Shown here: one piece after another, positions 1 through 64,000 of the stretch
Layout of the letters: each line of letters begins with the position of its first letter
How positions within the stretch are numbered: the stretch's first letter is position 1
DNA from: a virus
Length of the DNA: 64,000 nucleotides
Virus record (IMG/VR): IMGVR_UViG_3300026473_000477
Location: 1-64,000 of that record
Strand: one strand, 5' to 3'
Notes under the pieces: model-generated
The model's database searches: none
The model's input: the letters and a program-made list of their open reading frames with translations, nothing else
What the model was told of the DNA's origin: nothing
Position numbers and translations under genes: made by a program

Positions 1-522
1 AGCATTACCATAAACACTGGCATTACCATAAACACTGGCATTACCACAAACCCTAGCATTACCATAAACCTGAGCATTACCATAAACCCAAGCATTACCA
101 TAAACACTGGCATTACCATAAACACTGGCATTACCACAAACCCTAGCATTACCATAAACCTGAGCATTACCATAAACCCAAGCATTACCATAAACACTGG
201 CATTACCATAAACACTGGCATTACCATAAACCCTAGCATTACCATAAACACTGGCATTACCATAAACACTGGCATTACCACAAACCCTAGCATTACCATA
301 AACCCAAGCATTACCATAAACCCAAGCATTACCATAAACCCAAGCATTACCATAAACCTGAGCATTACCATAAACCCTAGCATTACCATAAACCTGAGCA
401 TTACCATAAACCCAAGCATTACCATAAACACTGGCATTACCATAAACACTGGCATTACCACAAACCCTAGCATTACCATAAACCCAAGCATTACCATAAA
501 CCCAAGCATTACCATAAACACT
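1..522 (-). repeat. 18-bp tandem repeat array (about 29 units) inside the hexapeptide gene
   Basis: Units of the form GCATTACCATAAACnnnn recur every 18 bp without a frame break. Variation is confined to a few unit types encoding S, W, Q or R at the fifth residue of the hexapeptide, and whole blocks of several units are copied identically. This points to recent expansion by slippage or recombination. The array continues past the window edge. Confidence 0.95.
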
Positions 523-669
523 AGTGCTTAAATTATCTTCTGATTCTACGTATCCGCCTAAATCTCCCTTTTTTACAAAAAGAAAATCAACTAAAGCCTC
601 AATTCTGTATAAAGTTTTTCCAAATACTTCAATTTTCAAATCAGTTCTTATTTTATATTTCTTTTGCAT
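1..669 (-). CDS. Hexapeptide-repeat (left-handed beta-helix) protein, 3' end outside window
   Basis: The frame is open from an ATG at 669 to the window edge (223 codons, no stop). The first 55 or so residues (MQKKYKIRTDLKIEVFGK..., KKGDLGGYVE) match the N-terminal cap I recall from phage and bacterial YdcK-like proteins. The rest is a perfect series of hexapeptides: GNAWVY, GNASVY, GNAQVY, GNARVC. Such repeats form a left-handed beta-helix. The function is unknown; a structural or surface-binding role is a guess. A good Shine-Dalgarno (AAGGGGA) precedes the ATG. It is the last gene of the minus-strand early block and has its own promoter at 691-718. The family call is sure; the role is not. 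Confidence 0.85.
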   Translation of the reverse strand, partial: MQKKYKIRTDLKIEVFGKTLYRIEALVDFLFVKKGDLGGYVESEDNLSTSVYGNAWVYGNAWVYGNARVCGNASVYGNASVYGNAWVYGNAQVYGNARVYGNAQVYGNAWVYGNAWVYGNAWVYGNARVCGNASVYGNASVYGNARVYGNASVYGNASVYGNAWVYGNAQVYGNARVCGNASVYGNASVYGNAWVYGNAQVYGNARVCGNASVYGNASVYGNA

Positions 670-688
670 ATTTTCCCCTTTTCTTAAT

Positions 689-898
689 TCATTTTAGCAC
701 ATCGCAAAAACTTGTCAATGAAATATTATCAGCTTTACAAAGATTTCCAGATAAATCAAAGAATTGATCTTTCTTGACCTTTTCATAACGCAAAAAAGCT
801 AACCTTTGATCTCTAATTTCTTCAACTATTGGCAAACATTGACCTTTAAAAATTCCAGATAAGAAAAATTTATTATAGCTTAACTTGTAAACTTTCAT
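689..898 (-). CDS. Small early protein, 69 aa
   Basis: Not recognised. A basic protein beginning MKVYKLSYNKFF. The ATG follows AAGAAAGG, and the start overlaps the stop of the upstream 50-residue gene by ATGA, so translation is probably coupled. Its 3' end contains the promoter of the next gene. Confidence 0.65.
   Translation of the reverse strand: MKVYKLSYNKFFLSGIFKGQCLPIVEEIRDQRLAFLRYEKVKKDQFFDLSGNLCKADNISLTSFCDVLK
691..718 (-). promoter_or_regulatory. sigma70-type early promoter
   Basis: On the minus strand TTGACA (713-718), a 16-bp spacer, then TAAAAT (691-696). It lies in the 3' end of the 689-898 gene and drives the hexapeptide-repeat gene. Confidence 0.7.
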
Positions 899-1047
899 TT
901 TTTGCCTTTCTTAATAATAAATCTTGACATAAACTTTTCGATTAGTCCAGAAATTGACTTGTTATCTTTTTCCAGATTGGATAAAAAATTGACCTCTCCG
1001 ACTGATAAGCTTTTTCCAGTTTTGAGTTTTTGGTTTAAATTTTGCAT
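895..1047 (-). CDS. Small early protein, 50 aa
   Basis: An ATG at 1047 preceded by AGGAG opens a frame of 50 residues (MQNLNQKLKTGKSLSVGEVN..., ending FIIKKGKK). It is polar and basic, with no recognised domain. It ends in an ATGA overlap with the next gene and starts 8 bp after the winged-helix gene, so it belongs to the same transcript. Confidence 0.65.
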   Translation of the reverse strand: MQNLNQKLKTGKSLSVGEVNFLSNLEKDNKSISGLIEKFMSRFIIKKGKK

Positions 1048-1054
1048 AAATCTC

Positions 1055-1534
1055 CTAATGTACTAATAGTTTACCTTTTTCTGTTTGATAAGTTTTAGCA
1101 TTTGTTAGTAACCCTTCTCTTGTCAAATTTCTGACGATTGTCGAGACTTGTCTTAAACTCATTCCAATTTTTAAAGCAATCTCTTTATTGGAAATGATAT
1201 TATTTTCTTTTAAACATTCTAGAACTAAATAACTTGACATTCCGAATTTTCTGACAAAATCAAAATCAATCGGAGAAATGTAAGTTGATTCATTTATCGG
1301 CTTTTTTTCCACAATATTTAAATCTTTCTTAATATACTTGGAAAACTTAGCCAATAGTTCATTTTCATTTTTAGCTTTAAAGCTCTTTACAGCGTTTGAA
1401 TCGACAACGTAATGATCTGACTCGTCGCAAATAATAAATTCTTTTAAACCAATTTTAAGCACTAATAAGCGACCTTTTTTCTCACTGGTAAAGTCTTCAT
1501 AATGGTTTTTAAAAAGATTTATAATGTTTTCCAT
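1055..1534 (-). CDS. Winged-helix DNA-binding protein, 159 aa
   Basis: Residues about 100-159 fit a winged helix: SSYLVLECLKE, then an HTH-like NKEIALKIGMSLRQVSTIVR and NLTREGLLTNAK before a short wing. This resembles MarR-type regulators. The N-terminal 90 residues are lysine-rich and unrecognised. AGAGGA lies 6 nt before the ATG, inside the last codons of the upstream gene. A transcriptional regulator of early genes is likely from fold and position; the target is unknown. Confidence 0.7.
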   Translation of the reverse strand: MENIINLFKNHYEDFTSEKKGRLLVLKIGLKEFIICDESDHYVVDSNAVKSFKAKNENELLAKFSKYIKKDLNIVEKKPINESTYISPIDFDFVRKFGMSSYLVLECLKENNIISNKEIALKIGMSLRQVSTIVRNLTREGLLTNAKTYQTEKGKLLVH

Positions 1535-1537
1535 TTG

Positions 1538-1735
1538 CTATCCTCTAAAATGTTTAGCATAACTAGTCGGATATTTTAAGATATCTTGCAATTCTTGATA
1601 ACTAACTCTCCCATAATCAAACATGTCCAGATTTCCAAAATCGTGAACTTGGCAATAATATTCACATTTTCCATTCTCAATGGGATAGAAGTAGACAGAA
1701 ATTTCAGAACTATATTTGTATTCTATTTGTTGCAT
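1538..1735 (-). CDS. Small early protein, 65 aa
   Basis: Not recognised; acidic and rich in tyrosine (YKYSSEISVYFY, CEYYCQVHDFG). Its ATG follows AGAGGATAAT. It sits tightly between 1749-2183 and the winged-helix gene in one transcript. Confidence 0.65.
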   Translation of the reverse strand: MQQIEYKYSSEISVYFYPIENGKCEYYCQVHDFGNLDMFDYGRVSYQELQDILKYPTSYAKHFRG

Positions 1736-1748
1736 ATTATCCTCTTTT

Positions 1749-2183
1749 TTAAATCAATGCGTGAATGACTTCAATACAATTTGAAAGCTTACTAAACTCT
1801 TTAAGATCGTCTTGAATACTTTCAATTTGATTTTTTCTTTGTTCATCTAAGCTCTTTTTTCGCCTAGAGTTACTAAGCTGTTTTATAATTTCTCCCTTTT
1901 TCTCAAGTAAGTTTTTAGCGGCATCTGCTTTCCAACCATCTTGATCTAAGCTTAGTCTAGTGTAAACTACCATGTCAATTTTAATCCCTAAGTCATTCAT
2001 CAATTTTCTAACTTTTGATTGATGTTTTAATGTACTTGGTGAATAATTATAGTTATTAAAAACAACCAAACCATTATCGATAGTGACAAATTTCCACCAT
2101 TTATAAGAAAATGCCTCTAGTTTTTCAGCATCGAAAGTTACATTTGAAGCTTCATATTGGTTACGTTTTTTGCTGAATTTCAT
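1749..2183 (-). CDS. Conserved early phage protein, 144 aa
   Basis: Function unknown. The N-terminal half is aromatic-rich (YKWWKFVTIDNGLVVFNNYNYS) followed by SPSTLKHQSKVRKL. The C-terminal third (about 95-135) is a charged helix likely to form a coiled coil. AGAGGGGATAAA precedes the ATG. It is the first gene behind the promoter at 2213-2241. Confidence 0.7.
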   Translation of the reverse strand: MKFSKKRNQYEASNVTFDAEKLEAFSYKWWKFVTIDNGLVVFNNYNYSPSTLKHQSKVRKLMNDLGIKIDMVVYTRLSLDQDGWKADAAKNLLEKKGEIIKQLSNSRRKKSLDEQRKNQIESIQDDLKEFSKLSNCIEVIHALI

Positions 2184-2212
2184 TTTATCCCCTCTTGTTG
2201 TTGTCTTGATTC

Positions 2213-2241
2213 ATTTTACATTATGCGTTAATTCTAGTCAA
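2213..2241 (-). promoter_or_regulatory. sigma70-type early promoter
   Basis: TTGACT (2236-2241), 17-bp spacer, TAAAAT (2213-2218) on the minus strand. The -35 box overlaps the last codons of the 32-residue membrane peptide gene. It drives the 2183-to-895 operon. Confidence 0.75.
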
Positions 2242-2332
2242 CAAAAATAATCATAATAAGTAAAGTCCATCCCAATATTGGGGAAATTAAGAATGCACCT
2301 TTGACGGCTAAAATTGCCATTAATATTGCCAT
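2234..2332 (-). CDS. Single-span membrane peptide, 32 aa
   Basis: The frame starts ATG right after the stop of 2334-2684 and encodes an almost wholly hydrophobic peptide (MAILMAILAVKGAFLI... LLIMIIFVD). One transmembrane helix is likely. Only a weak GGA lies in front, so translation probably depends on coupling. The role is unknown. Confidence 0.5.
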   Translation of the reverse strand: MAILMAILAVKGAFLISPILGWTLLIMIIFVD

Positions 2333-2333
2333 T

Positions 2334-2684
2334 TTAAGCATCCTTTGTGGCTAGATTTAAAGCTTCAGTCATTGCCTTAGCTTTTGATTCATAAGCTAAA
2401 AACTCTCCGCCATTTTCAATAGAATCGGCTTTAATATCATAGACTCTTACAGTGAATTTTCTAGTATCATCACCAAAACCAGATTTTTCGCTTGACACAA
2501 AGAAAACTTTTCCACTATTGGAAACGAAAACATCTTGATAAACTTTTGACTTAAAAAATCTCATCGTGTCTGGAGAAAACCAATAACCTTTATGTCTTCT
2601 TTCGATATCGTTTACCGAATAAATTCCAAACTTATTATAATTATCTCTGATTAGTTCTAGTTTTTGTTTTTTAGTAAGTTTCAT
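2334..2684 (-). CDS. Conserved early phage protein, 116 aa
   Basis: Resembles a family of uncharacterised phage proteins with the central pattern RRHKGYWFSPDTMRFFKSKV followed by a beta-rich FVSSEKS...FTVRVYD segment; no function is known to me. A strong AAGGGG lies before the ATG, and the gene has its own promoter at 2713-2741. Confidence 0.7.
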   Translation of the reverse strand: MKLTKKQKLELIRDNYNKFGIYSVNDIERRHKGYWFSPDTMRFFKSKVYQDVFVSNSGKVFFVSSEKSGFGDDTRKFTVRVYDIKADSIENGGEFLAYESKAKAMTEALNLATKDA

Positions 2685-2712
2685 AATTTCCCCTTGTTTT
2701 TGGTCTTAATCA

Positions 2713-2741
2713 ATCTTACTGCATCGCATTAAATCAGTCAA
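2713..2741 (-). promoter_or_regulatory. sigma70-type early promoter
   Basis: TTGACT (2736-2741), 17-bp spacer, TAAGAT (2713-2718), minus strand. Placed right behind the lipoprotein gene, it drives 2334-2684. Confidence 0.7.
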
Positions 2742-2744
2742 CAA

Positions 2745-2867
2745 TTATTTTATTTCTCTTATAATTCGATTATAACGCTCTTTTGTTTCTTGAGTAGACT
2801 TGACGGCACATCCAACTAAAAACACTGTTAAAGTCAAACTAGCCACTAATAAACCGATTGTTTTCAT
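2745..2867 (-). CDS. Small lipoprotein, 40 aa
   Basis: MKTIGLLVASLTLTVFLVGC is a complete signal peptide ending in a lipobox (LVGC) at residues 17-20; the mature part is only about 21 charged residues. AAAGGATAAC precedes the ATG. It should be lipidated and anchored in the envelope. Early phage lipoproteins of this size are sometimes superinfection-exclusion factors that block the receptor (for example T5 Llp); that role here is inference. Confidence 0.7.
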   Translation of the reverse strand: MKTIGLLVASLTLTVFLVGCAVKSTQETKERYNRIIREIK

Positions 2868-2905
2868 TTTGTTATCCTTTTGTTAATTTATGTTATCACT
2901 AATTT

Positions 2906-3121
2906 TTACCAAATAATATCATTTTGTAAATAATATTCACATTTTTCGACTAGTTTTCTCATTTTTGCTTTATCTGGATGACAACTCTCTTTAAAATCGG
3001 TCCAGCGGTCTTGAGATTCTGAAAACCTCGCCACTTCAAGCCAATAGACCCCAGCTAACTTGTAAGACCTAATTCGCATTAATTTGCCTTTATTAGAAAG
3101 AATTTGCTTGTCAATATTCAT
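2906..3121 (-). CDS. Small early protein, 71 aa
   Basis: Not recognised. It has a beta-rich middle (RSYKLAGVYWLEVARFSES) and a helical end (KAKMRKLVEKCEYYLQ). AAGGGG precedes the ATG. Probably co-transcribed with the upstream 53-residue gene. Confidence 0.65.
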   Translation of the reverse strand: MNIDKQILSNKGKLMRIRSYKLAGVYWLEVARFSESQDRWTDFKESCHPDKAKMRKLVEKCEYYLQNDIIW

Positions 3122-3130
3122 AATTTCCCC

Positions 3131-3292
3131 TTATTTAATTAAGTAATCTTGACTCATGACATCCAACAACTCAAGTTCAAGAATTCTAATTTGATTTAAA
3201 ATCTCATTAAATCTCTCACGATCCCGATCAGAATAAATGACCGCTTTCTTTTCAAGTTCCTCAATTTTTAGTCTAAGCTCATGTCTTGTCAT
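3131..3292 (-). CDS. Small helical protein, 53 aa
   Basis: ATG at 3292 behind AAAGGATTAT. The product (MTRHELRLKIEELEKK..., FNEILNQIRILELELLDVM) is nearly all charged heptad-like helix, so a small coiled-coil dimer is likely. It is the first gene behind the promoter at 3320-3348. Role unknown. Confidence 0.65.
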   Translation of the reverse strand: MTRHELRLKIEELEKKAVIYSDRDRERFNEILNQIRILELELLDVMSQDYLIK

Positions 3293-3319
3293 ATATAATC
3301 CTTTGTTAAGTGTTAATTT

Positions 3320-3348
3320 ATTATATCAGTTTTGAAGCAATGCGTCAA
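3320..3348 (-). promoter_or_regulatory. sigma70-type early promoter
   Basis: TTGACG (3343-3348), 17-bp spacer, perfect TATAAT (3320-3325), minus strand, ahead of the 3292-to-2745 genes. Confidence 0.75.
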
Positions 3349-3355
3349 TAATTAT

Positions 3356-3559
3356 TTAAAGATCCAGAATATTGTTTGCATTTTCTAAACATTCCAGAAA
3401 CTCGTCATCAGGCATGTTTAAAAGCTCTAAAATAGCGTTTTTATTTAATACTTGTCCACATAATAGATGATAAGCCACATCGTCAACTCTATGAAAACCA
3501 TTGTCATTAACTTTAATTCTTTTTCTTAATTTATTAAAGCAAACCGAAACGCTTGACAT
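3356..3559 (-). CDS. Small early protein, 67 aa
   Basis: Not recognised; mostly helical (DDVAYHLLCGQVLNKNAILE, LLNMPDDEFLECLENANNIL). AAAGGAAA precedes the ATG. It follows 3587-3838 by 27 bp, so probably the same transcript. Confidence 0.6.
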   Translation of the reverse strand: MSSVSVCFNKLRKRIKVNDNGFHRVDDVAYHLLCGQVLNKNAILELLNMPDDEFLECLENANNILDL

Positions 3560-3586
3560 AAAGTTTCCTTTGTTTTAAGTTCTTAC

Positions 3587-3838
3587 TTATCTTAACTCGA
3601 AAAAATAATGACCTGTTAAAACTTTACGATCAGTGATCTCGGCAACAAAACTCATTAGTCTATTTTTAAAAACAAGTTTTCCCATGTGATACTCGAAAAG
3701 ATCATCAATCATAAGATCCTTTATAGCTTTTTTAGTGAGTTTAGCCTTATTCGGTACAATCTTAGATTCATCAACTAGTAAAGCGTCTTTAATATCAAGT
3801 TTTGATTCAATTAAATCTTTATATTCGTTTAAGTTCAT
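3587..3838 (-). CDS. Small early protein, 83 aa
   Basis: Not recognised. A lysine-rich N-terminal helix, then LIDDLFEYHMGKLVFKNRLM and a final strand ending GHYFFELR. AAGGGAG precedes the ATG, and the gene is led by the promoter at 3870-3898. Confidence 0.65.
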   Translation of the reverse strand: MNLNEYKDLIESKLDIKDALLVDESKIVPNKAKLTKKAIKDLMIDDLFEYHMGKLVFKNRLMSFVAEITDRKVLTGHYFFELR

Positions 3839-3869
3839 GGAAAACTCCCTTTGTTATTCGATATAATTA

Positions 3870-3898
3870 ATTATAATGCCTCGTGTTATAGAATGCAA
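3870..3898 (-). promoter_or_regulatory. sigma70-type early promoter
   Basis: TTGCAT (3893-3898), 17-bp spacer, TATAAT (3870-3875), minus strand. Confidence 0.7.
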
Positions 3899-3907
3899 CA
3901 AAAAAGC

Positions 3908-4120
3908 TTAATAACCATAAACTTGATATTGTTCAGCTATCCTATTGATTTCCTGATAATCAATTCCTAGCTCTCTGGATTTACGCTCAATAGCTGATTT
4001 ATACGCTGAAAACTCGCCATAACTCATTTTTATCATGTTACGGCATAAAAAATAAATATATGGTTTCAGATCATCAAGCGACTTGATATCAGATTCTCTC
4101 AATTGTTTGACTGTTAACAT
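3908..4120 (-). CDS. Small early protein, 70 aa
   Basis: Not recognised; helical and charged (MLTVKQLRESDIKSLDDLKP...). AAAGGATAAC lies before the ATG. It follows 4124-4315 by 3 bp in one transcript. Confidence 0.65.
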   Translation of the reverse strand: MLTVKQLRESDIKSLDDLKPYIYFLCRNMIKMSYGEFSAYKSAIERKSRELGIDYQEINRIAEQYQVYGY

Positions 4121-4123
4121 AAG

Positions 4124-4315
4124 TTATCCTTTTAATCCTTTAGAAAGTTTATTTGACCTTTTGAACCACTTTTGTTCTATTGAGCAGTATTTAATAATAC
4201 CATCGCTTTCTAGTTGTCTTACTTTAATTGTTAGTTCTTTGTTTCCAATAGGATACTTAAAACCTAAACCATTAGTTGAATTTAAAACAATTAATAAATT
4301 ATTAAGTTCTTTCAT
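4124..4315 (-). CDS. Small early protein, 63 aa, possibly winged-helix
   Basis: The segment NKELTIKVRQLESDGIIKYC looks like the recognition-helix and wing part of a winged-helix fold (weak evidence), followed by a basic tail (KWFKRSNKLSKGLKG). GAGGAGATAAC precedes the ATG. First gene behind the promoter at 4337-4365. Confidence 0.6.
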   Translation of the reverse strand: MKELNNLLIVLNSTNGLGFKYPIGNKELTIKVRQLESDGIIKYCSIEQKWFKRSNKLSKGLKG

Positions 4316-4336
4316 GTTATCTCCTCGGTTAATTAG

Positions 4337-4365
4337 ATTATACTAAAAATAACTCATTGAGTCAA
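4337..4365 (-). promoter_or_regulatory. sigma70-type early promoter
   Basis: TTGACT (4360-4365), 17-bp spacer, TATAAT (4337-4342), minus strand. It lies back to back with the late-type promoter of RNA A. Confidence 0.75.
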
Positions 4366-4410
4366 CAAAATAAATAAATATTTAATAAGTTCGGATATTA
4401 TTAATGAATT

Positions 4411-4430
4411 ATCGCTATAATATAGTATAA
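4411..4430 (+). promoter_or_regulatory. Late-type phage promoter motif, copy 1
   Basis: ATCGCTATAATATAGTATAA, one of nine plus-strand copies of the motif ATCGCTATTATATAGTATAG. It is the only one not followed by a protein gene; the structured RNA A begins directly behind it. Confidence 0.7.
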
Positions 4431-4680
4431 GCTTTGGGACCGTGAAATAGAGGTTAAGCAAGCCGACCTAGTCCAGCGTTCTGGGAAGCCAGTGGACACT
4501 TGAGAAACGTCAACGAGTAGACTCAAGCGGAAAGCCCTAAGAAGTGACTAGATGAATGCGACTAGTTGCCATGTTTAGAGATAGCTAAACGACCATAAGC
4601 CTTGAGGGAAATTAGTTGAGTACCTTCCAAGGAATAAAGTAAACATAGAGACTTCAGTCCCTATAGGTACTTTATTGTCT
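4431..4680 (+). ncRNA. Structured noncoding RNA A (about 250 nt)
   Basis: No plausible gene, but strong predicted pairing behind a late-type promoter. A closing helix pairs 4432-4441 (CTTTGGGACC) with 4529-4541. Inside are AGGU/ACCU (4451-4454, 4466-4469), GUCCA/UGGAC (4471-4475, 4493-4497) capped by CUGG-GAAG-CCAG, and CUUGAG/CUCAAG (4499-4504, 4522-4527). A second domain has GUUUAG/CUAAAC, and the 3' end is a 9-bp helix (4633-4641 with 4668-4676) holding an inner AUAG/CUAU and GAC/GUC stem. The 15-nt motif GACCGTGAAATAGAG (4438-4452) recurs in RNA B. The class was not recognised; GOLLD, ROOL and HEARO could not be tested. Confidence 0.7.
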
Positions 4681-4976
4681 AAAATGAAGGGTTACTGAGG
4701 ACAATTCAAAAGAAAGACATAGGTTACTGTTAAGATCGTTCCAATATAAATGTTTCTTAGCATATAGTTTCCTTTTTGATATCCAAGGTTAATTGGATGA
4801 TAGCAGAGATTAGTGAGAAAAGCAATGGAAGAGAAAGAAAACAACAACTTATCTCACTTACCTTAATCTTCCCCTTCCAACAATCAACTACTTACTGGCA
4901 TAATTCTTGCATCCAACTAATGATATACTGCACCTAGTCAAGCCACTCTCCCCAATTGGAAAAAAACTAATAGTAG
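4681..4976. other. Intergenic stretch, no firm gene
   Basis: Nothing convincing. A frame of 46 codons on the plus strand (4797-4937) lacks a ribosome-binding site. GTGAGA and TCTCAC, about 34 nt apart (near 4821-4858), could form a weak stem. It may be the 3' part of the RNA A transcript. Confidence 0.4.
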
Positions 4977-5005
4977 TTGACAGTCATCCTGCACCATGTT
5001 ATAAT
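4977..5005 (+). promoter_or_regulatory. Perfect-consensus sigma70 promoter
   Basis: TTGACA (4977-4982), exactly 17 bp, TATAAT (5000-5005), plus strand. It is among the strongest host-type promoters here and points away from the minus-strand early operons, into a stretch of tiny reading frames. Confidence 0.85.
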
Positions 5006-5033
5006 AACAGTATAACTAAACAAGGGGGACAGA

Positions 5034-5147
5034 ATGATAGTAAAAACTCAACACTCAACGTGGCCCGGTTCAGAAAACGACAAAATGATTTATATTTCTC
5101 ATGAGGTGAGAGGTGGTTATTATTATATCACTTGGAAGCTTAAATAG
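5034..5147 (+). CDS. Small protein, 37 aa
   Basis: The first ATG behind the 4977 promoter, preceded by AAGGGGGA. Product MIVKTQHSTWPGSENDKMIY..., ending GGYYYITWKLK; beta-rich, unrecognised. The combination of perfect promoter and strong ribosome site is the main argument that it is translated; a leader peptide is the alternative. Confidence 0.5.
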   Translation: MIVKTQHSTWPGSENDKMIYISHEVRGGYYYITWKLK

Positions 5148-5166
5148 TCATCAGGCGAGGATAACA

Positions 5167-5208
5167 ATGACTAGAGAGGAAATGGCTAACAATCTTTTCC
5201 CAATGTGA
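5167..5208 (+). CDS. Possible 13-aa peptide (MTREEMANNLFPM)
   Basis: ATG behind GCGAGGATAACA, 19 bp after the 37-residue gene. Too short to judge; it could be a leader peptide. Confidence 0.25.
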   Translation: MTREEMANNLFPM

Positions 5209-5227
5209 TAAGATACTATCAGAGGGG

Positions 5228-5308
5228 ATGATAACAGTCAGCACTACTGGTAAACTTGTAGAATGTTACCTACCAGTGAGAGCTACTGGCAAGCCTGTAG
5301 ACGACTAG
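5228..5308 (+). CDS. Possible 26-aa peptide spanning a direct repeat
   Basis: Encodes MITVSTTGKLVECYLPVRAT..., within which (S)TTGKLVE and (R)ATGKPVD are two versions of one repeat. GAGGGG is too close to the ATG for a good ribosome site, so the repeat may matter more as DNA or RNA than as protein. Confidence 0.25.
   Translation: MITVSTTGKLVECYLPVRATGKPVDD
5244..5301. repeat. 19-bp imperfect direct repeat with dyad symmetry
   Basis: CTACTGGTAAACTTGTAGA (5244-5262) and CTACTGGCAAGCCTGTAGA (5283-5301). Each copy is itself a near inverted repeat, and CCAGT (5273-5277) can pair with ACTGG (5285-5289). It lies between two strong promoters, so it may be an operator pair, an origin element or an RNA structure. 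Confidence 0.5.
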
Positions 5309-5311
5309 GAC

Positions 5312-5341
5312 TTGACAGGTAGCGGTACAGTGTGATATAAT
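5312..5341 (+). promoter_or_regulatory. sigma70 promoter, second plus-strand copy
   Basis: TTGACA (5312-5317), 18-bp spacer, TATAAT (5336-5341). The expected start is about 5348, directly before a G-quadruplex motif. The transcript would run antisense to the minus-strand genes from 5438 on. Confidence 0.8.
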
Positions 5342-5350
5342 GATTGTAAT

Positions 5351-5377
5351 GGGTTGGAGGGTTGATAGGGGGTAGGG
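5351..5377 (+). other. G-quadruplex motif at a transcript 5' end
   Basis: Four runs of at least three G with loops of 5, 6 and 2 nt (GGG-TTGGA-GGG-TTGATA-GGGGG-TA-GGG), followed by GGGAGGGGG at 5394-5402. Such G-rich sequence stands out sharply in this AT-rich genome. Confidence 0.75.
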
Positions 5378-5437
5378 TACTTTTGAAAGAGAATGGGAGG
5401 GGGAATATGCCAGAATATATATTTTCCATTCTACCAA

Positions 5438-5683
5438 TCAAGTGTCATACAACAACCTATAAATCACATCATATTTTCTTCTATGATTCTCATACTCTAG
5501 CTTAACTTCATCAACTATATTATTGGATAATGTAACATCGTTTGACAGACTAAGTAATTCCATGTAAATAGTAAAGTACCTATTTTCTAGGCTAAATTTC
5601 TCCATACCTTCCTTATTCCTACTAAGGACAAAGTATTCAAATATTTGAATTTTAAGCTCATCTATTCTATTATTTGAACTCAA
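5438..5683 (-). CDS. Small helical protein, 81 aa
   Basis: Starts at TTG (5683) behind GAAGGTG, overlapping the upstream gene by 14 bp. Helical (RIDELKIQIFEYFVLSRNKE, DEVKLEYENHRRKYD); not recognised. Last gene of the 6554-to-5438 operon. Confidence 0.6.
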   Translation of the reverse strand: MSSNNRIDELKIQIFEYFVLSRNKEGMEKFSLENRYFTIYMELLSLSNDVTLSNNIVDEVKLEYENHRRKYDVIYRLLYDT

Positions 5684-6017
5684 TTGTCACCTTCTTGATC
5701 TTGCCACTAGTCTTATCAATTGACTTCTTAACTGTAAACTTACCATCCCATAAACCATTGACAACAAGCAGACATCCTCTACCTGGATAGTCCTGGTCTA
5801 CTTCTAACTCTAAGTCACCAGTTTCATGTAACTTATCGATCAGATCCTCTCGTCTTTTAAATGGGTTATACTTATCTGGCTCAACAGCGTTTATAAGCTC
5901 ACCATTGGCGTCTAATTGCATTTCACTGGGAGCTGACATGAACACAGGGTCCCCTATGAAAAGAGTTCCTGAGATGATTCTGCCACCTTTATTAGCCTTT
6001 TTTCTTGTCTTTTTCAT
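5670..6017 (-). CDS. Uncharacterised protein, 115 aa
   Basis: Basic N-terminus (MKKTRKKANKGGR), then GTLFIGDPVFMSAPSEM, an acidic linker, and a beta-rich end (CLLVVNGLWDGKFTVKKS... VTIEF). Not recognised. The start overlaps the upstream gene by 26 bp. Contains one ACTAGTGGCAA word (5701-5711, coding strand). Confidence 0.6.
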   Translation of the reverse strand: MKKTRKKANKGGRIISGTLFIGDPVFMSAPSEMQLDANGELINAVEPDKYNPFKRREDLIDKLHETGDLELEVDQDYPGRGCLLVVNGLWDGKFTVKKSIDKTSGKIKKVTIEFK

Positions 6018-6318
6018 TTCCTACCTTCTGTTTTCTAATGGCAAACATTTTGCCCTCAATCCTTCTATCTGTCATTTTAAAGTCAATGACTTCTTCAATT
6101 AATTCCTCATTACATTCACTGGCTAGTTTGTTTAAGATAAAGTCTTTAAACTCACTTGTCATGTGTTTAGGGTTCATTATAAGTTGGCTAGATTCGACCT
6201 CTAGTAGCCACTTATCAAGCCACTGGTTAAGTAACTTTCTTCTAGTTTGGGAGTGGTTAAATTGGTTGTCATCTTTTTGGTCGATAACTTTAAATAGTTC
6301 CAAGATAAACTGCTCCAT
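5992..6318 (-). CDS. Uncharacterised protein, 108 aa
   Basis: Helical and charged with a tryptophan-rich centre (LLNQWLDKWLLEVES) and a basic tail. ATG overlaps the upstream stop as TAATG, with AGGT before it, so it is translationally coupled. Not recognised. Confidence 0.6.
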   Translation of the reverse strand: MEQFILELFKVIDQKDDNQFNHSQTRRKLLNQWLDKWLLEVESSQLIMNPKHMTSEFKDFILNKLASECNEELIEEVIDFKMTDRRIEGKMFAIRKQKVGNEKDKKKG

Positions 6319-6554
6319 TAGTAACCTATTGGGACTAATCCCAGCTTTTGTAATATTGGATGATTTAGTGCTTCCAAGTAACGTAACCCTTCGTCATAAT
6401 TAGGAAAATTCATGATAACTGGAGCAGTATTGTCATTTGAGTATATAAAGCGAAAATTAGTCTTTGACCCCAAACTAACTACTTTAACTATTTCCCAGTC
6501 TGGAAATACCTCAGGTGTCATTTTTTCCTCAGTTTCAGTACATTCAGGTGTCAT
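6318..6554 (-). CDS. Uncharacterised protein, up to 78 aa
   Basis: Not recognised; central KVVSLGSKTNFRFIYSNDN and VIMNFPNYDEGLRYLEALNH. Two starts are possible. The ATG at 6554 has only GAGAG in front. The ATG twelve codons in (6521) has a better GAGGAAAAA. Both begin MTPE, and the same 11-bp word ATGACACCTGA occurs a third time at 6613-6623 in the leader. Confidence 0.6.
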   Translation of the reverse strand: MTPECTETEEKMTPEVFPDWEIVKVVSLGSKTNFRFIYSNDNTAPVIMNFPNYDEGLRYLEALNHPILQKLGLVPIGY

Positions 6555-6622
6555 GTTCTCTCAATTCCTGCTACGTTTATTAATAGTTAGTTGTCAGGAC
6601 TAGTGGCAATAGTTCAGGTGTC

Positions 6623-6651
6623 ATTATAGCACACTTTAAACAATCTGTAAA
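6623..6651 (-). promoter_or_regulatory. sigma70-type early promoter
   Basis: TTTACA (6646-6651), 17-bp spacer, TATAAT (6623-6628), minus strand, with a leader of about 60 nt before 6318-6554. Confidence 0.75.
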
Positions 6652-6682
6652 GCCATTTTGCTAGATACTGACACTAGTGCCT

Positions 6683-6859
6683 CTAATTTTCATCTTCTTC
6701 AGCTGGAATGTTGTTGAAAGCCTCCAACATGTAAGCTGAGTTCATTGCCTTGGCAAGCTTATTTGCTAGATACTCGATGTCTTCTTGGCTGTCATCCAAC
6801 ACCCATACGGCTAATTCAGTTACTACATAGGCTTGGGGTAAGGCTTTTTTTGTTTTCAT
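6683..6859 (-). CDS. Small early protein, 58 aa
   Basis: Not recognised; MKTKKALPQAYVVTELAVWV followed by an acidic helix. An earlier in-frame ATG at 6865 overlaps a TATAAT box (6864-6869), so the ATG at 6859 is the better start. That leaves almost no 5' leader and no ribosome-binding site, suggesting a leaderless message, although no convincing -35 box is visible. Confidence 0.55.
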   Translation of the reverse strand: MKTKKALPQAYVVTELAVWVLDDSQEDIEYLANKLAKAMNSAYMLEAFNNIPAEEDEN

Positions 6860-6910
6860 AATCATTATAGTAAAATATTTTTTTGCATTGTGTAAATTAA
6901 TTCTTGTATT

Positions 6911-6930
6911 ATTGCTATTATATAATATAT
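6911..6930 (+). promoter_or_regulatory. Late-type phage promoter motif, copy 2
   Basis: ATTGCTATTATATAATATAT, preceded by TGTATT as in other copies. It overlaps the start codon (6929-6931) of the first virion-side gene. Confidence 0.7.
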
Positions 6931-7294
6931 GAGCAGATTTAAAAAGCTAAATAAAGCATTAAGCTTAAAAAAAGAAGATAAGAATCCTAAAGGCGGACTG
7001 ACGGCTAGTGGTCGAGAGAAGTATAATAAGGCAACTGGTGGAAATTTAAAGCCAGGAGTCAAGGGAGCAGCAGACACTCCAGATAAGATGAGGAGAAAAG
7101 GAAGCTTTTTGACTCGTTTTTTCACCAATCCTAGTGGTCCGATGAAAAACGAATCGGGCGAACCGACACGTTTAGCCCTTTCTGCCGCCGCTTGGGGTGA
7201 GCCTGTTCCTCAAAATAAGGAAGATGCCGCCAAATTAGCCGCTAAGGGTCGAAGATTACTCGAAAGGTATGAAAATACCAAGAAGAAAGATTAA
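6929..7294 (+). CDS. DUF6321 family phage protein, 121 aa
   Basis: Residues about 20-120 match the family pattern I recall for DUF6321: GGLTASGREKYNKATGGNLK, PGVKGAADTPDKMRRKGSF, RFFTNPSGPM, PTRLALSAAAWGEPVP and AAKGRRLLERYE. The function is unknown; it is common in phage genomes near packaging genes. No ribosome site is visible, and the ATG lies inside the late promoter motif, so translation may be leaderless. It overlaps the next gene by one base (TAATG). Confidence 0.85.
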   Translation: MSRFKKLNKALSLKKEDKNPKGGLTASGREKYNKATGGNLKPGVKGAADTPDKMRRKGSFLTRFFTNPSGPMKNESGEPTRLALSAAAWGEPVPQNKEDAAKLAAKGRRLLERYENTKKKD

Positions 7295-8199
7295 TGGACA
7301 GTAAATTAAGACGCTCCATATTGGAAAAATACGCTAAGGATGTTAAATCTGGGCTTTACCAAGCTGATGATTACCTTCCTCAGTCGAGTTCTTTGTATGA
7401 TAAGGCTTTAAATGCTAGAGATTTGGCTGAAGATACGCTTGCCAATGAAGTATTAAAGCAAACTGGCGTTCCAATTCCACAAAAAGGCGCATCAAAAGCT
7501 AAAATTGAGAACTTTCTCCAAGATTTAGTGAAAGAGCGTTACCCAGAATTGCCAGAAGGTGAGATTCAAGTAAGAAAGATGGAAAACTCCATGGGATCTT
7601 ACAATCCTGTCACTGGTATCATCTCTTTGGATGAGGATACAGTCAGAAGATCGCCACTTGAAACAACTTCTACCCTACTCCATGAGTCTGCTCACAAATA
7701 CGATAAAGATATTCTTGGAAAAAATCCTGATAATAATCTTAAAAACAAAGATTTAAGAAAAGCCTTCAAAGACTCATCTATTAATGTTAATACAGATTCA
7801 GCAGATTTGGCTGAGAAGCTACTTAAAGGTCATCATGCTGAAATTCCAAAATTAAGAGAAGGGTCATTTGGGTTAGGTGCGCTTAAATCAATGCTCAAGT
7901 CTGGAACTTTCAAAGGAATTGCTCCAGTTGCTTTGGCAGCAGCACTTTCTTCAGAAGATGCCTCGGCTTCGGACTTTATTCCAGTATTAGATCAGGCTGA
8001 GTCGGCTGGTAATCCTATGGATGATAAAATGATGATTGCTGAATCAAAAGCTAATCAAGATTATATGCGCTCTCCAGCTTCGGCTGACAAAAGAGGATAT
8101 AATAGAATAGGAGAACAAAAGTCTCCTGATATTATTGATGATGGCATGGAAGAAATTAGTAAAAGAAAACGTGCCTTATCTGATTATTTAAAGAAATAA
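7294..8199 (+). CDS. Probable virion protein with HExxH metallopeptidase-like motif, 301 aa
   Basis: TLLHESAHKYD at about residue 129 gives an HExxH zinc-binding motif. The N-terminal helical part precedes it; then comes a small-residue hydrophobic segment (GIAPVALAAALSSEDASAS, about 208-226). The C-terminus (PVLDQAESAGNPMDDKM... KRGYNRIG) is polar and resembles the end of the ejection-type protein 41850-43859. Peptidase activity is inferred from the motif alone. First large gene of the late region. Confidence 0.65.
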   Translation: MDSKLRRSILEKYAKDVKSGLYQADDYLPQSSSLYDKALNARDLAEDTLANEVLKQTGVPIPQKGASKAKIENFLQDLVKERYPELPEGEIQVRKMENSMGSYNPVTGIISLDEDTVRRSPLETTSTLLHESAHKYDKDILGKNPDNNLKNKDLRKAFKDSSINVNTDSADLAEKLLKGHHAEIPKLREGSFGLGALKSMLKSGTFKGIAPVALAAALSSEDASASDFIPVLDQAESAGNPMDDKMMIAESKANQDYMRSPASADKRGYNRIGEQKSPDIIDDGMEEISKRKRALSDYLKK

Positions 8200-8217
8200 C
8201 GCTTTGCATTAGCGAAT

Positions 8218-8237
8218 AATGCTATTATATAGTAAAC
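8218..8237 (+). promoter_or_regulatory. Late-type phage promoter motif, copy 3
   Basis: AATGCTATTATATAGTAAAC, the most divergent 3' end of the set. The leader behind it carries an inverted repeat (ATAATAA around 8244-8251 with TTATTAT near 8269-8275) before the next ribosome site. Confidence 0.65.
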
Positions 8238-8291
8238 AACTCGAATAATAATCATACAATAGCTGAGTTATTATCGACATTGGAGAAAATC

Positions 8292-8645
8292 ATGAAAAAG
8301 TTCTTAGACTGTGTTCCAGTTCTATCTCTATTTTTATTTCTATTGTTATGCGCTTTTAATCCAGACAGTATTGGATCAGCTGTTGGACTAGTGGCAAGCT
8401 CTCTTCTATTTGCTTATCAGCAATGGTTATTTAAGCAAGAGTCTCCAGATTATTCTACTATTATTTCACAATTAGAATCAAAAGTCAATCAATTAGAATC
8501 TGACCATAAAAAAGACATTGGAAACTTGTCGCTAGAGGTCAATAAAGAGATTACCCAGCTTAGGGATTCTTTAAGCGGAGTTAACTTATCATCAACCAAA
8601 GTTACCACTATCGGTACTAAAGAAAAAAGTAGAATAACTTTTTAA
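8292..8645 (+). CDS. Membrane protein with coiled coil, 117 aa (holin-like?)
   Basis: Starts at ATG 8292, where GGAG lies 6 nt upstream; an upstream TTG in frame is less likely. Residues about 6-22 and 31-50 are hydrophobic (VLSLFLFLLLCAF; VGLVASSLLFAYQQWLF), then a charged helix (SQLESKVNQLESDHKKDIG) likely forms a coiled coil. Two spans plus a soluble tail is compatible with a holin or another membrane factor; its place just before the terminase genes gives no firm clue. Confidence 0.6.
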   Translation: MKKFLDCVPVLSLFLFLLLCAFNPDSIGSAVGLVASSLLFAYQQWLFKQESPDYSTIISQLESKVNQLESDHKKDIGNLSLEVNKEITQLRDSLSGVNLSSTKVTTIGTKEKSRITF

Positions 8646-8654
8646 AGGTTAATT

Positions 8655-9026
8655 ATGTCTGACGATATTAAAAATTATCCAGAAATACAAGCAATGGAAA
8701 TTGTCAAGCTTAAAAAACAAATTATTGATTTTGAAATTAAGCTGAAGAATTATGAATCTATATTAAAGGAAAACGATCTTATTGATGAGATAGATTTTTC
8801 CAATGTAAATACAGTTGAAGTAATTTGTGTGTCGGAAATTAATAAGCTAAAAGAAATCTCTGATAAGGGTGGACTTTTACCAGATGATGTTAAGATGCTT
8901 GATCTGTTACATAAAAATCTTTTATTGGCTAGAGGTAAGGAGCCAGAGAAGGCTAGTAAAGGAAAGAAAAAAGATAAGGTTGATGTCGGAGAGCTTCTTA
9001 GTATTGTAACTGGAGATAAGAAGTGA
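8655..9026 (+). CDS. Probable terminase small subunit, 123 aa
   Basis: An acidic, helical protein with a lysine-rich C-terminus ([15 protein letters not shown]). The call rests mainly on position: it precedes the large terminase, from which it is separated only by an inserted HNH gene. The segment [20 protein letters not shown] resembles phage small-terminase helices, but I cannot confirm homology. Confidence 0.5.
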
Positions 9027-9766
9027 TACTGATAGAAAGAGTTAGCAACAGAGGATTTGTTTTAGGCTTTAATCAGGATAATCAGCTGGTAGCTAGAGAA
9101 TGTTCTAAGTGTAGAGAGTTTTTGCCTATATCAGAATTTAGTAAACATTCTTCTATAATTTTTGGAGTTTCCACTAAATGTAGAACTTGTTGTAAGGATA
9201 GAGAAAAATATAAGAAAAGTGTTAAATTAAGCTCTAAAAGATATTACCAAAAAAATAAAGAAAAAATAAAACTAAAAGTAAAAAAATACACGGAAGAGAA
9301 TAGAGATGAAGTTCTTAGGAAGAAAAGAGAGTATGGGAAATTAAGAAAATTTAACTTAAAGTGGAAAGAAAAATTTTCAAAAAAAAGAAACTTAACTACA
9401 AAAATGTGGAGACAAAAGAATCCAGATAAAGTAAAAGCTTATAATAAAAAATATAAGAACGAGAATAGAGAATTATGTACTAGAATTACTATGAGAAGGA
9501 TTTCTTCAAAGAGATCAAAATGCCTTAATTTACCTATTGAATTAAAAAACGAAACCGCAGAATATTCTATTATTGTTAAACAACTAAATAAATTGGCTGG
9601 TTATAGAAAGTACACCGTAGATCACATTGTACCATTAAATAATAAAGATGTATGTGGACTTCACGTTCCTTGGAATTTGCAGATATTAGAAAACAAATAT
9701 AACTGTTCAAAAAATAATAAATTTGATGGAACTTACGATAATGAATCTTGGAAGTTAGATTTATGA
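9023..9766 (+). CDS. HNH endonuclease, 247 aa, inserted between terminase genes
   Basis: The C-terminus (about 195-240) has an HNH core: [33 protein letters not shown]. Two CxxC pairs near the N-terminus (CSKC, CRTCC) should bind zinc. The middle is very lysine-rich and probably contacts DNA. GTG start behind GGAGATAAGAA, in a GTGA overlap with the gene before; the stop overlaps the terminase ATG. Such free-standing genes are usually homing endonucleases that target phage relatives lacking the insertion. Confidence 0.85.
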
Positions 9767-11229
9767 AAAAGAAAAAAGAATTAAGTAAAGAACAGGCGAT
9801 TGATAATTTGTGGAGGCTTGGGATATTAGATTGGAAATTAAAAGAGCCACAAAAAATAATGAAAGCTAATATTCTTAATGATTCTAATAAAATTAGCGTA
9901 ATATTATCAAGTAGGAGAATTGGTAAAACATTTCTTATGTTAACTATGGCAATAGAAACATGTCTTCAAAAGCCGGGGTCTATTGTTAAGTATGCTTTTC
10001 CTAAACAAAACATGGCAAAAAAAATGCTTCTACCAGTTTGGAGAAAGATAGTCGAAGATTGTCCTAAAGATATATTACCAGAATACATGACTGCTGATAA
10101 GGTATTTAGGTTTCATAATGGAAGTGAGATTCAGATAAGTGGAACTGATAATGGAAATATAGAAAACCTCAGAGGAGGAGATTCTCATTTAAACATCCTA
10201 GATGAGGCGGGCTTCGTCTTTGATTTAACGTATGGCGTTAGATCCGTACTCGGTCCGACTACAAAAACAACAGGAGGAAGAACTATCTTAATTTCTACTC
10301 CATCAAGATCAGAAAATCATGAGTTTATTCAGGATTGGGTATTACCTTATCAAGCGGAAGGTAGAATTAAAGTCTTCACTATTTTCGATAATCCTAACTT
10401 AAATGCAGAAGCTATACAAGAAGCCCTTTCGGAATATCCTACTGGAGATAGAGATCCTTACTTTAGAAGAGAATATTTATGTGAAGTAATCAGATCAGCA
10501 GATCAAACTATATTACCATCATTTAGCACTGAAAATGAAAAAGTAATAGTAACAGATCAATTTGAAATTCCAAAGTTTAAAGACTGTTATGTTTCTATGG
10601 ATATTGGAGGATCAGACTTAACTGCCATCTTATTTGGTTATTATGATTATCTAAATGCCACTACAGTTATCCAAGATGAAATCATTATTGGAAAAGATGT
10701 TAATACTGAAAAAATAGCAAATTTAATAAAAGAAAAAGAAAAAGAACTATGGACTAATCCAATTGATATGGAAGCTATTCCTCCATACTTGAGGATTGCA
10801 GATAACAATAACCTAATTCTACTTACCGACTTACAAAGAGATCATGGTATTATATTCATCCCAACAAGAAAAGACAATCGAGAAGCTGCCATCAATTCCC
10901 TTGATGTCGCAATTTCCCAGCATAAAATAATAGTACATCCCAAGTGTGAGCATACAATTTACCACATGAAATTTGCTGAATGGGATAAGAATCGCAGTAA
11001 ATTCAAAAACTTGAAAGATTCTCCTAGTGGCAAGATTAAGGGTGGTCACGCTGATGCTCTGGCTGCTTTAATTTACTTACATCGAAATGTTATTAAGTCT
11101 AAGAACCCATATCCTTTAAATTACAATAGTTTGCAAGGAAATAACGTACATGTTTCGACTAAGCCAAATGACTCAAGTGATGGAAATGACTTGAAATCTT
11201 GGATGAAAAGTGCTTTTAAAAAGAAATAA
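9763..11229 (+). CDS. terL: Terminase large subunit, 488 aa
   Basis: The DNA-packaging motor and headful/terminus nuclease. A variant Walker A (SSRRIGKT, about 49-56) and Walker B with catalytic glutamate (LNILDEAG, 143-150) mark the ATPase. The RNase H-like nuclease has [10 protein letters not shown] with its first aspartate near 280 and [11 protein letters not shown] near the end. The length is usual. The ATG at 9763 overlaps the HNH stop (ATGA) and has GGAAG upstream; an upstream TTG is less likely. Confidence 0.92.
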
Positions 11230-11248
11230 GGAAAATAAATCCTGTAAT

Positions 11249-11268
11249 ATCGCTATTATATAGTATAG
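11249..11268 (+). promoter_or_regulatory. Late-type phage promoter motif, copy 4
   Basis: ATCGCTATTATATAGTATAG, the consensus itself, preceded by TGTAAT, 21 bp before the portal ATG. Confidence 0.75.
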
Positions 11269-11289
11269 CCAATTCTAAAGGAAAGTCAA

Positions 11290-13428
11290 ATGCTAAGAGA
11301 TGAAAGTTTATATTTTGGGGACGATACTCCTGAAAATTTAGTAAGTTATCTGGAGCATAAGTCTGGTAGCTGGTTTGACGGACTCATCGACACTAACTAC
11401 ATTGACAAAATCAAAAGAAGCTGGCTTTCTTATTATGGCATATATTACGAAAATGGTCACGCTATTTCTTATGGTGGCGAAACTGGCGAATTAGTTAATT
11501 TAGCAGTAAACCACTATCGTAACATTGCTGAACACATGTTAACAATGGTTACTTCTACTCGTCCAGCTTTTGAAGCTAGATCAATTAATACAGACGCTAA
11601 ATCCCAGATTCAAACAAACCTTGCCAACGGTCTTCTTGAGTATTATATGAGAGAAAAAAGACTTGAGCAAGACTTAAAGAAAGCCGTAGAATACGCTATT
11701 GTAATGGGTTCTGGATTTATTAAAATGTCTTGGAACGATACTACTGGCGAGATTCGTGGAGAAATTCCGGCTGAGTATGAAATTCAAGTTGATGAAAATG
11801 GTGATCCTGTACTAGATTTTGATGGTACTCCAGTTTACGCTGTTGATGAAAATGGAGACTTAATTGAAAAAATATCAGCATTTCCAATTTATGAGGGTGA
11901 TGTTGAGTTTGATGTATTATCTCCATTTGACGTTGTATTTGACTCTTCTCGTAACAATTCAAAACACGATTGGCAACTTTGTCGATCATTTAAAAATAAA
12001 TTTGATTTAGCTGCAAAATATCCCGACTTAGCTGAAGACATTAAAGCTCTTAAGACTAAAGATGAAATTTACGGCTCAACAATGTCAATTACTCCATTTG
12101 ACAAAACATACGATGTTCCAGTTTATGAGTTCTTTCATAAGCCAACGGAAGCTCTACCAAGAGGTCGTTATGTTATCTATCTATCAAAAGATATTATTCT
12201 AAGTGATACAGTTCTTCCATATAAAAATCTTCCAATCTTTAGAATTACTCCTTCAGAAGTTTTAGGTACAGCTTTTGGTTATACTTCAATGTTTGATCTA
12301 TTGCCACTTCAGGATGCAGTAAACTCACTTTACTCAACTATTCTAACTAACCAATCTAACTTTGGAGTGCAGAACGTATATTCAGAAAGAGGTTCGGATA
12401 TTAGAGTTGAGCAGATTCAAGGTGGAATGAATTTTATCCAAGGTAATCCTGGATTTAATCCTCCAATTCCTTTAAATCTAACAAATACTCCAGCTGAGAT
12501 TTTCAACTTTGTTAAGCAGCTTGAAAATGCCATGGAAACTATTTCTGGTATTAACTCAGTAGCTAGAGGTAATCCTGAGAAGTCTCTTCAATCTGGTAAT
12601 GCATTAGCTCTTATCCAATCACAAGCATTACAATTTATTTCTGGACTACAACAGTCTTATATTCAGCTTATTGAAGATGTTGGAACAAATCTTTTCGATA
12701 TGCTTAAGTCATTTGCCAAAGTTCCAAGAGTAGCAAATATTGCTGGTAAATCTAATGCTACTTTAATGAAAGAATTTAATAACGATGACTTATCGTCTAT
12801 TAATAGAGTTATCGTAAACGCTGGTAATGCCCTTGCTCAGACTACTGCTGGTAGAGTTGAAATGGCATCTCAAATGATGCAGATGGGAATTATTACTACT
12901 CCGGAGCAATATATCTCGGTTATTAACACTGGTAAACTTGAAACGATGACTGAAGGTCAGAATAAAGAGTTACTACTTGTTAGAGCCGAAAGAGAACGTC
13001 TAATTGATGGAACTCTTCCAGTTATGGCAGTATTAACAGATAACCATTCTCTTCACATTAGAGAACACGCTGCTGTTATTGCTGATCCAGATTTACGTAT
13101 GGATGCTGAGTTAGTTCAAAGAACTCTTGCTCACATTCAAGAACATATTGATTTATTGTCTGATCCAAATGTTGCTAATATTTTATCTATGCTCGGACAG
13201 CAGCCATTATCTAATGGTACTCCTAATTCTTTAGATAATTTAAAAACAGAACAGCCTAATAATCAAGGTCAATCTGAAATTATAAATACTCTTGAAAATA
13301 CAATATCTCAAGATGCTTCGGTAAATCAACAACTAAATCTACCTAATGTGGCGACGCCAGCAGGATCAGGAACTATATTACCAGAACAGCCTACAACTCC
13401 TAGTGAATTATTTTTAAGGAATACTTAA
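11290..13428 (+). CDS. Portal protein, 712 aa
   Basis: Forms the dodecameric DNA gate at the capsid vertex. The segment from about residue 325 to 475 is typical of podovirus portals: GTAFGYTSMFDLLPLQDAVN, IQGNPGFNPPIPLNL, ETISGINSVARGNPEKSLQS and SGLQQSYIQLIEDVGTNLFD, the helical stem and clip. The C-terminal 80 residues are glutamine/asparagine-rich. GGAAAG precedes the ATG. It follows the terminase and precedes the scaffold, the standard order. Confidence 0.9.
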   Translation: MLRDESLYFGDDTPENLVSYLEHKSGSWFDGLIDTNYIDKIKRSWLSYYGIYYENGHAISYGGETGELVNLAVNHYRNIAEHMLTMVTSTRPAFEARSINTDAKSQIQTNLANGLLEYYMREKRLEQDLKKAVEYAIVMGSGFIKMSWNDTTGEIRGEIPAEYEIQVDENGDPVLDFDGTPVYAVDENGDLIEKISAFPIYEGDVEFDVLSPFDVVFDSSRNNSKHDWQLCRSFKNKFDLAAKYPDLAEDIKALKTKDEIYGSTMSITPFDKTYDVPVYEFFHKPTEALPRGRYVIYLSKDIILSDTVLPYKNLPIFRITPSEVLGTAFGYTSMFDLLPLQDAVNSLYSTILTNQSNFGVQNVYSERGSDIRVEQIQGGMNFIQGNPGFNPPIPLNLTNTPAEIFNFVKQLENAMETISGINSVARGNPEKSLQSGNALALIQSQALQFISGLQQSYIQLIEDVGTNLFDMLKSFAKVPRVANIAGKSNATLMKEFNNDDLSSINRVIVNAGNALAQTTAGRVEMASQMMQMGIITTPEQYISVINTGKLETMTEGQNKELLLVRAERERLIDGTLPVMAVLTDNHSLHIREHAAVIADPDLRMDAELVQRTLAHIQEHIDLLSDPNVANILSMLGQQPLSNGTPNSLDNLKTEQPNNQGQSEIINTLENTISQDASVNQQLNLPNVATPAGSGTILPEQPTTPSELFLRNT

Positions 13429-14192
13429 TGTTTATTTATAAAATAACTAATAACATTAATGGAAAAATATATATAGGTCAAACTATATTATCTATATTTC
13501 GTAGATTTAAAAAACATAAAAGAGATGCAAATAATGGAAGTACTACCGTATTTCATAATGCACTAAGAAAATACGGAAATAATAATTTTACAGTAGAGGA
13601 AATTGGTGGAGCAAATAGCAAATCCGAATTAAATTATATGGAAATATTTTACATTCATAAATATAATAGTCTACATCCTAATGGCTATAATCTAGCATTG
13701 GGACAAAAAGTTCACAAAAGAACTAAAGATATTCTTAAAAAAAGAAAGCTAAATAAAGAAGTACAAAAATTAATGACTATACAAGCTAAAAAAGTAACAA
13801 GCATACCTATTATTTTAGAAAAAAATGGAAACATAATTAAACTAGAATGTATATCAGATTGTAAAGATTTTGGAATATGTCCAATTAAAGTATCTCAGAT
13901 TTTAAATGGTACTACATTTTATAGAAAATTAAAAGGATATGATATTAGGTATGCGAATAAAGATAGTAAAAAAAGAAAAACTACAATATATAGAGGAAGA
14001 GTTAGTAGATTGGATAGGACTACTGGAGAAATTAAGATATATAACAGTTTGAAAGATGTTGCTTTAGATGGATTTAGCTCTACAACAATATGTAAGTATA
14101 TAAGAAAAGGAAAACCAAATAGAACAAATTATGAATGGAACTATATAGATAACGAAGATTATTATGACGTTCCTTATATAAAAAATTCATAG
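13428..14192 (+). CDS. GIY-YIG homing endonuclease, 254 aa
   Basis: The N-terminal 90 residues are a GIY-YIG nuclease: IYKITNNINGKIYIGQT, then an arginine (RRFKKHK) and the catalytic-type glutamate in LNYMEIFYI. The C-terminus has two NUMOD-like DNA-binding modules (ISDCKDFGICPIKVSQILNG; KIYNSLKDVALDGFSSTTIC). TAATG overlap with the portal gene. Codon use is more AT-rich than that of its neighbours, fitting a mobile gene. Confidence 0.88.
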   Translation: MFIYKITNNINGKIYIGQTILSIFRRFKKHKRDANNGSTTVFHNALRKYGNNNFTVEEIGGANSKSELNYMEIFYIHKYNSLHPNGYNLALGQKVHKRTKDILKKRKLNKEVQKLMTIQAKKVTSIPIILEKNGNIIKLECISDCKDFGICPIKVSQILNGTTFYRKLKGYDIRYANKDSKKRKTTIYRGRVSRLDRTTGEIKIYNSLKDVALDGFSSTTICKYIRKGKPNRTNYEWNYIDNEDYYDVPYIKNS

Positions 14193-14200
14193 GAGATTTT

Positions 14201-14245
14201 ATGAAAAAGAAATGCGGAAAAGGTAAAGGAAAAAAAGGGAAGTAA
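14201..14245 (+). CDS. Possible 14-aa basic peptide
   Basis: GGAGATTTT then ATG opens MKKKCGKGKGKKGK. The ribosome site is good and it sits in line with the following genes; it may be a real mini-gene or a coupling leader. Confidence 0.35.
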   Translation: MKKKCGKGKGKKGK

Positions 14246-14247
14246 CA

Positions 14248-14403
14248 ATGCCTATTAAGTCGAAAAAACAGCAACGTCTTATGTACGCAACTCTAAATGG
14301 AACTGACACAGGAGTTCCTAAGAAAGTAGCTGAAGAGATGATTAAAGCTACTCCAAAAAAGAGATTTGCTAAACTTAAAGAAGCAGTTAAAGGAAAAAAA
14401 TGA
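14248..14403 (+). CDS. Conserved small phage protein, 51 aa
   Basis: MPIKSKKQQRLMYATLNGTD, then GVPKKVAEEMIKATPKKRF. Many phages carry a closely similar 45-60 residue protein near portal or capsid genes (from memory). Its function is not established. It is basic and helical. Ends in an ATGA overlap with the next gene. Confidence 0.75.
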   Translation: MPIKSKKQQRLMYATLNGTDTGVPKKVAEEMIKATPKKRFAKLKEAVKGKK

Positions 14404-14615
14404 AAAAGAATCTTTGGCAACAAATTGGAAGAGATGTTCCTAATATGCCTTCCCAATGTGAAGAATGTGGAGAAGAGTCTGCTAACTGTGAATGTGAGAA
14501 AGAAAAAAAGCCAGTTAATAAAGATTCAATATTTAAGAAGCTTTCGGATAGATTAATTGGAGATAAGAATCTCGGTGAAGTAATTACCGATCAAGCTAAG
14601 AAATATAAAAAGTAA
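14400..14615 (+). CDS. Small zinc-ribbon-like protein, 71 aa
   Basis: CEECGEESANCEC (about 20-32) supplies four cysteines for a likely zinc site; the rest is a charged helix. ATGA overlap with the gene before. Unknown role, but placed between portal and scaffold. Confidence 0.65.
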   Translation: MKKNLWQQIGRDVPNMPSQCEECGEESANCECEKEKKPVNKDSIFKKLSDRLIGDKNLGEVITDQAKKYKK

Positions 14616-14687
14616 ATAAATAATTAATAGGCATATCTCAATAACGAGACTGCCAACTCGCTATATACAAACTAGCAAGGAGTATTT

Positions 14688-15665
14688 ATGTCAGAAGAAA
14701 ATTCAGTACCATCAGAAGAAGTAGTAAGTGAAGAAGTTTCCCAAGAAGGAGATCAATCACTAGAAGCTTCGCAAGAAGAATCATCACAAGATTCTCAGCC
14801 AACAGAAAGAGAGCAATTACAAGATGCTGTAGAAACAGCTCTTGCTAATGGCGCATCAGAGAAGCAAGTTCAAAATCTTATCAAGAAGTTCCAACTAAAA
14901 GTTAATGGAAAAGTTATTGATAAAGAGATTGATCTTTCTGATGAGAAGACTTTAAAGAATGAACTACAACTAGCTGCTGCTGCTCGTCAATCAATTGCAG
15001 AAGCTAATAACCTTAAGAAAATGTTTGAGTCGGAATTTGGAAGACTTAAGAATGATCCATTTTCAGTTTTAGCTGAACTTGGACTTGATCCAGATCAATT
15101 GGCAGAAGCTAGACTTAGACAGAGAGTTGAGGAGCTTAAGAAATCTCCTGAGCAAATTGAGCAAGAGAAGATTCGCAAAGAATTAGAAGAAGCTAGACAA
15201 GAAGCTAAGAGACTTAAAGAAGAGAAAGAAGCTATTGAGTTTGCTAAACTTCAAGAACAAGCTGCTGTTGAGATTGAAGATGAAATTCTTACAGCTTTAG
15301 ATGCTCATAAGACTCTACCTAAAACTCGCCACATTACTAAAAGAATTGCAGATTCACTACTTTGGGCTATTGACAATGGATTTCCAAATGCAACAGCTGA
15401 AGACGTTATTCCAATGGTAGAAAAAGAGTGGAGAGAGGAAATTGGCGATCTTATGGATGGTTCTCCAGAAGAGTTATTAGAGGCTATTATCGGTAAAAGA
15501 AACATTGAAAGACTGATGGCGAAGAAAGCTCCAAAGCTTCCTGCTAAAGTACCTTCACTTAATCAAATCAAGCCTACAACTGCTTCTGTTGCTTCCAGTA
15601 AAGAGCAGCCAAAGAAAAAGATTTCAAGTAGGGAATTTTTCAATAACTTAGGTAAAAAGAAGTAA
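14688..15665 (+). CDS. Capsid scaffolding protein, 325 aa
   Basis: The acidic, disordered N-terminus (about 1-45, Ser/Glu/Gln-rich) is followed by DPFSVLAELGLDPDQLAEAR and a long coiled coil (KIRKELEEARQEAKRLKEEK), with a basic C-terminus (KKKISSREFFNNLGKKK). This layout, and the place between portal and capsid gene, are those of phage scaffolding proteins that guide procapsid assembly and bind the coat through a basic tail. CAAGGAGTATTT precedes the ATG. Confidence 0.8.
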   Translation: MSEENSVPSEEVVSEEVSQEGDQSLEASQEESSQDSQPTEREQLQDAVETALANGASEKQVQNLIKKFQLKVNGKVIDKEIDLSDEKTLKNELQLAAAARQSIAEANNLKKMFESEFGRLKNDPFSVLAELGLDPDQLAEARLRQRVEELKKSPEQIEQEKIRKELEEARQEAKRLKEEKEAIEFAKLQEQAAVEIEDEILTALDAHKTLPKTRHITKRIADSLLWAIDNGFPNATAEDVIPMVEKEWREEIGDLMDGSPEELLEAIIGKRNIERLMAKKAPKLPAKVPSLNQIKPTTASVASSKEQPKKKISSREFFNNLGKKK

Positions 15666-15732
15666 GTTAACTAGTTGATTTTAAAGGAATATTTAATTTT
15701 TATTAGCGATAGAGTAAATAAAGTATTGAAAT

Positions 15733-15752
15733 ATCGCTATTATTAGTATATG
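15733..15752 (+). promoter_or_regulatory. Late-type phage promoter motif, copy 5
   Basis: ATCGCTATTATTAGTATATG, one base shorter in the AT stretch. A leader of about 110 nt follows, the longest behind any copy, with a repeated TTTGAATATC/TTCAAATATC pair. Confidence 0.65.
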
Positions 15753-15866
15753 TGATCGATATTTTGCATAGCTTTTACAGACTTTGAATATCCTCGGACT
15801 TCAAATATCTCAAAAGTGAAAGAATTATTGAAAATATATAGTAACGATAAAACAAAGGAAATTAAA

Positions 15867-16145
15867 ATGGCTAAATATGCCTTAACAGACGCAGGATTAC
15901 AGAACATTGAAACTAAAACTGTAACCCTTTTAGATGCTGCTGCTAATATCGGTAACTTCGATACTAACGCAATCACTATCCCTGCTGCTAACCTTCCTGC
16001 TGACTCTGTAGAGAGATTGGTAGTTCTTGGTACAGACGGAGAAGCTATTGAGTATACTATCGTTGATAACGAAATTGTCATCGGTTCAGTTTCAACTCCA
16101 GTATCAAACGATACAGTATTACTAATTATCATTAAACTTAAGTAA
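15867..16145 (+). CDS. Probable head decoration or accessory protein, 92 aa
   Basis: The ATG at 15867 has AAGGAA in front, better than an in-frame GTG further up (15816). The product is beta-rich: MAKYALTDAGLQNIETKTVT, then DGEAIEYTIVDNEIVIGS. It sits directly before the major capsid gene and is transcribed from the same late promoter, which suits a capsid-stabilising protein; no homologue is recognised. Confidence 0.6.
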   Translation: MAKYALTDAGLQNIETKTVTLLDAAANIGNFDTNAITIPAANLPADSVERLVVLGTDGEAIEYTIVDNEIVIGSVSTPVSNDTVLLIIIKLK

Positions 16146-16170
16146 TTTAAGCTAAACAAAGGAAAACACA

Positions 16171-17433
16171 ATGTCACAACAAGTTAACACGGTCCAAACG
16201 CTAGATGGACATTTTAAAGAAATCTATGCTCCAATGATCAGAGATCTAGTACCTGAAGGATTTAAAGTTCTTTCTATGGTTGATTTCTCATCTGCTGAAA
16301 AACAACTCGGTCAATCATATAATCAACCAGTAACTCTTGGATTAGAGCATGGTATTACTTATGGTGGATCTGAAGGTGTTGCATTCCTTCTTAACGCTGC
16401 TGTTGCTACTCCAAACAGAAATGCTAACGTATCTGGATCAGAAATGGTTCTCGTATCTGCAATCTCTGTTGGTGCTGCTTCAAGATCAGTTTCTAAGAAA
16501 GGTGCATTTGAGCAAGAAACAAAAAGACTAGTTCAAAACATGCTCAAGTCTACTCAAACAAGACTTGAAATCCAACTTATGTATGGTCAAGTTGGTATCG
16601 CTAAAGTTAAATCTGTTTCAGGAAACATCATCTCTATTTGTGATGCTGAATGGGCTGCTGGTATCTGGTCTGGATCGAAAAACGCTCCACTAGAAATCAG
16701 ATCTCAAGCTGGTGTTCTTAGAGGTTACTGTAACGTAAGTAAGCCATCTCTTGCTAATAAGACTGTTGAAGTTGATTTAGTTCCAGCTGGTGTTACTGGT
16801 AACGCTGATCCAGAAAATGCTGCTGCTGACGTTATTTACTTCAAAGGTGCTTACGGTAAAGAATTTGCTGGTCTTCATAAGATCATCACTTCTGAAGGTA
16901 CACTATTTGGAATTGATACAGCTGAACATGACCTTTTCAAAGGTAACACTGTTCCAGTTGGAACAAACGCTACATCTGGTGCTGACTTCATCTCTTTCGA
17001 GAAGATTGAAGATTCTATCGCTCTTGCTATGGAAAAAGGCTTAACTGAAGAAACTGTTGTTGCTCTAGTTAACCCTAAACACTGGAACAAGCTAATGACT
17101 GACCAAGCTGCTAAGAGACAATACGATCAGTCGTACTCTTCTGACAAGCTTGAGCAAGGTACAACTAAACTAGTATTCCACGGACAAAACGGATTGATCG
17201 AAGTTCACGCTTCTCTTTACGTTAAAGAAGGGTATGCTTATGTATTCCCACCGAAGGAACTTGAGAGAATTGGATCAAGTGACATCACTTTTGACAGGCC
17301 AGGAATGGAAGGTAAATTCTTCAGAGAAATGGATTCTGCAATGGGTTATGAATTAAGATGTTATTGCGATCAGGCGCTCTTTACATCCGCGCCGGGCAAA
17401 ATGACTGTACTCAAGTACATCAAAGTAGCTTAA
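16171..17433 (+). CDS. Major capsid protein, 420 aa
   Basis: Expected to have the HK97 fold and form the icosahedral shell. The N-terminus (LDGHFKEIYAPMIRDLVPEG), a central LEIQLMYGQVGIAKVKSVSG and the C-terminal GYELRCYCDQALFTSAPGKM are typical of podovirus capsid proteins. It follows the scaffold gene and is closed by a strong terminator. Codon use is C-richer and more regular than in surrounding genes, as expected for the most abundant virion protein. Confidence 0.88.
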   Translation: MSQQVNTVQTLDGHFKEIYAPMIRDLVPEGFKVLSMVDFSSAEKQLGQSYNQPVTLGLEHGITYGGSEGVAFLLNAAVATPNRNANVSGSEMVLVSAISVGAASRSVSKKGAFEQETKRLVQNMLKSTQTRLEIQLMYGQVGIAKVKSVSGNIISICDAEWAAGIWSGSKNAPLEIRSQAGVLRGYCNVSKPSLANKTVEVDLVPAGVTGNADPENAAADVIYFKGAYGKEFAGLHKIITSEGTLFGIDTAEHDLFKGNTVPVGTNATSGADFISFEKIEDSIALAMEKGLTEETVVALVNPKHWNKLMTDQAAKRQYDQSYSSDKLEQGTTKLVFHGQNGLIEVHASLYVKEGYAYVFPPKELERIGSSDITFDRPGMEGKFFREMDSAMGYELRCYCDQALFTSAPGKMTVLKYIKVA

Positions 17434-17457
17434 GCTTTTCAAACACCTATCTAGTGG

Positions 17458-17488
17458 CAAAGCCTCCGTTCAGGGGGCTTTGTTTTTT
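17458..17488 (+). terminator. Rho-independent terminator behind the capsid gene
   Basis: A 10-bp stem, CAAAGCCTCC (17458-17467) with GGGGGCTTTG (17473-17482), 5-nt loop, then six T. It stops capsid transcription before the oppositely oriented RNA-repair genes. Confidence 0.92.
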
Positions 17489-18536
17489 AGATTAATAAAT
17501 TTCCAGTTGGTCTAATCGCCTTCATTATTAGTCCATCTAGTCCTTTTTGTAGAAAAAAAGAAAATACATAAATATTATAAGGATGATCATTTTCTTTAAG
17601 GTACAATCCTAAGTTCTTTCTATCTTCAGGAAGTAGATCGAATTGTTTTTTATTTAATGCTTCGTATGATATTTTTTTACAATACATTCCAATATTGTAT
17701 TCTAATTCTTCGTAGTTTTTCTCTAATTTTTTAGCTATTTCTTTATAGGGATCTGAAAACTCTTCAGGAATACTAGCCATGAGCTTAGAGCATACCTTTC
17801 CGTCTTTCATAGATTCCCACAAAGTTAATGGAGATAATCCTGATTTAATTCTGTGCATTTTAACATACTCATCACCTTTAAACTTCGCTCTTGTTCCATC
17901 TTCAAACTTTACAACATAGCCTTCTTCGTTAAATGGTAGTTCTTTAAGTTTTTTCTGTAATTGTCCCAAGTCTGAAAAATCATAAGTTTTAGCTTCTGAA
18001 TCAAATGCATGGAGAGAATCCTCTGCTCCATTTTTTGTATCAAATGATGTCAAAAATACAAGTTTTTCTTCTCCTTTATAGTCAACAACAATGCGATTTT
18101 CTGGATAAATAATCTCAACTAAATATGTTTTATTTATTGAAAGATTTCCCATAAAGGGTTCAAGAAGCTCTAGTCCTTTTTTAGCTTGATCTGATTCAAA
18201 ACTTCCACGAGTATTTACTCTCCATTCTCCATCATAGAAATATATAATCCCTAATGAACCATCCATTTTTTCGGCTACAGTAAATCTTTGGGACATTAAT
18301 TCAGTCTGTCTTTCGGGACTAAGCTCTGAAAAATTAAAGAATTTAGGAAAAGCACGAGCTACGATATTGCCTGTGGATAATTCATATACAGAGCCTCTAG
18401 CATTTAGTGTAACTTCGTCCCAAGCTTTCTCCCATTGGCACTTTTCAGTGTAATCAAATAACACAAGCTTTCCACAAGTAGAAATTTTTTTAGAGATAAG
18501 TCCCTGTTCCACATATTTATCAAATCTACTTAACAT
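17487..18536 (-). CDS. RNA ligase, T4 Rnl1-like, 349 aa
   Basis: Seals RNA ends using ATP. Motif I is EKMDGSLGI with the adenylated lysine near residue 90; upstream are NARGSVYE and the FPKFFNF box typical of T4 Rnl1. Further motifs are VEIIYPENRIV and EEGYVVKFEDG, with lysines in AKFKGDEYVK. In T4, Rnl1 with the polynucleotide kinase repairs tRNA cut by the host PrrC nuclease. The start overlaps the upstream gene by 11 bp (AGAGAG before the ATG). Confidence 0.88.
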   Translation of the reverse strand: MLSRFDKYVEQGLISKKISTCGKLVLFDYTEKCQWEKAWDEVTLNARGSVYELSTGNIVARAFPKFFNFSELSPERQTELMSQRFTVAEKMDGSLGIIYFYDGEWRVNTRGSFESDQAKKGLELLEPFMGNLSINKTYLVEIIYPENRIVVDYKGEEKLVFLTSFDTKNGAEDSLHAFDSEAKTYDFSDLGQLQKKLKELPFNEEGYVVKFEDGTRAKFKGDEYVKMHRIKSGLSPLTLWESMKDGKVCSKLMASIPEEFSDPYKEIAKKLEKNYEELEYNIGMYCKKISYEALNKKQFDLLPEDRKNLGLYLKENDHPYNIYVFSFFLQKGLDGLIMKAIRPTGNLLI

Positions 18537-19506
18537 TTAGCTCTCTTTTGTAAAACTTAAGCAATATCTCATCTAAGTATATACGTTCCAATCTTTCTGG
18601 TAAAGTACTTTCTTTACACAATCTTTCAAGTTCCTCAAGTCCAGCTTCAATTTCTGGCTCTAACTCTTTGTAATCAATCTCTCCTGCTTTAATCTTTTTT
18701 AAACGAATAAGATTTTCACCAATATGCGGTAAAGTAATAGTTCCAGTTGAAAGTAGTTCTTGACCTTGATATAAGCATCTCATGGCATGGGACAAAGCTT
18801 TCCAATCTATACCGTTATTATGTTTAGCTTCTCTTGCTCTTTGTCCATATTTTTTATACTCATCATTTAGACACTTAGTAATAACTTGGAAAGGAGTGTC
18901 TTGATCAAACCTTTTACCAAGAACATTAATTGCTGGCTTAGAAGAAGTAGAAGTAGGATGTAAAGTAGTAAAGTTTACATACTTAAAGTCTCTAAAAGCT
19001 ACGACAAGTTCGTTCCACGAATGCTTTAGTTTCGCTCCTTTAAAATCATGAGAATGTTCTAATTCTTTGAGAATCTTAACTACATTATTAAGCTCTCCCA
19101 TTCTAGAACCTTTAATTCCGTATTTGTTGGCTTGCTGTCTAGCATATCCTATCATTGCGTTAATTTTCTTACTGACGAGTGTTTCTCTGATTGATAAAAT
19201 ATCATCCCATTCTTTTGACTTTTCAATAATAAATTGATCTGGAGTAAACAATAACTCTAACGCTGCTGTATCTCCGTTTTCTATCATATTTAAGAATTTA
19301 CGAAGACTATATAGCTCAGTGTCTACATCGTCTTTTGTATTCTTAGAATAATCATTTCCTGTAGAATATCTAATAGTATCTGAATAATTACCTAAAATAA
19401 TATCATCATTACTAGGAATAAAGACCCCTTTGTAGTCCATATCAGAGCTAGGAGTGTTCGTTCCAAATAAATGAGATCCTGCAATGGATTTAATTAAAAT
19501 TTTCAT
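18526..19506 (-). CDS. Nucleotidyltransferase (DNA polymerase beta superfamily, COG3541-like), 326 aa
   Basis: Residues 8-30 carry the signature GSHLFGTNTPSSDMDYKG with the metal-binding D-x-D pattern; a third acidic residue is likely in DVDTELYSLRKF. The rest is helical. Such YcgL-type predicted nucleotidyltransferases occur in phages beside RNA ligase and kinase genes. It may add or protect nucleotides at RNA ends, but no substrate is established. Weak GGA before the ATG. Confidence 0.78.
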   Translation of the reverse strand: MKILIKSIAGSHLFGTNTPSSDMDYKGVFIPSNDDIILGNYSDTIRYSTGNDYSKNTKDDVDTELYSLRKFLNMIENGDTAALELLFTPDQFIIEKSKEWDDILSIRETLVSKKINAMIGYARQQANKYGIKGSRMGELNNVVKILKELEHSHDFKGAKLKHSWNELVVAFRDFKYVNFTTLHPTSTSSKPAINVLGKRFDQDTPFQVITKCLNDEYKKYGQRAREAKHNNGIDWKALSHAMRCLYQGQELLSTGTITLPHIGENLIRLKKIKAGEIDYKELEPEIEAGLEELERLCKESTLPERLERIYLDEILLKFYKRELNVK

Positions 19507-19509
19507 ATT

Positions 19510-19671
19510 CTATAATCCAATTTCAGCACAATCGAAGTTATATATAAATACAGTTTTTTCTTGTTTAGATAACATTGTTTGCACTGGGCTTCTATAAAGA
19601 AGAATATTATGAAATCCTCCAGTGAAGTAAGGTTTTATATCTAAAAATGCAAAACTTCCAATAAAACTCAT
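19510..19671 (-). CDS. Small protein, 53 aa
   Basis: MSFIGSFAFLDIKPYFTGGF, then NILLYRSPVQTML. Begins right after the kinase stop, with GGAA about ten bases upstream, and fills the gap to the nucleotidyltransferase. Not recognised. Confidence 0.55.
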   Translation of the reverse strand: MSFIGSFAFLDIKPYFTGGFHNILLYRSPVQTMLSKQEKTVFIYNFDCAEIGL

Positions 19672-19672
19672 A

Positions 19673-20608
19673 TTAAAAATTTCCAGGTCTGACTTGAAAA
19701 CAGTTTAATCCTAACTCTCTCCATTTTATCACAACTTGATCTCGATCGTCAAGTACATACTTAACATTATAAAAAGGTTCAATTTCGTATCTATATAACA
19801 TAGCTTTAGTAATATCGTCAGACTTATAGTTAATCTTAGGGCGCATCTTTAAAGCTGTATATGGGATATTATGCTTGGCTAACCATTCTTCAGTTTCCTT
19901 TCTATAATCTTCTGGTCTTCCAGAACACAAAACTACTTCAGTCCCGGCTTCAAATTCCATTTCTAAAATCCCTCGAACATCTTCATATACTGAATCATTT
20001 ATACATTCCCTAAAGAACTTACCCCAATCTTTCTTACCTTCACCTTTTACATGATTAAGTCTATGATCGAGATTAGCAAGCGTACCATCTATGTCTACCA
20101 TTATTGCAGACTTTGATGAAAATTTATCAGAGATTCTAATTACTTCGCCCTCTTCTTCGGTAACTTCCTCATATCTAGAGAAGAAAGTATTTAATGCTGA
20201 GGTAGCAGAATTAGATTTGTGTGTATCTATAGTATCTTTAAAGTGTTTAAGAGAATACTCATCCCCTGGAACTGGTCTACCGAGTATCCCATTAATTGTA
20301 GGATGACCTTCTCTATCCATACAACGATCATAACAAATCTGTCTAGGAACTACAAACTCGACAAAGTTTACATCATATCCATTTTTAATCGCTTCAAGTC
20401 TGTATTTATCTCGTTGTTGTTTATCAAAGTTCATTCTATCGACTACGATATCTGAACCAGCATTCATGCTGGATTTAAATAAATCTAAATGACCTTGTTT
20501 ACCTTGATCATCTTGAGATATTCTAATATATCCAGAATTTTCAAGTGATTTAGCGTATGTAGACTTTCCTGATCCTGGTGGTCCAATCAATATAGTTAGT
20601 TTATTCAT
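19673..20608 (-). CDS. pseT: Polynucleotide 5'-kinase/3'-phosphatase, 311 aa
   Basis: Prepares cleaved RNA ends for the ligase. Kinase: P-loop GPPGSGKST (9-17), then DRMNFDKQQRDKYR and the lid region DRCMDREGHPT. Phosphatase (HAD): DIDGTLANLDHR near 170, CSGRPEDYR (SGR motif) and the late acidic KYVLDDRDQV. The order and length match T4 PseT (301 aa). AGGAAAC precedes the ATG. It shares the island with an Rnl1-like ligase. Confidence 0.92.
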   Translation of the reverse strand: MNKLTILIGPPGSGKSTYAKSLENSGYIRISQDDQGKQGHLDLFKSSMNAGSDIVVDRMNFDKQQRDKYRLEAIKNGYDVNFVEFVVPRQICYDRCMDREGHPTINGILGRPVPGDEYSLKHFKDTIDTHKSNSATSALNTFFSRYEEVTEEEGEVIRISDKFSSKSAIMVDIDGTLANLDHRLNHVKGEGKKDWGKFFRECINDSVYEDVRGILEMEFEAGTEVVLCSGRPEDYRKETEEWLAKHNIPYTALKMRPKINYKSDDITKAMLYRYEIEPFYNVKYVLDDRDQVVIKWRELGLNCFQVRPGNF

Positions 20609-20613
20609 GTTTC

Positions 20614-20889
20614 CTACTTTTTTAATTTCTCAAATCTTTCTTTATATTCCTTAAACTCATTAGCATCACGCTCTTTCTCAAATTGGAACTTCTCCAGTCT
20701 AGCTATATATTTCCTACAATGATGAATTAAACTCTGCATGAAATCTTTAAAGTATTCATGAGTATAGTTATTATACTTTTCGATAATTTTAACATACCTT
20801 TTAAGATTTTTCAAGTCACTAGGTTGTTTTCCAGACTTTCGATCCTTATTGTACCTAACTTCATTTTCATCTTTAATGTCATATCCCAT
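20614..20889 (-). CDS. Charged helical protein, 91 aa
   Basis: Almost all charged helix (NLKRYVKIIEKYNNYTHEYF; EKERDANEFKEYKERFEKL). TAATG overlap with the upstream gene and AGGTAG as ribosome site. Part of the RNA-repair transcript; role unknown. Confidence 0.65.
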   Translation of the reverse strand: MGYDIKDENEVRYNKDRKSGKQPSDLKNLKRYVKIIEKYNNYTHEYFKDFMQSLIHHCRKYIARLEKFQFEKERDANEFKEYKERFEKLKK

Positions 20890-21434
20890 TAACTACCTAC
20901 TTTCCAAGTTTCTCGGTTATATTTATAATTACCTAATATTTTATTTGAATTAAAACAAAGTCCTTTATCCTTAAACTGAATCCTATATTGGGGATAAATA
21001 TATAAATTACCGTCTTTTCCCATAAGCGCATGAGTCTGCTTCCAATGCTCGGAATTTCGACTTAAATCGTTATTGCCAATATAATCGATTGTAAATAAAT
21101 ATTCAGCTTCAATAAGCTTTTTGCTGGAAGTCTTAACAACGCAACTCATATATCTTAATGTATCAAAACAAATAACCTGAATTTCTGATCCAATGTTATC
21201 CCACATTAAAACTTCTTCCAGTGGCTTAATTTCAGCCTTTTCATTAAAAGCTATAGCATTGACTGGTAAACCTGTAAATAACGCACCATCATCAGTTAAA
21301 ACGCTAATTTGAATGGCTTGATTCTGCAATGCTCGACAAGAAATAAGATGAGCATAAGTATAGCCTTTTTTCTTGTCCCAATAAAGAAACTCATTCCTTA
21401 CCCATACTTGAATTGGAGGAAGATTATCGTTCAC
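20889..21434 (-). CDS. Conserved phage protein, 181 aa
   Basis: GTG start in a GTGA overlap. It has the pattern PIQVWVRNEFLYWDKKKGY... AHLISCRALQNQAIQISVLT... GALFTGLPVNAIA, which I recall from other phage genomes as an uncharacterised beta-rich protein. Its function is unknown. Present in the RNA-repair operon, but nothing in it suggests an enzyme. Confidence 0.65.
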   Translation of the reverse strand: MNDNLPPIQVWVRNEFLYWDKKKGYTYAHLISCRALQNQAIQISVLTDDGALFTGLPVNAIAFNEKAEIKPLEEVLMWDNIGSEIQVICFDTLRYMSCVVKTSSKKLIEAEYLFTIDYIGNNDLSRNSEHWKQTHALMGKDGNLYIYPQYRIQFKDKGLCFNSNKILGNYKYNRETWKVGS

Positions 21435-21556
21435 TTTTTTCCTTTTTCTAGCTTTTTTTGCACATATTTTATTAAATTATAGCCTAAAATAGCTGGAATT
21501 GCCCCAGGAATTATTAATATTGCTACTATTTGGACTATATCATTCTTTTTTTTCAT
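21431..21556 (-). CDS. Single-span membrane peptide, 41 aa
   Basis: MKKKNDIVQIVAILIIPGAI, then PAILGYNLIKYVQKKLEKGKK: one membrane helix flanked by lysines. It is the first gene of the RNA-repair operon, about 15 nt behind the leader hairpin. No clear ribosome-binding site is visible, which makes the start less certain. Confidence 0.5.
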   Translation of the reverse strand: MKKKNDIVQIVAILIIPGAIPAILGYNLIKYVQKKLEKGKK

Positions 21557-21571
21557 AAGTTATTAAAAAAA

Positions 21572-21607
21572 CTAGGCATAACCTGAAGAGGGATTGGCTA
21601 TGCCTAG
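21572..21607 (-). terminator. Attenuator-like terminator in the leader of the RNA-repair operon
   Basis: On the minus strand, CTAGGCATA (21607-21599) pairs perfectly with TATGCCTAG (21580-21572) across an 18-nt loop and is followed by seven T. It lies between the operon's promoter and its first gene, so it should stop most transcripts unless bypassed. Confidence 0.8.
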
Positions 21608-21652
21608 CAAGGATTAAGCTAAGTATAGATTCCTATAAGTAGCTGTAATTGC

Positions 21653-21681
21653 ATTATATATTACATATTGTAATTTGTCAA
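21653..21681 (-). promoter_or_regulatory. Perfect-consensus sigma70 promoter of the RNA-repair island
   Basis: TTGACA (21676-21681), 17-bp spacer, TATAAT (21653-21658), minus strand. The leader of about 90 nt contains the attenuator-like hairpin. Confidence 0.88.
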
Positions 21682-21719
21682 TAAATAAATTAATAAAATT
21701 GAAAAATAATCTCTGTAAT

Positions 21720-21739
21720 ATCGCTATTATATAATATAG
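21720..21739 (+). promoter_or_regulatory. Late-type phage promoter motif, copy 6
   Basis: ATCGCTATTATATAATATAG, preceded by CTGTAAT; 19 bp before the ATG of the first fibre-region gene. Confidence 0.75.
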
Positions 21740-21758
21740 GCTTTTTCTGTGAGGTAAT

Positions 21759-22232
21759 ATGTCAAAGAATGTAACTGTAGGGAATCAGGATTTTGAGATT
21801 CCTGAAGCTGGAGCAAACCCAGGATATGCGGAAGAACTTACAGATTTCTTTGTAGCCGTTGCTGATAGTTTAGCTTCAATTGTTGGACCAAATGACATCG
21901 CTCTCACAACTGCTGTTATTAACAATAACGTAATGACTCCAACTCCAATTCCAGGATTTTCCTTCTCAACTGCTTCAGTTCGTGCAATTAATGCTGAATT
22001 TCTAGTGGAAAGGTTTACAACTTCGCCAGTTCAATCATTTGTTGAAAGTGGAAAAATTGAGGGAAATTTCGACGGATCAAACTGGACAATAACTATTCAA
22101 ACTGAAGGCGATGCTCAAATTGACTTTGACATTCAGCCATCAGGTCAAATCGTCTACACAACAAGTAACATAGTCGGACTAGGTTATTCTGGAAGTGTTA
22201 GATTCAGAGCTAAAACAGTAAGTAATACTTAA
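21759..22232 (+). CDS. Probable tail or fibre-associated structural protein, 157 aa
   Basis: A beta-rich, low-charge protein (MSKNVTVGNQDFEIPEAGAN; FDGSNWTITIQTEGDAQIDF) with GAGG before the ATG. No domain recognised. It stands directly before the giant fibre gene under the same late promoter. Confidence 0.6.
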   Translation: MSKNVTVGNQDFEIPEAGANPGYAEELTDFFVAVADSLASIVGPNDIALTTAVINNNVMTPTPIPGFSFSTASVRAINAEFLVERFTTSPVQSFVESGKIEGNFDGSNWTITIQTEGDAQIDFDIQPSGQIVYTTSNIVGLGYSGSVRFRAKTVSNT

Positions 22233-22242
22233 TAGGAGATAT

Positions 22243-25200
22243 ATGATTTCTAAAAAGAGATTTAAAAGAGGAATTGTAATTAAGCCAGATACCGAAGTCT
22301 TGGAAGGGATTAATGGTGAGCTTAAAGTAGATTCAGCTGATAGTAAAATTAAAACTACTCTTGGCGGAACTCCTCATGAAGTTATAACTAATGATCAAAT
22401 GCAGACATTGACTAATAAATCAATTGATGCTGATAATAATACTATTTCCAATTTAGAGGTAGATAACCTTAAGGCTGGAGTTCTTGACACAGACCTTAAC
22501 ATGGTATCTCCAATGGATGATACTATTCCTTCGGCTAAGGCTACAAAAGCTTACGTTGACGCTGCTGCTGCAACTGCTGATGCTAACCTTCAGGCGCACA
22601 TAAACGATGCTATCGACGCTCACGATGCCTCTGCTATCTCTAACATACCTTTTGGAACAATCTCTTCTACAGACGTACAATCTGCTATTAATGAGCTAGA
22701 TGGCGACATTCAAGGTCACATTAATGACATGATTGATGCTCATGATGCTTCAGCTATTTCTGTTATTCCAACTGGAAATCTTTTATCAGATAACGTACAA
22801 GATGCTTTAGTTGAACTTCAACTTGAAAATGATACACAAGTTGTTGGTCCAGCAATGGCTACCGATAATGCTATTGCTAGATTTGATGGGACTACTGGCA
22901 AACTTATTCAGGACTCTAATGTAACAGTTAGCGATCTTGGGGACGTTGTTACTCCAGCTTCAGTTACAGCTGATACAATTACTGGAACAAGTTCAGTAAC
23001 CTCGCCAATAGTCAATGCTAATACTAAATTAAATACTCCTGAAGTGTCGTCTGCTGGTTCTCTTACTTTAAGCCCAGCTACTCATACTTCAAATTCAAAT
23101 AAACAAATTAAAGATGTTGCTGATCCAACTGATCCTCAAGATGCTGCTACAAAAGCTTATGTTGATGGAGCTTCTGCCAATGTTGAAATTCTTGACGAGG
23201 GAGTTTCGATTACTGGAACTGTAGAATCAATTAACTTTGTTGGAGCTGGAGTTACAGCTACAGCAGTTGGTAATGATGTTACAGTAAATATTCCGGGTGG
23301 AGGAGGAGGTGGAGGTACTGGTGTTGGAGATCTTGATACTATCTTTACCGATGACTTTGAAACTTCAGTTTTAGCTGATTACATCCAAGTCGGACTTGCA
23401 ATTGTAACAGCAAATGCTTTACATGATAACTTCTCTGCTAGACTCATTCATCAAACAGCTACTCCAACCCCAGGATTAACTCAATACTTTGAGCGTACAA
23501 TTCCTTTAGATGATGCCTTTCAAAAGAAGGTTGTAGAGTTTGCAGTTAAGCTAAAATCTACTGCCTCTAGTGGTAACATTACAGTATCAGTTAAAGATCA
23601 ACTCGGAGCTACTTTATACTCAGGAGTTCTTGAATCTAACTCAAGACAGATTGCTAACCTAACTACGACTACTGGTTCTGCTACTGTTGGAGGATTTACT
23701 AACGCTAACATCATGACTGTTGAGGTTAATCAATTAGTCACTGGTACAGGTATTCCAACTGGTACTTATATCACGGCAGTCAATACTGGGGCTTTGACAG
23801 TAACATTATCAGCTAACGCTACTGCGACTGGTACAACTACACTTTCATTTTCATCTGAGTCATTAGAGCAGAAATTTACTTTCACTACTCTTGAGAATAC
23901 TACTTCTCTCGTTTATCGCATCAATGCCTTAGTTCAAAATGGATTACCAGAATCATACTTTGATGATGTTGTAATTAAACTGGCTGATGCTTATGAGAAT
24001 AATGTTGCGTTAATTGAAGAGGAGGATACTGCGATTGTTGCCGCTGGTAATAACGGAGAAGTAATCACGGTAGACGTTACTAATATCCCATTTAACTTAG
24101 TTTCAAGTAAGGGATCGGATATTTTATCTGGTGTCGGTACATATACAGCACTTGAGAGTGGTCTTTATAACTTTACTGGATCAGTATTTTTTACTGCTGC
24201 AGCTACAAGAGCTATTAGAATTTATGTAAATGGAGTAGTTTTAAGAACTGTTTCCGACTCTCCTAACGCTGCACAATTTAAGTTTGATGTTTCTAATATT
24301 AACCTCATGGCTGGTGATATTGTATCATTCAGGGCTAACGCTACTGGTGGAACTTTATCAAACAGCACGACACTTCACTGGATTAATATTTCAAAACAAG
24401 GCTCACTTAAACAAATCGTTACTAACGGAGAGTCTAAAATCTCCATTCCAACATCAGAGCTAAGATTTGAAGGTGCTTCAACTAGAGGTACAACAAATAC
24501 GCAAGTAGTTAGATTTGACAACGTAACAAAGGTTCGTGGCGGAGATTTGACTTACACGAATACTGCGACTAATGGTACAGAAATTACGTTCCTAAAATCG
24601 GGGCTTGTAAACATTCAAACTCAGTACATTACAGTTGCAGGACAAAATGTCTATATCGCCAAGAATGCTCTAACTCAAGCGGCAACAAATGGAGAAACTG
24701 CCTTAGCAATTAACGTAAACGGATCAACTGGTAACTTCACTGAAGCTATCTATTCTGGATTTATTAAGGCAGGAGATGTTGTTAGAGTTCTCGCAGGGGT
24801 TAACCCAACGGCTGATATTAGAAACTCTCTCAATATCACATTCCAAGCTCAAGAAATTCAAGTATCAGTATCTAATACTTTACCTCAATTCTCTGACTCA
24901 GATACAAGCATTAGATTGGATACAGCTAATGGTTACGGATCGGTTGGAACTAAGATTAGAAGGTTTTTAAATCTTAGAGAGAATTTTGATAAAGATGTAA
25001 CTTATATACCAAGTGCTATTAATGGTGACTCATTCTTAATTCTTGAGGATGGGATTTATAACATCAGTTATACCGACTATCAAAACGCTGTAAGGGTTGG
25101 TATTACGTTAAACTCTAACAATATATCAACAAACGTATCTACTTTAGCCCTTAATCCGAACAATGAGGTTTTAGCTCTTGTTGCCACAGGGGTTATTGAT

Positions 25201-26727
25201 ATTGAATGTGCATCATGGCAAGGAAGACTTAGTAAGGGCGATGTAATTCGTGCGCATACCGACGGAGCTGCGGCTACGGATAATGATGCCGTTAAATTCA
25301 CAATCTCTAAAGTCGGCAAGCCTAACGTAGAAGCTGTTGATGTCACTCCATTTATTGATATTCCTCAAGAGAAAAGACAGACTGCGGTTTATACAGCTTT
25401 AACGTACACTACAGCTACATTCCCAGTTAAGATTAGCTCACTTGCCACTTCTACAACTGGGTCTTCAATCTTTACAGTAGATAACTCTGGTGCTTCATCT
25501 AGGATAGTTGCTCTTAAGGATTGCACTTTAGATATTCATTATAACTCACTAATCTCTGCGTCTGGTGCGAGCTTAATCGTAAGAAAGAATGGTATTGCGG
25601 TTAATATTTTGGCTGGAACATCCACGCATAACACTGGACAAGGCGATACTGTTTCTGGTGAGTTGTTTTTAGCGACAGGTGAATATATTGAAATTGGATC
25701 AAGCGCTGGAACTGTTTCAAGTGCTGGTGCTAACGGATCATTAGTATTATCCGCCAAAGCTAACTCATCTCAAATTCTATCTGAGGTTGAGACATTCAGT
25801 ACTGATACTGCATCATTAACTTACGCCTCAAGTGCTTTATATACATTAGCTACTTTACCTAACTCTCCAATTGGCACATATATCACATTTACGTATGCAG
25901 CTAATACGAATACAAGAACTCAGACAACTACTAGACCTACTCAGACTGATGCTGACATGAATGCAAATGGTTTCTTGATTACAGCAAGAGCTTATAATGC
26001 TGCTTCTGTGGCGGCTACTCCAAGTACGTTTGTTGTGAACGTAGGCAAAGGGTACAGTGGTCAGCTTTTAGAGATATTTAAAAATGCTGGGCAACTTCTA
26101 AAGGGTAGCTTTGATTATTACGTTCTTGGAACAAATGGGTATGGAGCATTAGTTAAAGACTATAACCCTACGACTGGTCTATTATTTATTGATGCTGGTG
26201 CGGTTGATGCTACAGTAACAAACGTTCATTTATTTACGTTTGAAGATGTTTCTCAAGCATCTACAGGTTACGTTACATTCACAGCATCTAAAAACCCTGC
26301 ACTTACAGGAGTATTTGTTCCAGAGGTAATCTCTGCATCTTACTTCTTATCAGCTAACCAATCAGTAACAGCTAACACCCAAATTAACTTTGATAGCAAA
26401 GAGTTTGATACTCACAATGCTGTAACAACAGGGGTTGGAGTTTGGAAGTTTACTGCACCAGAGAGTGGATTTTATTCACTTCAAGGAGTTACTGACCAGG
26501 TTACTGCTGGAATTTTTCTTGTTGCTTATAAAAATGGAGTGGCTCACAAGTCGGTAAGTTATGATTCAACTGGAAACTTGGCTGGTATAGTTAGTGCAGT
26601 AATTAAGTTAAACAAGGGTGAGTTTATTGATGTTAGACCAGCCGTAACTGCTACATTTAATGGTGCTGGACTTCAAGCAGGTAACGCTGGTGTCACTCAT
26701 ATTTCAATCACAAGGGTAGGTAAATAA
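22243..26727 (+). CDS. Tail fibre or tail spike protein, 1494 aa
   Basis: The N-terminal about 100 residues (KKRFKRGIVIKPDTEVLEG..., LTNKSIDADNNTISNLEVDN) fit the particle-binding part of phage fibres. Two copies of HINDxIDAHDASAIS (near 125-170) mark a trimeric coiled or triple-helix shaft. A glycine run (PGGGGGGGTG, near 352) is a hinge. The rest repeats beta-sandwich modules of the type ESGLYNFTG...IRIYVNGV...LMAGDIVSFRA, resembling C1q/TNF-like receptor-binding domains. Host recognition is the inferred role. GGAGATAT precedes the ATG. Confidence 0.8.
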   Translation: MISKKRFKRGIVIKPDTEVLEGINGELKVDSADSKIKTTLGGTPHEVITNDQMQTLTNKSIDADNNTISNLEVDNLKAGVLDTDLNMVSPMDDTIPSAKATKAYVDAAAATADANLQAHINDAIDAHDASAISNIPFGTISSTDVQSAINELDGDIQGHINDMIDAHDASAISVIPTGNLLSDNVQDALVELQLENDTQVVGPAMATDNAIARFDGTTGKLIQDSNVTVSDLGDVVTPASVTADTITGTSSVTSPIVNANTKLNTPEVSSAGSLTLSPATHTSNSNKQIKDVADPTDPQDAATKAYVDGASANVEILDEGVSITGTVESINFVGAGVTATAVGNDVTVNIPGGGGGGGTGVGDLDTIFTDDFETSVLADYIQVGLAIVTANALHDNFSARLIHQTATPTPGLTQYFERTIPLDDAFQKKVVEFAVKLKSTASSGNITVSVKDQLGATLYSGVLESNSRQIANLTTTTGSATVGGFTNANIMTVEVNQLVTGTGIPTGTYITAVNTGALTVTLSANATATGTTTLSFSSESLEQKFTFTTLENTTSLVYRINALVQNGLPESYFDDVVIKLADAYENNVALIEEEDTAIVAAGNNGEVITVDVTNIPFNLVSSKGSDILSGVGTYTALESGLYNFTGSVFFTAAATRAIRIYVNGVVLRTVSDSPNAAQFKFDVSNINLMAGDIVSFRANATGGTLSNSTTLHWINISKQGSLKQIVTNGESKISIPTSELRFEGASTRGTTNTQVVRFDNVTKVRGGDLTYTNTATNGTEITFLKSGLVNIQTQYITVAGQNVYIAKNALTQAATNGETALAINVNGSTGNFTEAIYSGFIKAGDVVRVLAGVNPTADIRNSLNITFQAQEIQVSVSNTLPQFSDSDTSIRLDTANGYGSVGTKIRRFLNLRENFDKDVTYIPSAINGDSFLILEDGIYNISYTDYQNAVRVGITLNSNNISTNVSTLALNPNNEVLALVATGVIDIECASWQGRLSKGDVIRAHTDGAAATDNDAVKFTISKVGKPNVEAVDVTPFIDIPQEKRQTAVYTALTYTTATFPVKISSLATSTTGSSIFTVDNSGASSRIVALKDCTLDIHYNSLISASGASLIVRKNGIAVNILAGTSTHNTGQGDTVSGELFLATGEYIEIGSSAGTVSSAGANGSLVLSAKANSSQILSEVETFSTDTASLTYASSALYTLATLPNSPIGTYITFTYAANTNTRTQTTTRPTQTDADMNANGFLITARAYNAASVAATPSTFVVNVGKGYSGQLLEIFKNAGQLLKGSFDYYVLGTNGYGALVKDYNPTTGLLFIDAGAVDATVTNVHLFTFEDVSQASTGYVTFTASKNPALTGVFVPEVISASYFLSANQSVTANTQINFDSKEFDTHNAVTTGVGVWKFTAPESGFYSLQGVTDQVTAGIFLVAYKNGVAHKSVSYDSTGNLAGIVSAVIKLNKGEFIDVRPAVTATFNGAGLQAGNAGVTHISITRVGK

Positions 26728-27155
26728 TGTTTCGCTTACATATTAAATCACTCATTCATGGTAATGCTTGGCTTGACTTCCCAACTATGAGAGAGCTTGA
26801 GGCTAAATTATTAGAACTAAGGTCATCACTTCATTGGGGTGTAGAGGCTTATGATCAAGTCATTGAAGCTCAAGACGCTGTACTGGATGAGGAAGGTAAC
26901 GTCATCCAAGAGGCGGTTGAGGCTCAAGTTATTCATCATGAAGGTTCGGTTGAATACGAGATTGAAGACCTGACTAATAAGGTTAATCAAGAAAAGATTA
27001 ATAAGGAAGCTTTACAGTTTCTTAACGATTCGGATTGGAAAATTTTACGTCACAAAGATCAGCTTGATTTAGGTGTTGAAACTAGTCTAACTGCTGAAGA
27101 GTTTACAGCTCTTATCCAAGAAAGACAAAATGCCAGACTTAGGATTGTTAAATGA
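26727..27155 (+). CDS. Fibre-associated or tail assembly-type protein, 142 aa
   Basis: The C-terminus (LNDSDWKILRHKDQ..., LTAEEFTALIQERQNARLRI) resembles the end of phage tail-fibre assembly proteins that chaperone fibre folding. TAATG overlap with the fibre gene supports a joint role. The N-terminal part (FRLHIKSLIHGNAWLDFPTM) is not recognised. Confidence 0.6.
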   Translation: MFRLHIKSLIHGNAWLDFPTMRELEAKLLELRSSLHWGVEAYDQVIEAQDAVLDEEGNVIQEAVEAQVIHHEGSVEYEIEDLTNKVNQEKINKEALQFLNDSDWKILRHKDQLDLGVETSLTAEEFTALIQERQNARLRIVK

Positions 27156-27439
27156 TTGCTAAAATAAAAGAAATCATTAATAAGCTAAACGATAAAGGTA
27201 TTCCTCTGCCTCTCGTGAGAAATCATGGGGTTGGCTCTGTTTCCTTAACAGTTTTCATTTTATCAACAATTACAATGATTTTATCTTTATTTAAAGTTGG
27301 TAATTTAAACGCTTGGGAATCTTTAGCTTGGTTTGTAACTTGTGCTGCTCTTTATCACAATAAACGAGTTAAATTTACTAAGGACGAGTTTTCCATTGGC
27401 GAAGAAAAAGCTGCCAATAGTCCTGAAGTTAAAGAATAA
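27152..27439 (+). CDS. Two-span membrane protein, 95 aa (holin candidate)
   Basis: After a charged N-terminus, GSVSLTVFILSTITMILSLF and WESLAWFVTCAALY form two membrane helices; the tail is charged (KFTKDEFSIGEEK). Overlaps the gene before by ATGA. Two helices with a short loop and charged tail fit a class II holin, but a different membrane role is equally possible. Confidence 0.55.
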   Translation: MIAKIKEIINKLNDKGIPLPLVRNHGVGSVSLTVFILSTITMILSLFKVGNLNAWESLAWFVTCAALYHNKRVKFTKDEFSIGEEKAANSPEVKE

Positions 27440-27457
27440 CACATAGCACTATAATTT

Positions 27458-27477
27458 ATTGCTATAATATAAGTGAC
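27458..27477 (+). promoter_or_regulatory. Late-type phage promoter motif, copy 7
   Basis: ATTGCTATAATATAAGTGAC. The candidate start codons GTG (27473) and ATG (27482) fall inside or just behind it. Confidence 0.6.
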
Positions 27478-27481
27478 TAAT

Positions 27482-29572
27482 ATGACAAATAAAAACGTAT
27501 CATTTTATGATCCAGGATTAGTAGTAAAAGATGTTCATGAGAAAGATGCTCATGCTATACGAACTTTTGAATCAAAGTCTGTCGTTACTGGAGCATTTAG
27601 TCATTTTGATATCACTTATAATGTTGACAATAATCCAGAAAAGATTGTTTACTATATTGGAAGAAGCCAACAATTAACTGAAGTTATCACACTTCCAGCC
27701 ACTAGTTTAAATAACAAATATTTTACAATCAGATTTAATCCTTCCAATAAGCTATTGGTAATTTGGTATAATCTTGACAATACTGGAACTCAGCCAGTAA
27801 TTCCTGACGCTGAATTTCTTGAAGTAAACATTGCCACTGGAGATTCATCTTCAATTGTAGCATTGGCTACAAAACTAGCTCTTGGAACTTTATCTCAATA
27901 TTTCCAAACAGATTTAACAAGAAATAATCTATCAATTAGAACGGTTCAAACTGGACTAGTGGACGACTCAACAGCTGGAACTAGTGGTTTTACTGTTGTT
28001 ACTACAGCTGGAACAGAAGAGATTGTTACAATTGTTGATCTAGATTATAATGGTCAGAATCCAATTTGGGAAGGTCAAGAATTAATTGACTATAAACTCA
28101 ATCCTTACACTGGATTATTTGAGCAAAATACGACTTATCAGAATGATTTAATAACTGATGAGCTTATAAAAGCCAATGAATCTTTAGATGCTATAGAAGC
28201 TGATACTGATTTAATTAGAATAGCAGTACAGTCTATTGATTTAGATTTTGATGTGCCGTTATCAACAAGGGCTACAGAAACTACTCAATTACAAAATAAA
28301 CAAGAATTAATTGATATTAATTTAGAATTAGATAATATTTCATTAATCTTGGAAACTTTTGACAGAGGTTACGGATTAGTAACAAATGAGACTTTAAGAA
28401 CTGCTGCTCAAATTGGAAATGCTACTGGAGCTGCTGACTTTAACGAAGGTGCTACTAGTGCGCAAACTTTAAGAACATCTTCCAACCAAGGATTACCAAA
28501 TACAATTGCTAACGCTTGGACTGTAAAGTTAACTGATGGAACTGATAACGTAATTTTTACTCCGGTTAAAGATGAATTACACTTTAATGGAAGTCAGTTT
28601 GGTTCTCCAAGTTTTGGACTAGATAGAAGTAATCCTAGAAAATGGCGACCTATTCAAGTTGATACTAATGGGTCAATTTCAGCACATGCTGTTAGAGCTG
28701 ATGGTGGAGAAGTAAGTTACGGTGCAGGGTCAACCGACTCTGGTACTCAACGTGTAACTGCAAATATAACAAGAAACGGAACTGAGCTTAGTTATAATAA
28801 TGGAACTTCTGATGCAAATACTCAAAGAGTTTCTGCAAATATAAAGCTAGAAGGAAATGCTCCAGATACGAATTACGGAGCAATTTCAGCTAATACAATA
28901 AGAGTGGCTTCTCAAGTTGGAAATGCAACAGGAGCAGCGGATTTTAATGCTGGAGTAACTGGAGCGCAAACTCCTAGAGTTACAGCTAACATTACCCGAA
29001 ATGGTACAGAATTAAGTTATAATGATGGAACTAGTGACGCAAATACTCAACGTGTCTCTGCCAATTTAACAAGAAATGGAACTCAGCTGAGTTATAATAT
29101 TGGAGCTGCTGATGCTAATACGATCAGAGTAGCATCACAATTACATAATGGAACTGCTTCAGCTGATTATAACGCTGGAATAACTGGAGCTAATACTTTA
29201 CGTACAGCTGCCAATGTTTATGGATTTGATGGAACTAATTTACGTCAAGTAAAAACTGACACTACTGGATCTGTTGAGACTTATAAGAATTTAAGATCAA
29301 TTACAGATGTAACCAAAACACTAGTGGCAAATACAGTTACTTTATGTGCTGTTGGAGCTTCTAACTTATCTGGAAGAAAATATCTTAAAATCGTAAATAA
29401 TGGAACTGTTGCAGCTTACATATCATCAAGAAACAACGTAACAACAACAGGTTCTACTAAAGGTGAGACTTTATTTCCAAATCAAGAAATAGTATTAGAA
29501 GTAACTGATGCGCAGAGTATATACATTATTTCAGCACTAGCTATTGAAATATTTATCCAAGAGGGATTATAA
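27482..29572 (+). CDS. Repeat-containing fibre-like structural protein, 696 aa
   Basis: The first half is beta-rich with a helical stretch near residues 220-290. From about residue 310 to 590 an irregular repeat of roughly 28 residues recurs: ITRNGTELSYNNGTSDANTQ, RVSANLTRNGTQLSYNIG, and variants with NATGAADFNAGVTGAQTPRV. Such repeats suit an elongated virion appendage. No ribosome-binding site is visible before ATG 27482, so it is either leaderless from promoter copy 7 or starts at GTG 27473. The gene overlaps the next by TAATG. Confidence 0.65.
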   Translation: MTNKNVSFYDPGLVVKDVHEKDAHAIRTFESKSVVTGAFSHFDITYNVDNNPEKIVYYIGRSQQLTEVITLPATSLNNKYFTIRFNPSNKLLVIWYNLDNTGTQPVIPDAEFLEVNIATGDSSSIVALATKLALGTLSQYFQTDLTRNNLSIRTVQTGLVDDSTAGTSGFTVVTTAGTEEIVTIVDLDYNGQNPIWEGQELIDYKLNPYTGLFEQNTTYQNDLITDELIKANESLDAIEADTDLIRIAVQSIDLDFDVPLSTRATETTQLQNKQELIDINLELDNISLILETFDRGYGLVTNETLRTAAQIGNATGAADFNEGATSAQTLRTSSNQGLPNTIANAWTVKLTDGTDNVIFTPVKDELHFNGSQFGSPSFGLDRSNPRKWRPIQVDTNGSISAHAVRADGGEVSYGAGSTDSGTQRVTANITRNGTELSYNNGTSDANTQRVSANIKLEGNAPDTNYGAISANTIRVASQVGNATGAADFNAGVTGAQTPRVTANITRNGTELSYNDGTSDANTQRVSANLTRNGTQLSYNIGAADANTIRVASQLHNGTASADYNAGITGANTLRTAANVYGFDGTNLRQVKTDTTGSVETYKNLRSITDVTKTLVANTVTLCAVGASNLSGRKYLKIVNNGTVAAYISSRNNVTTTGSTKGETLFPNQEIVLEVTDAQSIYIISALAIEIFIQEGL

Positions 29573-30357
29573 TGTATTCTAATAAATCTCCACATTCTAG
29601 AGGAATGCCATTTGATAACTCATCAAACGGCTTTACTGCGATTATTAACCAAGATGCTATAGAAGAGGCTAAATTAACCAATCCAGCGTTTAAAACGCAT
29701 TTATTTGATGATTTTATTACTGGAACAATTAACTCTACTTTAGGTTGGGCACAAGCTGTAAATGCCACTGGAAGTTTTACTTTACCTGGGGTTGTTATTA
29801 ATTCTCCCGGAGTAATCGCTGCTAACGTGACTACTGGAACTTTACAGCCACAGGGATCAGCTAACTTCAATCTTGGAACAAATAATATTCAATTAGGTGG
29901 AGGTCAACTGACTTTCATGTGGAGAATTAATATTCCAGTTTTAGCAACAGCGGCTCAAGATTATAACGTACAGTTTGGTTTAGGTAACTTAACAGCTGGA
30001 GAATATACTTCTGGAGTTTATTTTAGATATAATAGAGCTACAAGTGCTAACTGGTTGATTGTTAGTGCCAATGCTGGAACAAGAACTACAACGATTACAA
30101 CTACTCCGGTCACAGCTAATACTTATTATGTTTTAAAAGCCGTGGTTAACGCTACTGCTACTAGTGTTGAATATTTCATTTCTACCAATAGCGGAGCTTT
30201 TGTGTCAGTTGGAACAATTACTACAAATATTCCAACCACTCCAGATATTGCACCAGCTTTGACTATGACTAATATTGCTGGAACTAACAATAAACAGACA
30301 CTTATAGACTTTTTTGAATTATTACAAGTATTTACAACAAAAAGGTATATCCCATGA
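29572..30357 (+). CDS. Probable jelly-roll/lectin-like virion protein, 261 aa
   Basis: From about residue 50 on the pattern (FDDFITGTINSTLGW, GGGQLTFMWRINIPVL, YNVQFGLGN, TYYVLKAVVNATATSVEYFI) looks like a concanavalin-like beta-sandwich, often used for glycan binding in phage fibres. That fold is an inference from strand pattern. It sits between the repeat protein and the next late promoter. Confidence 0.6.
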   Translation: MYSNKSPHSRGMPFDNSSNGFTAIINQDAIEEAKLTNPAFKTHLFDDFITGTINSTLGWAQAVNATGSFTLPGVVINSPGVIAANVTTGTLQPQGSANFNLGTNNIQLGGGQLTFMWRINIPVLATAAQDYNVQFGLGNLTAGEYTSGVYFRYNRATSANWLIVSANAGTRTTTITTTPVTANTYYVLKAVVNATATSVEYFISTNSGAFVSVGTITTNIPTTPDIAPALTMTNIAGTNNKQTLIDFFELLQVFTTKRYIP

Positions 30358-30497
30358 AGTATTTATTAGTTATTGAAGATGTTCAATTTCATGAATTTCT
30401 GGACTTACTGGTATGTAAAGAATTTGCCACTAAATCTGGAAAAAACTATAAAATATATAAAATTGATCAAACTTTAATAGAAGAACGTAATATCTGA
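30354..30497 (+). CDS. Small protein, 47 aa
   Basis: ATGA overlap with the gene before: MKYLLVIEDVQFHEFLDLLV, then KEFATKSGKNYKIYKID. Looks like a small alpha/beta domain; not recognised. No ribosome site of its own, so it depends on coupling. Confidence 0.5.
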   Translation: MKYLLVIEDVQFHEFLDLLVCKEFATKSGKNYKIYKIDQTLIEERNI

Positions 30498-30525
30498 TAC
30501 TTAGAAGATTTCATAAATATTTAAT

Positions 30526-30545
30526 ATTGCTATTATATGGTATAG
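30526..30545 (+). promoter_or_regulatory. Late-type phage promoter motif, copy 8
   Basis: ATTGCTATTATATGGTATAG, 26 bp before the next ATG. Confidence 0.72.
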
Positions 30546-30571
30546 CAAAAATTCTGTAAGGAGAATTTACA

Positions 30572-30922
30572 ATGGAAGACATGAAGAAAAAAGCCAGAAT
30601 TGGTATGTTAAAAGAACTATCAAAAGAGATGGCAGATGGTCAGTATGGTGACTTGAAAGAGAAAATGGCAGGAAAACAGCTTAATAAAGTAACTGTTATG
30701 TCAGACTCTCCAGAAGGTCTAAAGAAAGGCTTGTCAAAAGCTGAAGAGATCATGAAAAAGAAGTCAGAACTAATGGGCGAATCTGAAGATTCTGATGAAG
30801 AAATGGAAGATGAAGCTGAAGAGATGGAGCAAGAAGAACCATCTGAAATGGAAGATGAGTCTCCAGAAGCTATCCAAGCTAAGATTGAAGAATTAAAAGC
30901 TAAATTAGCAAAATTATCTTAA
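30572..30922 (+). CDS. Acidic coiled-coil protein, 116 aa
   Basis: A lysine-rich helical half (ARIGMLKELSKEMADGQYGD) and a run of glutamates (DEEMEDEAEEMEQEEPSEME) closing with IQAKIEELKAKLAKL. Looks like an assembly chaperone or scaffold-type accessory; function unknown. AAGGAGAATTTACA precedes the ATG. Confidence 0.65.
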   Translation: MEDMKKKARIGMLKELSKEMADGQYGDLKEKMAGKQLNKVTVMSDSPEGLKKGLSKAEEIMKKKSELMGESEDSDEEMEDEAEEMEQEEPSEMEDESPEAIQAKIEELKAKLAKLS

Positions 30923-30936
30923 TTTAAAGAGGTTGT

Positions 30937-32136
30937 ATGTCAAGCGTATTGACTACCGATAGATTGCTTAAAACAATCAAGCGTAGAGGTTTTATACCGA
31001 ACTCTCAAGAAAGCTTTACTGATGCTGACTTCTTGGAAATTGCCACTGAAGAAATGAACTTTGGTATTATTCCAATGATGATCAGAGCGCAAGAAGAACA
31101 TCTTGTCTATACAATTGATATTCCTTTTGAATTAGGTAAACGTAATTATGCTATTCCAACAAGAGCGCATGGTAATAAAGTCCGTGATGTCTCTTTGATT
31201 GATACTAATGGTAATATTTACGAAATGTTCAGATACTCAATTGATGAAATCCCTGACTTTAGTAAATCTAATTTTAGAACTGAAAGTAGAGGATTTTACA
31301 TTCAAAATAATGAAATTATTTTACTTGGAGAAGGTCAGCTTAGTTATAAAGCTTTAAGATTTTATATCTATCTCAGACCAAATGCTTTAGTTCCTTTTGA
31401 TAATGGTGGAGTTTCGACTTCTCTAACGTCAATATTTGAAACAGATAACTTGAACCCTTACAGTCAAGTTGCCACAAATATTGCTATTGGAGTTGATTCT
31501 ATTATAACTTTACCAACAACTGAAGGTTTGACTAGTGGAGACTTTGTTCTCATTACATCATCAAACTCTACTCCAAGTATTGATGGACTTAGAAGTGTAA
31601 CTGTGCTTTCTTCTACTCAAATAAAAGTAGAAGGAGTTAATGTTACTGTTGCTGGGACTAGTGCCAATGTCACTAAACAATTAGAATGCGTTAGTTTCTC
31701 ATTAGCTAAATTTCCTAAAAACTTTGCCATTGGTAGTCTTTATGATTTTACTCAAAAAGATTCTCCAAATAAGATTATTCATTGGGACGTTCCGGTAAAT
31801 ACAATTAATTTTAACGCTAAACAAATATCGTTTCCTAAGAGCCTAATCTCTAAAGTCCAACTTGGAGATTTTATTACTTTGGCTGAAGAAAGCATTGTTC
31901 CAAATATTCCAGTAGAACTACATCCGATACTGGCTCAAAGAGTTGCTATTGCTTGTTTAGAATCTATGGGAGATGAGCAAGGTAAGCAGTCAGCAGAAAG
32001 AAAGCTTAAAGAAATGGAAACAAGCGTAATGACGCTAATAGATAATAGAGTTGAAGCTGCCAATGTCAAAATTAAAAATAGACATGGAGTTCTTCAACAA
32101 GCAACAAGAAGTAGATTAAAAAGATATTCAAGATAA
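30937..32136 (+). CDS. Head-tail connector/adaptor protein, 399 aa
   Basis: The N-terminus (LLKTIKRRGFIPNSQESFTD, then EIATEEMNFGIIPMM) and the FELGKRNYAIPTRAHGNKVR motif are those I recall from podovirus adaptor proteins that bind below the portal. The middle is a beta insertion and the C-terminus a helix with a basic tail. Its place ahead of the tail-tube gene supports the call. AGAGGTTGT precedes the ATG. Confidence 0.7.
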   Translation: MSSVLTTDRLLKTIKRRGFIPNSQESFTDADFLEIATEEMNFGIIPMMIRAQEEHLVYTIDIPFELGKRNYAIPTRAHGNKVRDVSLIDTNGNIYEMFRYSIDEIPDFSKSNFRTESRGFYIQNNEIILLGEGQLSYKALRFYIYLRPNALVPFDNGGVSTSLTSIFETDNLNPYSQVATNIAIGVDSIITLPTTEGLTSGDFVLITSSNSTPSIDGLRSVTVLSSTQIKVEGVNVTVAGTSANVTKQLECVSFSLAKFPKNFAIGSLYDFTQKDSPNKIIHWDVPVNTINFNAKQISFPKSLISKVQLGDFITLAEESIVPNIPVELHPILAQRVAIACLESMGDEQGKQSAERKLKEMETSVMTLIDNRVEAANVKIKNRHGVLQQATRSRLKRYSR

Positions 32137-32145
32137 GGATGATTA

Positions 32146-35100
32146 ATGAGTAGTCTAACTTCGTCTCGTGGGTTAATTACAAACAGCTCTGAACTCACAA
32201 GAGCTGATGGGGCTTTAACTGAAGCTGATAATGTTGTTATTGATGCAGATAACGTAATTGAGCAAAGAAGAGGCTTTGGAGAGTATGGACAGCTCACTTT
32301 GGATAATACATACGTTAAACAAATTCTTGCTTACAAAAATAGCATATTTCGCCACTATTCATCCACACTCGAATATGATTCAGATGGTAATGGTAACTTT
32401 GTTGCATTTGATGGAGACTATTCTGAAGTAGTTTCTGGACTTAGAATAAAATCAGCTGAACTTAATGGTAACTTTTTCTTCACTACATCAGATGGTATTA
32501 AGAAAATATCAGCTTTATCTAACTCAGAGTTCACCTCTAATAGCGGATATATTACCACAGCTGGTGGAGTAAAAGCCACTAGTTTGATTTCTAAAATTAT
32601 GCCAGATGATTCTGGATTCTTACCAGCTCAATCTAAAGTTTCCTATAGGTTAGTTTGGGGAACAAAAGATGTAAATAATGTACTTGTTTTAGGTTCTCCA
32701 AGTTCGAGATCGATTGTCTCAAATACATCAAAAGATATTAATATTGGTGAATCGTTTCTAGTAAGCGTTATCAACTATACACTAATTACTGACGGCTCTT
32801 TCTTTACATTTGACACACCAAATAATAAATATGCTCCTTATTTTATAACGACTGCTATGACTCCAATCCCAGCTGATGCTCAGATTGTAAATAGACAGCT
32901 TGTTCCGATTGATATTCAAGGATTAACAACTAATGCACAAGTTGCTGCCAGAATTGGTACATCTTTGGCTGCTTTATCAGATATTAGCGTTGAAGTATCA
33001 GGAAATGATGTTACAGTTTCTAATAATGATGGAGGAGATGTCTTAGATGCTTCTCAAGGAAATGTTGCCATTGGTGCATTAACAGTTTCTACAGTATTTG
33101 ACGGACAGACATCAGCTGGAATTGCTGCTAATGTAGAACTTAGCTTCCAGATTCCAAGTAGAGTAAATACTAATTACTTTTATCAGCTATATAGAACTGC
33201 TTTCATTACAGCAGACGCTTCTCAATTACTTTCAGATATTGACCCAGGTGACGAACATCAGTTAGTTTACGAAGCTCCAATTACTGATGCTGACGTTACT
33301 AATGGATTTATCACAGTTACAGACATTACTCCAGATTCTTTTAGAGCTGGTAATGCTTTTCTTTACACAAATCCTGTCACTGGTGGAGGGATAATCTCAG
33401 CTAATGAAGCTCCTCCAATAGCTCAAGATATTGCTTTATTTAAAAACTCAATGTTCTTTGCTAATACAAAAGAATTACAAAGAAAGCAATTTAACTTACT
33501 TTCTGTTTCAGACTTCGTTTCTGGAATGTCTAAGCTTTACGTTGGGGATTCTAATATCTTCAGGTCTTACACTTTTGTAGGGACTAGTGAAATTACAGAC
33601 TTCACAGTTCAACCAAGATCAACAACAACAGCAAATTCTTATATTATTATAAATTCAGCTAATAATGAGAGAACTTATAAAGTATGGTTTGATACTGGTA
33701 TTGTGCCAATGGAGCCTATTGTTCCAAATACTATCTCTATTCGTGTTCCTCTTGCTCTCTATCCTGATACTAATGCTGGCTCGATACAAGCGTTTATAGA
33801 CGCATTTGAAGGCATTACAGACTTCTTCGTTGAAGATTTAATGGTAATGACTGGAGATCAAGTCAGAGTATCTTGTACTAATAATGGACCAGTTACCGAT
33901 CCAGTAAATTCTATGCCATCTTCTGGGTGGACATTTACTGTATTTCAACAAGGTACTGGAGAAAATCTTGCCACTGGTCAGATATTATTATCAGGTCTTG
34001 ACTCAGTAGGTCAGGCTGTAGAAGAAACAGCTAGAAGTATCGAAAGAGTTATTAATGCTGACCCAATGTCTCCAGTAAATGCTTATTATTTATCTGGACT
34101 TGATGATCTTCCGGGGATATTATTACTTGAGGCTAGAAGTCTTGAAAACTCAGCTTTCTATTTGGCAATTTCAGACGCTATCTTGTCAACTAAATTCAAT
34201 CCAAACTTACCAGTAAATAATACAATTACTGCGACAACTATTATGGGTAATTTATTTACCACTAGTGGAAACCATGGATACTTGGTTGGAAATCAGATTT
34301 ATCTAAATGACGGAGTAATGTATAAAGGCGTTTATAAAATAGCCACAGTACCGGCTCCAAATCAATTTACTGTTACTGGACTTATGATAACTGTTGATCA
34401 GACTATGCTAACTGGTGTATCTTACTTAACCACAGTAGGATCTGATAATTCAGTTAATCCTAATAGATTATATTTCTCTAAAATATTACAACCTGAAGCA
34501 GTTCCTCTGGTTAACTTTATTGACATTGGACCAAAAGATAAAGCTATCAGACGTATCTTAGCTTTAAGAGATTCATTGGTTGTTTTAAAAGACGATGGTG
34601 TTTATATTGTATCAGGTCCATCAGCTCCAAATTTCTCTGTACGACTAGTGGACAGTTCTGCCATTATTACTGCACCAGACACAGCTCAAAACCTCAATAA
34701 CTTAATTTACATGCTTTCTACGCAAGGTGTCGTAACAGCTTCCGAAACTGGAGTATCTGTTATCTCAAGAAATATTGAGAATAGAATTACTGAAGTTACT
34801 AATAACAAGTATAATTATAAAACTATTGGATTTGGTGTAACTTACGAATCTGACAGATCGTACATCATTTGGCTTCCAACTAAGGTAGCCGATGTTACTG
34901 CCACTCAAGCTTATAGGTATAATACGTTTACTAGAGCTTGGACTAGATGGGATAAGCCAGCTACTTGTGGACTTACAAATCCAGCTGATGATAAAATTTA
35001 TATTGGATCAGGTGATAATAGAAAGTTCGTCTTAAAAGAAAGAAAGAACTTTGAAAGACAAGATTATGCTGACAGAGATTTTACTAGATCATTTCTGAAT

Positions 35101-36447
35101 ACGTCTTTCTTAGTTGACGAATACATTCAGATTTCCAATATTCAGGATATTGAAGTTGGAGATACTCTTGTCCAACAACAGACATTAACTATAAATAAAT
35201 ATAATAGACTTTTAAAAAAGCTTGACAGAGATGAGTCTCAATATTTATCAGATAATTACTTTTCTGAGCTTAAAGCATCCAGAGGAAGTAATATGGCTGA
35301 AAGGCTTACACTACTGGCAGAAAAGCTTAACTTCGATTTAAATCCAGTTCCAACTGGTGCAAGCATTATCTGGAACAGTAAAACAGGTTACGTTAATGGT
35401 TTAAATGGAGGACTATCAACTGATGCTAACAGAGCTTCAGGTCCTCTTTATGATAATGTATTTGCTTCTGGATTTGGAGAAACTGGAGATTATTCTTTTG
35501 ACTTCTCTTTCCAAGGATTAAATACAGATGATGCCTTTGGAGTGTCAAATGATGGCTTCGCTGGATTTGATGGAATTATCCTAGCATCAGGTGGTACAGT
35601 GGCAGGAGTTCACATTAACGGACTGCTACAACCATTTACAGGATTGACTATTGTTGGTGTCAATACATTTAATATTGCTAGAGTATCTGGAACTGTTACG
35701 ATGACTTTGAATGGTAATGTTATTTTTACTGGAGCTGGTTCAGCTGGAATGATTAAATATCCTACAGCAAACCTTAGACCGGGATCACAGATAACGATGT
35801 CATCATCAGCAACAGCTGGCTCGAGCTTTAGTTTCACAATTCCTACTCCAAGTGGAATAAATAATCCAGCTGCTCACATGATTGATTTTAATAATATCAT
35901 TGAAGCTTTAAATGACCCAAACTCTGGGACTGGTTATAAAGACTATACTGAGCTTACATCTTACATTCCATTTGAAGGTAATATTGTTGGAATAGTTGGT
36001 AATCAGATTGCTATTCAATTGAATTATACTGACAACTTTATTGAGGGAGATTTCCAAGTTTATAAAGCAATCAGAGTGAATGTAGAATATGCTCCTCAAC
36101 ATTTTGGAACTCCAGAAGTCTTAAAACAGATTAATCAAGGTACTTTAATATTTGATCAGAGTAATTTTTATGGTGGAAATATTGCTTATGCTACTGACAG
36201 AGCGCAAGATTACATTGGAGTAAATTTCAATGGTCAAGGTCCAGGTTACTTTGGTGGATATAATTGGTCAGATGTTACTTGGGGAGGAGAGGGAACTGAA
36301 TATACAGTAAGAACTCTTATTCCAGTGGATAAGCAAAGATGTCGATATATTCATGTAAGATTTCAACATGCTTTTGCTTTAGATAAATTTAAATTATTGG
36401 GAATTTCTCTTGAACCAAGAAATAATTCTCCAAGAGCTTATAGGTAA
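32146..36447 (+). CDS. Tail tube/hub protein of podovirus type, 1433 aa
   Basis: The N-terminus (SSRGLITNSSELTRADGALT, then EADNVVIDADNVIEQRRGF) is the recognisable start of the beta-propeller tail-nozzle or stabilisation proteins (T7 gp12 / P22 gp10 type). A region near 820-960 (KDKAIRRILALRDSLVVLKD, NLIYMLSTQGVVTASETGV) continues the propeller. The C-terminal 400 residues are beta-rich and may carry receptor or lectin modules. It is much longer than T7 gp12 (794 aa), so extra domains have been inserted. AAGGATGATTA precedes the ATG. Confidence 0.75.
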   Translation: MSSLTSSRGLITNSSELTRADGALTEADNVVIDADNVIEQRRGFGEYGQLTLDNTYVKQILAYKNSIFRHYSSTLEYDSDGNGNFVAFDGDYSEVVSGLRIKSAELNGNFFFTTSDGIKKISALSNSEFTSNSGYITTAGGVKATSLISKIMPDDSGFLPAQSKVSYRLVWGTKDVNNVLVLGSPSSRSIVSNTSKDINIGESFLVSVINYTLITDGSFFTFDTPNNKYAPYFITTAMTPIPADAQIVNRQLVPIDIQGLTTNAQVAARIGTSLAALSDISVEVSGNDVTVSNNDGGDVLDASQGNVAIGALTVSTVFDGQTSAGIAANVELSFQIPSRVNTNYFYQLYRTAFITADASQLLSDIDPGDEHQLVYEAPITDADVTNGFITVTDITPDSFRAGNAFLYTNPVTGGGIISANEAPPIAQDIALFKNSMFFANTKELQRKQFNLLSVSDFVSGMSKLYVGDSNIFRSYTFVGTSEITDFTVQPRSTTTANSYIIINSANNERTYKVWFDTGIVPMEPIVPNTISIRVPLALYPDTNAGSIQAFIDAFEGITDFFVEDLMVMTGDQVRVSCTNNGPVTDPVNSMPSSGWTFTVFQQGTGENLATGQILLSGLDSVGQAVEETARSIERVINADPMSPVNAYYLSGLDDLPGILLLEARSLENSAFYLAISDAILSTKFNPNLPVNNTITATTIMGNLFTTSGNHGYLVGNQIYLNDGVMYKGVYKIATVPAPNQFTVTGLMITVDQTMLTGVSYLTTVGSDNSVNPNRLYFSKILQPEAVPLVNFIDIGPKDKAIRRILALRDSLVVLKDDGVYIVSGPSAPNFSVRLVDSSAIITAPDTAQNLNNLIYMLSTQGVVTASETGVSVISRNIENRITEVTNNKYNYKTIGFGVTYESDRSYIIWLPTKVADVTATQAYRYNTFTRAWTRWDKPATCGLTNPADDKIYIGSGDNRKFVLKERKNFERQDYADRDFTRSFLNTSFLVDEYIQISNIQDIEVGDTLVQQQTLTINKYNRLLKKLDRDESQYLSDNYFSELKASRGSNMAERLTLLAEKLNFDLNPVPTGASIIWNSKTGYVNGLNGGLSTDANRASGPLYDNVFASGFGETGDYSFDFSFQGLNTDDAFGVSNDGFAGFDGIILASGGTVAGVHINGLLQPFTGLTIVGVNTFNIARVSGTVTMTLNGNVIFTGAGSAGMIKYPTANLRPGSQITMSSSATAGSSFSFTIPTPSGINNPAAHMIDFNNIIEALNDPNSGTGYKDYTELTSYIPFEGNIVGIVGNQIAIQLNYTDNFIEGDFQVYKAIRVNVEYAPQHFGTPEVLKQINQGTLIFDQSNFYGGNIAYATDRAQDYIGVNFNGQGPGYFGGYNWSDVTWGGEGTEYTVRTLIPVDKQRCRYIHVRFQHAFALDKFKLLGISLEPRNNSPRAYR

Positions 36448-36486
36448 TTATTTAGTTTATATTCTAAAATAAACCATTAGGGATTT

Positions 36487-36894
36487 ATGCCAAAATTAAG
36501 TGATATTAGAAGAATTGTTCCAGAAGACTTTAGCCAAGAAGATCAAGATACTGCTCAGAGAATAGCTGGCAGTTATAATGAATTTGCTGATGAGCTTTAT
36601 GGAATAATTAATGGTAACTTAGATTTTGAAAACCTTTCCAGAAGAAAGATTCAAGTTGATTTAAATATTGGAAACAATGGATCTATTATTGGAACAAATG
36701 TTGTAATTACCAATCTTTCTTTTGTTTCTGGTATTAATGTTATTAAATTTGATAATCTTACTAATAATACAATCAGAGCAACTTCAGCTCCAGCCGTTTC
36801 ATTTACATATAACGGCTCAGGAAGATTTACAATTAATTACGTTATTGGACTTCCTACTGGAAAATGGAGACTGATATTAGAGGTTATACAGTAA
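36487..36894 (+). CDS. Small structural protein, 135 aa
   Basis: A helical N-terminus (DIRRIVPEDFSQEDQDTAQR, GSYNEFADELYGIINGN) and a beta-sandwich C-terminus (VQVDLNIGN-like strands, FTYNGSGRFTINYVIGL). Placed behind the tail hub; probably a tail accessory. TTAGGGATTT precedes the ATG. Confidence 0.6.
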   Translation: MPKLSDIRRIVPEDFSQEDQDTAQRIAGSYNEFADELYGIINGNLDFENLSRRKIQVDLNIGNNGSIIGTNVVITNLSFVSGINVIKFDNLTNNTIRATSAPAVSFTYNGSGRFTINYVIGLPTGKWRLILEVIQ

Positions 36895-36896
36895 CT

Positions 36897-37130
36897 TATT
36901 GGCGTAGTTTTATCTATGTAGAAAGGAAGTCTACCTAGTAAAACCAATAACTTACTATGTTTGAGTGTTCAGTTAGAGGGTTTGCCAATTTAAGGCTGAA
37001 TGTCTTCATTTCCTATGGAAGCCTTCCGCTGGGTACTTAATCCTTGCTCGACACCCAGAAGTGCGTTTGTTTATCGGGACACCTGTATCGCTTTCGCTCT
37101 ATTTCACGGTCTTCGATAGGAAACTGCTTT
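36897..37130 (-). ncRNA. Structured noncoding RNA B (about 235 nt), paralogue of RNA A
   Basis: Read on the minus strand. TTTCCTAT (37123-37116) pairs with ATAGGAAA (37016-37009), extended by GAAG/CTTC and CC/GG, closing a domain that begins GACCGTGAAATAGAG (37111-37097), identical to RNA A. A 6-bp hairpin CTGGGT/ACCCAG (37058-37053, 37034-37029) precedes AGCGGAA, as CUUGAG/CUCAAG precedes AGCGGAA in RNA A. A second domain has TTCAG/CTGAA around GCC/GGC. The 3' end is a long hairpin (TTATTG/CAATAA, GTTTTA/TAAAAC, GTAGA/TCTAC). No reading frame of note. Class not recognised. Confidence 0.68.
36898..36953. terminator. Long bidirectional hairpin behind 36487-36894
   Basis: TTATTG...GTTTTA...GTAGA, a 7-nt loop, then TCTAC...TAAAACCAATAA. 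It could end plus-strand transcription and also be the 3' domain of RNA B. There is no long T-run, so termination activity is unproven. Confidence 0.5.
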
Positions 37131-37135
37131 CTAAT

Positions 37136-37164
37136 AGTTTATCATAGGTGATTTACTTTGGCAA
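37136..37164 (-). promoter_or_regulatory. Possible sigma70 promoter of RNA B
   Basis: TTGCCA (37159-37164), 17-bp spacer, TAAACT (37136-37141), minus strand. The -10 box is poor. The expected start (about 37130) lies just before the first helix of RNA B. Between it and the late motif at 37244 I see no gene. Confidence 0.45.
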
Positions 37165-37243
37165 GACTTAATATTAATGTAATTACAATGAGTTATAATT
37201 ATTTTTCAAAATATTTAATAATTTAGCCAAAAAAGCGTGTAAT

Positions 37244-37263
37244 ATCGCTATTATATGTATAGG
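37244..37263 (+). promoter_or_regulatory. Late-type phage promoter motif, copy 9
   Basis: ATCGCTATTATATGTATAGG, preceded by TGTAAT; GGAG of the next gene follows at once. Confidence 0.72.
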
Positions 37264-37274
37264 AGTTTTATTTA

Positions 37275-39635
37275 ATGGCATTTTTAAAAGATGATGAAGA
37301 TTCTAATCAGACTCTTGGATTAAATAAACCAAATGATAATACCAAGCAAGATCAGGCTAATGCAGCTGATCAAGTTCAATTATCTACTCCTTCAGCTGTT
37401 TCATCTCAAGATGCTAACGCTAATGCGACTGGTCCACAAGCTATTCAAGCTAATCAACCAGCAAATCCTAGAGCCTCATCTGGAACATTTACAAATATCA
37501 AACAATACATTGATGCCAATAAAGGTAACAGAATCGCTTCTGCTACTTCTCAAAGGCTTCAAACAGCTACTAATCAAGCTCAACGTGGCGTATCTGATGC
37601 TCAGAAACAATTCTCCCAAAGAGTCGACACTGGAACTCTTGCCAATAGAGGTCAAGCAATTGCAGACATTAACGCAGCTGTAAATAAGGCTAAGAATGTT
37701 ACTGCTCTGCCAGCTGTTCAACCTCCGGTTCAAGCTCAACCATTATCAAATGAAGTCACTACTCCAGCTCCAACTCAACCAGTAGTTCAAGCTGCTAAAC
37801 AAGCTCCTCAATACATTGACGATGTTACTAAAAGCAGATTTGCTGATATTATTAATGCAAGATATACTGGTCCAGAATCTTTAAGACAAGCTGGATTATT
37901 TGACAAGGCTAGTGGACAAGTTTCACAAGCTCAAGCTTTACTTAATAAAACTGGTAATGCTCAAAACAGAACAAGTTTACTTAGAGATGTCTTTGCTCAA
38001 AATAGAGACTATAATCGTGGACAACAAGGACTTGATGCGTTACTTTTAAACACAGATAAGTCTGGAGTTCAGAGAATACAGCAACAAGGAAAGCAAGCTG
38101 GTGATTTACAAAGATCACTTGAGTCTGCCGACACTGAAGCTATAAACCTTGCCACTAACAGAGCCAATGAAGTTTCCAATATTAGAAAACAAGCCAGAGA
38201 TATATTTACTGGTGAGCAGAAAGGTTTAGAAACAGGAATAGAGAAGAGAATTGATGATTTGATTGTAACTCCAGCTAAGGATGCTTCAGGTAATCTTATT
38301 CCAAAATTGGATGCTACTGGTAAGCCGATGGTTGACGCTAGTGGTAATCCTGTATATCAAACTGAATGGGATAGAATCCCTGAATACTTTAAAGATGTAA
38401 TTAGAAATAAAGAAGCTAATAACAAAGCTTTAATTGATAAGAATGTTCAAGACATCACAGCTAATGAAATCAATCCAATAATTAATAGTGATGCTTATAA
38501 ATCAGCTTTGGCTGCTAAAAATAAGTTAGATCAAGTAACTCGACAGCTTCAAGATGCTGAGACTAACTTAGCTTTTTCGGGTGGATTTACAAGTCCATTT
38601 GATAGTACGATTTCAAGTCCAGGTCTATCTCAACAAGAGATTGATAACTTGAATAAACAAGTAGCCCAACTTAAACAACAACAGGCTGCTTTACAAGCTC
38701 CAGCTCAACAATTGGCAGGATTTCAAAACCAAATCAACGCAGCAAATGCTAAGATTGCTCAAGAGAAGCAGAGAAGTCTTAAACAGCTTAACCTTACTCC
38801 AGAAGAAATGGCTATATTAGGTGTTTCTAGTGGCGAAGGTTTATATAACCTTGGACAAGATGCTATCGCTCAGGCTAAAGCTGAAAGAGATAGACTAGTC
38901 ACAAGAGATGAACAGGCTAGACTCTTTGCGTTATCACAATTGGCAGGATTAGATCTTGACAAAGCACTCAAATCTGACGTATTATATAATGATTTGGATA
39001 AAGCTGGAACTCAGACATTAAACAGTTCTTTAGATACTCAGAAAATTAGAGATGTCTTAAATGCTGAAGAACAAGCTTTTAGAGAAATGGCTCAAGGTGC
39101 TAATATAACAGGTTTTGGTTCTAAGAAGAATAAGACTTCAGGTAAAAGGTATTATGCTGAACAATCTGCAAATCTTGGAGATATCTTAAAGAAAGCTGGT
39201 TATGACTTTAGTAAACCCCTTTCTACTCAAGTTGGAAATGCTGATATTATAAATGCATCTAACACAAGTAGAGATCAAGAAGGTGGATTGAAAGGGATAG
39301 CTGGTGCGATTGAAGCCAATAAAGAATTAGTTGATCCTAGTGGTAGGTCTGTTTTAGAAACTGCTATTAATTTAGGGCTTCCTCTTTCTGGACTTACAGG
39401 AGCGTTAGGGTTAGGTTCTATTGGTTCTGCTGTTACAGGTGCTTTAGGATTTGGGGGAGCTAATTCAAGAGCTTCCAAAGCTGATGCAAAACAATTTGCA
39501 ATTCAAGACTTGCAGAATAAAGTACAAAATGCAATAGCACAATCTGGATTTGAAAACAGAGTAAATACGACAAATGATAGTTTAGCAAGAGCAAGAACAG
39601 AAGCATTGAAAGAATTACTAAAAAGGCAAGGATAA
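37275..39635 (+). CDS. Large coiled-coil internal virion protein, 786 aa
   Basis: The disordered, Gln/Ala/Pro-rich N-terminus (about 1-180) is followed by long helices (LRQAGLFDKASGQVSQAQAL; QVTRQLQDAETNLAF; LNKQVAQLKQQQAALQAPAQ) and a glycine-rich hydrophobic stretch near 690-730 (LPLSGLTGALGLGSIGSAV). This profile, and the row of similar genes after it, suit proteins ejected with the DNA to build a trans-envelope channel. No sequence family recognised. GGAGTTTTATTTA precedes the ATG. Confidence 0.65.
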   Translation: MAFLKDDEDSNQTLGLNKPNDNTKQDQANAADQVQLSTPSAVSSQDANANATGPQAIQANQPANPRASSGTFTNIKQYIDANKGNRIASATSQRLQTATNQAQRGVSDAQKQFSQRVDTGTLANRGQAIADINAAVNKAKNVTALPAVQPPVQAQPLSNEVTTPAPTQPVVQAAKQAPQYIDDVTKSRFADIINARYTGPESLRQAGLFDKASGQVSQAQALLNKTGNAQNRTSLLRDVFAQNRDYNRGQQGLDALLLNTDKSGVQRIQQQGKQAGDLQRSLESADTEAINLATNRANEVSNIRKQARDIFTGEQKGLETGIEKRIDDLIVTPAKDASGNLIPKLDATGKPMVDASGNPVYQTEWDRIPEYFKDVIRNKEANNKALIDKNVQDITANEINPIINSDAYKSALAAKNKLDQVTRQLQDAETNLAFSGGFTSPFDSTISSPGLSQQEIDNLNKQVAQLKQQQAALQAPAQQLAGFQNQINAANAKIAQEKQRSLKQLNLTPEEMAILGVSSGEGLYNLGQDAIAQAKAERDRLVTRDEQARLFALSQLAGLDLDKALKSDVLYNDLDKAGTQTLNSSLDTQKIRDVLNAEEQAFREMAQGANITGFGSKKNKTSGKRYYAEQSANLGDILKKAGYDFSKPLSTQVGNADIINASNTSRDQEGGLKGIAGAIEANKELVDPSGRSVLETAINLGLPLSGLTGALGLGSIGSAVTGALGFGGANSRASKADAKQFAIQDLQNKVQNAIAQSGFENRVNTTNDSLARARTEALKELLKRQG

Positions 39636-39638
39636 TAT

Positions 39639-40631
39639 ATGGGAATTTTGGACACACTATTTGGAGGCGGTAACGCTGGTAAAAAAGAGGCTAAGGAAGC
39701 AAATCAAATCCTTAGAGATAATATTGCCAGATTGGAAAGAATCGGTATTCCAACTATTGAAGCACAAAAGATTGCTTTATCTGATCCAGAATTAGTTGGA
39801 CTATTAGAAGCTGAACAACTCGGACCATCAGCTTTAGAAGCTATTCAGCAAGACCCAAGACTTAGACAATCAGCTTTGAGATCATTAGCTGGAATTGAAG
39901 AGTTGGCTAAAACTGGATTAGGTGCTGAAGATAAACTCGCTCTAGATCAAATCCTAAGACAATCATCAGCTCAAGCTCAAGCTCAAAAAGAATCAATTTT
40001 ACAAAACGCTGCCAGTCAAGGTACGTTAGACTCTGGAAACGCTCTTATAGCTCAATTACAAGCTGGACAAGCTGCTGCTGATAGGCAATCACAACAAGGC
40101 TTACAAGTCGCCGCTAACGCTGCTGCTGCACGTAGAGCTGCTTTACTTAGCCAAGGTGATATGGCTTCAAGACTTAGCCAACAAGACCTTGGAGTTAAAA
40201 CTCAGGCTGCTAGTGCTAGAGATGCCATTAATCAATTTAATGCACAAAATAGACAGAATGTTGCTGCTTCTAATTTAGCTGCTAGACAAGGTATTTCTAA
40301 TCAAAAGACTGCCAATAGAAATCAAGAAGAAATTGCTAATAAATCTCTTATTCAGCAAAACTTCCAAAACCAAATTCAAAAAGCTGGTGGAGTTGCAAAC
40401 GCTTCAAATGCTTTAGCTAGTAATTTACAGAATCAAGCTCAGGCTGCTCAAGCTGCTGAACAAGCTCAAAGAGGCGCTATTATTGGAGCTGCTACTAATA
40501 TTGGAATAGCTGGAATTAAAGGTGGACTTTTTAGTGGGAGCAAAGCTGCTCCACAAACTGGTGGACTAGGGACAGAAATTGAGCCAGGTTCTATGGATGA
40601 ATATTATATGAAACAAGGCTGGAAGAAATAA
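39639..40631 (+). CDS. Internal virion protein, 330 aa
   Basis: Begins MGILDTLFGGGNAGKKEAKE, a pattern common in podovirus internal proteins, then long Ala/Gln-rich helices (QGTLDSGNALIAQLQAGQAA) and a C-terminal glycine-rich hydrophobic segment (GAIIGAATNIGIAGIKGGLF). Such amphipathic helices with a small-residue membrane-seeking end fit an ejection protein. Confidence 0.65.
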   Translation: MGILDTLFGGGNAGKKEAKEANQILRDNIARLERIGIPTIEAQKIALSDPELVGLLEAEQLGPSALEAIQQDPRLRQSALRSLAGIEELAKTGLGAEDKLALDQILRQSSAQAQAQKESILQNAASQGTLDSGNALIAQLQAGQAAADRQSQQGLQVAANAAAARRAALLSQGDMASRLSQQDLGVKTQAASARDAINQFNAQNRQNVAASNLAARQGISNQKTANRNQEEIANKSLIQQNFQNQIQKAGGVANASNALASNLQNQAQAAQAAEQAQRGAIIGAATNIGIAGIKGGLFSGSKAAPQTGGLGTEIEPGSMDEYYMKQGWKK

Positions 40632-40632
40632 T

Positions 40633-41847
40633 ATGAAAAAATACGAAGATTTATTAAGTGCTTGGGATAAAATAAATGGTCAAACTGTAGAGATTCCATT
40701 TGCTCCAATTGAAGAAAAACCTCCAGTTGAGCAAGTTGAAGCTAAGCCAGTAATAGCTCCTAAGCCTCAGATGCCAACAATTCAGGCTCAGAATCAGGAC
40801 ATTGAAGATCAAGAAATGATCGACAATTCTCCAGTTGTTCAGAATATTCCAATGATGCAGTCAGCTCCTTCAAGATCTGAAAGCATAATGGAAGAATATA
40901 GAAAACTAGTGGACACTTCTAGTCAAGATTTACAGGATGCTAAAAATAAAGATTTAGCTATTAACCTTATTGGAAACTTAGGCGATAATTTAACGACTTA
41001 TTTGAATGCCGCTGGTGAGAAAGGCGCTAAGACTGGAGCAGGAGTTCAAAGAGGAGCTGGAGCTGCTGACTTTGCTTCTAAGTTGGCTGATGAAGCTGCT
41101 ACTCAGAATGCTATAAATAAGCAGAGAGTTGATGCTTTGTTGGAGCAATACAGACAAATGTCTTTGGGTGAAAGAGCTTTGATGGCGCAACAAAATCAAC
41201 AGAATATTGCTAGAGAAAGAAATCAAGCAATGCTAGATGCTGCGAGAGCAAGAGGTCAAGGATCTGGGTTAGCCGCTGATAGATTTAATTTACAAAAAGA
41301 ACAAATTGAATATAAGAAAATAGAGAATCTACAAAATGGATTTAACAAAGATAAGCAAGTAATAAAGGCAGAAGAAAGAATACAATCTGCGCAAACATTA
41401 AAAGAGTTGGTAAATGGTAATCCAATTACCCAAGAAGCAGCTAAAACATTTGCAGCAAAAGCATCCGGAGAGGTCGGAGCTTTATCTGATCAAGATAGGG
41501 CTGCTTACGGTGGAAGTAAAGCAATATTGTCTAAGTTAAATTCTGCAATAAATCAAGCTGCCACTGGTGAACTTACAGAAGAAAATAAGAAGTTTATGAA
41601 CGAACTTGCTGTAAAATTTGAACAAGCCGGACAAAGAGATCTTAGTGCTAGATTAAATCTATATACAAAACAGGCTTCAAAAAGAATACAGCTTCCAGAA
41701 TCAGAGATTAGAGAAATCATAAGACCAACTATTGACGAAATCCAGCCAGATAATACTCCAAGTACAATTATAAGACTTGATCCTAAAACTAATAGAAAAG
41801 TCGAATATGATGCTGTAACTAAAAAACCAATAAGGTATGTGGATTAA
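40633..41847 (+). CDS. Internal virion protein, 404 aa
   Basis: Acidic, proline-rich N-terminus (PFAPIEEKPPVEQVEAKPVI), then long helices (ESIMEEYRKLVDTSSQDLQD; YRQMSLGERALMAQQNQQNI) and a beta-like end (TIIRLDPKTNRKVEYDAVTK). Follows the previous gene by one base. Role inferred from the cluster. Confidence 0.6.
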   Translation: MKKYEDLLSAWDKINGQTVEIPFAPIEEKPPVEQVEAKPVIAPKPQMPTIQAQNQDIEDQEMIDNSPVVQNIPMMQSAPSRSESIMEEYRKLVDTSSQDLQDAKNKDLAINLIGNLGDNLTTYLNAAGEKGAKTGAGVQRGAGAADFASKLADEAATQNAINKQRVDALLEQYRQMSLGERALMAQQNQQNIARERNQAMLDAARARGQGSGLAADRFNLQKEQIEYKKIENLQNGFNKDKQVIKAEERIQSAQTLKELVNGNPITQEAAKTFAAKASGEVGALSDQDRAAYGGSKAILSKLNSAINQAATGELTEENKKFMNELAVKFEQAGQRDLSARLNLYTKQASKRIQLPESEIREIIRPTIDEIQPDNTPSTIIRLDPKTNRKVEYDAVTKKPIRYVD

Positions 41848-41849
41848 TT

Positions 41850-43859
41850 ATGAAAAACGAACTACCTAAATTTGAAGATACAGTTGACGCTGATCAACTT
41901 CCTGATAATAACCAAAATCAAGACCTTCCTAGTTTTGATCAAACAGAAGATTTACCATCTTTTGAAGATACATTAAATCCTGAAGAGGCTTCTCAGCCAA
42001 AAGAATTAGAGTCTGGACTGAAGTCTATAGCTGCATATAAAGGTGCTAGTTCTGGTTTAAATCTGTTAGGTAAAACTTATGATACTATCACTAACAGAAT
42101 GGGGAAACTTACTCCAGACCAAAGAGATATTATTCGACAAAATCCTGAAGAATATAAAAAAGCTAGAGTATTTAAAGATACTCTTGATGATTATTTAAAT
42201 GTAGTTAAGAACCTAAGAGAATCCGGTGTAGATTATTCTAGAATAGGAAAACAATCATTATCCGGAAATGTTCAAGGAAGTGACGTAATTAAGGCTTTAT
42301 CTGATATTAAAGAAGCTCCGCTGGCAAATTTATTACCACAAGAAGATCCTCAATTTATAGCAAGAAATGCCAGTTTAAATCAATCTGAAAAAATATTGGC
42401 TAAAAAAGCAGAAATCGATAGTAAACTAAAACAATTATCAGAACTTGGAATTGAGTCTCCTGAAATAAATGCAGAAATTAATAAATTAAGTAAACAATCG
42501 GCTGATTTGTATAGTAAATCATTATCACCTATTCGACCAACGATCGAAGATTATTCTAAAGCTACAAACTTCCCAAAAGAAGTATTACTAGCAAATCCTT
42601 CATTAAAACAAAAAAGAATACAGAAAGAATTAGGGAATGTTTTAAGTTCTAACGTAGACTTCCTGAAAGGTACTGAACTTTCTTCTTTTGATGTTGCTGA
42701 TAAGTTGATACCATCTTATCAAGATCAAGTAAATTACAACAAAATGTTTGCTGATGAAACAACTAAGTTTAAAGCAGAGCAAGCTAGAAATGTCTCTAAT
42801 TTTTTAAAAAATCTACCGGGATCAGAAACCTTTAAGAGAGGTCAAGAGTTATCTGCTAGAGCGATAAAAGCAGAAAATACACTAGAAGAATTTGGAATAT
42901 CAATTGATGATAATGGTAATCCCTACGTAAAAAATCAAAATGCTATATCTAATATTTACAAGAAAGATAACGCTTCACAGATCAAAAGATTACAAGATGC
43001 TTTAGATGAAGCAGAGAAACTTAAACAAATTAAAACAGTTGGAGGATTTCTTCCTGACCAAAAGGTAGCAAATGTTACCAGTCCTTTAGCTAAAGAACTT
43101 CCATTAAGTGCTATTAAAGAAGTAGTTGAAAACTCTCCAGATTCTACATTGTCTAGGATTATTAAAACATCAGCAGGATTTTCTACAGCCGGTCCAACAG
43201 GAGCGATTGTAGCAAACACAGTAGCTCCTTCATCGACTAAAATACAAGAATTTTTAACTTTACTAGAAGCAAATAAAGCACTAAAATTAACAGGAAAAGT
43301 AGGTAAAAAATTAATACCAGCTTTAGCTGGAGGTGCTGTAGGTTTAACCGCTCAAGCCGCAGAAGAAGGTGTAGACTCTACTCCGACTGGTGCTTCTCCT
43401 ACTATGCCTGAATATTATAAAGAGAGAGGGGTAAAGGGTTTTGATGAGCAACAAAGATTAGCCGAAAATGCTAAAAAGAAAATAGAGAGAGAAGATATAG
43501 CTAATCAAATGGCTGGATTTAATAGAGGATTGATAAGTTCAGAAGAGATGTCTAGTTTATCTAAAAGATATAAAGAGCTAGCTCCAGATACACAAAAAAG
43601 ACCATTTAACCAAAATGCAATGATTCCTTTAGCACCAAAAGAAAGTACAAAAGCTTTAAATGTTCAAGATAATAAGGACACATTAGAAGAGTTATTAAAT
43701 AAGTTTCAAAATATGACTGACTCTAAAGCTGCTCAAGGACAAGCTGAAATCATCAATAAAGCCTTAAATGGAAGCGATAAAGAGAAAGCTGTGGCAGAAT
43801 ATCAGCTACAACAAAGTCCAGCTTATAGACAAGCTTTAGCCAAGAAGAAACAGAGTTAA
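41850..43859 (+). CDS. Internal/ejection-type virion protein, 669 aa
   Basis: The acidic N-terminus has three versions of LPSFEDT (NELPKFEDTVDADQL, DLPSFDQTEDLPSFEDT), then helices. From about 440 to 525 runs a hydrophobic, small-residue stretch (FSTAGPTGAIVANTVAPSST; LIPALAGGAVGLTAQAAEEG). The tail PTMPEYYKERGVKGFDEQQR resembles the end of the 7294-8199 product. Membrane insertion during DNA delivery is the inferred role. Confidence 0.62.
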   Translation: MKNELPKFEDTVDADQLPDNNQNQDLPSFDQTEDLPSFEDTLNPEEASQPKELESGLKSIAAYKGASSGLNLLGKTYDTITNRMGKLTPDQRDIIRQNPEEYKKARVFKDTLDDYLNVVKNLRESGVDYSRIGKQSLSGNVQGSDVIKALSDIKEAPLANLLPQEDPQFIARNASLNQSEKILAKKAEIDSKLKQLSELGIESPEINAEINKLSKQSADLYSKSLSPIRPTIEDYSKATNFPKEVLLANPSLKQKRIQKELGNVLSSNVDFLKGTELSSFDVADKLIPSYQDQVNYNKMFADETTKFKAEQARNVSNFLKNLPGSETFKRGQELSARAIKAENTLEEFGISIDDNGNPYVKNQNAISNIYKKDNASQIKRLQDALDEAEKLKQIKTVGGFLPDQKVANVTSPLAKELPLSAIKEVVENSPDSTLSRIIKTSAGFSTAGPTGAIVANTVAPSSTKIQEFLTLLEANKALKLTGKVGKKLIPALAGGAVGLTAQAAEEGVDSTPTGASPTMPEYYKERGVKGFDEQQRLAENAKKKIEREDIANQMAGFNRGLISSEEMSSLSKRYKELAPDTQKRPFNQNAMIPLAPKESTKALNVQDNKDTLEELLNKFQNMTDSKAAQGQAEIINKALNGSDKEKAVAEYQLQQSPAYRQALAKKKQS

Positions 43860-43874
43860 TACTCAGAGGTCAAT

Positions 43875-44150
43875 ATGGAAAATAGACTTGATAAAATTGA
43901 GCAGAAATTAGACAAAATAGCCGAAGAATTGTCGGAAATTAATGTAACTCTGGCTGAACAAAACAAAGACCTAAAATACCATATTCACAGAACTGACCTC
44001 GCTGAAGATCACATAAAATTACTTGAAAATAAAATTACTCCACTGGATAAACACGTTACAATGATTGAAGGTGGATTGAAATTAATCGGAATACTTTCCA
44101 CTTGTGTAACACTACTGGCAGGGATTATCAAGATTATTAACCTAGTCTAA
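43875..44150 (+). CDS. XhlA-like membrane-anchored lysis protein, 91 aa
   Basis: The N-terminal coiled coil (RLDKIEQKLDKIAEELSEIN) is followed by HIHRTDLAEDHIKLLE, and a C-terminal membrane helix (LIGILSTCVTLLAGIIKIIN). This matches the haemolysin XhlA-type proteins that assist holins. It is the last gene of the late block and converges on, and overlaps by 9 bp, the minus-strand gene 44142. AGAGGTCAAT precedes the ATG. Confidence 0.72.
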   Translation: MENRLDKIEQKLDKIAEELSEINVTLAEQNKDLKYHIHRTDLAEDHIKLLENKITPLDKHVTMIEGGLKLIGILSTCVTLLAGIIKIINLV

Positions 44151-44735
44151 TTCATCATTTAACATATCTTCCAAAACAATCTCCCAATTCTCCATTTCAT
44201 CGTGAGAATCATCTTCTTTATAAACTTCAATATTATCATTTAATTGGAGATGACAATTAACATCAGTTCTTCTTTTGTAATTATCCGACCTTAGTGTTTT
44301 CTGATCTTCGTAATCTGTATATAAGTTTCCAAGTGATTCACTAATTTTCTTAAATTCAAGCTTTTTCTTAGCTATTTTAGCTTCTAACTCTTCGTTTATT
44401 TTGCCTTTATTACACTTCTTTCTTTTCCAATAAGAATATTGACCGACTAGTGAGCGAATTTCTCTAACAATCTTTTTAGTGTCTTGATTGGAGTCAAAAG
44501 TATTGTGAACAGATTCTTTGTAAAACTTATCCAGAAAGTCTAATTCTTCTTGATTTAATGGACGAATGACGACATTTTCGTCATCATCCTTCACTCCATT
44601 AATATAAGAAGTTTCAATTTGACTTCTTCTGTAAGCATACGTTGAGTTTGAGTATAAATGGCTATACTTCTTCCTCTTTCCTGATTGTTCTTTTTGGGGC
44701 TTTTTTCCAGTTGGCTTGGTCATAGCGTTTAGCAT
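44142..44735 (-). CDS. Uncharacterised phage protein, up to 197 aa
   Basis: Lysine-rich N-terminus, LNQEELDFLDKFYKESVHNT, then a basic helical middle (QYSYWKRKKCNKGKINEELE) and an acidic end. Function unknown. It overlaps the upstream gene by 74 bp if it starts at 44735; the ATG at 44723 would shorten the overlap and is an alternative. The pair 44142 and 44662 probably belong together. Confidence 0.6.
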   Translation of the reverse strand: MLNAMTKPTGKKPQKEQSGKRKKYSHLYSNSTYAYRRSQIETSYINGVKDDDENVVIRPLNQEELDFLDKFYKESVHNTFDSNQDTKKIVREIRSLVGQYSYWKRKKCNKGKINEELEAKIAKKKLEFKKISESLGNLYTDYEDQKTLRSDNYKRRTDVNCHLQLNDNIEVYKEDDSHDEMENWEIVLEDMLNDELD

Positions 44736-45042
44736 CCTCTAATGTTTTTTCGCTGGTATCAAATAAGCCCTCTTTTAAAAGATAATAGCGTTGATTTTCA
44801 GTTCTTGTACTTGGAAACTTTGTGCTGAAAGTGGTAAAGAATGTTGTTTTCTTAGCCTTATTTCTAGCGTCTGGATTGTACTTCATTCTATAGTAGTAGA
44901 AGATCAGATAGTTGGGATATGCCACTAGTCCAGATTCTACATTCAAATCAGATATAAAATTAAGTACGTCTTTATTAAGCTTCTTTTCTTTCTTTTTATC
45001 ATTACCTTCAAGTGATCTTAGTAATTCCTCTACTGATGCCAT
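44662..45042 (-). CDS. Conserved phage protein, 126 aa
   Basis: Carries a motif I recall from other phages: SGLVAYPNYLIFYYYRMKYN, KKTTFFTTFSTKFPSTRTEN, QRYYLLKEGLFD. The family is uncharacterised. AAGGA, overlapping the stop region of the protease gene, precedes the ATG, so the two are co-translated. Confidence 0.65.
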   Translation of the reverse strand: MASVEELLRSLEGNDKKKEKKLNKDVLNFISDLNVESGLVAYPNYLIFYYYRMKYNPDARNKAKKTTFFTTFSTKFPSTRTENQRYYLLKEGLFDTSEKTLEDAKRYDQANWKKAPKRTIRKEEEV

Positions 45043-45051
45043 AATTTATCC

Positions 45052-45822
45052 TTAAAAAGCTAAATATACTTTTCTCTTAGTGTTTTTGACTTCAATAAAC
45101 TCTTTACTAGTAGTAGGAATTGAGTTCTGTCCACGCTTAACTGAAAGAGGATAAGAAATTAACGGACATTTAGAATATTCTACAGTAAACGATCCAAAGA
45201 TAGTGGCAACTTCCTCTTTATAAGAAGATAGTAATGATTTATCACAAGTTACCAATACTACCAAATCAGCATTCTTTTTGTTTACAGCATCTTGCCCAAC
45301 TAACCAAAGCTCATTTGCAGTAGACTGTTGATAAGCTTTCTTGTCTTGCTTAATTCTTTTAGAAGCTCTTTCATTCATCCCATCAAGAACAGATTCAATC
45401 ATCTTAAGTCTTTCATTAAGTTCACCTGGAATTTGTCCAGACAGCCCTGTAACTGCTCCTCTATGTGACATTAATACTCCAGAAGGTATAATATAGCGAT
45501 TATCAAGCTCTTGAACAATTTGATAGCCCATTGAGGCAGCAAAGATTGTAACTGTATGTACAGGTCGATTTAATCCTTTTACGATGTCAATAAAATTATT
45601 ACCAGCAGAAACAGAACCTCCGGGAGTATTTAATACTAAATATAAAGGTGATTTGGGTGATAGATTGGATGATTTCAACATCAACTCAAAAGACTTCTTG
45701 GCAACATAAACATCTGACACAGCTTCGTTAAATACAATAGAATTATTTTCAGTAAGCACAATTCTTGGAGATTGAGCAAGTACTGATGTTGTAATTGTTA
45801 ATAATAATAGTAGTAGACGCAT
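45052..45822 (-). CDS. Exported ClpP-like serine protease, 256 aa
   Basis: A clear Sec signal peptide (MRLLLLLLTITTSVLAQS) leads a ClpP/crotonase-fold protease. The oxyanion loop is NTPGGSVSAG, the nucleophile serine lies in FAASMGYQI, and the histidine in SHRGAVTG. The third catalytic residue is not assignable by eye. Usual cytosolic ClpP lacks a signal peptide, so this one probably works in the periplasm. The ATG at 45822 has GGAG in front; an upstream in-frame GTG overlaps the promoter. Substrate unknown; lysis, receptor or envelope remodelling are guesses. Confidence 0.75.
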   Translation of the reverse strand: MRLLLLLLTITTSVLAQSPRIVLTENNSIVFNEAVSDVYVAKKSFELMLKSSNLSPKSPLYLVLNTPGGSVSAGNNFIDIVKGLNRPVHTVTIFAASMGYQIVQELDNRYIIPSGVLMSHRGAVTGLSGQIPGELNERLKMIESVLDGMNERASKRIKQDKKAYQQSTANELWLVGQDAVNKKNADLVVLVTCDKSLLSSYKEEVATIFGSFTVEYSKCPLISYPLSVKRGQNSIPTTSKEFIEVKNTKRKVYLAF

Positions 45823-45851
45823 TAAATTCTCCGATGTATAGATAAAATAAT

Positions 45852-45880
45852 ATAATAGCACATAAATAAACTTATGTCAA
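45852..45880 (-). promoter_or_regulatory. sigma70-type promoter of the protease operon
   Basis: TTGACA (45875-45880), 17-bp spacer, TATTAT (45852-45857), minus strand, about 30 nt before the protease ATG. Confidence 0.75.
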
Positions 45881-45883
45881 CTA

Positions 45884-46270
45884 TTATTTTCTTTCTTTTT
45901 TAATTCTAGCTCTTTCGCCATTTTCGTAAGCTGTTTTAACAAGGTGACATTCAGCACAGATATTTTGCCAGCCTTCCTCCATTGGAAACATTCTGTTAAT
46001 TGTTACGTTCCAATCATCAGACTCGCCTTCCAATGCTACAGCAGGATTTATGTGATCCATGTGCATTTTACCAGACTCAGCTTTAGGGTACTTAACTTTA
46101 ATAAAGTCAATATCTCTTTTTCCAGTATAAATCTGTCTGGAGCAAGTTTCACACTTCCAAAGCTCAGGTCCAATCTTAGACCTCTTCTTAGCTTTATTTC
46201 TCTCAGGATAAGAGAACGTAAGCTTTCTTAAAGCAAGAATAATCTTATATTTAAACTTCCGATCCATCAT
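45884..46270 (-). CDS. HNH endonuclease, 128 aa
   Basis: CETCSRQIYTGK and CAECHLVKT bracket the core MHMDHINPAVAL, giving a zinc-stabilised HNH nuclease. The start overlaps the gene before by 20 bp. It may be a resident recombination or packaging nuclease rather than a homing one, since it is fully integrated in the operon. Confidence 0.82.
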   Translation of the reverse strand: MMDRKFKYKIILALRKLTFSYPERNKAKKRSKIGPELWKCETCSRQIYTGKRDIDFIKVKYPKAESGKMHMDHINPAVALEGESDDWNVTINRMFPMEEGWQNICAECHLVKTAYENGERARIKKERK

Positions 46271-46667
46271 CTTCTACTTTTTCAACTTTCTTCGGCTTCT
46301 TATCTTGTTTTACAGCTTTTTCTTTCTTCACTAGTACATCAACCTCTTTTGGTTCTGGAGTGATCTCAGAATCTTCATCTTTAGCTGGAGTAATAGTCAC
46401 AGTCTGCTTTCTTAGGATTGTTAGATTATAATCAGCTAATTGGTCAAATTCCTTAATCTGGGGAAGATTATAAAGAGAAGCTCTAAACCAGTCTCCAACT
46501 AATACTAAGTAAAGTGGACCATCTTCAGTTTCTCTACAAAGAGTACCGCTATTATTAGTTAATATAGTGGCAAACTTCGGGTTAATATATTCATGAGACT
46601 TTAACACTAAGTTATTATTAACGATATCATCAATTGTAACTTTTGTTGCTCTGACTGGCTTTGACAT
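46251..46667 (-). CDS. Uncharacterised protein, 138 aa
   Basis: A beta-rich first half (NPKFATILTNNSGTLCRETE; PLYLVLVGDWFRASLYNLPQ) and a Lys/Glu-rich tail. AAAGGAATATT precedes the ATG. A single-strand-binding role would fit an OB-like half with an acidic tail, but I see no diagnostic residues. Confidence 0.6.
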   Translation of the reverse strand: MSKPVRATKVTIDDIVNNNLVLKSHEYINPKFATILTNNSGTLCRETEDGPLYLVLVGDWFRASLYNLPQIKEFDQLADYNLTILRKQTVTITPAKDEDSEITPEPKEVDVLVKKEKAVKQDKKPKKVEKVEDDGSEV

Positions 46668-46676
46668 AATATTCCT

Positions 46677-46952
46677 TTATTTGTTGATTACTTTCCTATA
46701 GCCACAACCTTTTGAACAAAGGTATAAATTGGCATGAGGTAACTCAGTTAATTTTACCTCAGATTCACATTCTGGGCAAGTTAATTTTGCACTAACTTTA
46801 GGCTTTTTTTCATTATTTGAAATATTTCCACTAGTTAGCTTGTCTAATTGTTTCTTTAAATTATTGACTTGTATTTCTAATTGACTGTTAATTTCCTCTA
46901 ATTCTTTAATTTTACGTTTTAGTTGAAACTCTCTGTCACTAGGTCTAGCCAT
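46677..46952 (-). CDS. Coiled-coil zinc-ribbon protein, 91 aa
   Basis: N-terminal coiled coil (LKRKIKELEEINSQLEIQVN) and a C-terminal zinc ribbon (LTCPECESEVKL ... YLCSKGCGYRKV). Possibly a nucleic-acid binding or regulatory protein. TAATG overlap with the 27-residue gene before. Confidence 0.7.
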   Translation of the reverse strand: MARPSDREFQLKRKIKELEEINSQLEIQVNNLKKQLDKLTSGNISNNEKKPKVSAKLTCPECESEVKLTELPHANLYLCSKGCGYRKVINK

Positions 46953-47035
46953 TATTTTCCTTTTTGATTAACAGGACACCAATCATTACCGCAGTTTACG
47001 TGGCAAAATCCGCAAGTATTTTGTTCATTTACCAT
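46952..47035 (-). CDS. Mini zinc-finger peptide, 27 aa
   Basis: MVNEQNTCGFCHVNCGNDWC, then PVNQKGK: four cysteines and one histidine in 14 residues. CAGGAG, encoded by the last codons of dUTPase, lies before the ATG, and TAATG couples it to the next gene. The context argues that it is translated. Confidence 0.6.
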   Translation of the reverse strand: MVNEQNTCGFCHVNCGNDWCPVNQKGK

Positions 47036-47479
47036 TTAAACTCCTGAGCTACCAAATCCATTACTTCCACGATTAGTTTCTCCCAAATCTTCAACTAAGT
47101 CAATCTCGATTTTAGGAATTGGAATAATTAATAACTGTCCAATTCTATCGCCAATATTGTAATAAATCGGAAATCCTCTTCTTTCTGAATAATCCTTATT
47201 CGTTTTAAACCTAAGTTTAAGCTCACCCACGTAGTTATTATCTATTATACCAATAGAATTACAAAGACTTAGATCATACTTGGAAATGCTAGATCTTGGA
47301 GCAATTATTCCAACATAGCCTTCAGGAATTTTAATTGCGATATTTGTACCATATTCAATGAAATCAAAAGTCAAATCCATAGAAGTTGCCACTAAATCCA
47401 AGGCGCAATCACCATCTCTGGAGTATTTTGGCAAAGATGTTTCAATGTTTTTATCCAGTATTTTAACTTTTACTTTCAT
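47036..47479 (-). CDS. dut: dUTP diphosphatase, 147 aa
   Basis: Hydrolyses dUTP to dUMP, supplying dTMP and keeping uracil out of DNA. All five trimeric dUTPase motifs are present: DCALDLVAT (I), APRSSISKYDL (II), GIIDNNYVGELK (III), GDRIGQLLIIPI (IV) and RGSNGFGSSG (V). Usual length. It starts inside the stop of 47476-47754 (ATGA). Confidence 0.95.
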   Translation of the reverse strand: MKVKVKILDKNIETSLPKYSRDGDCALDLVATSMDLTFDFIEYGTNIAIKIPEGYVGIIAPRSSISKYDLSLCNSIGIIDNNYVGELKLRFKTNKDYSERRGFPIYYNIGDRIGQLLIIPIPKIEIDLVEDLGETNRGSNGFGSSGV

Positions 47480-47754
47480 TTACTAAACCTATGATTATGT
47501 TTTTTCATACAAGCTTCCGAACAATAACAGACAGCTTTTCCAGAATTAGATTCTAATATAAAATATGGCGTTTGTAAATAAGAATATAATTTATATTGAA
47601 ATCTTCCACTAGTATTTTCAAATTGAAGATCAACTACTTTTGGTCTTTCTATTTCTTTCTTACATTTAGCGCATTTTACAACACCTCTAACTAAGCCACT
47701 AGTATTATTTCTTGGGAGCTGATTGGATAATTTACCTTCAATAATCTTTGACAT
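47476..47754 (-). CDS. Small zinc-binding protein, 92 aa
   Basis: Cysteine pairs VKCAKCKKE and YCSEACMKKHNH form a treble-clef or ribbon-like site; the middle is beta-rich. AAAGGAAGTAAT precedes the ATG. Unknown role in the nucleotide-metabolism operon. Confidence 0.65.
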   Translation of the reverse strand: MSKIIEGKLSNQLPRNNTSGLVRGVVKCAKCKKEIERPKVVDLQFENTSGRFQYKLYSYLQTPYFILESNSGKAVCYCSEACMKKHNHRFSK

Positions 47755-47755
47755 A

Positions 47756-48094
47756 TTACTTCCTTTTGTGTAATCTTTTGAGGATTTGATCTGTTATATA
47801 GCTGATAAAATAAGCCTCTGGTTCGTCATTATCATGATCAAGCATAATACCCCTTGACTTAAATACAGCATTTTTGAAATGGATAAGTTCATGAAAGAAA
47901 TCAGCTGTGTGCATTTCCCTTAGCCAAATTTGGAAATAATGTCTACCTTCTTTGTCTTCAGTTTGCCAAAATCTACCATAAGCATTAAGAGGAACTTCAC
48001 CAATAGCATATTTCTCAAGTTTTTTGACATCAGAGCCTAAATGGAAAATGACGTTAATATTGTAAATATCAGCGAAGAATTTAATTGTTTTCAT
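47756..48094 (-). CDS. HExxH metallopeptidase-like protein, 112 aa
   Basis: ADFFHELIHFKNAVFKSRG with a downstream acidic HDNDEPEAYFISYI is a minimal zinc-peptidase core of ImmA/SprT type. The start is the ATG at 48094, which lies inside the LWRLD tail of the preceding gene with GGAG 5 nt upstream; a longer in-frame start at 48115 would ignore that signal. Activity is unproven. Confidence 0.65.
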   Translation of the reverse strand: MKTIKFFADIYNINVIFHLGSDVKKLEKYAIGEVPLNAYGRFWQTEDKEGRHYFQIWLREMHTADFFHELIHFKNAVFKSRGIMLDHDNDEPEAYFISYITDQILKRLHKRK

Positions 48095-48308
48095 CAAGTC
48101 TCCAAAGTTTGACAAGTGTTGGGTGGATTTTAATTAAATCTAAAACTCTATAATAATTGCGATGATAACCAAATGAACACTCAATACAGTCGCCAAATCC
48201 AAAATCCACAATGTTATCCGAATATACCTTGAGTATAGGATAGTTACTCATACCTTTGTCTTGGAATAAATCAAGTAAAACAAAATCACCGACTTTAATA
48301 TCGTTCAT
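48081..48308 (-). CDS. LWRLD-tail small protein, 75 aa
   Basis: N-terminal INDIKVGDFVLL-type strand pattern (VGDFVLLDLF, PILKVYSDN) suggests a small SH3-like barrel, with the family's C-terminal HPTLVKLWRLD. Codons of the tail (TGG AGA CTT GAT GAA) hold GGAG and the ATG of 47756-48094. Function unknown; one of nine paralogues in this window. Confidence 0.75.
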   Translation of the reverse strand: MNDIKVGDFVLLDLFQDKGMSNYPILKVYSDNIVDFGFGDCIECSFGYHRNYYRVLDLIKIHPTLVKLWRLDENN

Positions 48309-48513
48309 CCAATCTCCAAAGCTTTACTAATATTGGATGTAATTTTCCAATAATACAATCCTCATAGAAGTCAAGACGTATCCAATATTTAGATCTAAAA
48401 GCATAATCATAACAAAGTAACCTACTATAATATAGGTCTACCTGTATAATCTTATCTATACGTATATCACTATTATTTTTATACATTATAAAATCACCAA
48501 CTTGTATATTCAT
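48295..48513 (-). CDS. LWRLD-tail small protein, 72 aa
   Basis: MNIQVGDFIMYKNN, RIDKIIQVD, then GKLHPILVKLWRLDERY. Most similar to 58585-58800 (YD...Y...L..YED...IGKxHPILV). Its tail encodes the ribosome site and ATG of 48081-48308 (14-bp overlap). Starts by ATGA in the nuclease gene. Confidence 0.78.
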   Translation of the reverse strand: MNIQVGDFIMYKNNSDIRIDKIIQVDLYYSRLLCYDYAFRSKYWIRLDFYEDCIIGKLHPILVKLWRLDERY

Positions 48514-49061
48514 TTAATTTGATATCCTTTCTCATTCATTCTATGTACTTCAAACTTAACTTTACCACTATCAACTAACCTTTTAATATTCCTCTGTTTT
48601 TCACTCAACTGGCTATCTCCAGTCTTTACTTCAATGAAAGTTATCTGATCTTCCCCAAAATGCACGTAATCTATCGGGTTAAATAATCCTCTAAGTCCTT
48701 TAGATTCATAAGGAAAATCTCTAAGTAAAGGAGCAACATTTTCAGCAACAAGTCCAACCCTGACTTGTTCTGACCTCTCTTTACTTATTTTTTCAGCTAA
48801 TTTACTTTCAACCTCAGAAAGTCTAGTGGCAAGTTCTCCACGTTGTCTGTCAGCCGTTTGGTAAAATTCGGTTAATGTATAGATCTGAGACTGGAACTGA
48901 GATACAGTAAACTTATAAGTAGCCTCTAATTCATCGAATTTCTGCTTATAATCAACTTTTTCACTAGTACCATTAGATTTATTAGCCTCTTTATTAAACA
49001 GCTTTTTAAGCCATTTTAACACTTGGATAATGTTCTGTAATTTAAACAAAAAGGCTAACAT
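48510..49061 (-). CDS. Membrane-anchored Holliday-resolvase-like endonuclease, 183 aa
   Basis: The C-terminus fits the endonuclease family related to archaeal Holliday junction resolvases: ENVAPLLRDFPYESKGLRGL, NPIDYVHFG, ITFIEVKTGDSQLSEKQRNI (catalytic ExK) and SGKVKFEVH. An N-terminal hydrophobic helix (MLAFLFKLQNIIQVLKWL) and a coiled coil (about 40-90) precede it, as is usual in this family. It may resolve branched DNA before packaging, or degrade host DNA. Confidence 0.8.
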   Translation of the reverse strand: MLAFLFKLQNIIQVLKWLKKLFNKEANKSNGTSEKVDYKQKFDELEATYKFTVSQFQSQIYTLTEFYQTADRQRGELATRLSEVESKLAEKISKERSEQVRVGLVAENVAPLLRDFPYESKGLRGLFNPIDYVHFGEDQITFIEVKTGDSQLSEKQRNIKRLVDSGKVKFEVHRMNEKGYQIK

Positions 49062-49069
49062 TTAATTTC

Positions 49070-49468
49070 CTATTCGTAAGGGATGATTAGTTCGTATCTA
49101 CTTTTACTAAAGAATCTAAGAGTAAGTCCATCTTCTCTGTCTACATTATTAGAATTGATAACGAAGAAATTATAAGAAAACTCAGAGGATATAGTTAACT
49201 CGAGAAGTTCGCCAGTAGTCTTATCCACATAAATACCATCAACAAAAGAATTCTCTCCAGAGCCTAAATCTAAACTAAAATCTCTACCAAGTAGAGTAAG
49301 GGTAACTGTAACTTGTCTATATAATGGATGTTTAAATACGCTTAAATTAAGCTTTTCATTATGCTTAATCTCTATAAGAAGGTTTGATAGTCCTTTCTCT
49401 ACTGTTTTTACCAGCTTGGTAATATTCTTCCGTAGTTCTTTTACTTTTAACTGTAGTTTCTGATACAT
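49070..49468 (-). CDS. Uncharacterised protein, 132 aa
   Basis: A charged N-terminal helix (KLQLKVKELRKNITKLVKTV) and a beta-rich remainder (YRQVTVTLTLLGRDFSLDLG; GLTLRFFSKSRYELIIPY). GGAGCAATTT precedes the ATG. Not recognised. Confidence 0.65.
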   Translation of the reverse strand: MYQKLQLKVKELRKNITKLVKTVEKGLSNLLIEIKHNEKLNLSVFKHPLYRQVTVTLTLLGRDFSLDLGSGENSFVDGIYVDKTTGELLELTISSEFSYNFFVINSNNVDREDGLTLRFFSKSRYELIIPYE

Positions 49469-49508
49469 AAATTGCTCCTATTAATGCTATAAATATTGGT
49501 AAAACCAT
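49365..49508 (-). CDS. Possible 47-aa membrane peptide overlapping the next gene out of frame
   Basis: MVLPIFIALIGAIYVSETTV, then KSKRTTEEYYQAGKNSRERT: one membrane helix and a basic tail. It begins one base after the stop of 49510-49692 and shares 104 bp with 49070-49468 in another frame. The neighbour's ribosome site lies within it. Its own ribosome site is weak. Confidence 0.4.
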   Translation of the reverse strand: MVLPIFIALIGAIYVSETTVKSKRTTEEYYQAGKNSRERTIKPSYRD

Positions 49509-49509
49509 A

Positions 49510-49692
49510 TTATAACTTTCTGGTTAAGTATTTGTAAACAGCCATTCCAATAAAGAATAAGGCTAAGTAATGGTTAGCATAGGCTAGAGAAGCTCCAAGT
49601 AAGTAAGTTACCAGAGCTAGTGGTAAGAATATCAACTCTGGGAAGAATAGACTTAAAATTGCCAGTATAGAATAGATAATAACAGATTTCAT
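49510..49692 (-). CDS. Membrane protein, 60 aa
   Basis: Two to three membrane helices (VIIYSILAILSLFFPELIFL; ALVTYLLGASLAYANHYLAL) and a short basic tail. The ATG at 49692 follows GAGGTGT; an earlier GTG is less likely. Overlaps the previous gene by ATGA. Could be a holin by size; no other support. Confidence 0.6.
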   Translation of the reverse strand: MKSVIIYSILAILSLFFPELIFLPLALVTYLLGASLAYANHYLALFFIGMAVYKYLTRKL

Positions 49693-49835
49693 ATACACCT
49701 CATTATTCTATATACTACACCATCAATCTTGATTTGTCCAGTCTTTTTTATGGAATCTATTGAAACAAATTTAGTAGATATCAAAATAGTCATAGCTATA
49801 AACATTGCCAGTAGTCCAAATATGAAATCTTTCAT
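49689..49835 (-). CDS. Small membrane protein, 48 aa
   Basis: MKDFIFGLLAMFIAMTILIS gives one N-terminal span; the rest (IKKTGQIKIDGVVYRIMRCI) is a small beta hairpin outside. AAAGGTGAAGA precedes the ATG and ATGA overlaps tie it to both neighbours. Confidence 0.6.
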   Translation of the reverse strand: MKDFIFGLLAMFIAMTILISTKFVSIDSIKKTGQIKIDGVVYRIMRCI

Positions 49836-50131
49836 TCTTCACCTTTTAGTGTAATTTGACCTAGATAGGTTGTTTTTCTATTATTTTCTTTGTCGAATTG
49901 TTTCATGGCTTTGATTACTTCTTTGTGAGTCATTCCATTTTCGTAAAAGCAAGAAACGCTCGTCCATTTATGGTCGCACATATAGGGACTATCTGAATAA
50001 ACACATTCACCATCAGGATAAATTACTCTTATACGATATGACCATCTGGTACAAAAATGATGATCCTTGTCTTCACTTCTATCAATACTCGCCCAGAATG
50101 TAGGGTTATTGTAATTAATCTTTTTTGTCAT
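49832..50131 (-). CDS. Uncharacterised protein, 99 aa
   Basis: Cys/His-containing and beta-rich (HFCTRWSYRIRVIYPDGECV; MCDHKWTSVSCFYENG), then a helix. Possible metal site but no clear pattern. AGGAACTTT lies before the ATG, overlapping the gene before. Confidence 0.6.
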   Translation of the reverse strand: MTKKINYNNPTFWASIDRSEDKDHHFCTRWSYRIRVIYPDGECVYSDSPYMCDHKWTSVSCFYENGMTHKEVIKAMKQFDKENNRKTTYLGQITLKGEE

Positions 50132-50327
50132 AAAGTTCCTTAGAAGATTCGTACCAAAAAGCTGTATATCTTAATCCTGAATGATGATACGGACGCACCT
50201 GATAAACTTGATTGCTCACGTATCTTTCAAGCCATACCCACTGATCTTTTATTAAAACAGGAACTAAAGCAAACTTAACTATAGATCTTTTTTCATTCAA
50301 CCTAGGTGTGTTGTTTTTCCATTTCAT
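50115..50327 (-). CDS. Uncharacterised protein, 70 aa
   Basis: Starts at the ATG 50327, which has GAGGAAAAA in front; a longer frame into the upstream gene lacks a ribosome site. Beta-rich (RSIVKFALVPVLIKDQWVWL; YQVRPYHHSGLRYTAFWY). Not recognised. Led by the promoter at 50359-50387. Confidence 0.65.
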   Translation of the reverse strand: MKWKNNTPRLNEKRSIVKFALVPVLIKDQWVWLERYVSNQVYQVRPYHHSGLRYTAFWYESSKELYDKKD

Positions 50328-50358
50328 TTTTTCCTCACAGTCATACCAAACACAATAA

Positions 50359-50387
50359 AGAATACAATAATGTAAATCATTTGTCAA
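50359..50387 (-). promoter_or_regulatory. sigma70-type promoter
   Basis: TTGACA (50382-50387), 17-bp spacer, TATTCT (50359-50364), minus strand. The -35 box is formed by the last codons of 50377-50898. Confidence 0.65.
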
Positions 50388-50898
50388 CCTTTTTCTTAAA
50401 TCCCCTATCATCGGCATATTCTTTGTTTTCTCTGTCATGATACATTAAAAACATAATATTAGTTGCGCAATGAGCTAAATGTGAACATCCAGTTTCTTTG
50501 TCGATATCTTCTCCAGATTGGAAAGCGAGTAAATGTCGCATTAAGCTTTCGTAAGGTGTTGAAAACTTTGTAGGTTTTTGCCAGTTATAATGTTCATATT
50601 TAACCCTAGACTTGGTTAATACTTCTCCCAAAGCTAAAATGAAATTTGGATCAATCTCTCTTGTCTGGATTTTTCCAGCATTGTATCTTTTAGACTCGCC
50701 ATCATTTTGAGTTGTTTGTGGCTCTTTTACTACAAGATTAATTGACTCAGACTCTTCAAACTCATCAACTGGAGCAGTTAAATTAAACGCACCATTATCT
50801 CCAGATTGTAAATAAACCTTACATGATTTATCATCAATTGTTATAACTCTTCCTAGCTTTCTTGATAATTTATGGATTACAATATCGCCAACTTTCAC
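50377..50898 (-). CDS. DUF5664 (MazZ-like) nucleotide pyrophosphohydrolase with SH3-like N-domain, 173 aa
   Basis: The C-terminal domain has the DUF5664 signature: KRYNAGKIQTREIDPNFILA, SRVKYEHYNWQKP, YESLMRHLLAFQSGEDIDKE, SHLAHCATNIMFLMY. This MazG-like helical family includes MazZ, a dATP/dGTP diphosphohydrolase of phages with 2-aminoadenine DNA. The N-terminal 50 residues (VKVGDIVIHKLSRKLGRVIT) resemble the barrel of the LWRLD-tail proteins. The GTG at 50898 follows GGGAGG; a longer frame is less likely. An extended -10 (TGGTATAAT) lies just upstream. Confidence 0.8.
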   Translation of the reverse strand: MKVGDIVIHKLSRKLGRVITIDDKSCKVYLQSGDNGAFNLTAPVDEFEESESINLVVKEPQTTQNDGESKRYNAGKIQTREIDPNFILALGEVLTKSRVKYEHYNWQKPTKFSTPYESLMRHLLAFQSGEDIDKETGCSHLAHCATNIMFLMYHDRENKEYADDRGFKKKVDK

Positions 50899-50939
50899 GA
50901 AACCTCCCAATGATGGTAACAAGAGAATTATACCACAGA

Positions 50940-51356
50940 TTAGTAAAATCTTCCATTCTTATTTTCATGTTCTTCTGAAACATAGAAGTCACTTTTAAGC
51001 TGAACCATAAAAACTTGAAGAATAACACATTCCAAATGTTTATGATCTGGAGTGTGATCCCAATGCTCCAAGTGTGCTAACTCATGAGCTAAAGTCGATA
51101 ATAAATCAATAGTGGAGTATTTTTTAATCTTTTTAGGATTATTCCTATCTCTATAAGAAGTATATAGACAAATTCTTTCTGGCTTATTATCATAATAGAC
51201 AATAGAACCTTGAAAATGCTGACCAAAGTTAGGATTAGCTTTCTTAGATGTTATCTTATTAATATTCTTAACTTTTGGAACTAAATGAGCAATGGAAGAA
51301 ACATAATCCCTCATCCACTCCAAGTCCTTTGTAAACTGTATTTTCTTTTTTGGCAT
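50940..51356 (-). CDS. SprT/WLM-like zinc metallopeptidase, 138 aa
   Basis: LAHELAHLEHWDHTPDHKHL holds HExxH with a later histidine, typical of SprT/WLM-type peptidases that handle DNA-protein crosslinks. The N-terminus is basic. GAGGAATT precedes the ATG. Proteolytic activity is inferred. Confidence 0.75.
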   Translation of the reverse strand: MPKKKIQFTKDLEWMRDYVSSIAHLVPKVKNINKITSKKANPNFGQHFQGSIVYYDNKPERICLYTSYRDRNNPKKIKKYSTIDLLSTLAHELAHLEHWDHTPDHKHLECVILQVFMVQLKSDFYVSEEHENKNGRFY

Positions 51357-51362
51357 AATTCC

Positions 51363-51617
51363 TCAGTTAAGCTTATCTTTATCCAAATAATCCTCAGTTT
51401 CCCATTCTCTAACAGAAATGAAGTCATCTTCTGATATATCATATCCAGTGAGAGAAAGTTCCAGTAATTCTTCTTTGGAAACATTACGCTGAATCTCTGG
51501 CGCACCAAAGCCTAAATCCATAATCTTTTCTAAGATCACTTTAGCTTTCTCATGGTTAGGACTAATGTCAGATTCCAACACTTCCCAAATTTCTCTAATT
51601 GCTTCAGACTTTTTCAT
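51363..51617 (-). CDS. Uncharacterised acidic protein, 84 aa
   Basis: Helical and acidic (MKKSEAIREIWEVLESDISP; SKEELLELSLTGYDISEDDF). AAAGGCTACTA precedes the ATG. Not recognised; co-transcribed with the exonuclease before it. Confidence 0.62.
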   Translation of the reverse strand: MKKSEAIREIWEVLESDISPNHEKAKVILEKIMDLGFGAPEIQRNVSKEELLELSLTGYDISEDDFISVREWETEDYLDKDKLN

Positions 51618-51630
51618 TAGTAGCCTTTTA

Positions 51631-52440
51631 TTATTTGCTAATAGCTTTATTATACGCTTTAACTGCCAATGCTACTGTATTTGACTTATCGTATTTAGCC
51701 AACTTTAAGAACAATTCTTCCAAGCTTAAAACATCATATTTGTTATACTTTTCCATTGATTTCCAAGCTTTCATATTACCTTTAAGACATTCATCCCAAA
51801 GTTTAAAACCAGAGAAGTCAGAATGTTCTTGCTTCTTATATTTAGTGCAAAGCTTTTTAGTCATGTACTCTAACTTATTGGAAGTAAATCCAAAATGTTT
51901 CTTAGCAATTCTCAAGGTGTCAATGTTTTTGTAATGTGTTGGAGCATCTAATCCATGCTCAATAAGTCTGGCATTGATTTTTTTCATGTCAAATGATATG
52001 CCGTTTTGCGTAATAACAATATCAGCTTTATCCAATAGTTTTTTAATCTTTACCAATAGTGGCTTATCATTATGTAATGACTTTCCTTTCTTATTCCTTT
52101 GGTCGGCATAGATTACTTCAGATTCACTACTTCCAAGCCATTTAGCTGAAAATGATAGAATAAACCAATCTTTAATTAGCATATTAAGTGGGATGTTTTG
52201 GTCAAACAATCCCCATACAAAACCAACCAAAGGGGATGTTTCGATATCTAAAATCAATACGTTAGGAGTATATTCTTCAGAATCAGAACAATAAGCTTGA
52301 ATACAATGTTTGATTGAATCAGGAGTTCTATGTAAGTTAAACTTTTGCCTAAACATTTTGCTAATCTCTGTTCGAGAATAACCTTGGCTATTCAACTTCC
52401 TTACATAATTTATCTGTTTTTTATCCCAAGTAATTTTCAT
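51631..52440 (-). CDS. YprB-like RNase H-fold 3'-5' exonuclease, 269 aa
   Basis: A small helix-turn-helix N-terminus (NYVRKLNSQGYSRTEISKMF) precedes a DEDDy exonuclease: LILDIETSPLVG (about 65-76), TQNGISFDMKKINARL, and YNKYDVLSLEELF with the Y-x-x-x-D of motif III. The fold is that of RNase_H_2/YprB nucleases. It may trim DNA or RNA during replication or recycling. The ATG at 52440 has GGAG 6 nt before. Confidence 0.82.
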   Translation of the reverse strand: MKITWDKKQINYVRKLNSQGYSRTEISKMFRQKFNLHRTPDSIKHCIQAYCSDSEEYTPNVLILDIETSPLVGFVWGLFDQNIPLNMLIKDWFILSFSAKWLGSSESEVIYADQRNKKGKSLHNDKPLLVKIKKLLDKADIVITQNGISFDMKKINARLIEHGLDAPTHYKNIDTLRIAKKHFGFTSNKLEYMTKKLCTKYKKQEHSDFSGFKLWDECLKGNMKAWKSMEKYNKYDVLSLEELFLKLAKYDKSNTVALAVKAYNKAISK

Positions 52441-52460
52441 TAAAATCTCCAATAGTTATT

Positions 52461-52489
52461 ATTATATAACTCATATTTTATTTAGTCAA
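52461..52489 (-). promoter_or_regulatory. sigma70-type promoter of the exonuclease
   Basis: TTGACT (52484-52489), 17-bp spacer, TATAAT (52461-52466), minus strand; the -35 box overlaps the end of 52478-52759. Confidence 0.75.
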
Positions 52490-52759
52490 GAAGAATTTAT
52501 AAAGTTTCTGCATATTTGGACTTAGTAGCTCTAAATCTTCTTCAGCCACAACTTCCCACTCATCAAAAGTCTTATTAAAGTTACAGATTAAGTATGCGAT
52601 ATTTTTAGGATTATAAACAATTATATCAATAATTCGGTAATTAACTCCACGAAATTTAACAATATCTCCAATATTATACATTGGACCAGGATGGATAAAA
52701 AATGATAACTTAAATAACGCTTTGGAAGTAAATCTGAGGATTGATTTAATAATTGACAT
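52478..52759 (-). CDS. Membrane-anchored relative of the LWRLD-tail family, 93 aa
   Basis: An N-terminal hydrophobic/basic helix (SIIKSILRFTSKALFKLSFF) precedes the family barrel (MYNIGDIVKFRGVNYRIIDI) and an end, LLSPNMQKLYKFF, that aligns with HPILVKLWRL but has lost the LWRLD codons. No gene starts within its end; a promoter is there instead. Starts in a TAATG overlap. Confidence 0.65.
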   Translation of the reverse strand: MSIIKSILRFTSKALFKLSFFIHPGPMYNIGDIVKFRGVNYRIIDIIVYNPKNIAYLICNFNKTFDEWEVVAEEDLELLSPNMQKLYKFFLTK

Positions 52760-52860
52760 TAATTACTCTTTATTAAAATGACAGTAACAATAATCTGTAC
52801 TATTGAAATTACACATTGGATAATTTGCCAGAAGACTCGCTTCTTTTCATAATCAGTCAT
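52759..52860 (-). CDS. Single-span membrane peptide, 33 aa
   Basis: ATG at 52860 lies inside the LWRLD tail of the gene before (GGAGACTTGATGA), and the stop overlaps the next ATG. Product MTDYEKKRVFWQIIQCVISI, then VQIIVTVILIKSN: one membrane helix. Too short for most gene callers, but the embedded signals are strong. Confidence 0.7.
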   Translation of the reverse strand: MTDYEKKRVFWQIIQCVISIVQIIVTVILIKSN

Positions 52861-53086
52861 CAAGTCTCCAAAGTTTGACAAGCGTTGGATGTAATATAGT
52901 GTATGAGCTGTTGTTACCTGTTAGTATATCTAAAGATAAATATTCAGAACCTCTTATCCATTCGCTACCTCTAATATGTTTGCAACTAAAATAAAAATAA
53001 TTAGAAGTAAGTTTCGTAATCCTATAAAATACTAAAATATCATTAACACCATTATAAAAGAATATATCACCAACTTTAGGCTTCAT
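52853..53086 (-). CDS. LWRLD-tail small protein, 77 aa
   Basis: MKPKVGDIFFYNGVNDILVF, RITKL, then TILHPTLVKLWRLDD. Barrel-type N-terminus and conserved tail; the tail holds the start of the 33-residue membrane peptide. Itself starts in the tail of 53076-53282. Confidence 0.78.
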   Translation of the reverse strand: MKPKVGDIFFYNGVNDILVFYRITKLTSNYFYFSCKHIRGSEWIRGSEYLSLDILTGNNSSYTILHPTLVKLWRLDD

Positions 53087-53282
53087 CCAACCTCCAAAGT
53101 TTGACCAATATCGGATGGATTTTGGTATATTGACTAGGTAGAGGAATAAAAATTGCTCCCATATTCTGGTAATTATTTATTATTCTATATGTAGCTAAAT
53201 TACCAGAAATATCTACAATTTTTTCTATCTTAATAATATCTCCATTCTGGTAAATATAATACTCTCCAACTTCAGGTATCAT
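53076..53282 (-). CDS. LWRLD-tail small protein, 68 aa
   Basis: MIPEVGEYYIYQNGDIIKIE, then TKIHPILVKLWRLDEA. Closest to 59230-59457 (VGEYYxxxN...IEKI). Follows the endolysin gene by an ATGA overlap and carries the start of 52853-53086 (11-bp overlap). Confidence 0.78.
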   Translation of the reverse strand: MIPEVGEYYIYQNGDIIKIEKIVDISGNLATYRIINNYQNMGAIFIPLPSQYTKIHPILVKLWRLDEA

Positions 53283-53692
53283 GGTAGAAAAAACCTTTTG
53301 CCAGATTTAGGAGCTACAATTTGGCAATGTGTCCAAGTTTCTGTAGCAGAAAAGTCCTCAAACCATAAGCCAATTTCTTCCATTAGTTTAACATTAGCTT
53401 TTATCCAATCATGCAAGTCTTTTACAGGCTTTCCAATTGGGACGATATCGCAAGCTTCACATGACAAATGCTTGCTTTTCATGGGAATTTTCGACTTGTC
53501 TGTTATACCTTTGTCGGCATAAATCTGCAAGTGATGATTCATTGTACGAACACCAGATGTAACTTTTAAAGGCTTACCATAAGCATTTCTGAGCTTATTA
53601 ATGCGTTCCAATAGAATCTCTAAATTGGCAAGCTGTTCTGGAGTTAAGTCAGATTCTAAATTTCCTGACAATAATTCTTGTTTAGTAATCAT
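53279..53692 (-). CDS. Peptidase M15-type endolysin, 137 aa
   Basis: Cuts peptidoglycan cross-bridges or stem peptides for host lysis. LKVTSGVRTMNHH, the zinc motif SKHLSCEACDIVP and WTHCQ supply the H-x(6)-D...H ligands of M15 (DD-carboxypeptidase/L-Ala-D-Glu peptidase) enzymes. No signal peptide, so it needs a holin. Usual length for a phage single-domain lysin. Confidence 0.85.
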   Translation of the reverse strand: MITKQELLSGNLESDLTPEQLANLEILLERINKLRNAYGKPLKVTSGVRTMNHHLQIYADKGITDKSKIPMKSKHLSCEACDIVPIGKPVKDLHDWIKANVKLMEEIGLWFEDFSATETWTHCQIVAPKSGKRFFLP

Positions 53693-53693
53693 A

Positions 53694-53930
53694 TTATTTC
53701 CTTCTCATATAAGAAAAATCAAAAGCATTCTTTACTTTATCTATTATTGGTGAATTTTTCGACAACGATACGTAACCATATTCAGCTTGAAAAGCTGCTA
53801 TTGCTAGTTGATTAAAAAACATATTTGGATGATTTTGCTCCAAATGCTTAGTATATTTACTTGGTAAAATCACCACTCTCAAGTTGAATATTTTAAAGAA
53901 TCTATAAATAAAGGAGTAGATATGTAACAT
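53694..53930 (-). CDS. Uncharacterised protein, 78 aa
   Basis: A hydrophobic N-terminus (MLHIYSFIYRFFKIFNLRVV) then LPSKYTKHLEQNHPNMFFNQ. Domain not recognised. ATG at 53930 follows GGAGAGCTTG in a TGATG overlap. Confidence 0.6.
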   Translation of the reverse strand: MLHIYSFIYRFFKIFNLRVVILPSKYTKHLEQNHPNMFFNQLAIAAFQAEYGYVSLSKNSPIIDKVKNAFDFSYMRRK

Positions 53931-54049
53931 CAAGCTCTCCTTATAGCCAATGCTGAAAGCAACAAAATGCTACCAATAGTTGGAAATCCTGACAACCCAA
54001 TAACTGCTCCTAGTCCTAATAATAACAGCTTAATTTCCAGTTTATTCAT
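53930..54049 (-). CDS. Small membrane protein, 39 aa
   Basis: MNKLEIKLLLLGLGAVIGLS, GFPTIGSILLLSALAIRRA: two short hydrophobic segments around a GFP turn. ATGA overlap with the gene before. It lies two genes upstream of the endolysin, so a holin role is conceivable. Confidence 0.55.
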   Translation of the reverse strand: MNKLEIKLLLLGLGAVIGLSGFPTIGSILLLSALAIRRA

Positions 54050-54243
54050 TTTAATTTTCCGTTCCTAAGTTCTTCTATAGAGCAAAAAATACTCTCTAAT
54101 TCCGATGAAATAGTACCTTTGTTCTTGGATAGATCTAATAATAACAAATCTGCTATAATACGTGTAGAAGTATCAGTACGAGTTTGTAAAATTTTTATAC
54201 AACCTTCTACTATCTTTTCTTGTTTTATTTTATCTTTTTTCAT
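54046..54243 (-). CDS. Small helical protein, 65 aa
   Basis: Basic N-terminus and helices (VEGCIKILQTRTDTSTRIIA; LESIFCSIEELRNGKLK). The ATG at 54243 is preceded by GGGAG; a TTG three codons earlier is weaker. Not recognised. Confidence 0.6.
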   Translation of the reverse strand: MKKDKIKQEKIVEGCIKILQTRTDTSTRIIADLLLLDLSKNKGTISSELESIFCSIEELRNGKLK

Positions 54244-54523
54244 TAATTTCAATCTCCCTTATTCTATAGTATGTAATTAATTTATCCAATCTCTCTTCTT
54301 CATATACACTTAGTCCTTTAACTTTACAATTTGGATAAATACTAGCATCATATCTTGTGTAAACCATTTCTCCTAATTCTCCACATTTAGCAGCAAATGA
54401 TAATTTACTATAAGCAGAATATGTAAACATAGATAGTAATATAATAAGTATAGAAAGAATTATGTTTATAAAAAAGTGATCACAACTATCACAACTATTA
54501 AATTTATTAGTATTTTCACTCAT
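54230..54523 (-). CDS. Membrane protein, 97 aa
   Basis: A short CDSCD-containing N-terminus, one membrane helix (IILSILIILLSMFTYSAY), then a soluble tail with two cysteines (AAKCGELGEMVY; YPNCKVKG) and a helix. A spanin-like topology is possible but the tail is short. GAGGATGAGTGAAAATA region overlaps the gene before. Confidence 0.6.
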   Translation of the reverse strand: MSENTNKFNSCDSCDHFFINIILSILIILLSMFTYSAYSKLSFAAKCGELGEMVYTRYDASIYPNCKVKGLSVYEEERLDKLITYYRIREIEINEKR

Positions 54524-54692
54524 CCTCTTCTCCTTGTACTACAATATCACCATTAATAATATATCCACTGGCTAATAAAAAGCATTTAAAGTCTTCCAAT
54601 ATTTCAGGCAAGGTTAGGTTATGAGTAGTAAACTCAACTTCTGTCTGATCGTATTGATTGGATGGGTCCATGATTTTGGTAAATTTAAGCAT
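54516..54692 (-). CDS. Conserved small phage protein, 58 aa
   Basis: MLKFTKIMDPSNQYDQTEVE, then LTLPEILEDFKCFLLASGY. Several phages carry a short protein of this pattern (from memory); its function is unknown. Starts inside the stop region of 54685-55152. Confidence 0.62.
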   Translation of the reverse strand: MLKFTKIMDPSNQYDQTEVEFTTHNLTLPEILEDFKCFLLASGYIINGDIVVQGEEDE

Positions 54693-55152
54693 TCTTTTTC
54701 CTTAGTATCGCTAATTCTTTTCTCATTTCCTCTAATTTTAATTTTATCTCTTCCTTGGTAGGTTCTTTACAAAACAAATCCTTCATTACATTATAAAACT
54801 CACCCTTTGTATAACTTAAGTATTTGGTTTTCTTATCCATATCTTCTGTGATGATATAAGTTCTTACATAAGTAAAAACTCTCGTAGCACTAAGCATTGT
54901 ACGGTATTTTTTATATGGGACTATTCCAGCTTTCATTTTAGCCCATGGTTTTAACCAAACAGCAAGTTCAATTCTTTCTAGTAAATTATAGCCATGATCT
55001 TTTGCTCTTTGATTTATACTTCTCCAATCAGTTAAAATATCTTCACTGGTAAATTGACCAAAACCGCAGATCTCAATAATCTCCTTACCATCCTCATCTG
55101 GAAATGTTTCAAATATGTACCAGCAAGAATTTGACCACCTACACAAAGACAT
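54685..55152 (-). CDS. Uncharacterised protein, 155 aa
   Basis: Aromatic-rich N-terminus (MSLCRWSNSCWYIFETFPDE), a central helical domain (LLERIELAVWLKPWAKMK) and a C-terminal coiled coil (EEIKLKLEEMRKELAILRKK). TAATG overlap with the gene before; GGAAAAGGTAGAG is its ribosome region. Confidence 0.62.
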   Translation of the reverse strand: MSLCRWSNSCWYIFETFPDEDGKEIIEICGFGQFTSEDILTDWRSINQRAKDHGYNLLERIELAVWLKPWAKMKAGIVPYKKYRTMLSATRVFTYVRTYIITEDMDKKTKYLSYTKGEFYNVMKDLFCKEPTKEEIKLKLEEMRKELAILRKKNA

Positions 55153-55307
55153 TACTCTACCTTTTCCTTAAAGCAAATATACTTATCAAACTTATAAATA
55201 TCAACATGCTCTTTTCCAATTTTATCACAATTTTTCTTATCTGTAAAGTGATAAGCGTATTCTATTGGAGCAGAGTCAATATATAAGTAAAGTACCCAGT
55301 ATATCAC
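55152..55307 (-). CDS. Small protein, 51 aa
   Basis: GTG start in a GTGA overlap, with AGGA before it: MIYWVLYLYIDSAPIEYAYH, then FTDKKNCDKIGKEHVDIYKF. Compact alpha/beta; not recognised. TAATG overlap downstream. Confidence 0.55.
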   Translation of the reverse strand: MIYWVLYLYIDSAPIEYAYHFTDKKNCDKIGKEHVDIYKFDKYICFKEKVE

Positions 55308-55456
55308 TCAAAATCCTGCATATTTCTAATCATTGCATCAATTGTGCTGATCTGAGCTTGGAAAGATAACCGCTGATCTCCAGTCAGATTATCACAGCTT
55401 ACGTAAAATAAGCAGTTTAGTTCATGTCTAAGGTTACGTAATTGTGTTAGCGTCAT
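55304..55456 (-). CDS. Small helical protein, 50 aa
   Basis: ATG at 55456 right behind the nrdA stop, with GAGGGA in front. MTLTQLRNLRHELNCLFYVS, DQRLSFQAQISTIDAMIRN: two helices. Not recognised. Confidence 0.58.
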   Translation of the reverse strand: MTLTQLRNLRHELNCLFYVSCDNLTGDQRLSFQAQISTIDAMIRNMQDFE

Positions 55457-55457
55457 T

Positions 55458-57167
55458 TTATCCCTCACAACTTGCACATTGGTCTTTAGTAAAATCGCTT
55501 ACTGTACCTTTCAATACAGTCTCGCTTCTCAGATAGTATAACCCTTTTAATCCTTTTTGCCAAGCCTCTAAATGAACTTCATTAATATATTTTGCAGAAC
55601 TTCCAGATGTAAAGAATAAATTAACACTTTGGCTCTGGTCAATAAACTTCTGTCTTTGGGAAGCTTGGTTAATAATAGCGAACTGGTTGATTTCTCTAGC
55701 AGTCTTAAAGATTTCTTTCTCTTCATCAGAAAGGAAGTTTAATGACTGAACCGAACCTTGAGCTTTAATAATGCTATCCCAGACTTCAGGAGTATTCTTT
55801 CCTTTGACTGCTAACAATACTTCCAAGTTTTTATTCTTTCTAATAAACACACCCTTAGCCCCTTTTAAAGCATAAGCATTGGAAGTTAAAGGCTCAATAG
55901 AAGCCGAATCTCCTCCACAGATAGAAGCATTGCTTACAGTTGGAGCTAACGCCATTGTATGAGTATTTCTCATTCCAAATCCTTTACACCACTCAGGCTC
56001 TCCAAATTCCTTAGCCATGTTTCTACTGGCTTTGTGCGACTCTTCTTTAATGAAAGAGAAGATCTTAGCATTTAACATCATCGACTGGAAAGAGTCAAAA
56101 GGAAGCATTTTTGATTGAAGTAAACTATGCCACCCCATAACTCCAAGTCCAAGCATTCGAGATTTTTTAGCAAATCTAATTGCAGCCTCGTAACCTTCAA
56201 TTCCGTCAGCTTTATCAATGAACTCTTGCAACACACCATCAAGAAACCAAGTGGCAAGTTCTGGCAAAGTCATACCATTGGAGAAGACGTAATTTGACCA
56301 CTCGTCCCATTTAGCAAGAGCTAAGGATGACAAGCAACAAACAAATGTATGATCTTTGTCAGTGTAAGCTACAATCTCATTACAAATATTACTAGTCTTT
56401 ACCAATAGGTTGTGAAATTTATAGCATTCTGGATTCTGATTATTTACGTTATCAGTAAATAAAAGGTAAGGCTCGCCTAACTCTACTCTGGCTTGGAGAA
56501 TCTTTTTCCAACGCTCTCTTGCCACTGGATCACCTCCAATGATAGATTGCATATCATTATCAGTCAGAGTAACAGCATTGTGTACGTTATGAACTCGTCT
56601 ATTAATATCTCCAGTAGCTTTTCTGATATCAATAAATTCATCAATGTCGCCATGAGAAAACGGTAAATAGAGAGCTGAAGCTCCTCGTCTAGTTGAACCT
56701 TGACTTACTGCCAGTGTTGTAGCATCAATACATTTAGCCCATGGAACAATTCCCTCAGACTTACCATTACCAGAGATTTTAGCTCCTCTAGCTCTGATAT
56801 CTCCAATGTAAACTCCAACTCCTCCTCCACCTTTTGAAAGCATGGCAAGTTCGTGTTGCTTTTTGAAAATACCAGAAATTGAATCTTCCAAGTGATTAGA
56901 AAAGCAAGAGATTGGAAATCCTCGACTAGTTCCCATATTTGATAATACTGGAGATGCTCCACCAAGCCAGCCTTTCCAAAACATCTCAAAGAATAGAGGT
57001 GCTAACTCAGGCTTTTTAAGTCTATTGGCAGAGGAAGTGGAAACTCTAGTCCACATGTCTCTCGGAGATTCTCCATCTTGGAAATAACCATTACTTAGTA
57101 TAGAGTAACTTTCTTGATTCATCCATTCAGGTGCTAAGTCTTTTTCTTTCAGTTCATCTAATGTCAT
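55458..57167 (-). CDS. nrdA: Class Ia ribonucleotide reductase large subunit, 569 aa
   Basis: Reduces ribonucleotides to deoxyribonucleotides together with NrdB. Seen: substrate-site cysteine (GFPISCFSNHLEDSI), glycine loop LSKGGGGVGVYIGD, active site NICNE (Asn-x-Cys-x-Glu), second redox cysteine (FVCCLSSL), C-terminal tyrosine pair in LKGLYYLRSETVLKG, and the CASC tail that passes electrons. The N-terminal ATP-cone of E. coli NrdA (761 aa) is absent, so dATP feedback control is probably missing. ATG at 57167 with GGGAG in front; an upstream GTG is less likely. Confidence 0.95.
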   Translation of the reverse strand: MTLDELKEKDLAPEWMNQESYSILSNGYFQDGESPRDMWTRVSTSSANRLKKPELAPLFFEMFWKGWLGGASPVLSNMGTSRGFPISCFSNHLEDSISGIFKKQHELAMLSKGGGGVGVYIGDIRARGAKISGNGKSEGIVPWAKCIDATTLAVSQGSTRRGASALYLPFSHGDIDEFIDIRKATGDINRRVHNVHNAVTLTDNDMQSIIGGDPVARERWKKILQARVELGEPYLLFTDNVNNQNPECYKFHNLLVKTSNICNEIVAYTDKDHTFVCCLSSLALAKWDEWSNYVFSNGMTLPELATWFLDGVLQEFIDKADGIEGYEAAIRFAKKSRMLGLGVMGWHSLLQSKMLPFDSFQSMMLNAKIFSFIKEESHKASRNMAKEFGEPEWCKGFGMRNTHTMALAPTVSNASICGGDSASIEPLTSNAYALKGAKGVFIRKNKNLEVLLAVKGKNTPEVWDSIIKAQGSVQSLNFLSDEEKEIFKTAREINQFAIINQASQRQKFIDQSQSVNLFFTSGSSAKYINEVHLEAWQKGLKGLYYLRSETVLKGTVSDFTKDQCASCEG

Positions 57168-57169
57168 TG

Positions 57170-58132
57170 TTACTCCCACAATTTATCCCAATTGATATTA
57201 CCTTTTGAATATGATACCTCTCTACCAGCAAAGAAGTCCTGTTGAGTCGATCCCTCAGTCATAACAGTAAACCATTGTAAACCTTCCAATGCCTCTTTGT
57301 CAAGGTTTTTCCAGTTGGACTTTAATCCAAGCTCCTGAAGCTTTAAATTGGCTCTATTGCGAATAAACGTCTTCATTTGATGTAACGTCAATCCTTCGAC
57401 ATCTCCATCTTTAAAGGCATTTTCCAAGAAAGCATCTTCCAGTTCAATTGTTAGTCTAGCAGCTTCGTAAATGTCTTTTTTAAAATCATCAGTAAATATT
57501 TCAGGATTCTCCTTAATAATTACCCTAAAAAGCTCACATCCAGCTTTTGAATGTAAATCTTCATCCAAGCAAGACCAAGCAATAATTTGTCCCATTCCTT
57601 TCATTTTGTTAAATCTGCTGAAATTTAAAAGTACAGCAAAGCTTGAAAATAAAGCAACACCTTCATTAAAAGCTGAGAAGATTGCAATAGCTTTAGCTGT
57701 TTCTGCCACAGTCTTAGCTTTGACGTTCATTAGCCTATCAATCTTGGATTTTACTGTTGGCTCATGTAGAAATGCTTGATAGTCGTCTAGTCCCAAGGAT
57801 TGATCCAAGTAGCTATAACCATTGGCGTGAATTGCTTCAAATGATGCGAAAGTCGCAAACATCATTTGTAATTCAGGCTTTTTAACTTGCTTCAAAAGTC
57901 TTCCAGACCAGAAATCATTTCCAATGAATACTTCAGTTTGAGTGAAGCCTTTTAGAATGGAGCCAATTAAATGTTTTTCTTTTTCTGACAAATTTAATTT
58001 CCAGTCATTGATATCCGATGCCATCGAGACTTCTGTATGTATCCAGTGGGCTTGATTAGCCTTCATCCAATATTCATGGAATTGAGGATATTCAAACGGC
58101 ATAAACGCTGCTCTAGGTTTAAAGATTGACAC
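57170..58132 (-). CDS. nrdB: Class Ia ribonucleotide reductase small subunit, 320 aa
   Basis: Houses the di-iron site and tyrosyl radical. FEAIHANGYSYLD gives the E-x-x-H plus the radical tyrosine seven residues after the glutamate; WSCLDEDLHSKAG and NEGVALFSS supply further ligands. GTG start directly behind AGGAGG. Transcribed with nrdA from the promoter at 58163-58191, 2 bp ahead of nrdA. Confidence 0.95.
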   Translation of the reverse strand: MSIFKPRAAFMPFEYPQFHEYWMKANQAHWIHTEVSMASDINDWKLNLSEKEKHLIGSILKGFTQTEVFIGNDFWSGRLLKQVKKPELQMMFATFASFEAIHANGYSYLDQSLGLDDYQAFLHEPTVKSKIDRLMNVKAKTVAETAKAIAIFSAFNEGVALFSSFAVLLNFSRFNKMKGMGQIIAWSCLDEDLHSKAGCELFRVIIKENPEIFTDDFKKDIYEAARLTIELEDAFLENAFKDGDVEGLTLHQMKTFIRNRANLKLQELGLKSNWKNLDKEALEGLQWFTVMTEGSTQQDFFAGREVSYSKGNINWDKLWE

Positions 58133-58162
58133 ATTCCTCCTTTTATGTTTTTGGGATAAACT

Positions 58163-58191
58163 ATTATACCATTATTTAAATAATTGTGCAA
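58163..58191 (-). promoter_or_regulatory. sigma70-type promoter of nrdBA
   Basis: TTGCAC (58186-58191), 17-bp spacer, TATAAT (58163-58168), minus strand. The -35 box and part of the spacer are the last codons of the paralogue 58172-58384. Confidence 0.78.
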
Positions 58192-58384
58192 GAATATTAG
58201 GACATTTTATTAAAGATTTCTTTGGATAAATTACAAACCGATCTTCTCTTTCAATGTAAATTTCCAACATTTCTGTACTTGGAAATTCAAAGAATGTAAA
58301 AGATATATTAATAACTTGACCAACTTTATAACAGTCTTTATGGAAAATAAAAACATAATCTCCAATAGTTATATTACTCGACAT
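58172..58384 (-). CDS. LWRLD-family member with lost tail, 70 aa
   Basis: MSSNITIGDYVFIFHKDCYK, VGQVINISF shows the family barrel, but it ends LIKCPNILAQLFK where relatives have HPILVKLWRLD. No gene begins in its end; the nrd promoter lies there. It starts in the LWKLD tail of 58374-58598. Confidence 0.68.
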   Translation of the reverse strand: MSSNITIGDYVFIFHKDCYKVGQVINISFTFFEFPSTEMLEIYIEREDRFVIYPKKSLIKCPNILAQLFK

Positions 58385-58598
58385 CTAATTTCCATAGCTT
58401 AATTAATATTGGATGAAGTGGAACAAAGCCTTTTATGTAATTATAAAATTCTTCAATTCCCAAAGATGACGGATAAAAATCCTGACTATTGACAAACTTA
58501 AAGTAATGATTTATACTATAATTATTAATATTTCTTACAATAATAATCTCACCATCTCTGGGATCAATGAAAACATCACCTTTCTTAATATTTATCAT
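58374..58598 (-). CDS. LWRLD-tail small protein, 74 aa (LWKLD variant)
   Basis: MINIKKGDVFIDPRDGEIII, VRNIN, then PLHPILIKLWKLDVE. The tail (TGG AAA TTA GAT GTC) contains GGA and the ATG of 58172-58384. Unknown function. Confidence 0.75.
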   Translation of the reverse strand: MINIKKGDVFIDPRDGEIIIVRNINNYSINHYFKFVNSQDFYPSSLGIEEFYNYIKGFVPLHPILIKLWKLDVE

Positions 58599-58800
58599 CC
58601 AATCTCCAGAGATTTACTAATATCGGATGGACTTTTCCAATAAACATGTCGTCATAGTAATCAATAGGCAAATTAATATACTGTTTATATTTTTGATCGT
58701 AGCACAAAATCGTATCGCTGTCTATCGAAACAATATTATCTATACGCACTTCATCAAATAATTCATATAATACAACATCACCAGCTTTTAAATCTATCAC
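58585..58800 (-). CDS. LWRLD-tail small protein, 71 aa
   Basis: MIDLKAGDVVLYELFDEVRI, DNIVSID, then GKVHPILVNLWRLDDKY. Pairs best with 48295-48513. Tail encodes GGAG and the ATG of 58374-58598 (14-bp overlap). Confidence 0.78.
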   Translation of the reverse strand: MIDLKAGDVVLYELFDEVRIDNIVSIDSDTILCYDQKYKQYINLPIDYYDDMFIGKVHPILVNLWRLDDKY

Positions 58801-59237
58801 AAATCCACCCCAAAACCTACAGCAATGCGTTTATCTGAAGTTCCCATTACCTGTAACTTAACAGCTCCATAAATTGGAACTAAAGCATTTAAGCCGTATT
58901 CTGTCTTTCCTGATAGATTAGCCGAATCTTTGATAGCCAGCATTCCAAGAGTAATTCCAGAGCCTTTGGTAATCTTATCAGACTTTACCACTAGTGTTCG
59001 ATCTTTATCCTCTCTGGTATTTGTATTTTCATCAATAGTTACAGTAACTTCTTTTGTTCCATCTGGCTTAGTAATTTCCTTTCTTACTTCTCTTTTCTTT
59101 TTGTCCTCAACCTTTACAACTTTTTCAATTTCTACTGTTTTGATCTTTTCTATAACTTGCGGCTTTTGTTGGAGAAGAAATCTGCCAATTAAAAGACCGA
59201 TAACAAGGCTTACTGAAACGTACTTTAAATTATTCAT
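58797..59237 (-). CDS. Membrane-anchored periplasmic protein, 146 aa (inner-spanin candidate)
   Basis: One N-terminal membrane helix (LKYVSVSLVIGLLIGRFLLQ), then a charged heptad-like segment (VIEKIKTVEIEKVVKVEDKK) and a beta-rich C-terminus ending AVGFGVDL, which looks outer-membrane-like. An N-in anchor with a periplasmic extension fits an i-spanin; the beta end does not. It starts in the LWRLD tail of 59230-59457. Confidence 0.55.
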   Translation of the reverse strand: MNNLKYVSVSLVIGLLIGRFLLQQKPQVIEKIKTVEIEKVVKVEDKKKREVRKEITKPDGTKEVTVTIDENTNTREDKDRTLVVKSDKITKGSGITLGMLAIKDSANLSGKTEYGLNALVPIYGAVKLQVMGTSDKRIAVGFGVDL

Positions 59238-59457
59238 CTAATCTCCATAGTTTGACCAGTATTGAGTGAATTTTAACATAATTACTTGACAAAGGAAAGT
59301 GACCCAGTCCGATGTGATCAATACCATTTATATAGCTTGCTTTGTATTTAAATTTATCATTAGAATATAATTCTAATATCTTTTCTATTTGAAGAACTTG
59401 CCCATTTATAGGATTAATAAAAAAGTAATATTCTCCAACTTTTGGATCATCTCTCAT
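59230..59457 (-). CDS. LWRLD-tail small protein, 75 aa
   Basis: PKVGEYYFFINPINGQVLQI, EKILELY, then VKIHSILVKLWRLDE. The tail (CTATGGAGATTAGATGAATA) contains GGAG and the ATG of 58797-59237. This shows the tail also serves unrelated downstream genes. Confidence 0.78.
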   Translation of the reverse strand: MRDDPKVGEYYFFINPINGQVLQIEKILELYSNDKFKYKASYINGIDHIGLGHFPLSSNYVKIHSILVKLWRLDE

Positions 59458-59641
59458 TACTTTCCTCGTCAGCCTTTTTAGCCGATTCCATTGAAATTGA
59501 AAATGTAAGTGAAAAGATTACAGAAGCTAATAAACTTAGCAGTAAAGTTGAGAACGGACTCCAGCCACTAGCTTTTCCAATACTTCCAATAATATAGCCG
59601 ATTAATGTACAACCAATAAAGATAACAGCAAATCTAATCAT
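59447..59641 (-). CDS. Two-span membrane protein, 64 aa (holin candidate)
   Basis: AVIFIGCTLIGYIIGSIG and STLLLSLLASVIFSLTFSIS are two membrane helices; the tail is charged (ESAKKADEESNER). Overlaps the lipoprotein gene by ATGA. Size and topology suit a class II holin, and lysis genes surround it. Confidence 0.58.
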   Translation of the reverse strand: MIRFAVIFIGCTLIGYIIGSIGKASGWSPFSTLLLSLLASVIFSLTFSISMESAKKADEESNER

Positions 59642-59754
59642 CGGTGAACTCCAAACTCTACTGGATGTTTAATATCTGGAGTGTCAGACTTTTTGCCAGT
59701 AGTTGAACATGATAATAACATACCTAATAAGAAAAGTACAGTAAAAGTTTTCAT
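59638..59754 (-). CDS. Small lipoprotein, 38 aa (outer-spanin candidate)
   Basis: MKTFTVLFLLGMLLSCSTTG is a signal peptide with lipobox LLSC; the mature lipoprotein has about 23 residues with one proline-containing stretch (DIKHPVEF). GGAGAATAA precedes the ATG. Position among lysis genes suggests an o-spanin, but it is at the small end for that role. Confidence 0.65.
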   Translation of the reverse strand: MKTFTVLFLLGMLLSCSTTGKKSDTPDIKHPVEFGVHR

Positions 59755-59886
59755 TTATTCTCCTTTTATTTCTTTAAGTGTTTTCATTAGTTCCTTGTCG
59801 CAAGAAACCTTGGCAAGCCAGTCTTGTGCGTCTAAGTACATCACGCAAGCATTTCTAAGCTTCTCATTTTGATCAATATGTTCCAT
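59755..59886 (-). CDS. Small helical protein, 43 aa
   Basis: MEHIDQNEKLRNACVMYLDA, then QDWLAKVSCDKELMKTLKEI. An in-frame ATG at 59928 would give 57 residues; neither has a strong ribosome site. Not recognised. Confidence 0.5.
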   Translation of the reverse strand: MEHIDQNEKLRNACVMYLDAQDWLAKVSCDKELMKTLKEIKGE

Positions 59887-59986
59887 AAGTGATAAGCTTT
59901 GTGCCATCGCAATCAATTTGATACTCATTTACGGAGGTTGATATTCCTTGGTCTATTTCATGTCCACAGGTCGAAATATTCTTCAT
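59873..59986 (-). CDS. Small protein, 37 aa
   Basis: ATGA overlap with the gene before and GAGGATGAAAA in front: MKNISTCGHEIDQGISTSVN, EYQIDCDGTKLITYGTY. Beta-rich; not recognised. Confidence 0.45.
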   Translation of the reverse strand: MKNISTCGHEIDQGISTSVNEYQIDCDGTKLITYGTY

Positions 59987-60162
59987 TTTTCATCCTCTTG
60001 TTTGATTCCACACTTGGAACAATTATACACTATAGATGTTATTAATACAATAGATTTCCACTCATGCTGGCATTTTTCTTCTTTCTGGTTATTATCTGGA
60101 GTGTACCAGTCACTCCAGTCTTTGTAATATTCATAGCTTAGTATGTGCTTGTAATCTCTCAT
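59983..60162 (-). CDS. Small zinc-ribbon-like protein, 59 aa
   Basis: ATG inside the stop of the transglycosylase gene. KCQHEWKSIVLIT... VYNCSKCGIKQ gives C-x-H plus C-x-x-C, a likely zinc site. A possible promoter (TTGTAT, 17 bp, TATAAT) lies within it. Role unknown. Confidence 0.55.
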   Translation of the reverse strand: MRDYKHILSYEYYKDWSDWYTPDNNQKEEKCQHEWKSIVLITSIVYNCSKCGIKQEDEK

Positions 60163-60539
60163 AAACCTGTATAAGTTAAGTAAATTTTCGACACCTTTTT
60201 ATAATAACTCTGACCAAAAGGATTCTTAATCTTTTTAGCTCCAGTTATTCCACTATTATGACAGATAACAAATGTATTGTCAACTTTATGTTTACAAAAT
60301 GTTTTACTATTGGCAAGGTTTTCAAGTCCAGCAGTAATGTTAGTTTTCCAGTCAAGTAATTGTAATTTTGAGTATTTGGAAAATTCAGGTCTGATTTGGA
60401 ATAAGCCAAGCTCGCCAATAGTTCCAATAGCTTGAGGATTAAAGTTGGATTCAGTTTTGATAACTGCTGCTGCCAAGTGAGGGTCAATGTTGTAATAAGG
60501 AGCGATTGTTATCAGTACGGATATTATTAATTGTTCCAT
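60159..60539 (-). CDS. Lytic transglycosylase (SLT family), 126 aa
   Basis: Cleaves the glycan backbone of peptidoglycan. KTESNFNPQAIGTIGELGLF holds the catalytic glutamate (K-T-E-S) and the G-x-x-G-L-x-Q pattern (GELGLFQIRPE); a later NSGIT matches the N-[AS]-G motif. The N-terminus (MEQLIISVLITIAPYYN) may be a signal-anchor, allowing export without a holin. A weak promoter (TTGACT, short spacer, TATAAA) precedes it. Confidence 0.88.
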   Translation of the reverse strand: MEQLIISVLITIAPYYNIDPHLAAAVIKTESNFNPQAIGTIGELGLFQIRPEFSKYSKLQLLDWKTNITAGLENLANSKTFCKHKVDNTFVICHNSGITGAKKIKNPFGQSYYKKVSKIYLTYTGL

Positions 60540-60592
60540 AAAGTTAGTTTATACTATTATTGGTATAAAGTCAAGTTATACGGAAATTAGCA

Positions 60593-60976
60593 TTATCTTC
60601 TTTTCATAAAAGACCACACTAATGTCTTTCTATTTATACTATAAGAAGGGTTAAATTTTTTTATATATTTCTCAAAATTTTCAACCGTCTGATTTCCTTT
60701 TGATTTATTACAATCCCAACAGCAAGGTACACAATTCCCCGGAAGATATCCACCATTATTATTAAATCTATCAATACCAATCACATCCATATCTTTTTTA
60801 GTATTACAATAATGACAAGGTTGTTTTATTAAATAATTAAATACAGAGAAAGGAATATTGAAAGGTATTTGTTTAAATTTAGCTCTGTTTTTATATGAAT
60901 CATATTTTTCACCAATCTTTATCATGACTTCATATTTTAAACCGAACTGTTTTTCTAAATCTTCTACAAAACTCAT
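60593..60976 (-). CDS. HNH endonuclease, 127 aa, next to DNA polymerase
   Basis: CHYCNTKKDMDVIGIDRFNN, GYLPGNCVPCCWDCNKSKGN: two zinc CxxC pairs around an HNH-type core in which IDR replaces the DH pair. This is typical of small intron- or gene-flanking homing nucleases. ATG at 60976 overlaps the polymerase stop, with GAGG in front. Confidence 0.85.
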   Translation of the reverse strand: MSFVEDLEKQFGLKYEVMIKIGEKYDSYKNRAKFKQIPFNIPFSVFNYLIKQPCHYCNTKKDMDVIGIDRFNNNGGYLPGNCVPCCWDCNKSKGNQTVENFEKYIKKFNPSYSINRKTLVWSFMKRR

Positions 60977-63468
60977 CAATACCTCAACTTAATTTTATAT
61001 CTCTCTTCTAGTTTAGTTAAACTACTTGTCTTATTATAGTCCTCAAAATCCTCAATTGTCAAGACATTTTTGAAAATATTTAAAGTATCAGTTAATCTTT
61101 GAAGATAATGCACGATATCAATATCAGACTTATCAAAATTTTCCACTAGTTTAAGAAAAGTATTTAGTTCTGTTTTTGGTAATCCTGTTTTCTTATAGTA
61201 TTGAATTTCTCCATCTTTAACAATATTCCGAACACCATCAACCGCATTGTAAAGGTAAATCTTGTTACCTTCTCTAACCTTGGAAATATCTCCAATAGCA
61301 TCAAGAATATTCGTTTCGTTTTTTCGAGTTCCGTTTAATAAAGCTTTAGTAACACTTTTCTTGACAGCCCATCGAGATATATCTTTAATATCTAATATTT
61401 CTTCAACATACTTTTGGTAAATTTTATTTAAGTTATCTTTTTTGTAAACTAGAGAATCTACGATATCTTTGATAAATTCAGATAATGCTGGCTCTTTCTT
61501 TGAGTCAATAATACTGGAACCTTTTAGTTTAATTTTATCGCTACCACTTTCTAACAAAATATAATTCTTAGCCTTTAAAACAATAAACCTATCAAATATT
61601 CCATCATCTTCCCAATTACAGTACATGATATCATTTAGTTCATTGTGTATATTCTCAATTTCTTTTTCTGTAAATTCTGACTGATCTTTTTTACAAAATG
61701 ACAAAGCATCAGTATCAATATTAACTAATTCAAAATCATGTCTGTTCATTTTACTATAACTAACATTAGTCTTCTGATCGATTTCATCAAAATTCAAAGC
61801 ATCTTGTTCTTCCTCATAATCTTGCCAGTAGTGGCGAATATCTCTGCCTGTAGCCCAAATTACAGCTTTCTGAAGTCCAGCTCTACAGTTTCTTGTGATC
61901 TGTGCTGCATGCTCAAAAGAGTTAAAATTTAAACCATTAGTTCCAAGAACACCATAAGAACTGTTAATAAAAATTTTTCCTGCGGCTTGTAAATCATCAT
62001 AATAGCTATCGTTAGTTTGTTTAAATAATTTTTTATTTTTTAAGCGATTCTCTGTAAAGTAGCGAACTGTTTTCACAAAAAGATTTTTTGGATCTTTAAC
62101 TGGATTGTGTATATTAAATCTTAATATTGTACTAGGATAATAAGAAGCTGCATCATATTTTAAAACATTTGAATATAGTCCTGGGACTCCATAACTCATA
62201 CCTCCTGCAACTCTAGCTGGTTCACTAGCCTTTGGAATGGAATGTCCCTCCTGTAGATATCCTCTGACTAAAACTGAATTAACCCATTTACCGGTTGCTC
62301 CTTGCATCATCTCCTCAAATGGAATTGGTAAAGATTGGCATGTATAAAAGTAAGATGTAATCATCCTAAAATATAAGTTTATTGTATCATCAGAATCATC
62401 AATACCATACTTAACAATCTTCTCTCTTTCTTCTGGAATATGCCAGTTATCCTTAATTTTAGAAGCATCGTAAAACTGTCTGTCTGGTGAAACAAAACCT
62501 TCAACTTCAGCAATTGGTTTCAGTCCCCAACTGGGATAGGATTTTCCAACTCCATAATTAACTGCAACAAATAATCCATCTATAATTTGTCTTCCGTATA
62601 TATGAGACTTTACATATTCCCAACTAGTATTCCCATCAACTCTCTTTTGAGAAGATTTACGCTTGAACTGTACTGAGCTAGAATCTCTCCCAAGTCTTAA
62701 TTCAGTTCCTCGAAGTTTCGCCACATGATTTAAATAAGGTAAATCGTAACCATAGCCATTCCAAAAGTTAACAATATCAGGATCAATCTCTCTAACCCAA
62801 TTACACCAATCATCAATCATTTGTCCTGAATCTTTATAATTATCTAATCTAAAATGTTTTTTTATTTCAACATCACCTTTCCTATATGTATTTGTAATTA
62901 GATAAACTTCAGACTTTTTATGATGAGTTAAACCTTCAGACTCAATATCAAAAGCTAATACACCTAAATCGCTTGGTTTAATACCTTTATAAAGAGTTAT
63001 ACCCTCAATAAGCATCACTTGTTCACGTTCGTTCCAAACCCCATAAGGTTCATGTTTTCGCCATAATTGCATGTATTTAGTAAACTGTTCATAAGTATCA
63101 AAAAATCTAATATATTTATAAGTTAAATTACCTTCAAGTTTCCGACACTTTAAATCTAGTTGTTGTTTAGCTAATAGCCAGAATCTAGCCTTTCTTACTT
63201 CAATAGACCCATCAATTTTAAATAATTTAACTTCAGTCTCATCAACCTCAACTGCTACTATTCCCAAGGTTTTATCTTTACCATAAATTAAGTTGTCATG
63301 ATACTCTAGTTCTTTTAAAAAAATCTTATATTTATCAGCTAAATCGAATGTATAAGAATCAGAAACAATCTTACCATCTTTTACTTCAAAATTTTCTTTA
63401 TCTTCATAAATAAAAGCTCTAAGTTCTTGGTAATCATGATCTGTATCAATTTTCCAAATGTTTGACAT
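60976..63468 (-). CDS. DNA polymerase, family B, 830 aa
   Basis: The replicative polymerase. Exonuclease: FDIESEG (Exo I, about 173), NFWNGYGYDLPYL (Exo II, about 234), KYGIDDSDDT (Exo III, about 353). Polymerase: motif A KYDAASYYPS (D439), motif B KIFINSSYGVLG (about 498), motif C NIDTDALSF with D585 and D587, where the usual DTDS is DTDA. The length resembles T4 gp43 (898 aa), and no protein-primed TPR insertions are evident. Overlaps the next gene upstream by one base. Confidence 0.95.
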   Translation of the reverse strand: MSNIWKIDTDHDYQELRAFIYEDKENFEVKDGKIVSDSYTFDLADKYKIFLKELEYHDNLIYGKDKTLGIVAVEVDETEVKLFKIDGSIEVRKARFWLLAKQQLDLKCRKLEGNLTYKYIRFFDTYEQFTKYMQLWRKHEPYGVWNEREQVMLIEGITLYKGIKPSDLGVLAFDIESEGLTHHKKSEVYLITNTYRKGDVEIKKHFRLDNYKDSGQMIDDWCNWVREIDPDIVNFWNGYGYDLPYLNHVAKLRGTELRLGRDSSSVQFKRKSSQKRVDGNTSWEYVKSHIYGRQIIDGLFVAVNYGVGKSYPSWGLKPIAEVEGFVSPDRQFYDASKIKDNWHIPEEREKIVKYGIDDSDDTINLYFRMITSYFYTCQSLPIPFEEMMQGATGKWVNSVLVRGYLQEGHSIPKASEPARVAGGMSYGVPGLYSNVLKYDAASYYPSTILRFNIHNPVKDPKNLFVKTVRYFTENRLKNKKLFKQTNDSYYDDLQAAGKIFINSSYGVLGTNGLNFNSFEHAAQITRNCRAGLQKAVIWATGRDIRHYWQDYEEEQDALNFDEIDQKTNVSYSKMNRHDFELVNIDTDALSFCKKDQSEFTEKEIENIHNELNDIMYCNWEDDGIFDRFIVLKAKNYILLESGSDKIKLKGSSIIDSKKEPALSEFIKDIVDSLVYKKDNLNKIYQKYVEEILDIKDISRWAVKKSVTKALLNGTRKNETNILDAIGDISKVREGNKIYLYNAVDGVRNIVKDGEIQYYKKTGLPKTELNTFLKLVENFDKSDIDIVHYLQRLTDTLNIFKNVLTIEDFEDYNKTSSLTKLEERYKIKLRY

Positions 63469-63704
63469 TAAACCCTCACAGAATCTTTCAATTGGCAGAG
63501 AACATAAAAATTAACCATAGCATCTCTTCCAGCTTTTGTCAACTTGGCTGTCTTGAAATACCTCTTGATAATATCATCAACTTCCTGACATCTATACAAT
63601 ACCAGAAAATGCGAACATTCATCAATCAAATCCTCATCGGAATAATTTGAACATTTTACTTTTAGCTTTTGGATTAAATATATGCTTTCTGAGTAGTTTA
63701 TCAT
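63468..63704 (-). CDS. Small helical protein, 78 aa
   Basis: MINYSESIYLIQKLKVKCSN, DDIIKRYFKTAKLTKAGRDA: helical, not recognised. Only a few bases separate the ATG from the expected transcription start of the promoter at 63714-63742, and no ribosome site is visible, so it may be leaderless. TAATG overlap with the polymerase. Confidence 0.6.
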   Translation of the reverse strand: MINYSESIYLIQKLKVKCSNYSDEDLIDECSHFLVLYRCQEVDDIIKRYFKTAKLTKAGRDAMVNFYVLCQLKDSVRV

Positions 63705-63713
63705 ATTGGAAAT

Positions 63714-63742
63714 ATTTTACCAGATATGAGTAAAATTATCAA
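63714..63742 (-). promoter_or_regulatory. sigma70-type promoter of the polymerase operon
   Basis: TTGATA (63737-63742), 17-bp spacer, TAAAAT (63714-63719), minus strand. Confidence 0.68.
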
Positions 63743-63743
63743 G

Positions 63744-64000
63744 TTAAATTATTTCTTTTCTTTTATTTTCCCCATCTCTAATACTTCTCTTGATCTGATA
63801 AACATCCTTGCTATCAAGCTCATTTGGGGCTAATTGCTCGCATAATTGCCAGATCTTGTCCTCATCTACCCCAGACAATGAAAGTGAGAATACGCATGAA
63901 TTTAAGCTATTAATCCACATTCCTTCTAATCCAGTTGGAGCATTTCTAATGAAGAACTCAACGCTTTCAGGAATTGTCTCTTTATCCTTTCCGTACAATT
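63744..64000 (-). CDS. C-terminal part of an unidentified protein (cut by window edge)
   Basis: The frame is open to the window edge; the only start inside is a TTG at 63998 without a visible ribosome site, so the gene probably begins outside. Visible: EFFIRNAPTGLEGMWINSLN, DKIWQLCEQLAPNELDSKDV and a basic end. Not recognised. Position ahead of DNA polymerase suggests a replication gene. Confidence 0.5.
   Translation of the reverse strand, partial: LYGKDKETIPESVEFFIRNAPTGLEGMWINSLNSCVFSLSLSGVDEDKIWQLCEQLAPNELDSKDVYQIKRSIRDGENKRKEII

Follow-up and report, generated by a model that had tools for sequence, protein, structure and literature searches.

Nine small genes and seven tails in the window

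The window, meaning the whole 64,000-nt stretch that was analysed, belongs to a 79.6-kb IMG/VR virus record (the full record is referred to as G000). It carries nine small open reading frames (ORFs), all on the minus strand. Seven of their C-termini read (H)P/S-x-L-(V/I)-(K/N)-L-W-(R/K)-L-D, and the ends of the remaining two, 52478 and 58172, are divergent. In each of the seven tailed genes, the ATG of the next gene lies inside the codons TGG-(AGA/AGG/AAA)-xTx-GAT-G; stop and start codons overlap as in coupled gene pairs in 7/7 cases, and the overlaps between tail and next gene measure 8, 8, 11, 11, 14, 14 and 14 nt. An earlier note on this DNA had described nine paralogues, seven LWRLD tails and overlaps of 8 to 14 nt, all of which were found as claimed. 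The corresponding 16-nt motif, CTNTGGARRYTNGATG, occurs seven times in the window against 0.01 expected, and none of 100 shuffles reached seven.

Each of these seven motifs consists of the L-W-R-L-D codons (L-W-K-L-D in one), a Shine-Dalgarno sequence and the next ATG. The predicted small barrel protein encoded at 48295..48513 (72 aa, KLHPILVKLWRLDERY; motif at 48306..48321, with GGAGA) overlaps the next start by 14 nt. That at 48081..48308 (75 aa, KIHPTLVKLWRLDENN; motif at 48092..48107) holds in its tail the start of ORF 47756-48094, a 112-aa HExxH protein. The gene at 53076..53282 (68 aa, KIHPILVKLWRLDEA; motif at 53084..53099) uses an AGG codon and has the strongest Shine-Dalgarno sequence, GGAGG, and the one at 52853..53086 (77 aa, ILHPTLVKLWRLDD; motif at 52858..52873) is followed by ORF 52759-52860, which encodes a 33-aa membrane peptide. 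An 8-nt overlap links 59230..59457 (75 aa, KIHSILVKLWRLDE; motif at 59235..59250) to the next gene, 58797-59237. The gene at 58585..58800 starts with GTG (71 aa, KVHPILVNLWRLDDKY; motif at 58596..58611), and its product was the one modelled below. At 58374..58598 (74 aa, LHPILIKLWKLDVE; motif at 58382..58397), an AAA codon gives L-W-K-L-D and a weak Shine-Dalgarno sequence, GGAAA (−3.3 versus about −6.4 kcal/mol in typical window copies). As for the two divergent members, 52478..52759 encodes a predicted barrel with an N-terminal membrane segment and the tail SPNMQKLYKFFLTK, and lies in the slot upstream of the exonuclease gene; 58172..58384 has a decayed tail, CPNILAQLFK, and is followed by a ribonucleotide reductase beta gene that uses its own intergenic Shine-Dalgarno sequence. 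The kinds of downstream genes that the earlier note had listed were borne out: paralogues, the metallopeptidase-like HExxH protein, the 33-aa membrane peptide and a membrane-anchored protein of 146 aa.

Further copies in the whole phage record

The whole G000 record has 16 tailed copies, going beyond the seven of the window. Several of the copies outside the window keep the helix with an altered end (WQLD, YGLD, YGWD, WRLE or WRLT). Four of them end in WQLDKL or YGLDKL (TGG CAA CTT GAC or TAT GGA CTT GAC) and contain no overlapping start, the Shine-Dalgarno sequence of the next gene being intergenic; they are natural controls of the kind that the earlier note had called for. Copy 65877 (YGWDKEI) has AAGGAG instead. 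In copies 71663 and 71468, LWR is kept with a CGA codon, and the next start has moved and acquired a new Shine-Dalgarno sequence. In 71663 this is GGG, arising by a V to G change immediately 5′ of TTATGG; in 71468, which appears to be the leftover of a frameshifted copy, it is AAGGAT.

Predicted structure

The earlier note had pointed to a barrel-like start in these proteins and proposed structure prediction. The product of 58585..58800, modelled from positions 58588-58800, is predicted to be an SH3-like barrel followed by a helix at residues 59-69, covering HPILVNLWRLD (pLDDT 89.6 overall and about 80 in the tail; pTM 0.73). Among solved folds this predicted barrel comes closest to those of PWWP, Tudor, KOW and designed SH3 barrels, but no match reached E≤0.001, and no profile match above the curated cut-off for SH3-like or KOW barrels was obtained. 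Many small BFVD phage proteins resemble the modelled barrel, and a member from the related phage G001 matches PHROG 4927, 4317 and 22041 at 8e-6 to 3e-5. A second model, built for a G002-type tailed protein, had a modest pLDDT of 73.6. In tailed barrels the helix may also pack against its own barrel.

Each phage has its own tail dialect

Searching phages for the window family, and IMG/VR by peptide pattern and degenerate DNA, gave no credible relative. Relatives were reached instead via DNA polymerase B, the DnaB-like helicase and the exonuclease; a polymerase scan of genome contigs found nothing. Unbiased clustering of C-terminal 18-mers gave several phages one large cluster of tails each, and other phages no such cluster. 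Altogether, 186 tailed ORFs were collected from 11 contigs, with 16-38 or more copies per genome. The following ORF is overlapped by 148 of them, and about a fifth have no overlapping start and still keep the motif.

The tail is worded differently from phage to phage. It reads HPILVKLWRLD in G000, ATEMDKALEGL (ALEGL) in G001, TPLMEALL or TDLEKALL in G002 and L082, SSLEKELL in G003, G004, L079, L087 and L088, SSLEKALL or SSLEKGLF in L069, and S-x-L-I-x-EL in about 50 genes of the 82-kb genome G011. With strict patterns the matrix of dialects against genomes is diagonal: 16 HPxLxKLW tails in G000, 33 of the A type in G002, and 13 and 6 of the E type in G003 and G004, respectively. The strict patterns had no match among 569 genes of four other phages. 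For the members in the window, Pfam gave no match above cut-off and PHROG none that was convincing (chance level), and literature searches of partial coverage returned no account of such a tagged swarm. The earlier note had known of no described family of this kind; barrels of the same predicted fold are common in phages.

From phage to phage, a tailed gene often immediately precedes the same core gene, its tail worded as its own genome dictates. Such slots precede the primase, the helicase and the exonuclease in 5 of the compared genomes each, and the polymerase in 3. At the exonuclease slot the tailed genes are G002 60701, G003 28271, G004 24089 and L069 17302, and in G000 the divergent-tailed 52478. 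Residue −3 goes with the genome, being A/S in G002, E in G003 and G004 and A/G/V in L069, residues −5 and −4 are partly common by slot, and copy number per slot varies among phages. E or A at −3 may partly mirror the spelling of the Shine-Dalgarno sequence (GGAG versus AAGG/GAGG).

The ribosome-binding-site layer

In each dialect the polar codons of the helix spell a Shine-Dalgarno sequence, mostly serving an overlapping next start, and the five dialects other than that of G000 encode it through different residues. The K/E codon at −4 ends in G in 32 of 34 tails with an overlapping start versus 5 of 13 without one (Fisher 1.4e-4). K/E/Q codons of G011 end in G in 24/26 overlapping tails versus 1/5 of the others (background 0.35, p=1.4e-9); the residue before E varies in this genome (K, E, R, Q, A, W, T or M), yet its codon ends in G. 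For overlapping tails, anti-Shine-Dalgarno binding is −5.8 versus −3.4 kcal/mol for synonymous recodings (n=64, Fisher 5.6e-6), and non-overlapping tails gave no Shine-Dalgarno signal (−1.8 versus −2.2 kcal/mol for recodings, n=19). Across genomes, then, upstream genes carry Shine-Dalgarno sequences in their 3′ ends beyond codon chance. In G000 alone the signal is inseparable from codon bias: this genome prefers AGA for Arg in any case, and the synonymous-recoding test tells nothing there. As judged from codon usage, the choice of Shine-Dalgarno codons is under selection when the next start overlaps.

In 62 ordinary overlapping pairs from the five genomes, binding is equally strong (−5.7 versus −3.5 kcal/mol when recoded) and the T/S-x-L-x-x-x-L motif is absent. 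Since ordinary pairs match the tails in Shine-Dalgarno strength, the coupling signal, though real, is nothing unusual in these phages, in agreement with what is known of overlapping gene pairs (PMC6728339).

The protein layer

Ordinary −4 overlaps have an excess of K/E/R/G at position −4 only (0.58 versus 0.24). Only tailed genes show T/S at −8 (79% of them) and Leu at −6 and −2 (88% each). An explanation of the tail by overlap alone was ruled out on this basis, as ordinary −4 pairs share only the polar residue at −4. In G002, Leu(−6) is present in 38/38 tails and uses five codons, with a codon identity of 0.27 versus 0.25 under the null. Similar variation is seen at the T/S, P/D/E and Leu(−2) positions of G002 and in the HPxLVKL part of G000, and in G000, G002 and G003 nearly every tail position has the codon identity that the codon-usage null predicts. 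The test of synonymous sites that the earlier note had proposed thus gave a split answer: the Shine-Dalgarno codon is constrained where there is an overlap, but the other tail codons are saturated. This saturation also ruled out the tail as a mobile DNA repeat or gene-conversion cassette.

After removal of the tails, the bodies of the 50 carriers in G011 fell into 47 clusters, those of 37 carriers in G002 into 29, of 12 in G003 into 12 and of 16 in G000 into 2. The bodies fall in many clusters while the tail is constant, and the tail therefore outlives body similarity; the same peptide sits on bodies without detectable similarity, and in this respect the portability that the earlier note had suspected is real. 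G002 10277 and G003 79337 illustrate this. They are orthologues without a barrel, clearly a different protein from the other carriers and 54% identical to each other, and their tails, LRKALD and LGKQLF, respectively, are each in the dialect of their own genome. All G000 barrels are mutual nearest relatives and represent one expansion, so common ancestry accounts for some of the tail identity in G000. The tail is conserved as amino acids, with a selected ribosome-binding site carried on top, and seems to be kept for its role as protein.

Discussion

Taken at the level of sequence, these comparisons show two separable constraints on the tail. We give a somewhat better than even chance to the explanation that the protein helix serves as a docking tag in which the Shine-Dalgarno sequence for the next gene is embedded. 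By comparison, a C-terminal helix of the form [S/T/H]-x-hydrophobic-hydrophobic-x-x-Leu-hydrophobic is conserved as amino acids on dozens of small proteins in each phage, whose bodies are predicted SH3/KOW-like barrels in G000 and mostly mutually dissimilar in its relatives; its polar positions are spelled to place a Shine-Dalgarno sequence at a suitable spacing before the next start, because the genes are packed head to tail. Under the docking explanation, the helix would dock on one common genome-specific partner, or on other tailed proteins, with the small bodies as exchangeable clients or adaptors, and the embedded ribosome-binding site would permit genes to be gained, lost or exchanged ahead of other genes that still remain expressed. 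We infer docking because dissimilar bodies have the helix in common, and because each genome words it in one way that differs from that of other genomes. The tail helix is probably a docking tag not yet described.

The earlier note had instead read the tail as a translation-coupling cassette, kept for its Shine-Dalgarno sequence and overlapping start with the barrel as passenger or regulator. Selection on the Shine-Dalgarno codons, the overlap with the following ORF in about 148/186 cases and the Shine-Dalgarno sequences in all five other dialects agree with this, and the selected ribosome-binding site in the tail stands. Coupling as the reason for keeping the tail is not supported: ordinary overlapping pairs manage equally well without it, about a fifth of the tails lack an overlap, motif sites outside the Shine-Dalgarno sequence are synonymously saturated, and tails survive its loss (WQLD and YGLD in G000; EKALE and EKALS with AAA in G002). 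The earlier note had held that tails without an overlapping start, or normal synonymous variation in a packed structural tail, would refute it; both apply to the protein half, since the motif is kept without overlap and its synonymous sites are saturated, but not to the Shine-Dalgarno half. As an account of the whole tail we find the cassette quite improbable. A helix that merely caps its own body, within-genome likeness reflecting recent duplication and no common partner, would suit the single expansion of G000 barrels and the modelled helix directly after the barrel, but tails are common to dissimilar bodies, including the orthologous pair G002 10277 and G003 79337, and dialects follow the genome at orthologous slots; we consider it unlikely, though the best placed of the alternatives. 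The tail is also short, portable and at or near the C-terminus, as would suit a signal for degradation or one by which the nascent chain acts at termination. However, 1-12 further residues can follow the motif (KLWQLDKLFENE, ELFPTIGIVK), so the free C-terminus is not constant, and for many copies there is no downstream coupling that they could assist; we find such a signal very improbable.

Overlapping gene pairs that use termination-reinitiation carry ATGA or TGATG overlaps and intragenic Shine-Dalgarno sequences (PMC6728339); the phage genes share with them the stop/start overlap and a Shine-Dalgarno sequence within the 3′-terminal part of the preceding gene, but here it lies inside an amino-acid-conserved motif on dozens of genes. 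In predicted fold the barrels are like other small SH3-like or KOW-like phage barrels (PHROG 4927, 4317, 22041), unlike which the tailed proteins share a C-terminal helix and occur in many copies per genome. The SSB C-terminal tail is an example of a portable C-terminal docking motif. It is likewise short, terminal, conserved as a peptide and found on dissimilar proteins, whereas the wording of the phage tag differs among related phages and embeds a Shine-Dalgarno sequence. What stands out is that dozens of small, dissimilar proteins share an end tag peculiar to their phage. Phage genomes are rich in small genes of unknown function, and here one end tag is carried by as many as a third of the small genes in a phage; its binder, once found, would give many uncharacterised proteins a shared role. 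The tail also offers one DNA stretch under two separable constraints, helix and next ribosome-binding site, with natural controls in the same genomes.

A candidate partner came from the phyletic profile of G002 proteins. Two of them, a MoxR-like AAA+ ATPase and a DUF2201 VWA/metallopeptidase protein, are also present in G000, G003 and G011 and in 0/8 of the tail-free relatives first compared. A DUF2201 profile search found this protein in G000, G002, G003, G011 and G008 and not in G005-G007 or G012-G014; the bpMoxR profile was too specific for a fair test of MoxR. The pair is present in 4/4 near-full-length genomes with C-terminal tags plus G008, and in 0/6 near-full-length swarm-free relatives. 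In G008 there is no C-terminal swarm; instead, 22 or more small ORFs begin with M(K/R)KY, an N-terminal tag of the MKKYxN type. Among four N4-like isolates with the pair, as far as their genomes were covered, Pollock has an N-terminal tag swarm, no tag swarm was seen in nACB1 and SBP1, and Presley has at most a trio. A tie of MoxR/DUF2201 to C-terminal swarms only is weakened, as G008 and N4-like phages have the pair without such a swarm. Gene distribution points weakly to the MoxR AAA+/DUF2201 pair as a candidate tag partner, the genomes being few and related. The fuller proposal, that in some phages up to ~50 small, fast-diverging proteins with a genome-specific end tag, C-terminal here and N-terminal in G008, would dock on a MoxR/DUF2201 machine as interchangeable adaptors, strikes us as distinctly unlikely; if true, tagged adaptors might, for instance, remodel or destroy host or defence proteins. 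In G000, the tailed genes 73760, 75252 and 76705 interleave with the MoxR/DUF2201 pair.

Tailed genes and tail-like ends in the viral record

In the whole 79.6-kb record (G000), a MoxR-like AAA+ ATPase and a DUF2201 VWA/HExxH protein are encoded at positions 73999-76673 (L010:9999-12673), and tailed barrel genes are found both between and around the two genes. Elsewhere in locus L010, two tailed paralogues adjoin what is apparently a frameshifted and decaying barrel copy (L010:7468-7869). At window:6318-6560 lies an open frame of 80 residues whose body is different and whose C-terminal end, ...LNHPILQKLGLVPIGY, is similar to the tail of this record.

Terminal motifs and other features of further phages

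In the genome G008 (IMGVR_UViG_3300013005_000002, loci L127-L129), no fewer than 22 short ORFs of 47-70 aa have an N-terminal M(K/R)KY(K/N)x tag in common, and some of these ORFs adjoin a MoxR/DUF2201 pair. Seven small ORFs in locus L132 of Escherichia phage Pollock (KM236242) start with MN(K/Q)(E/Q)(L/F)xxI(L/I), and these represent a further N-terminal tag swarm. In the relative G005 (loci L054-L058), the C-terminal tips of three small proteins are acidic and resemble that of SSB: FTYDDIPF, NFYDGLPF and FTSDDIPF.

In the relative L069, whose helicase is near-identical, the polymerase slot (12497-14782) is occupied by another gene, which is exonuclease/DNA polymerase-like and apparently unrelated. 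Short tandem repeats at contig ends, in the relative G002 (22-183 and 84413-84739) and in L010 (15400-15612), code for IKLA, IANL or MVML repeats.
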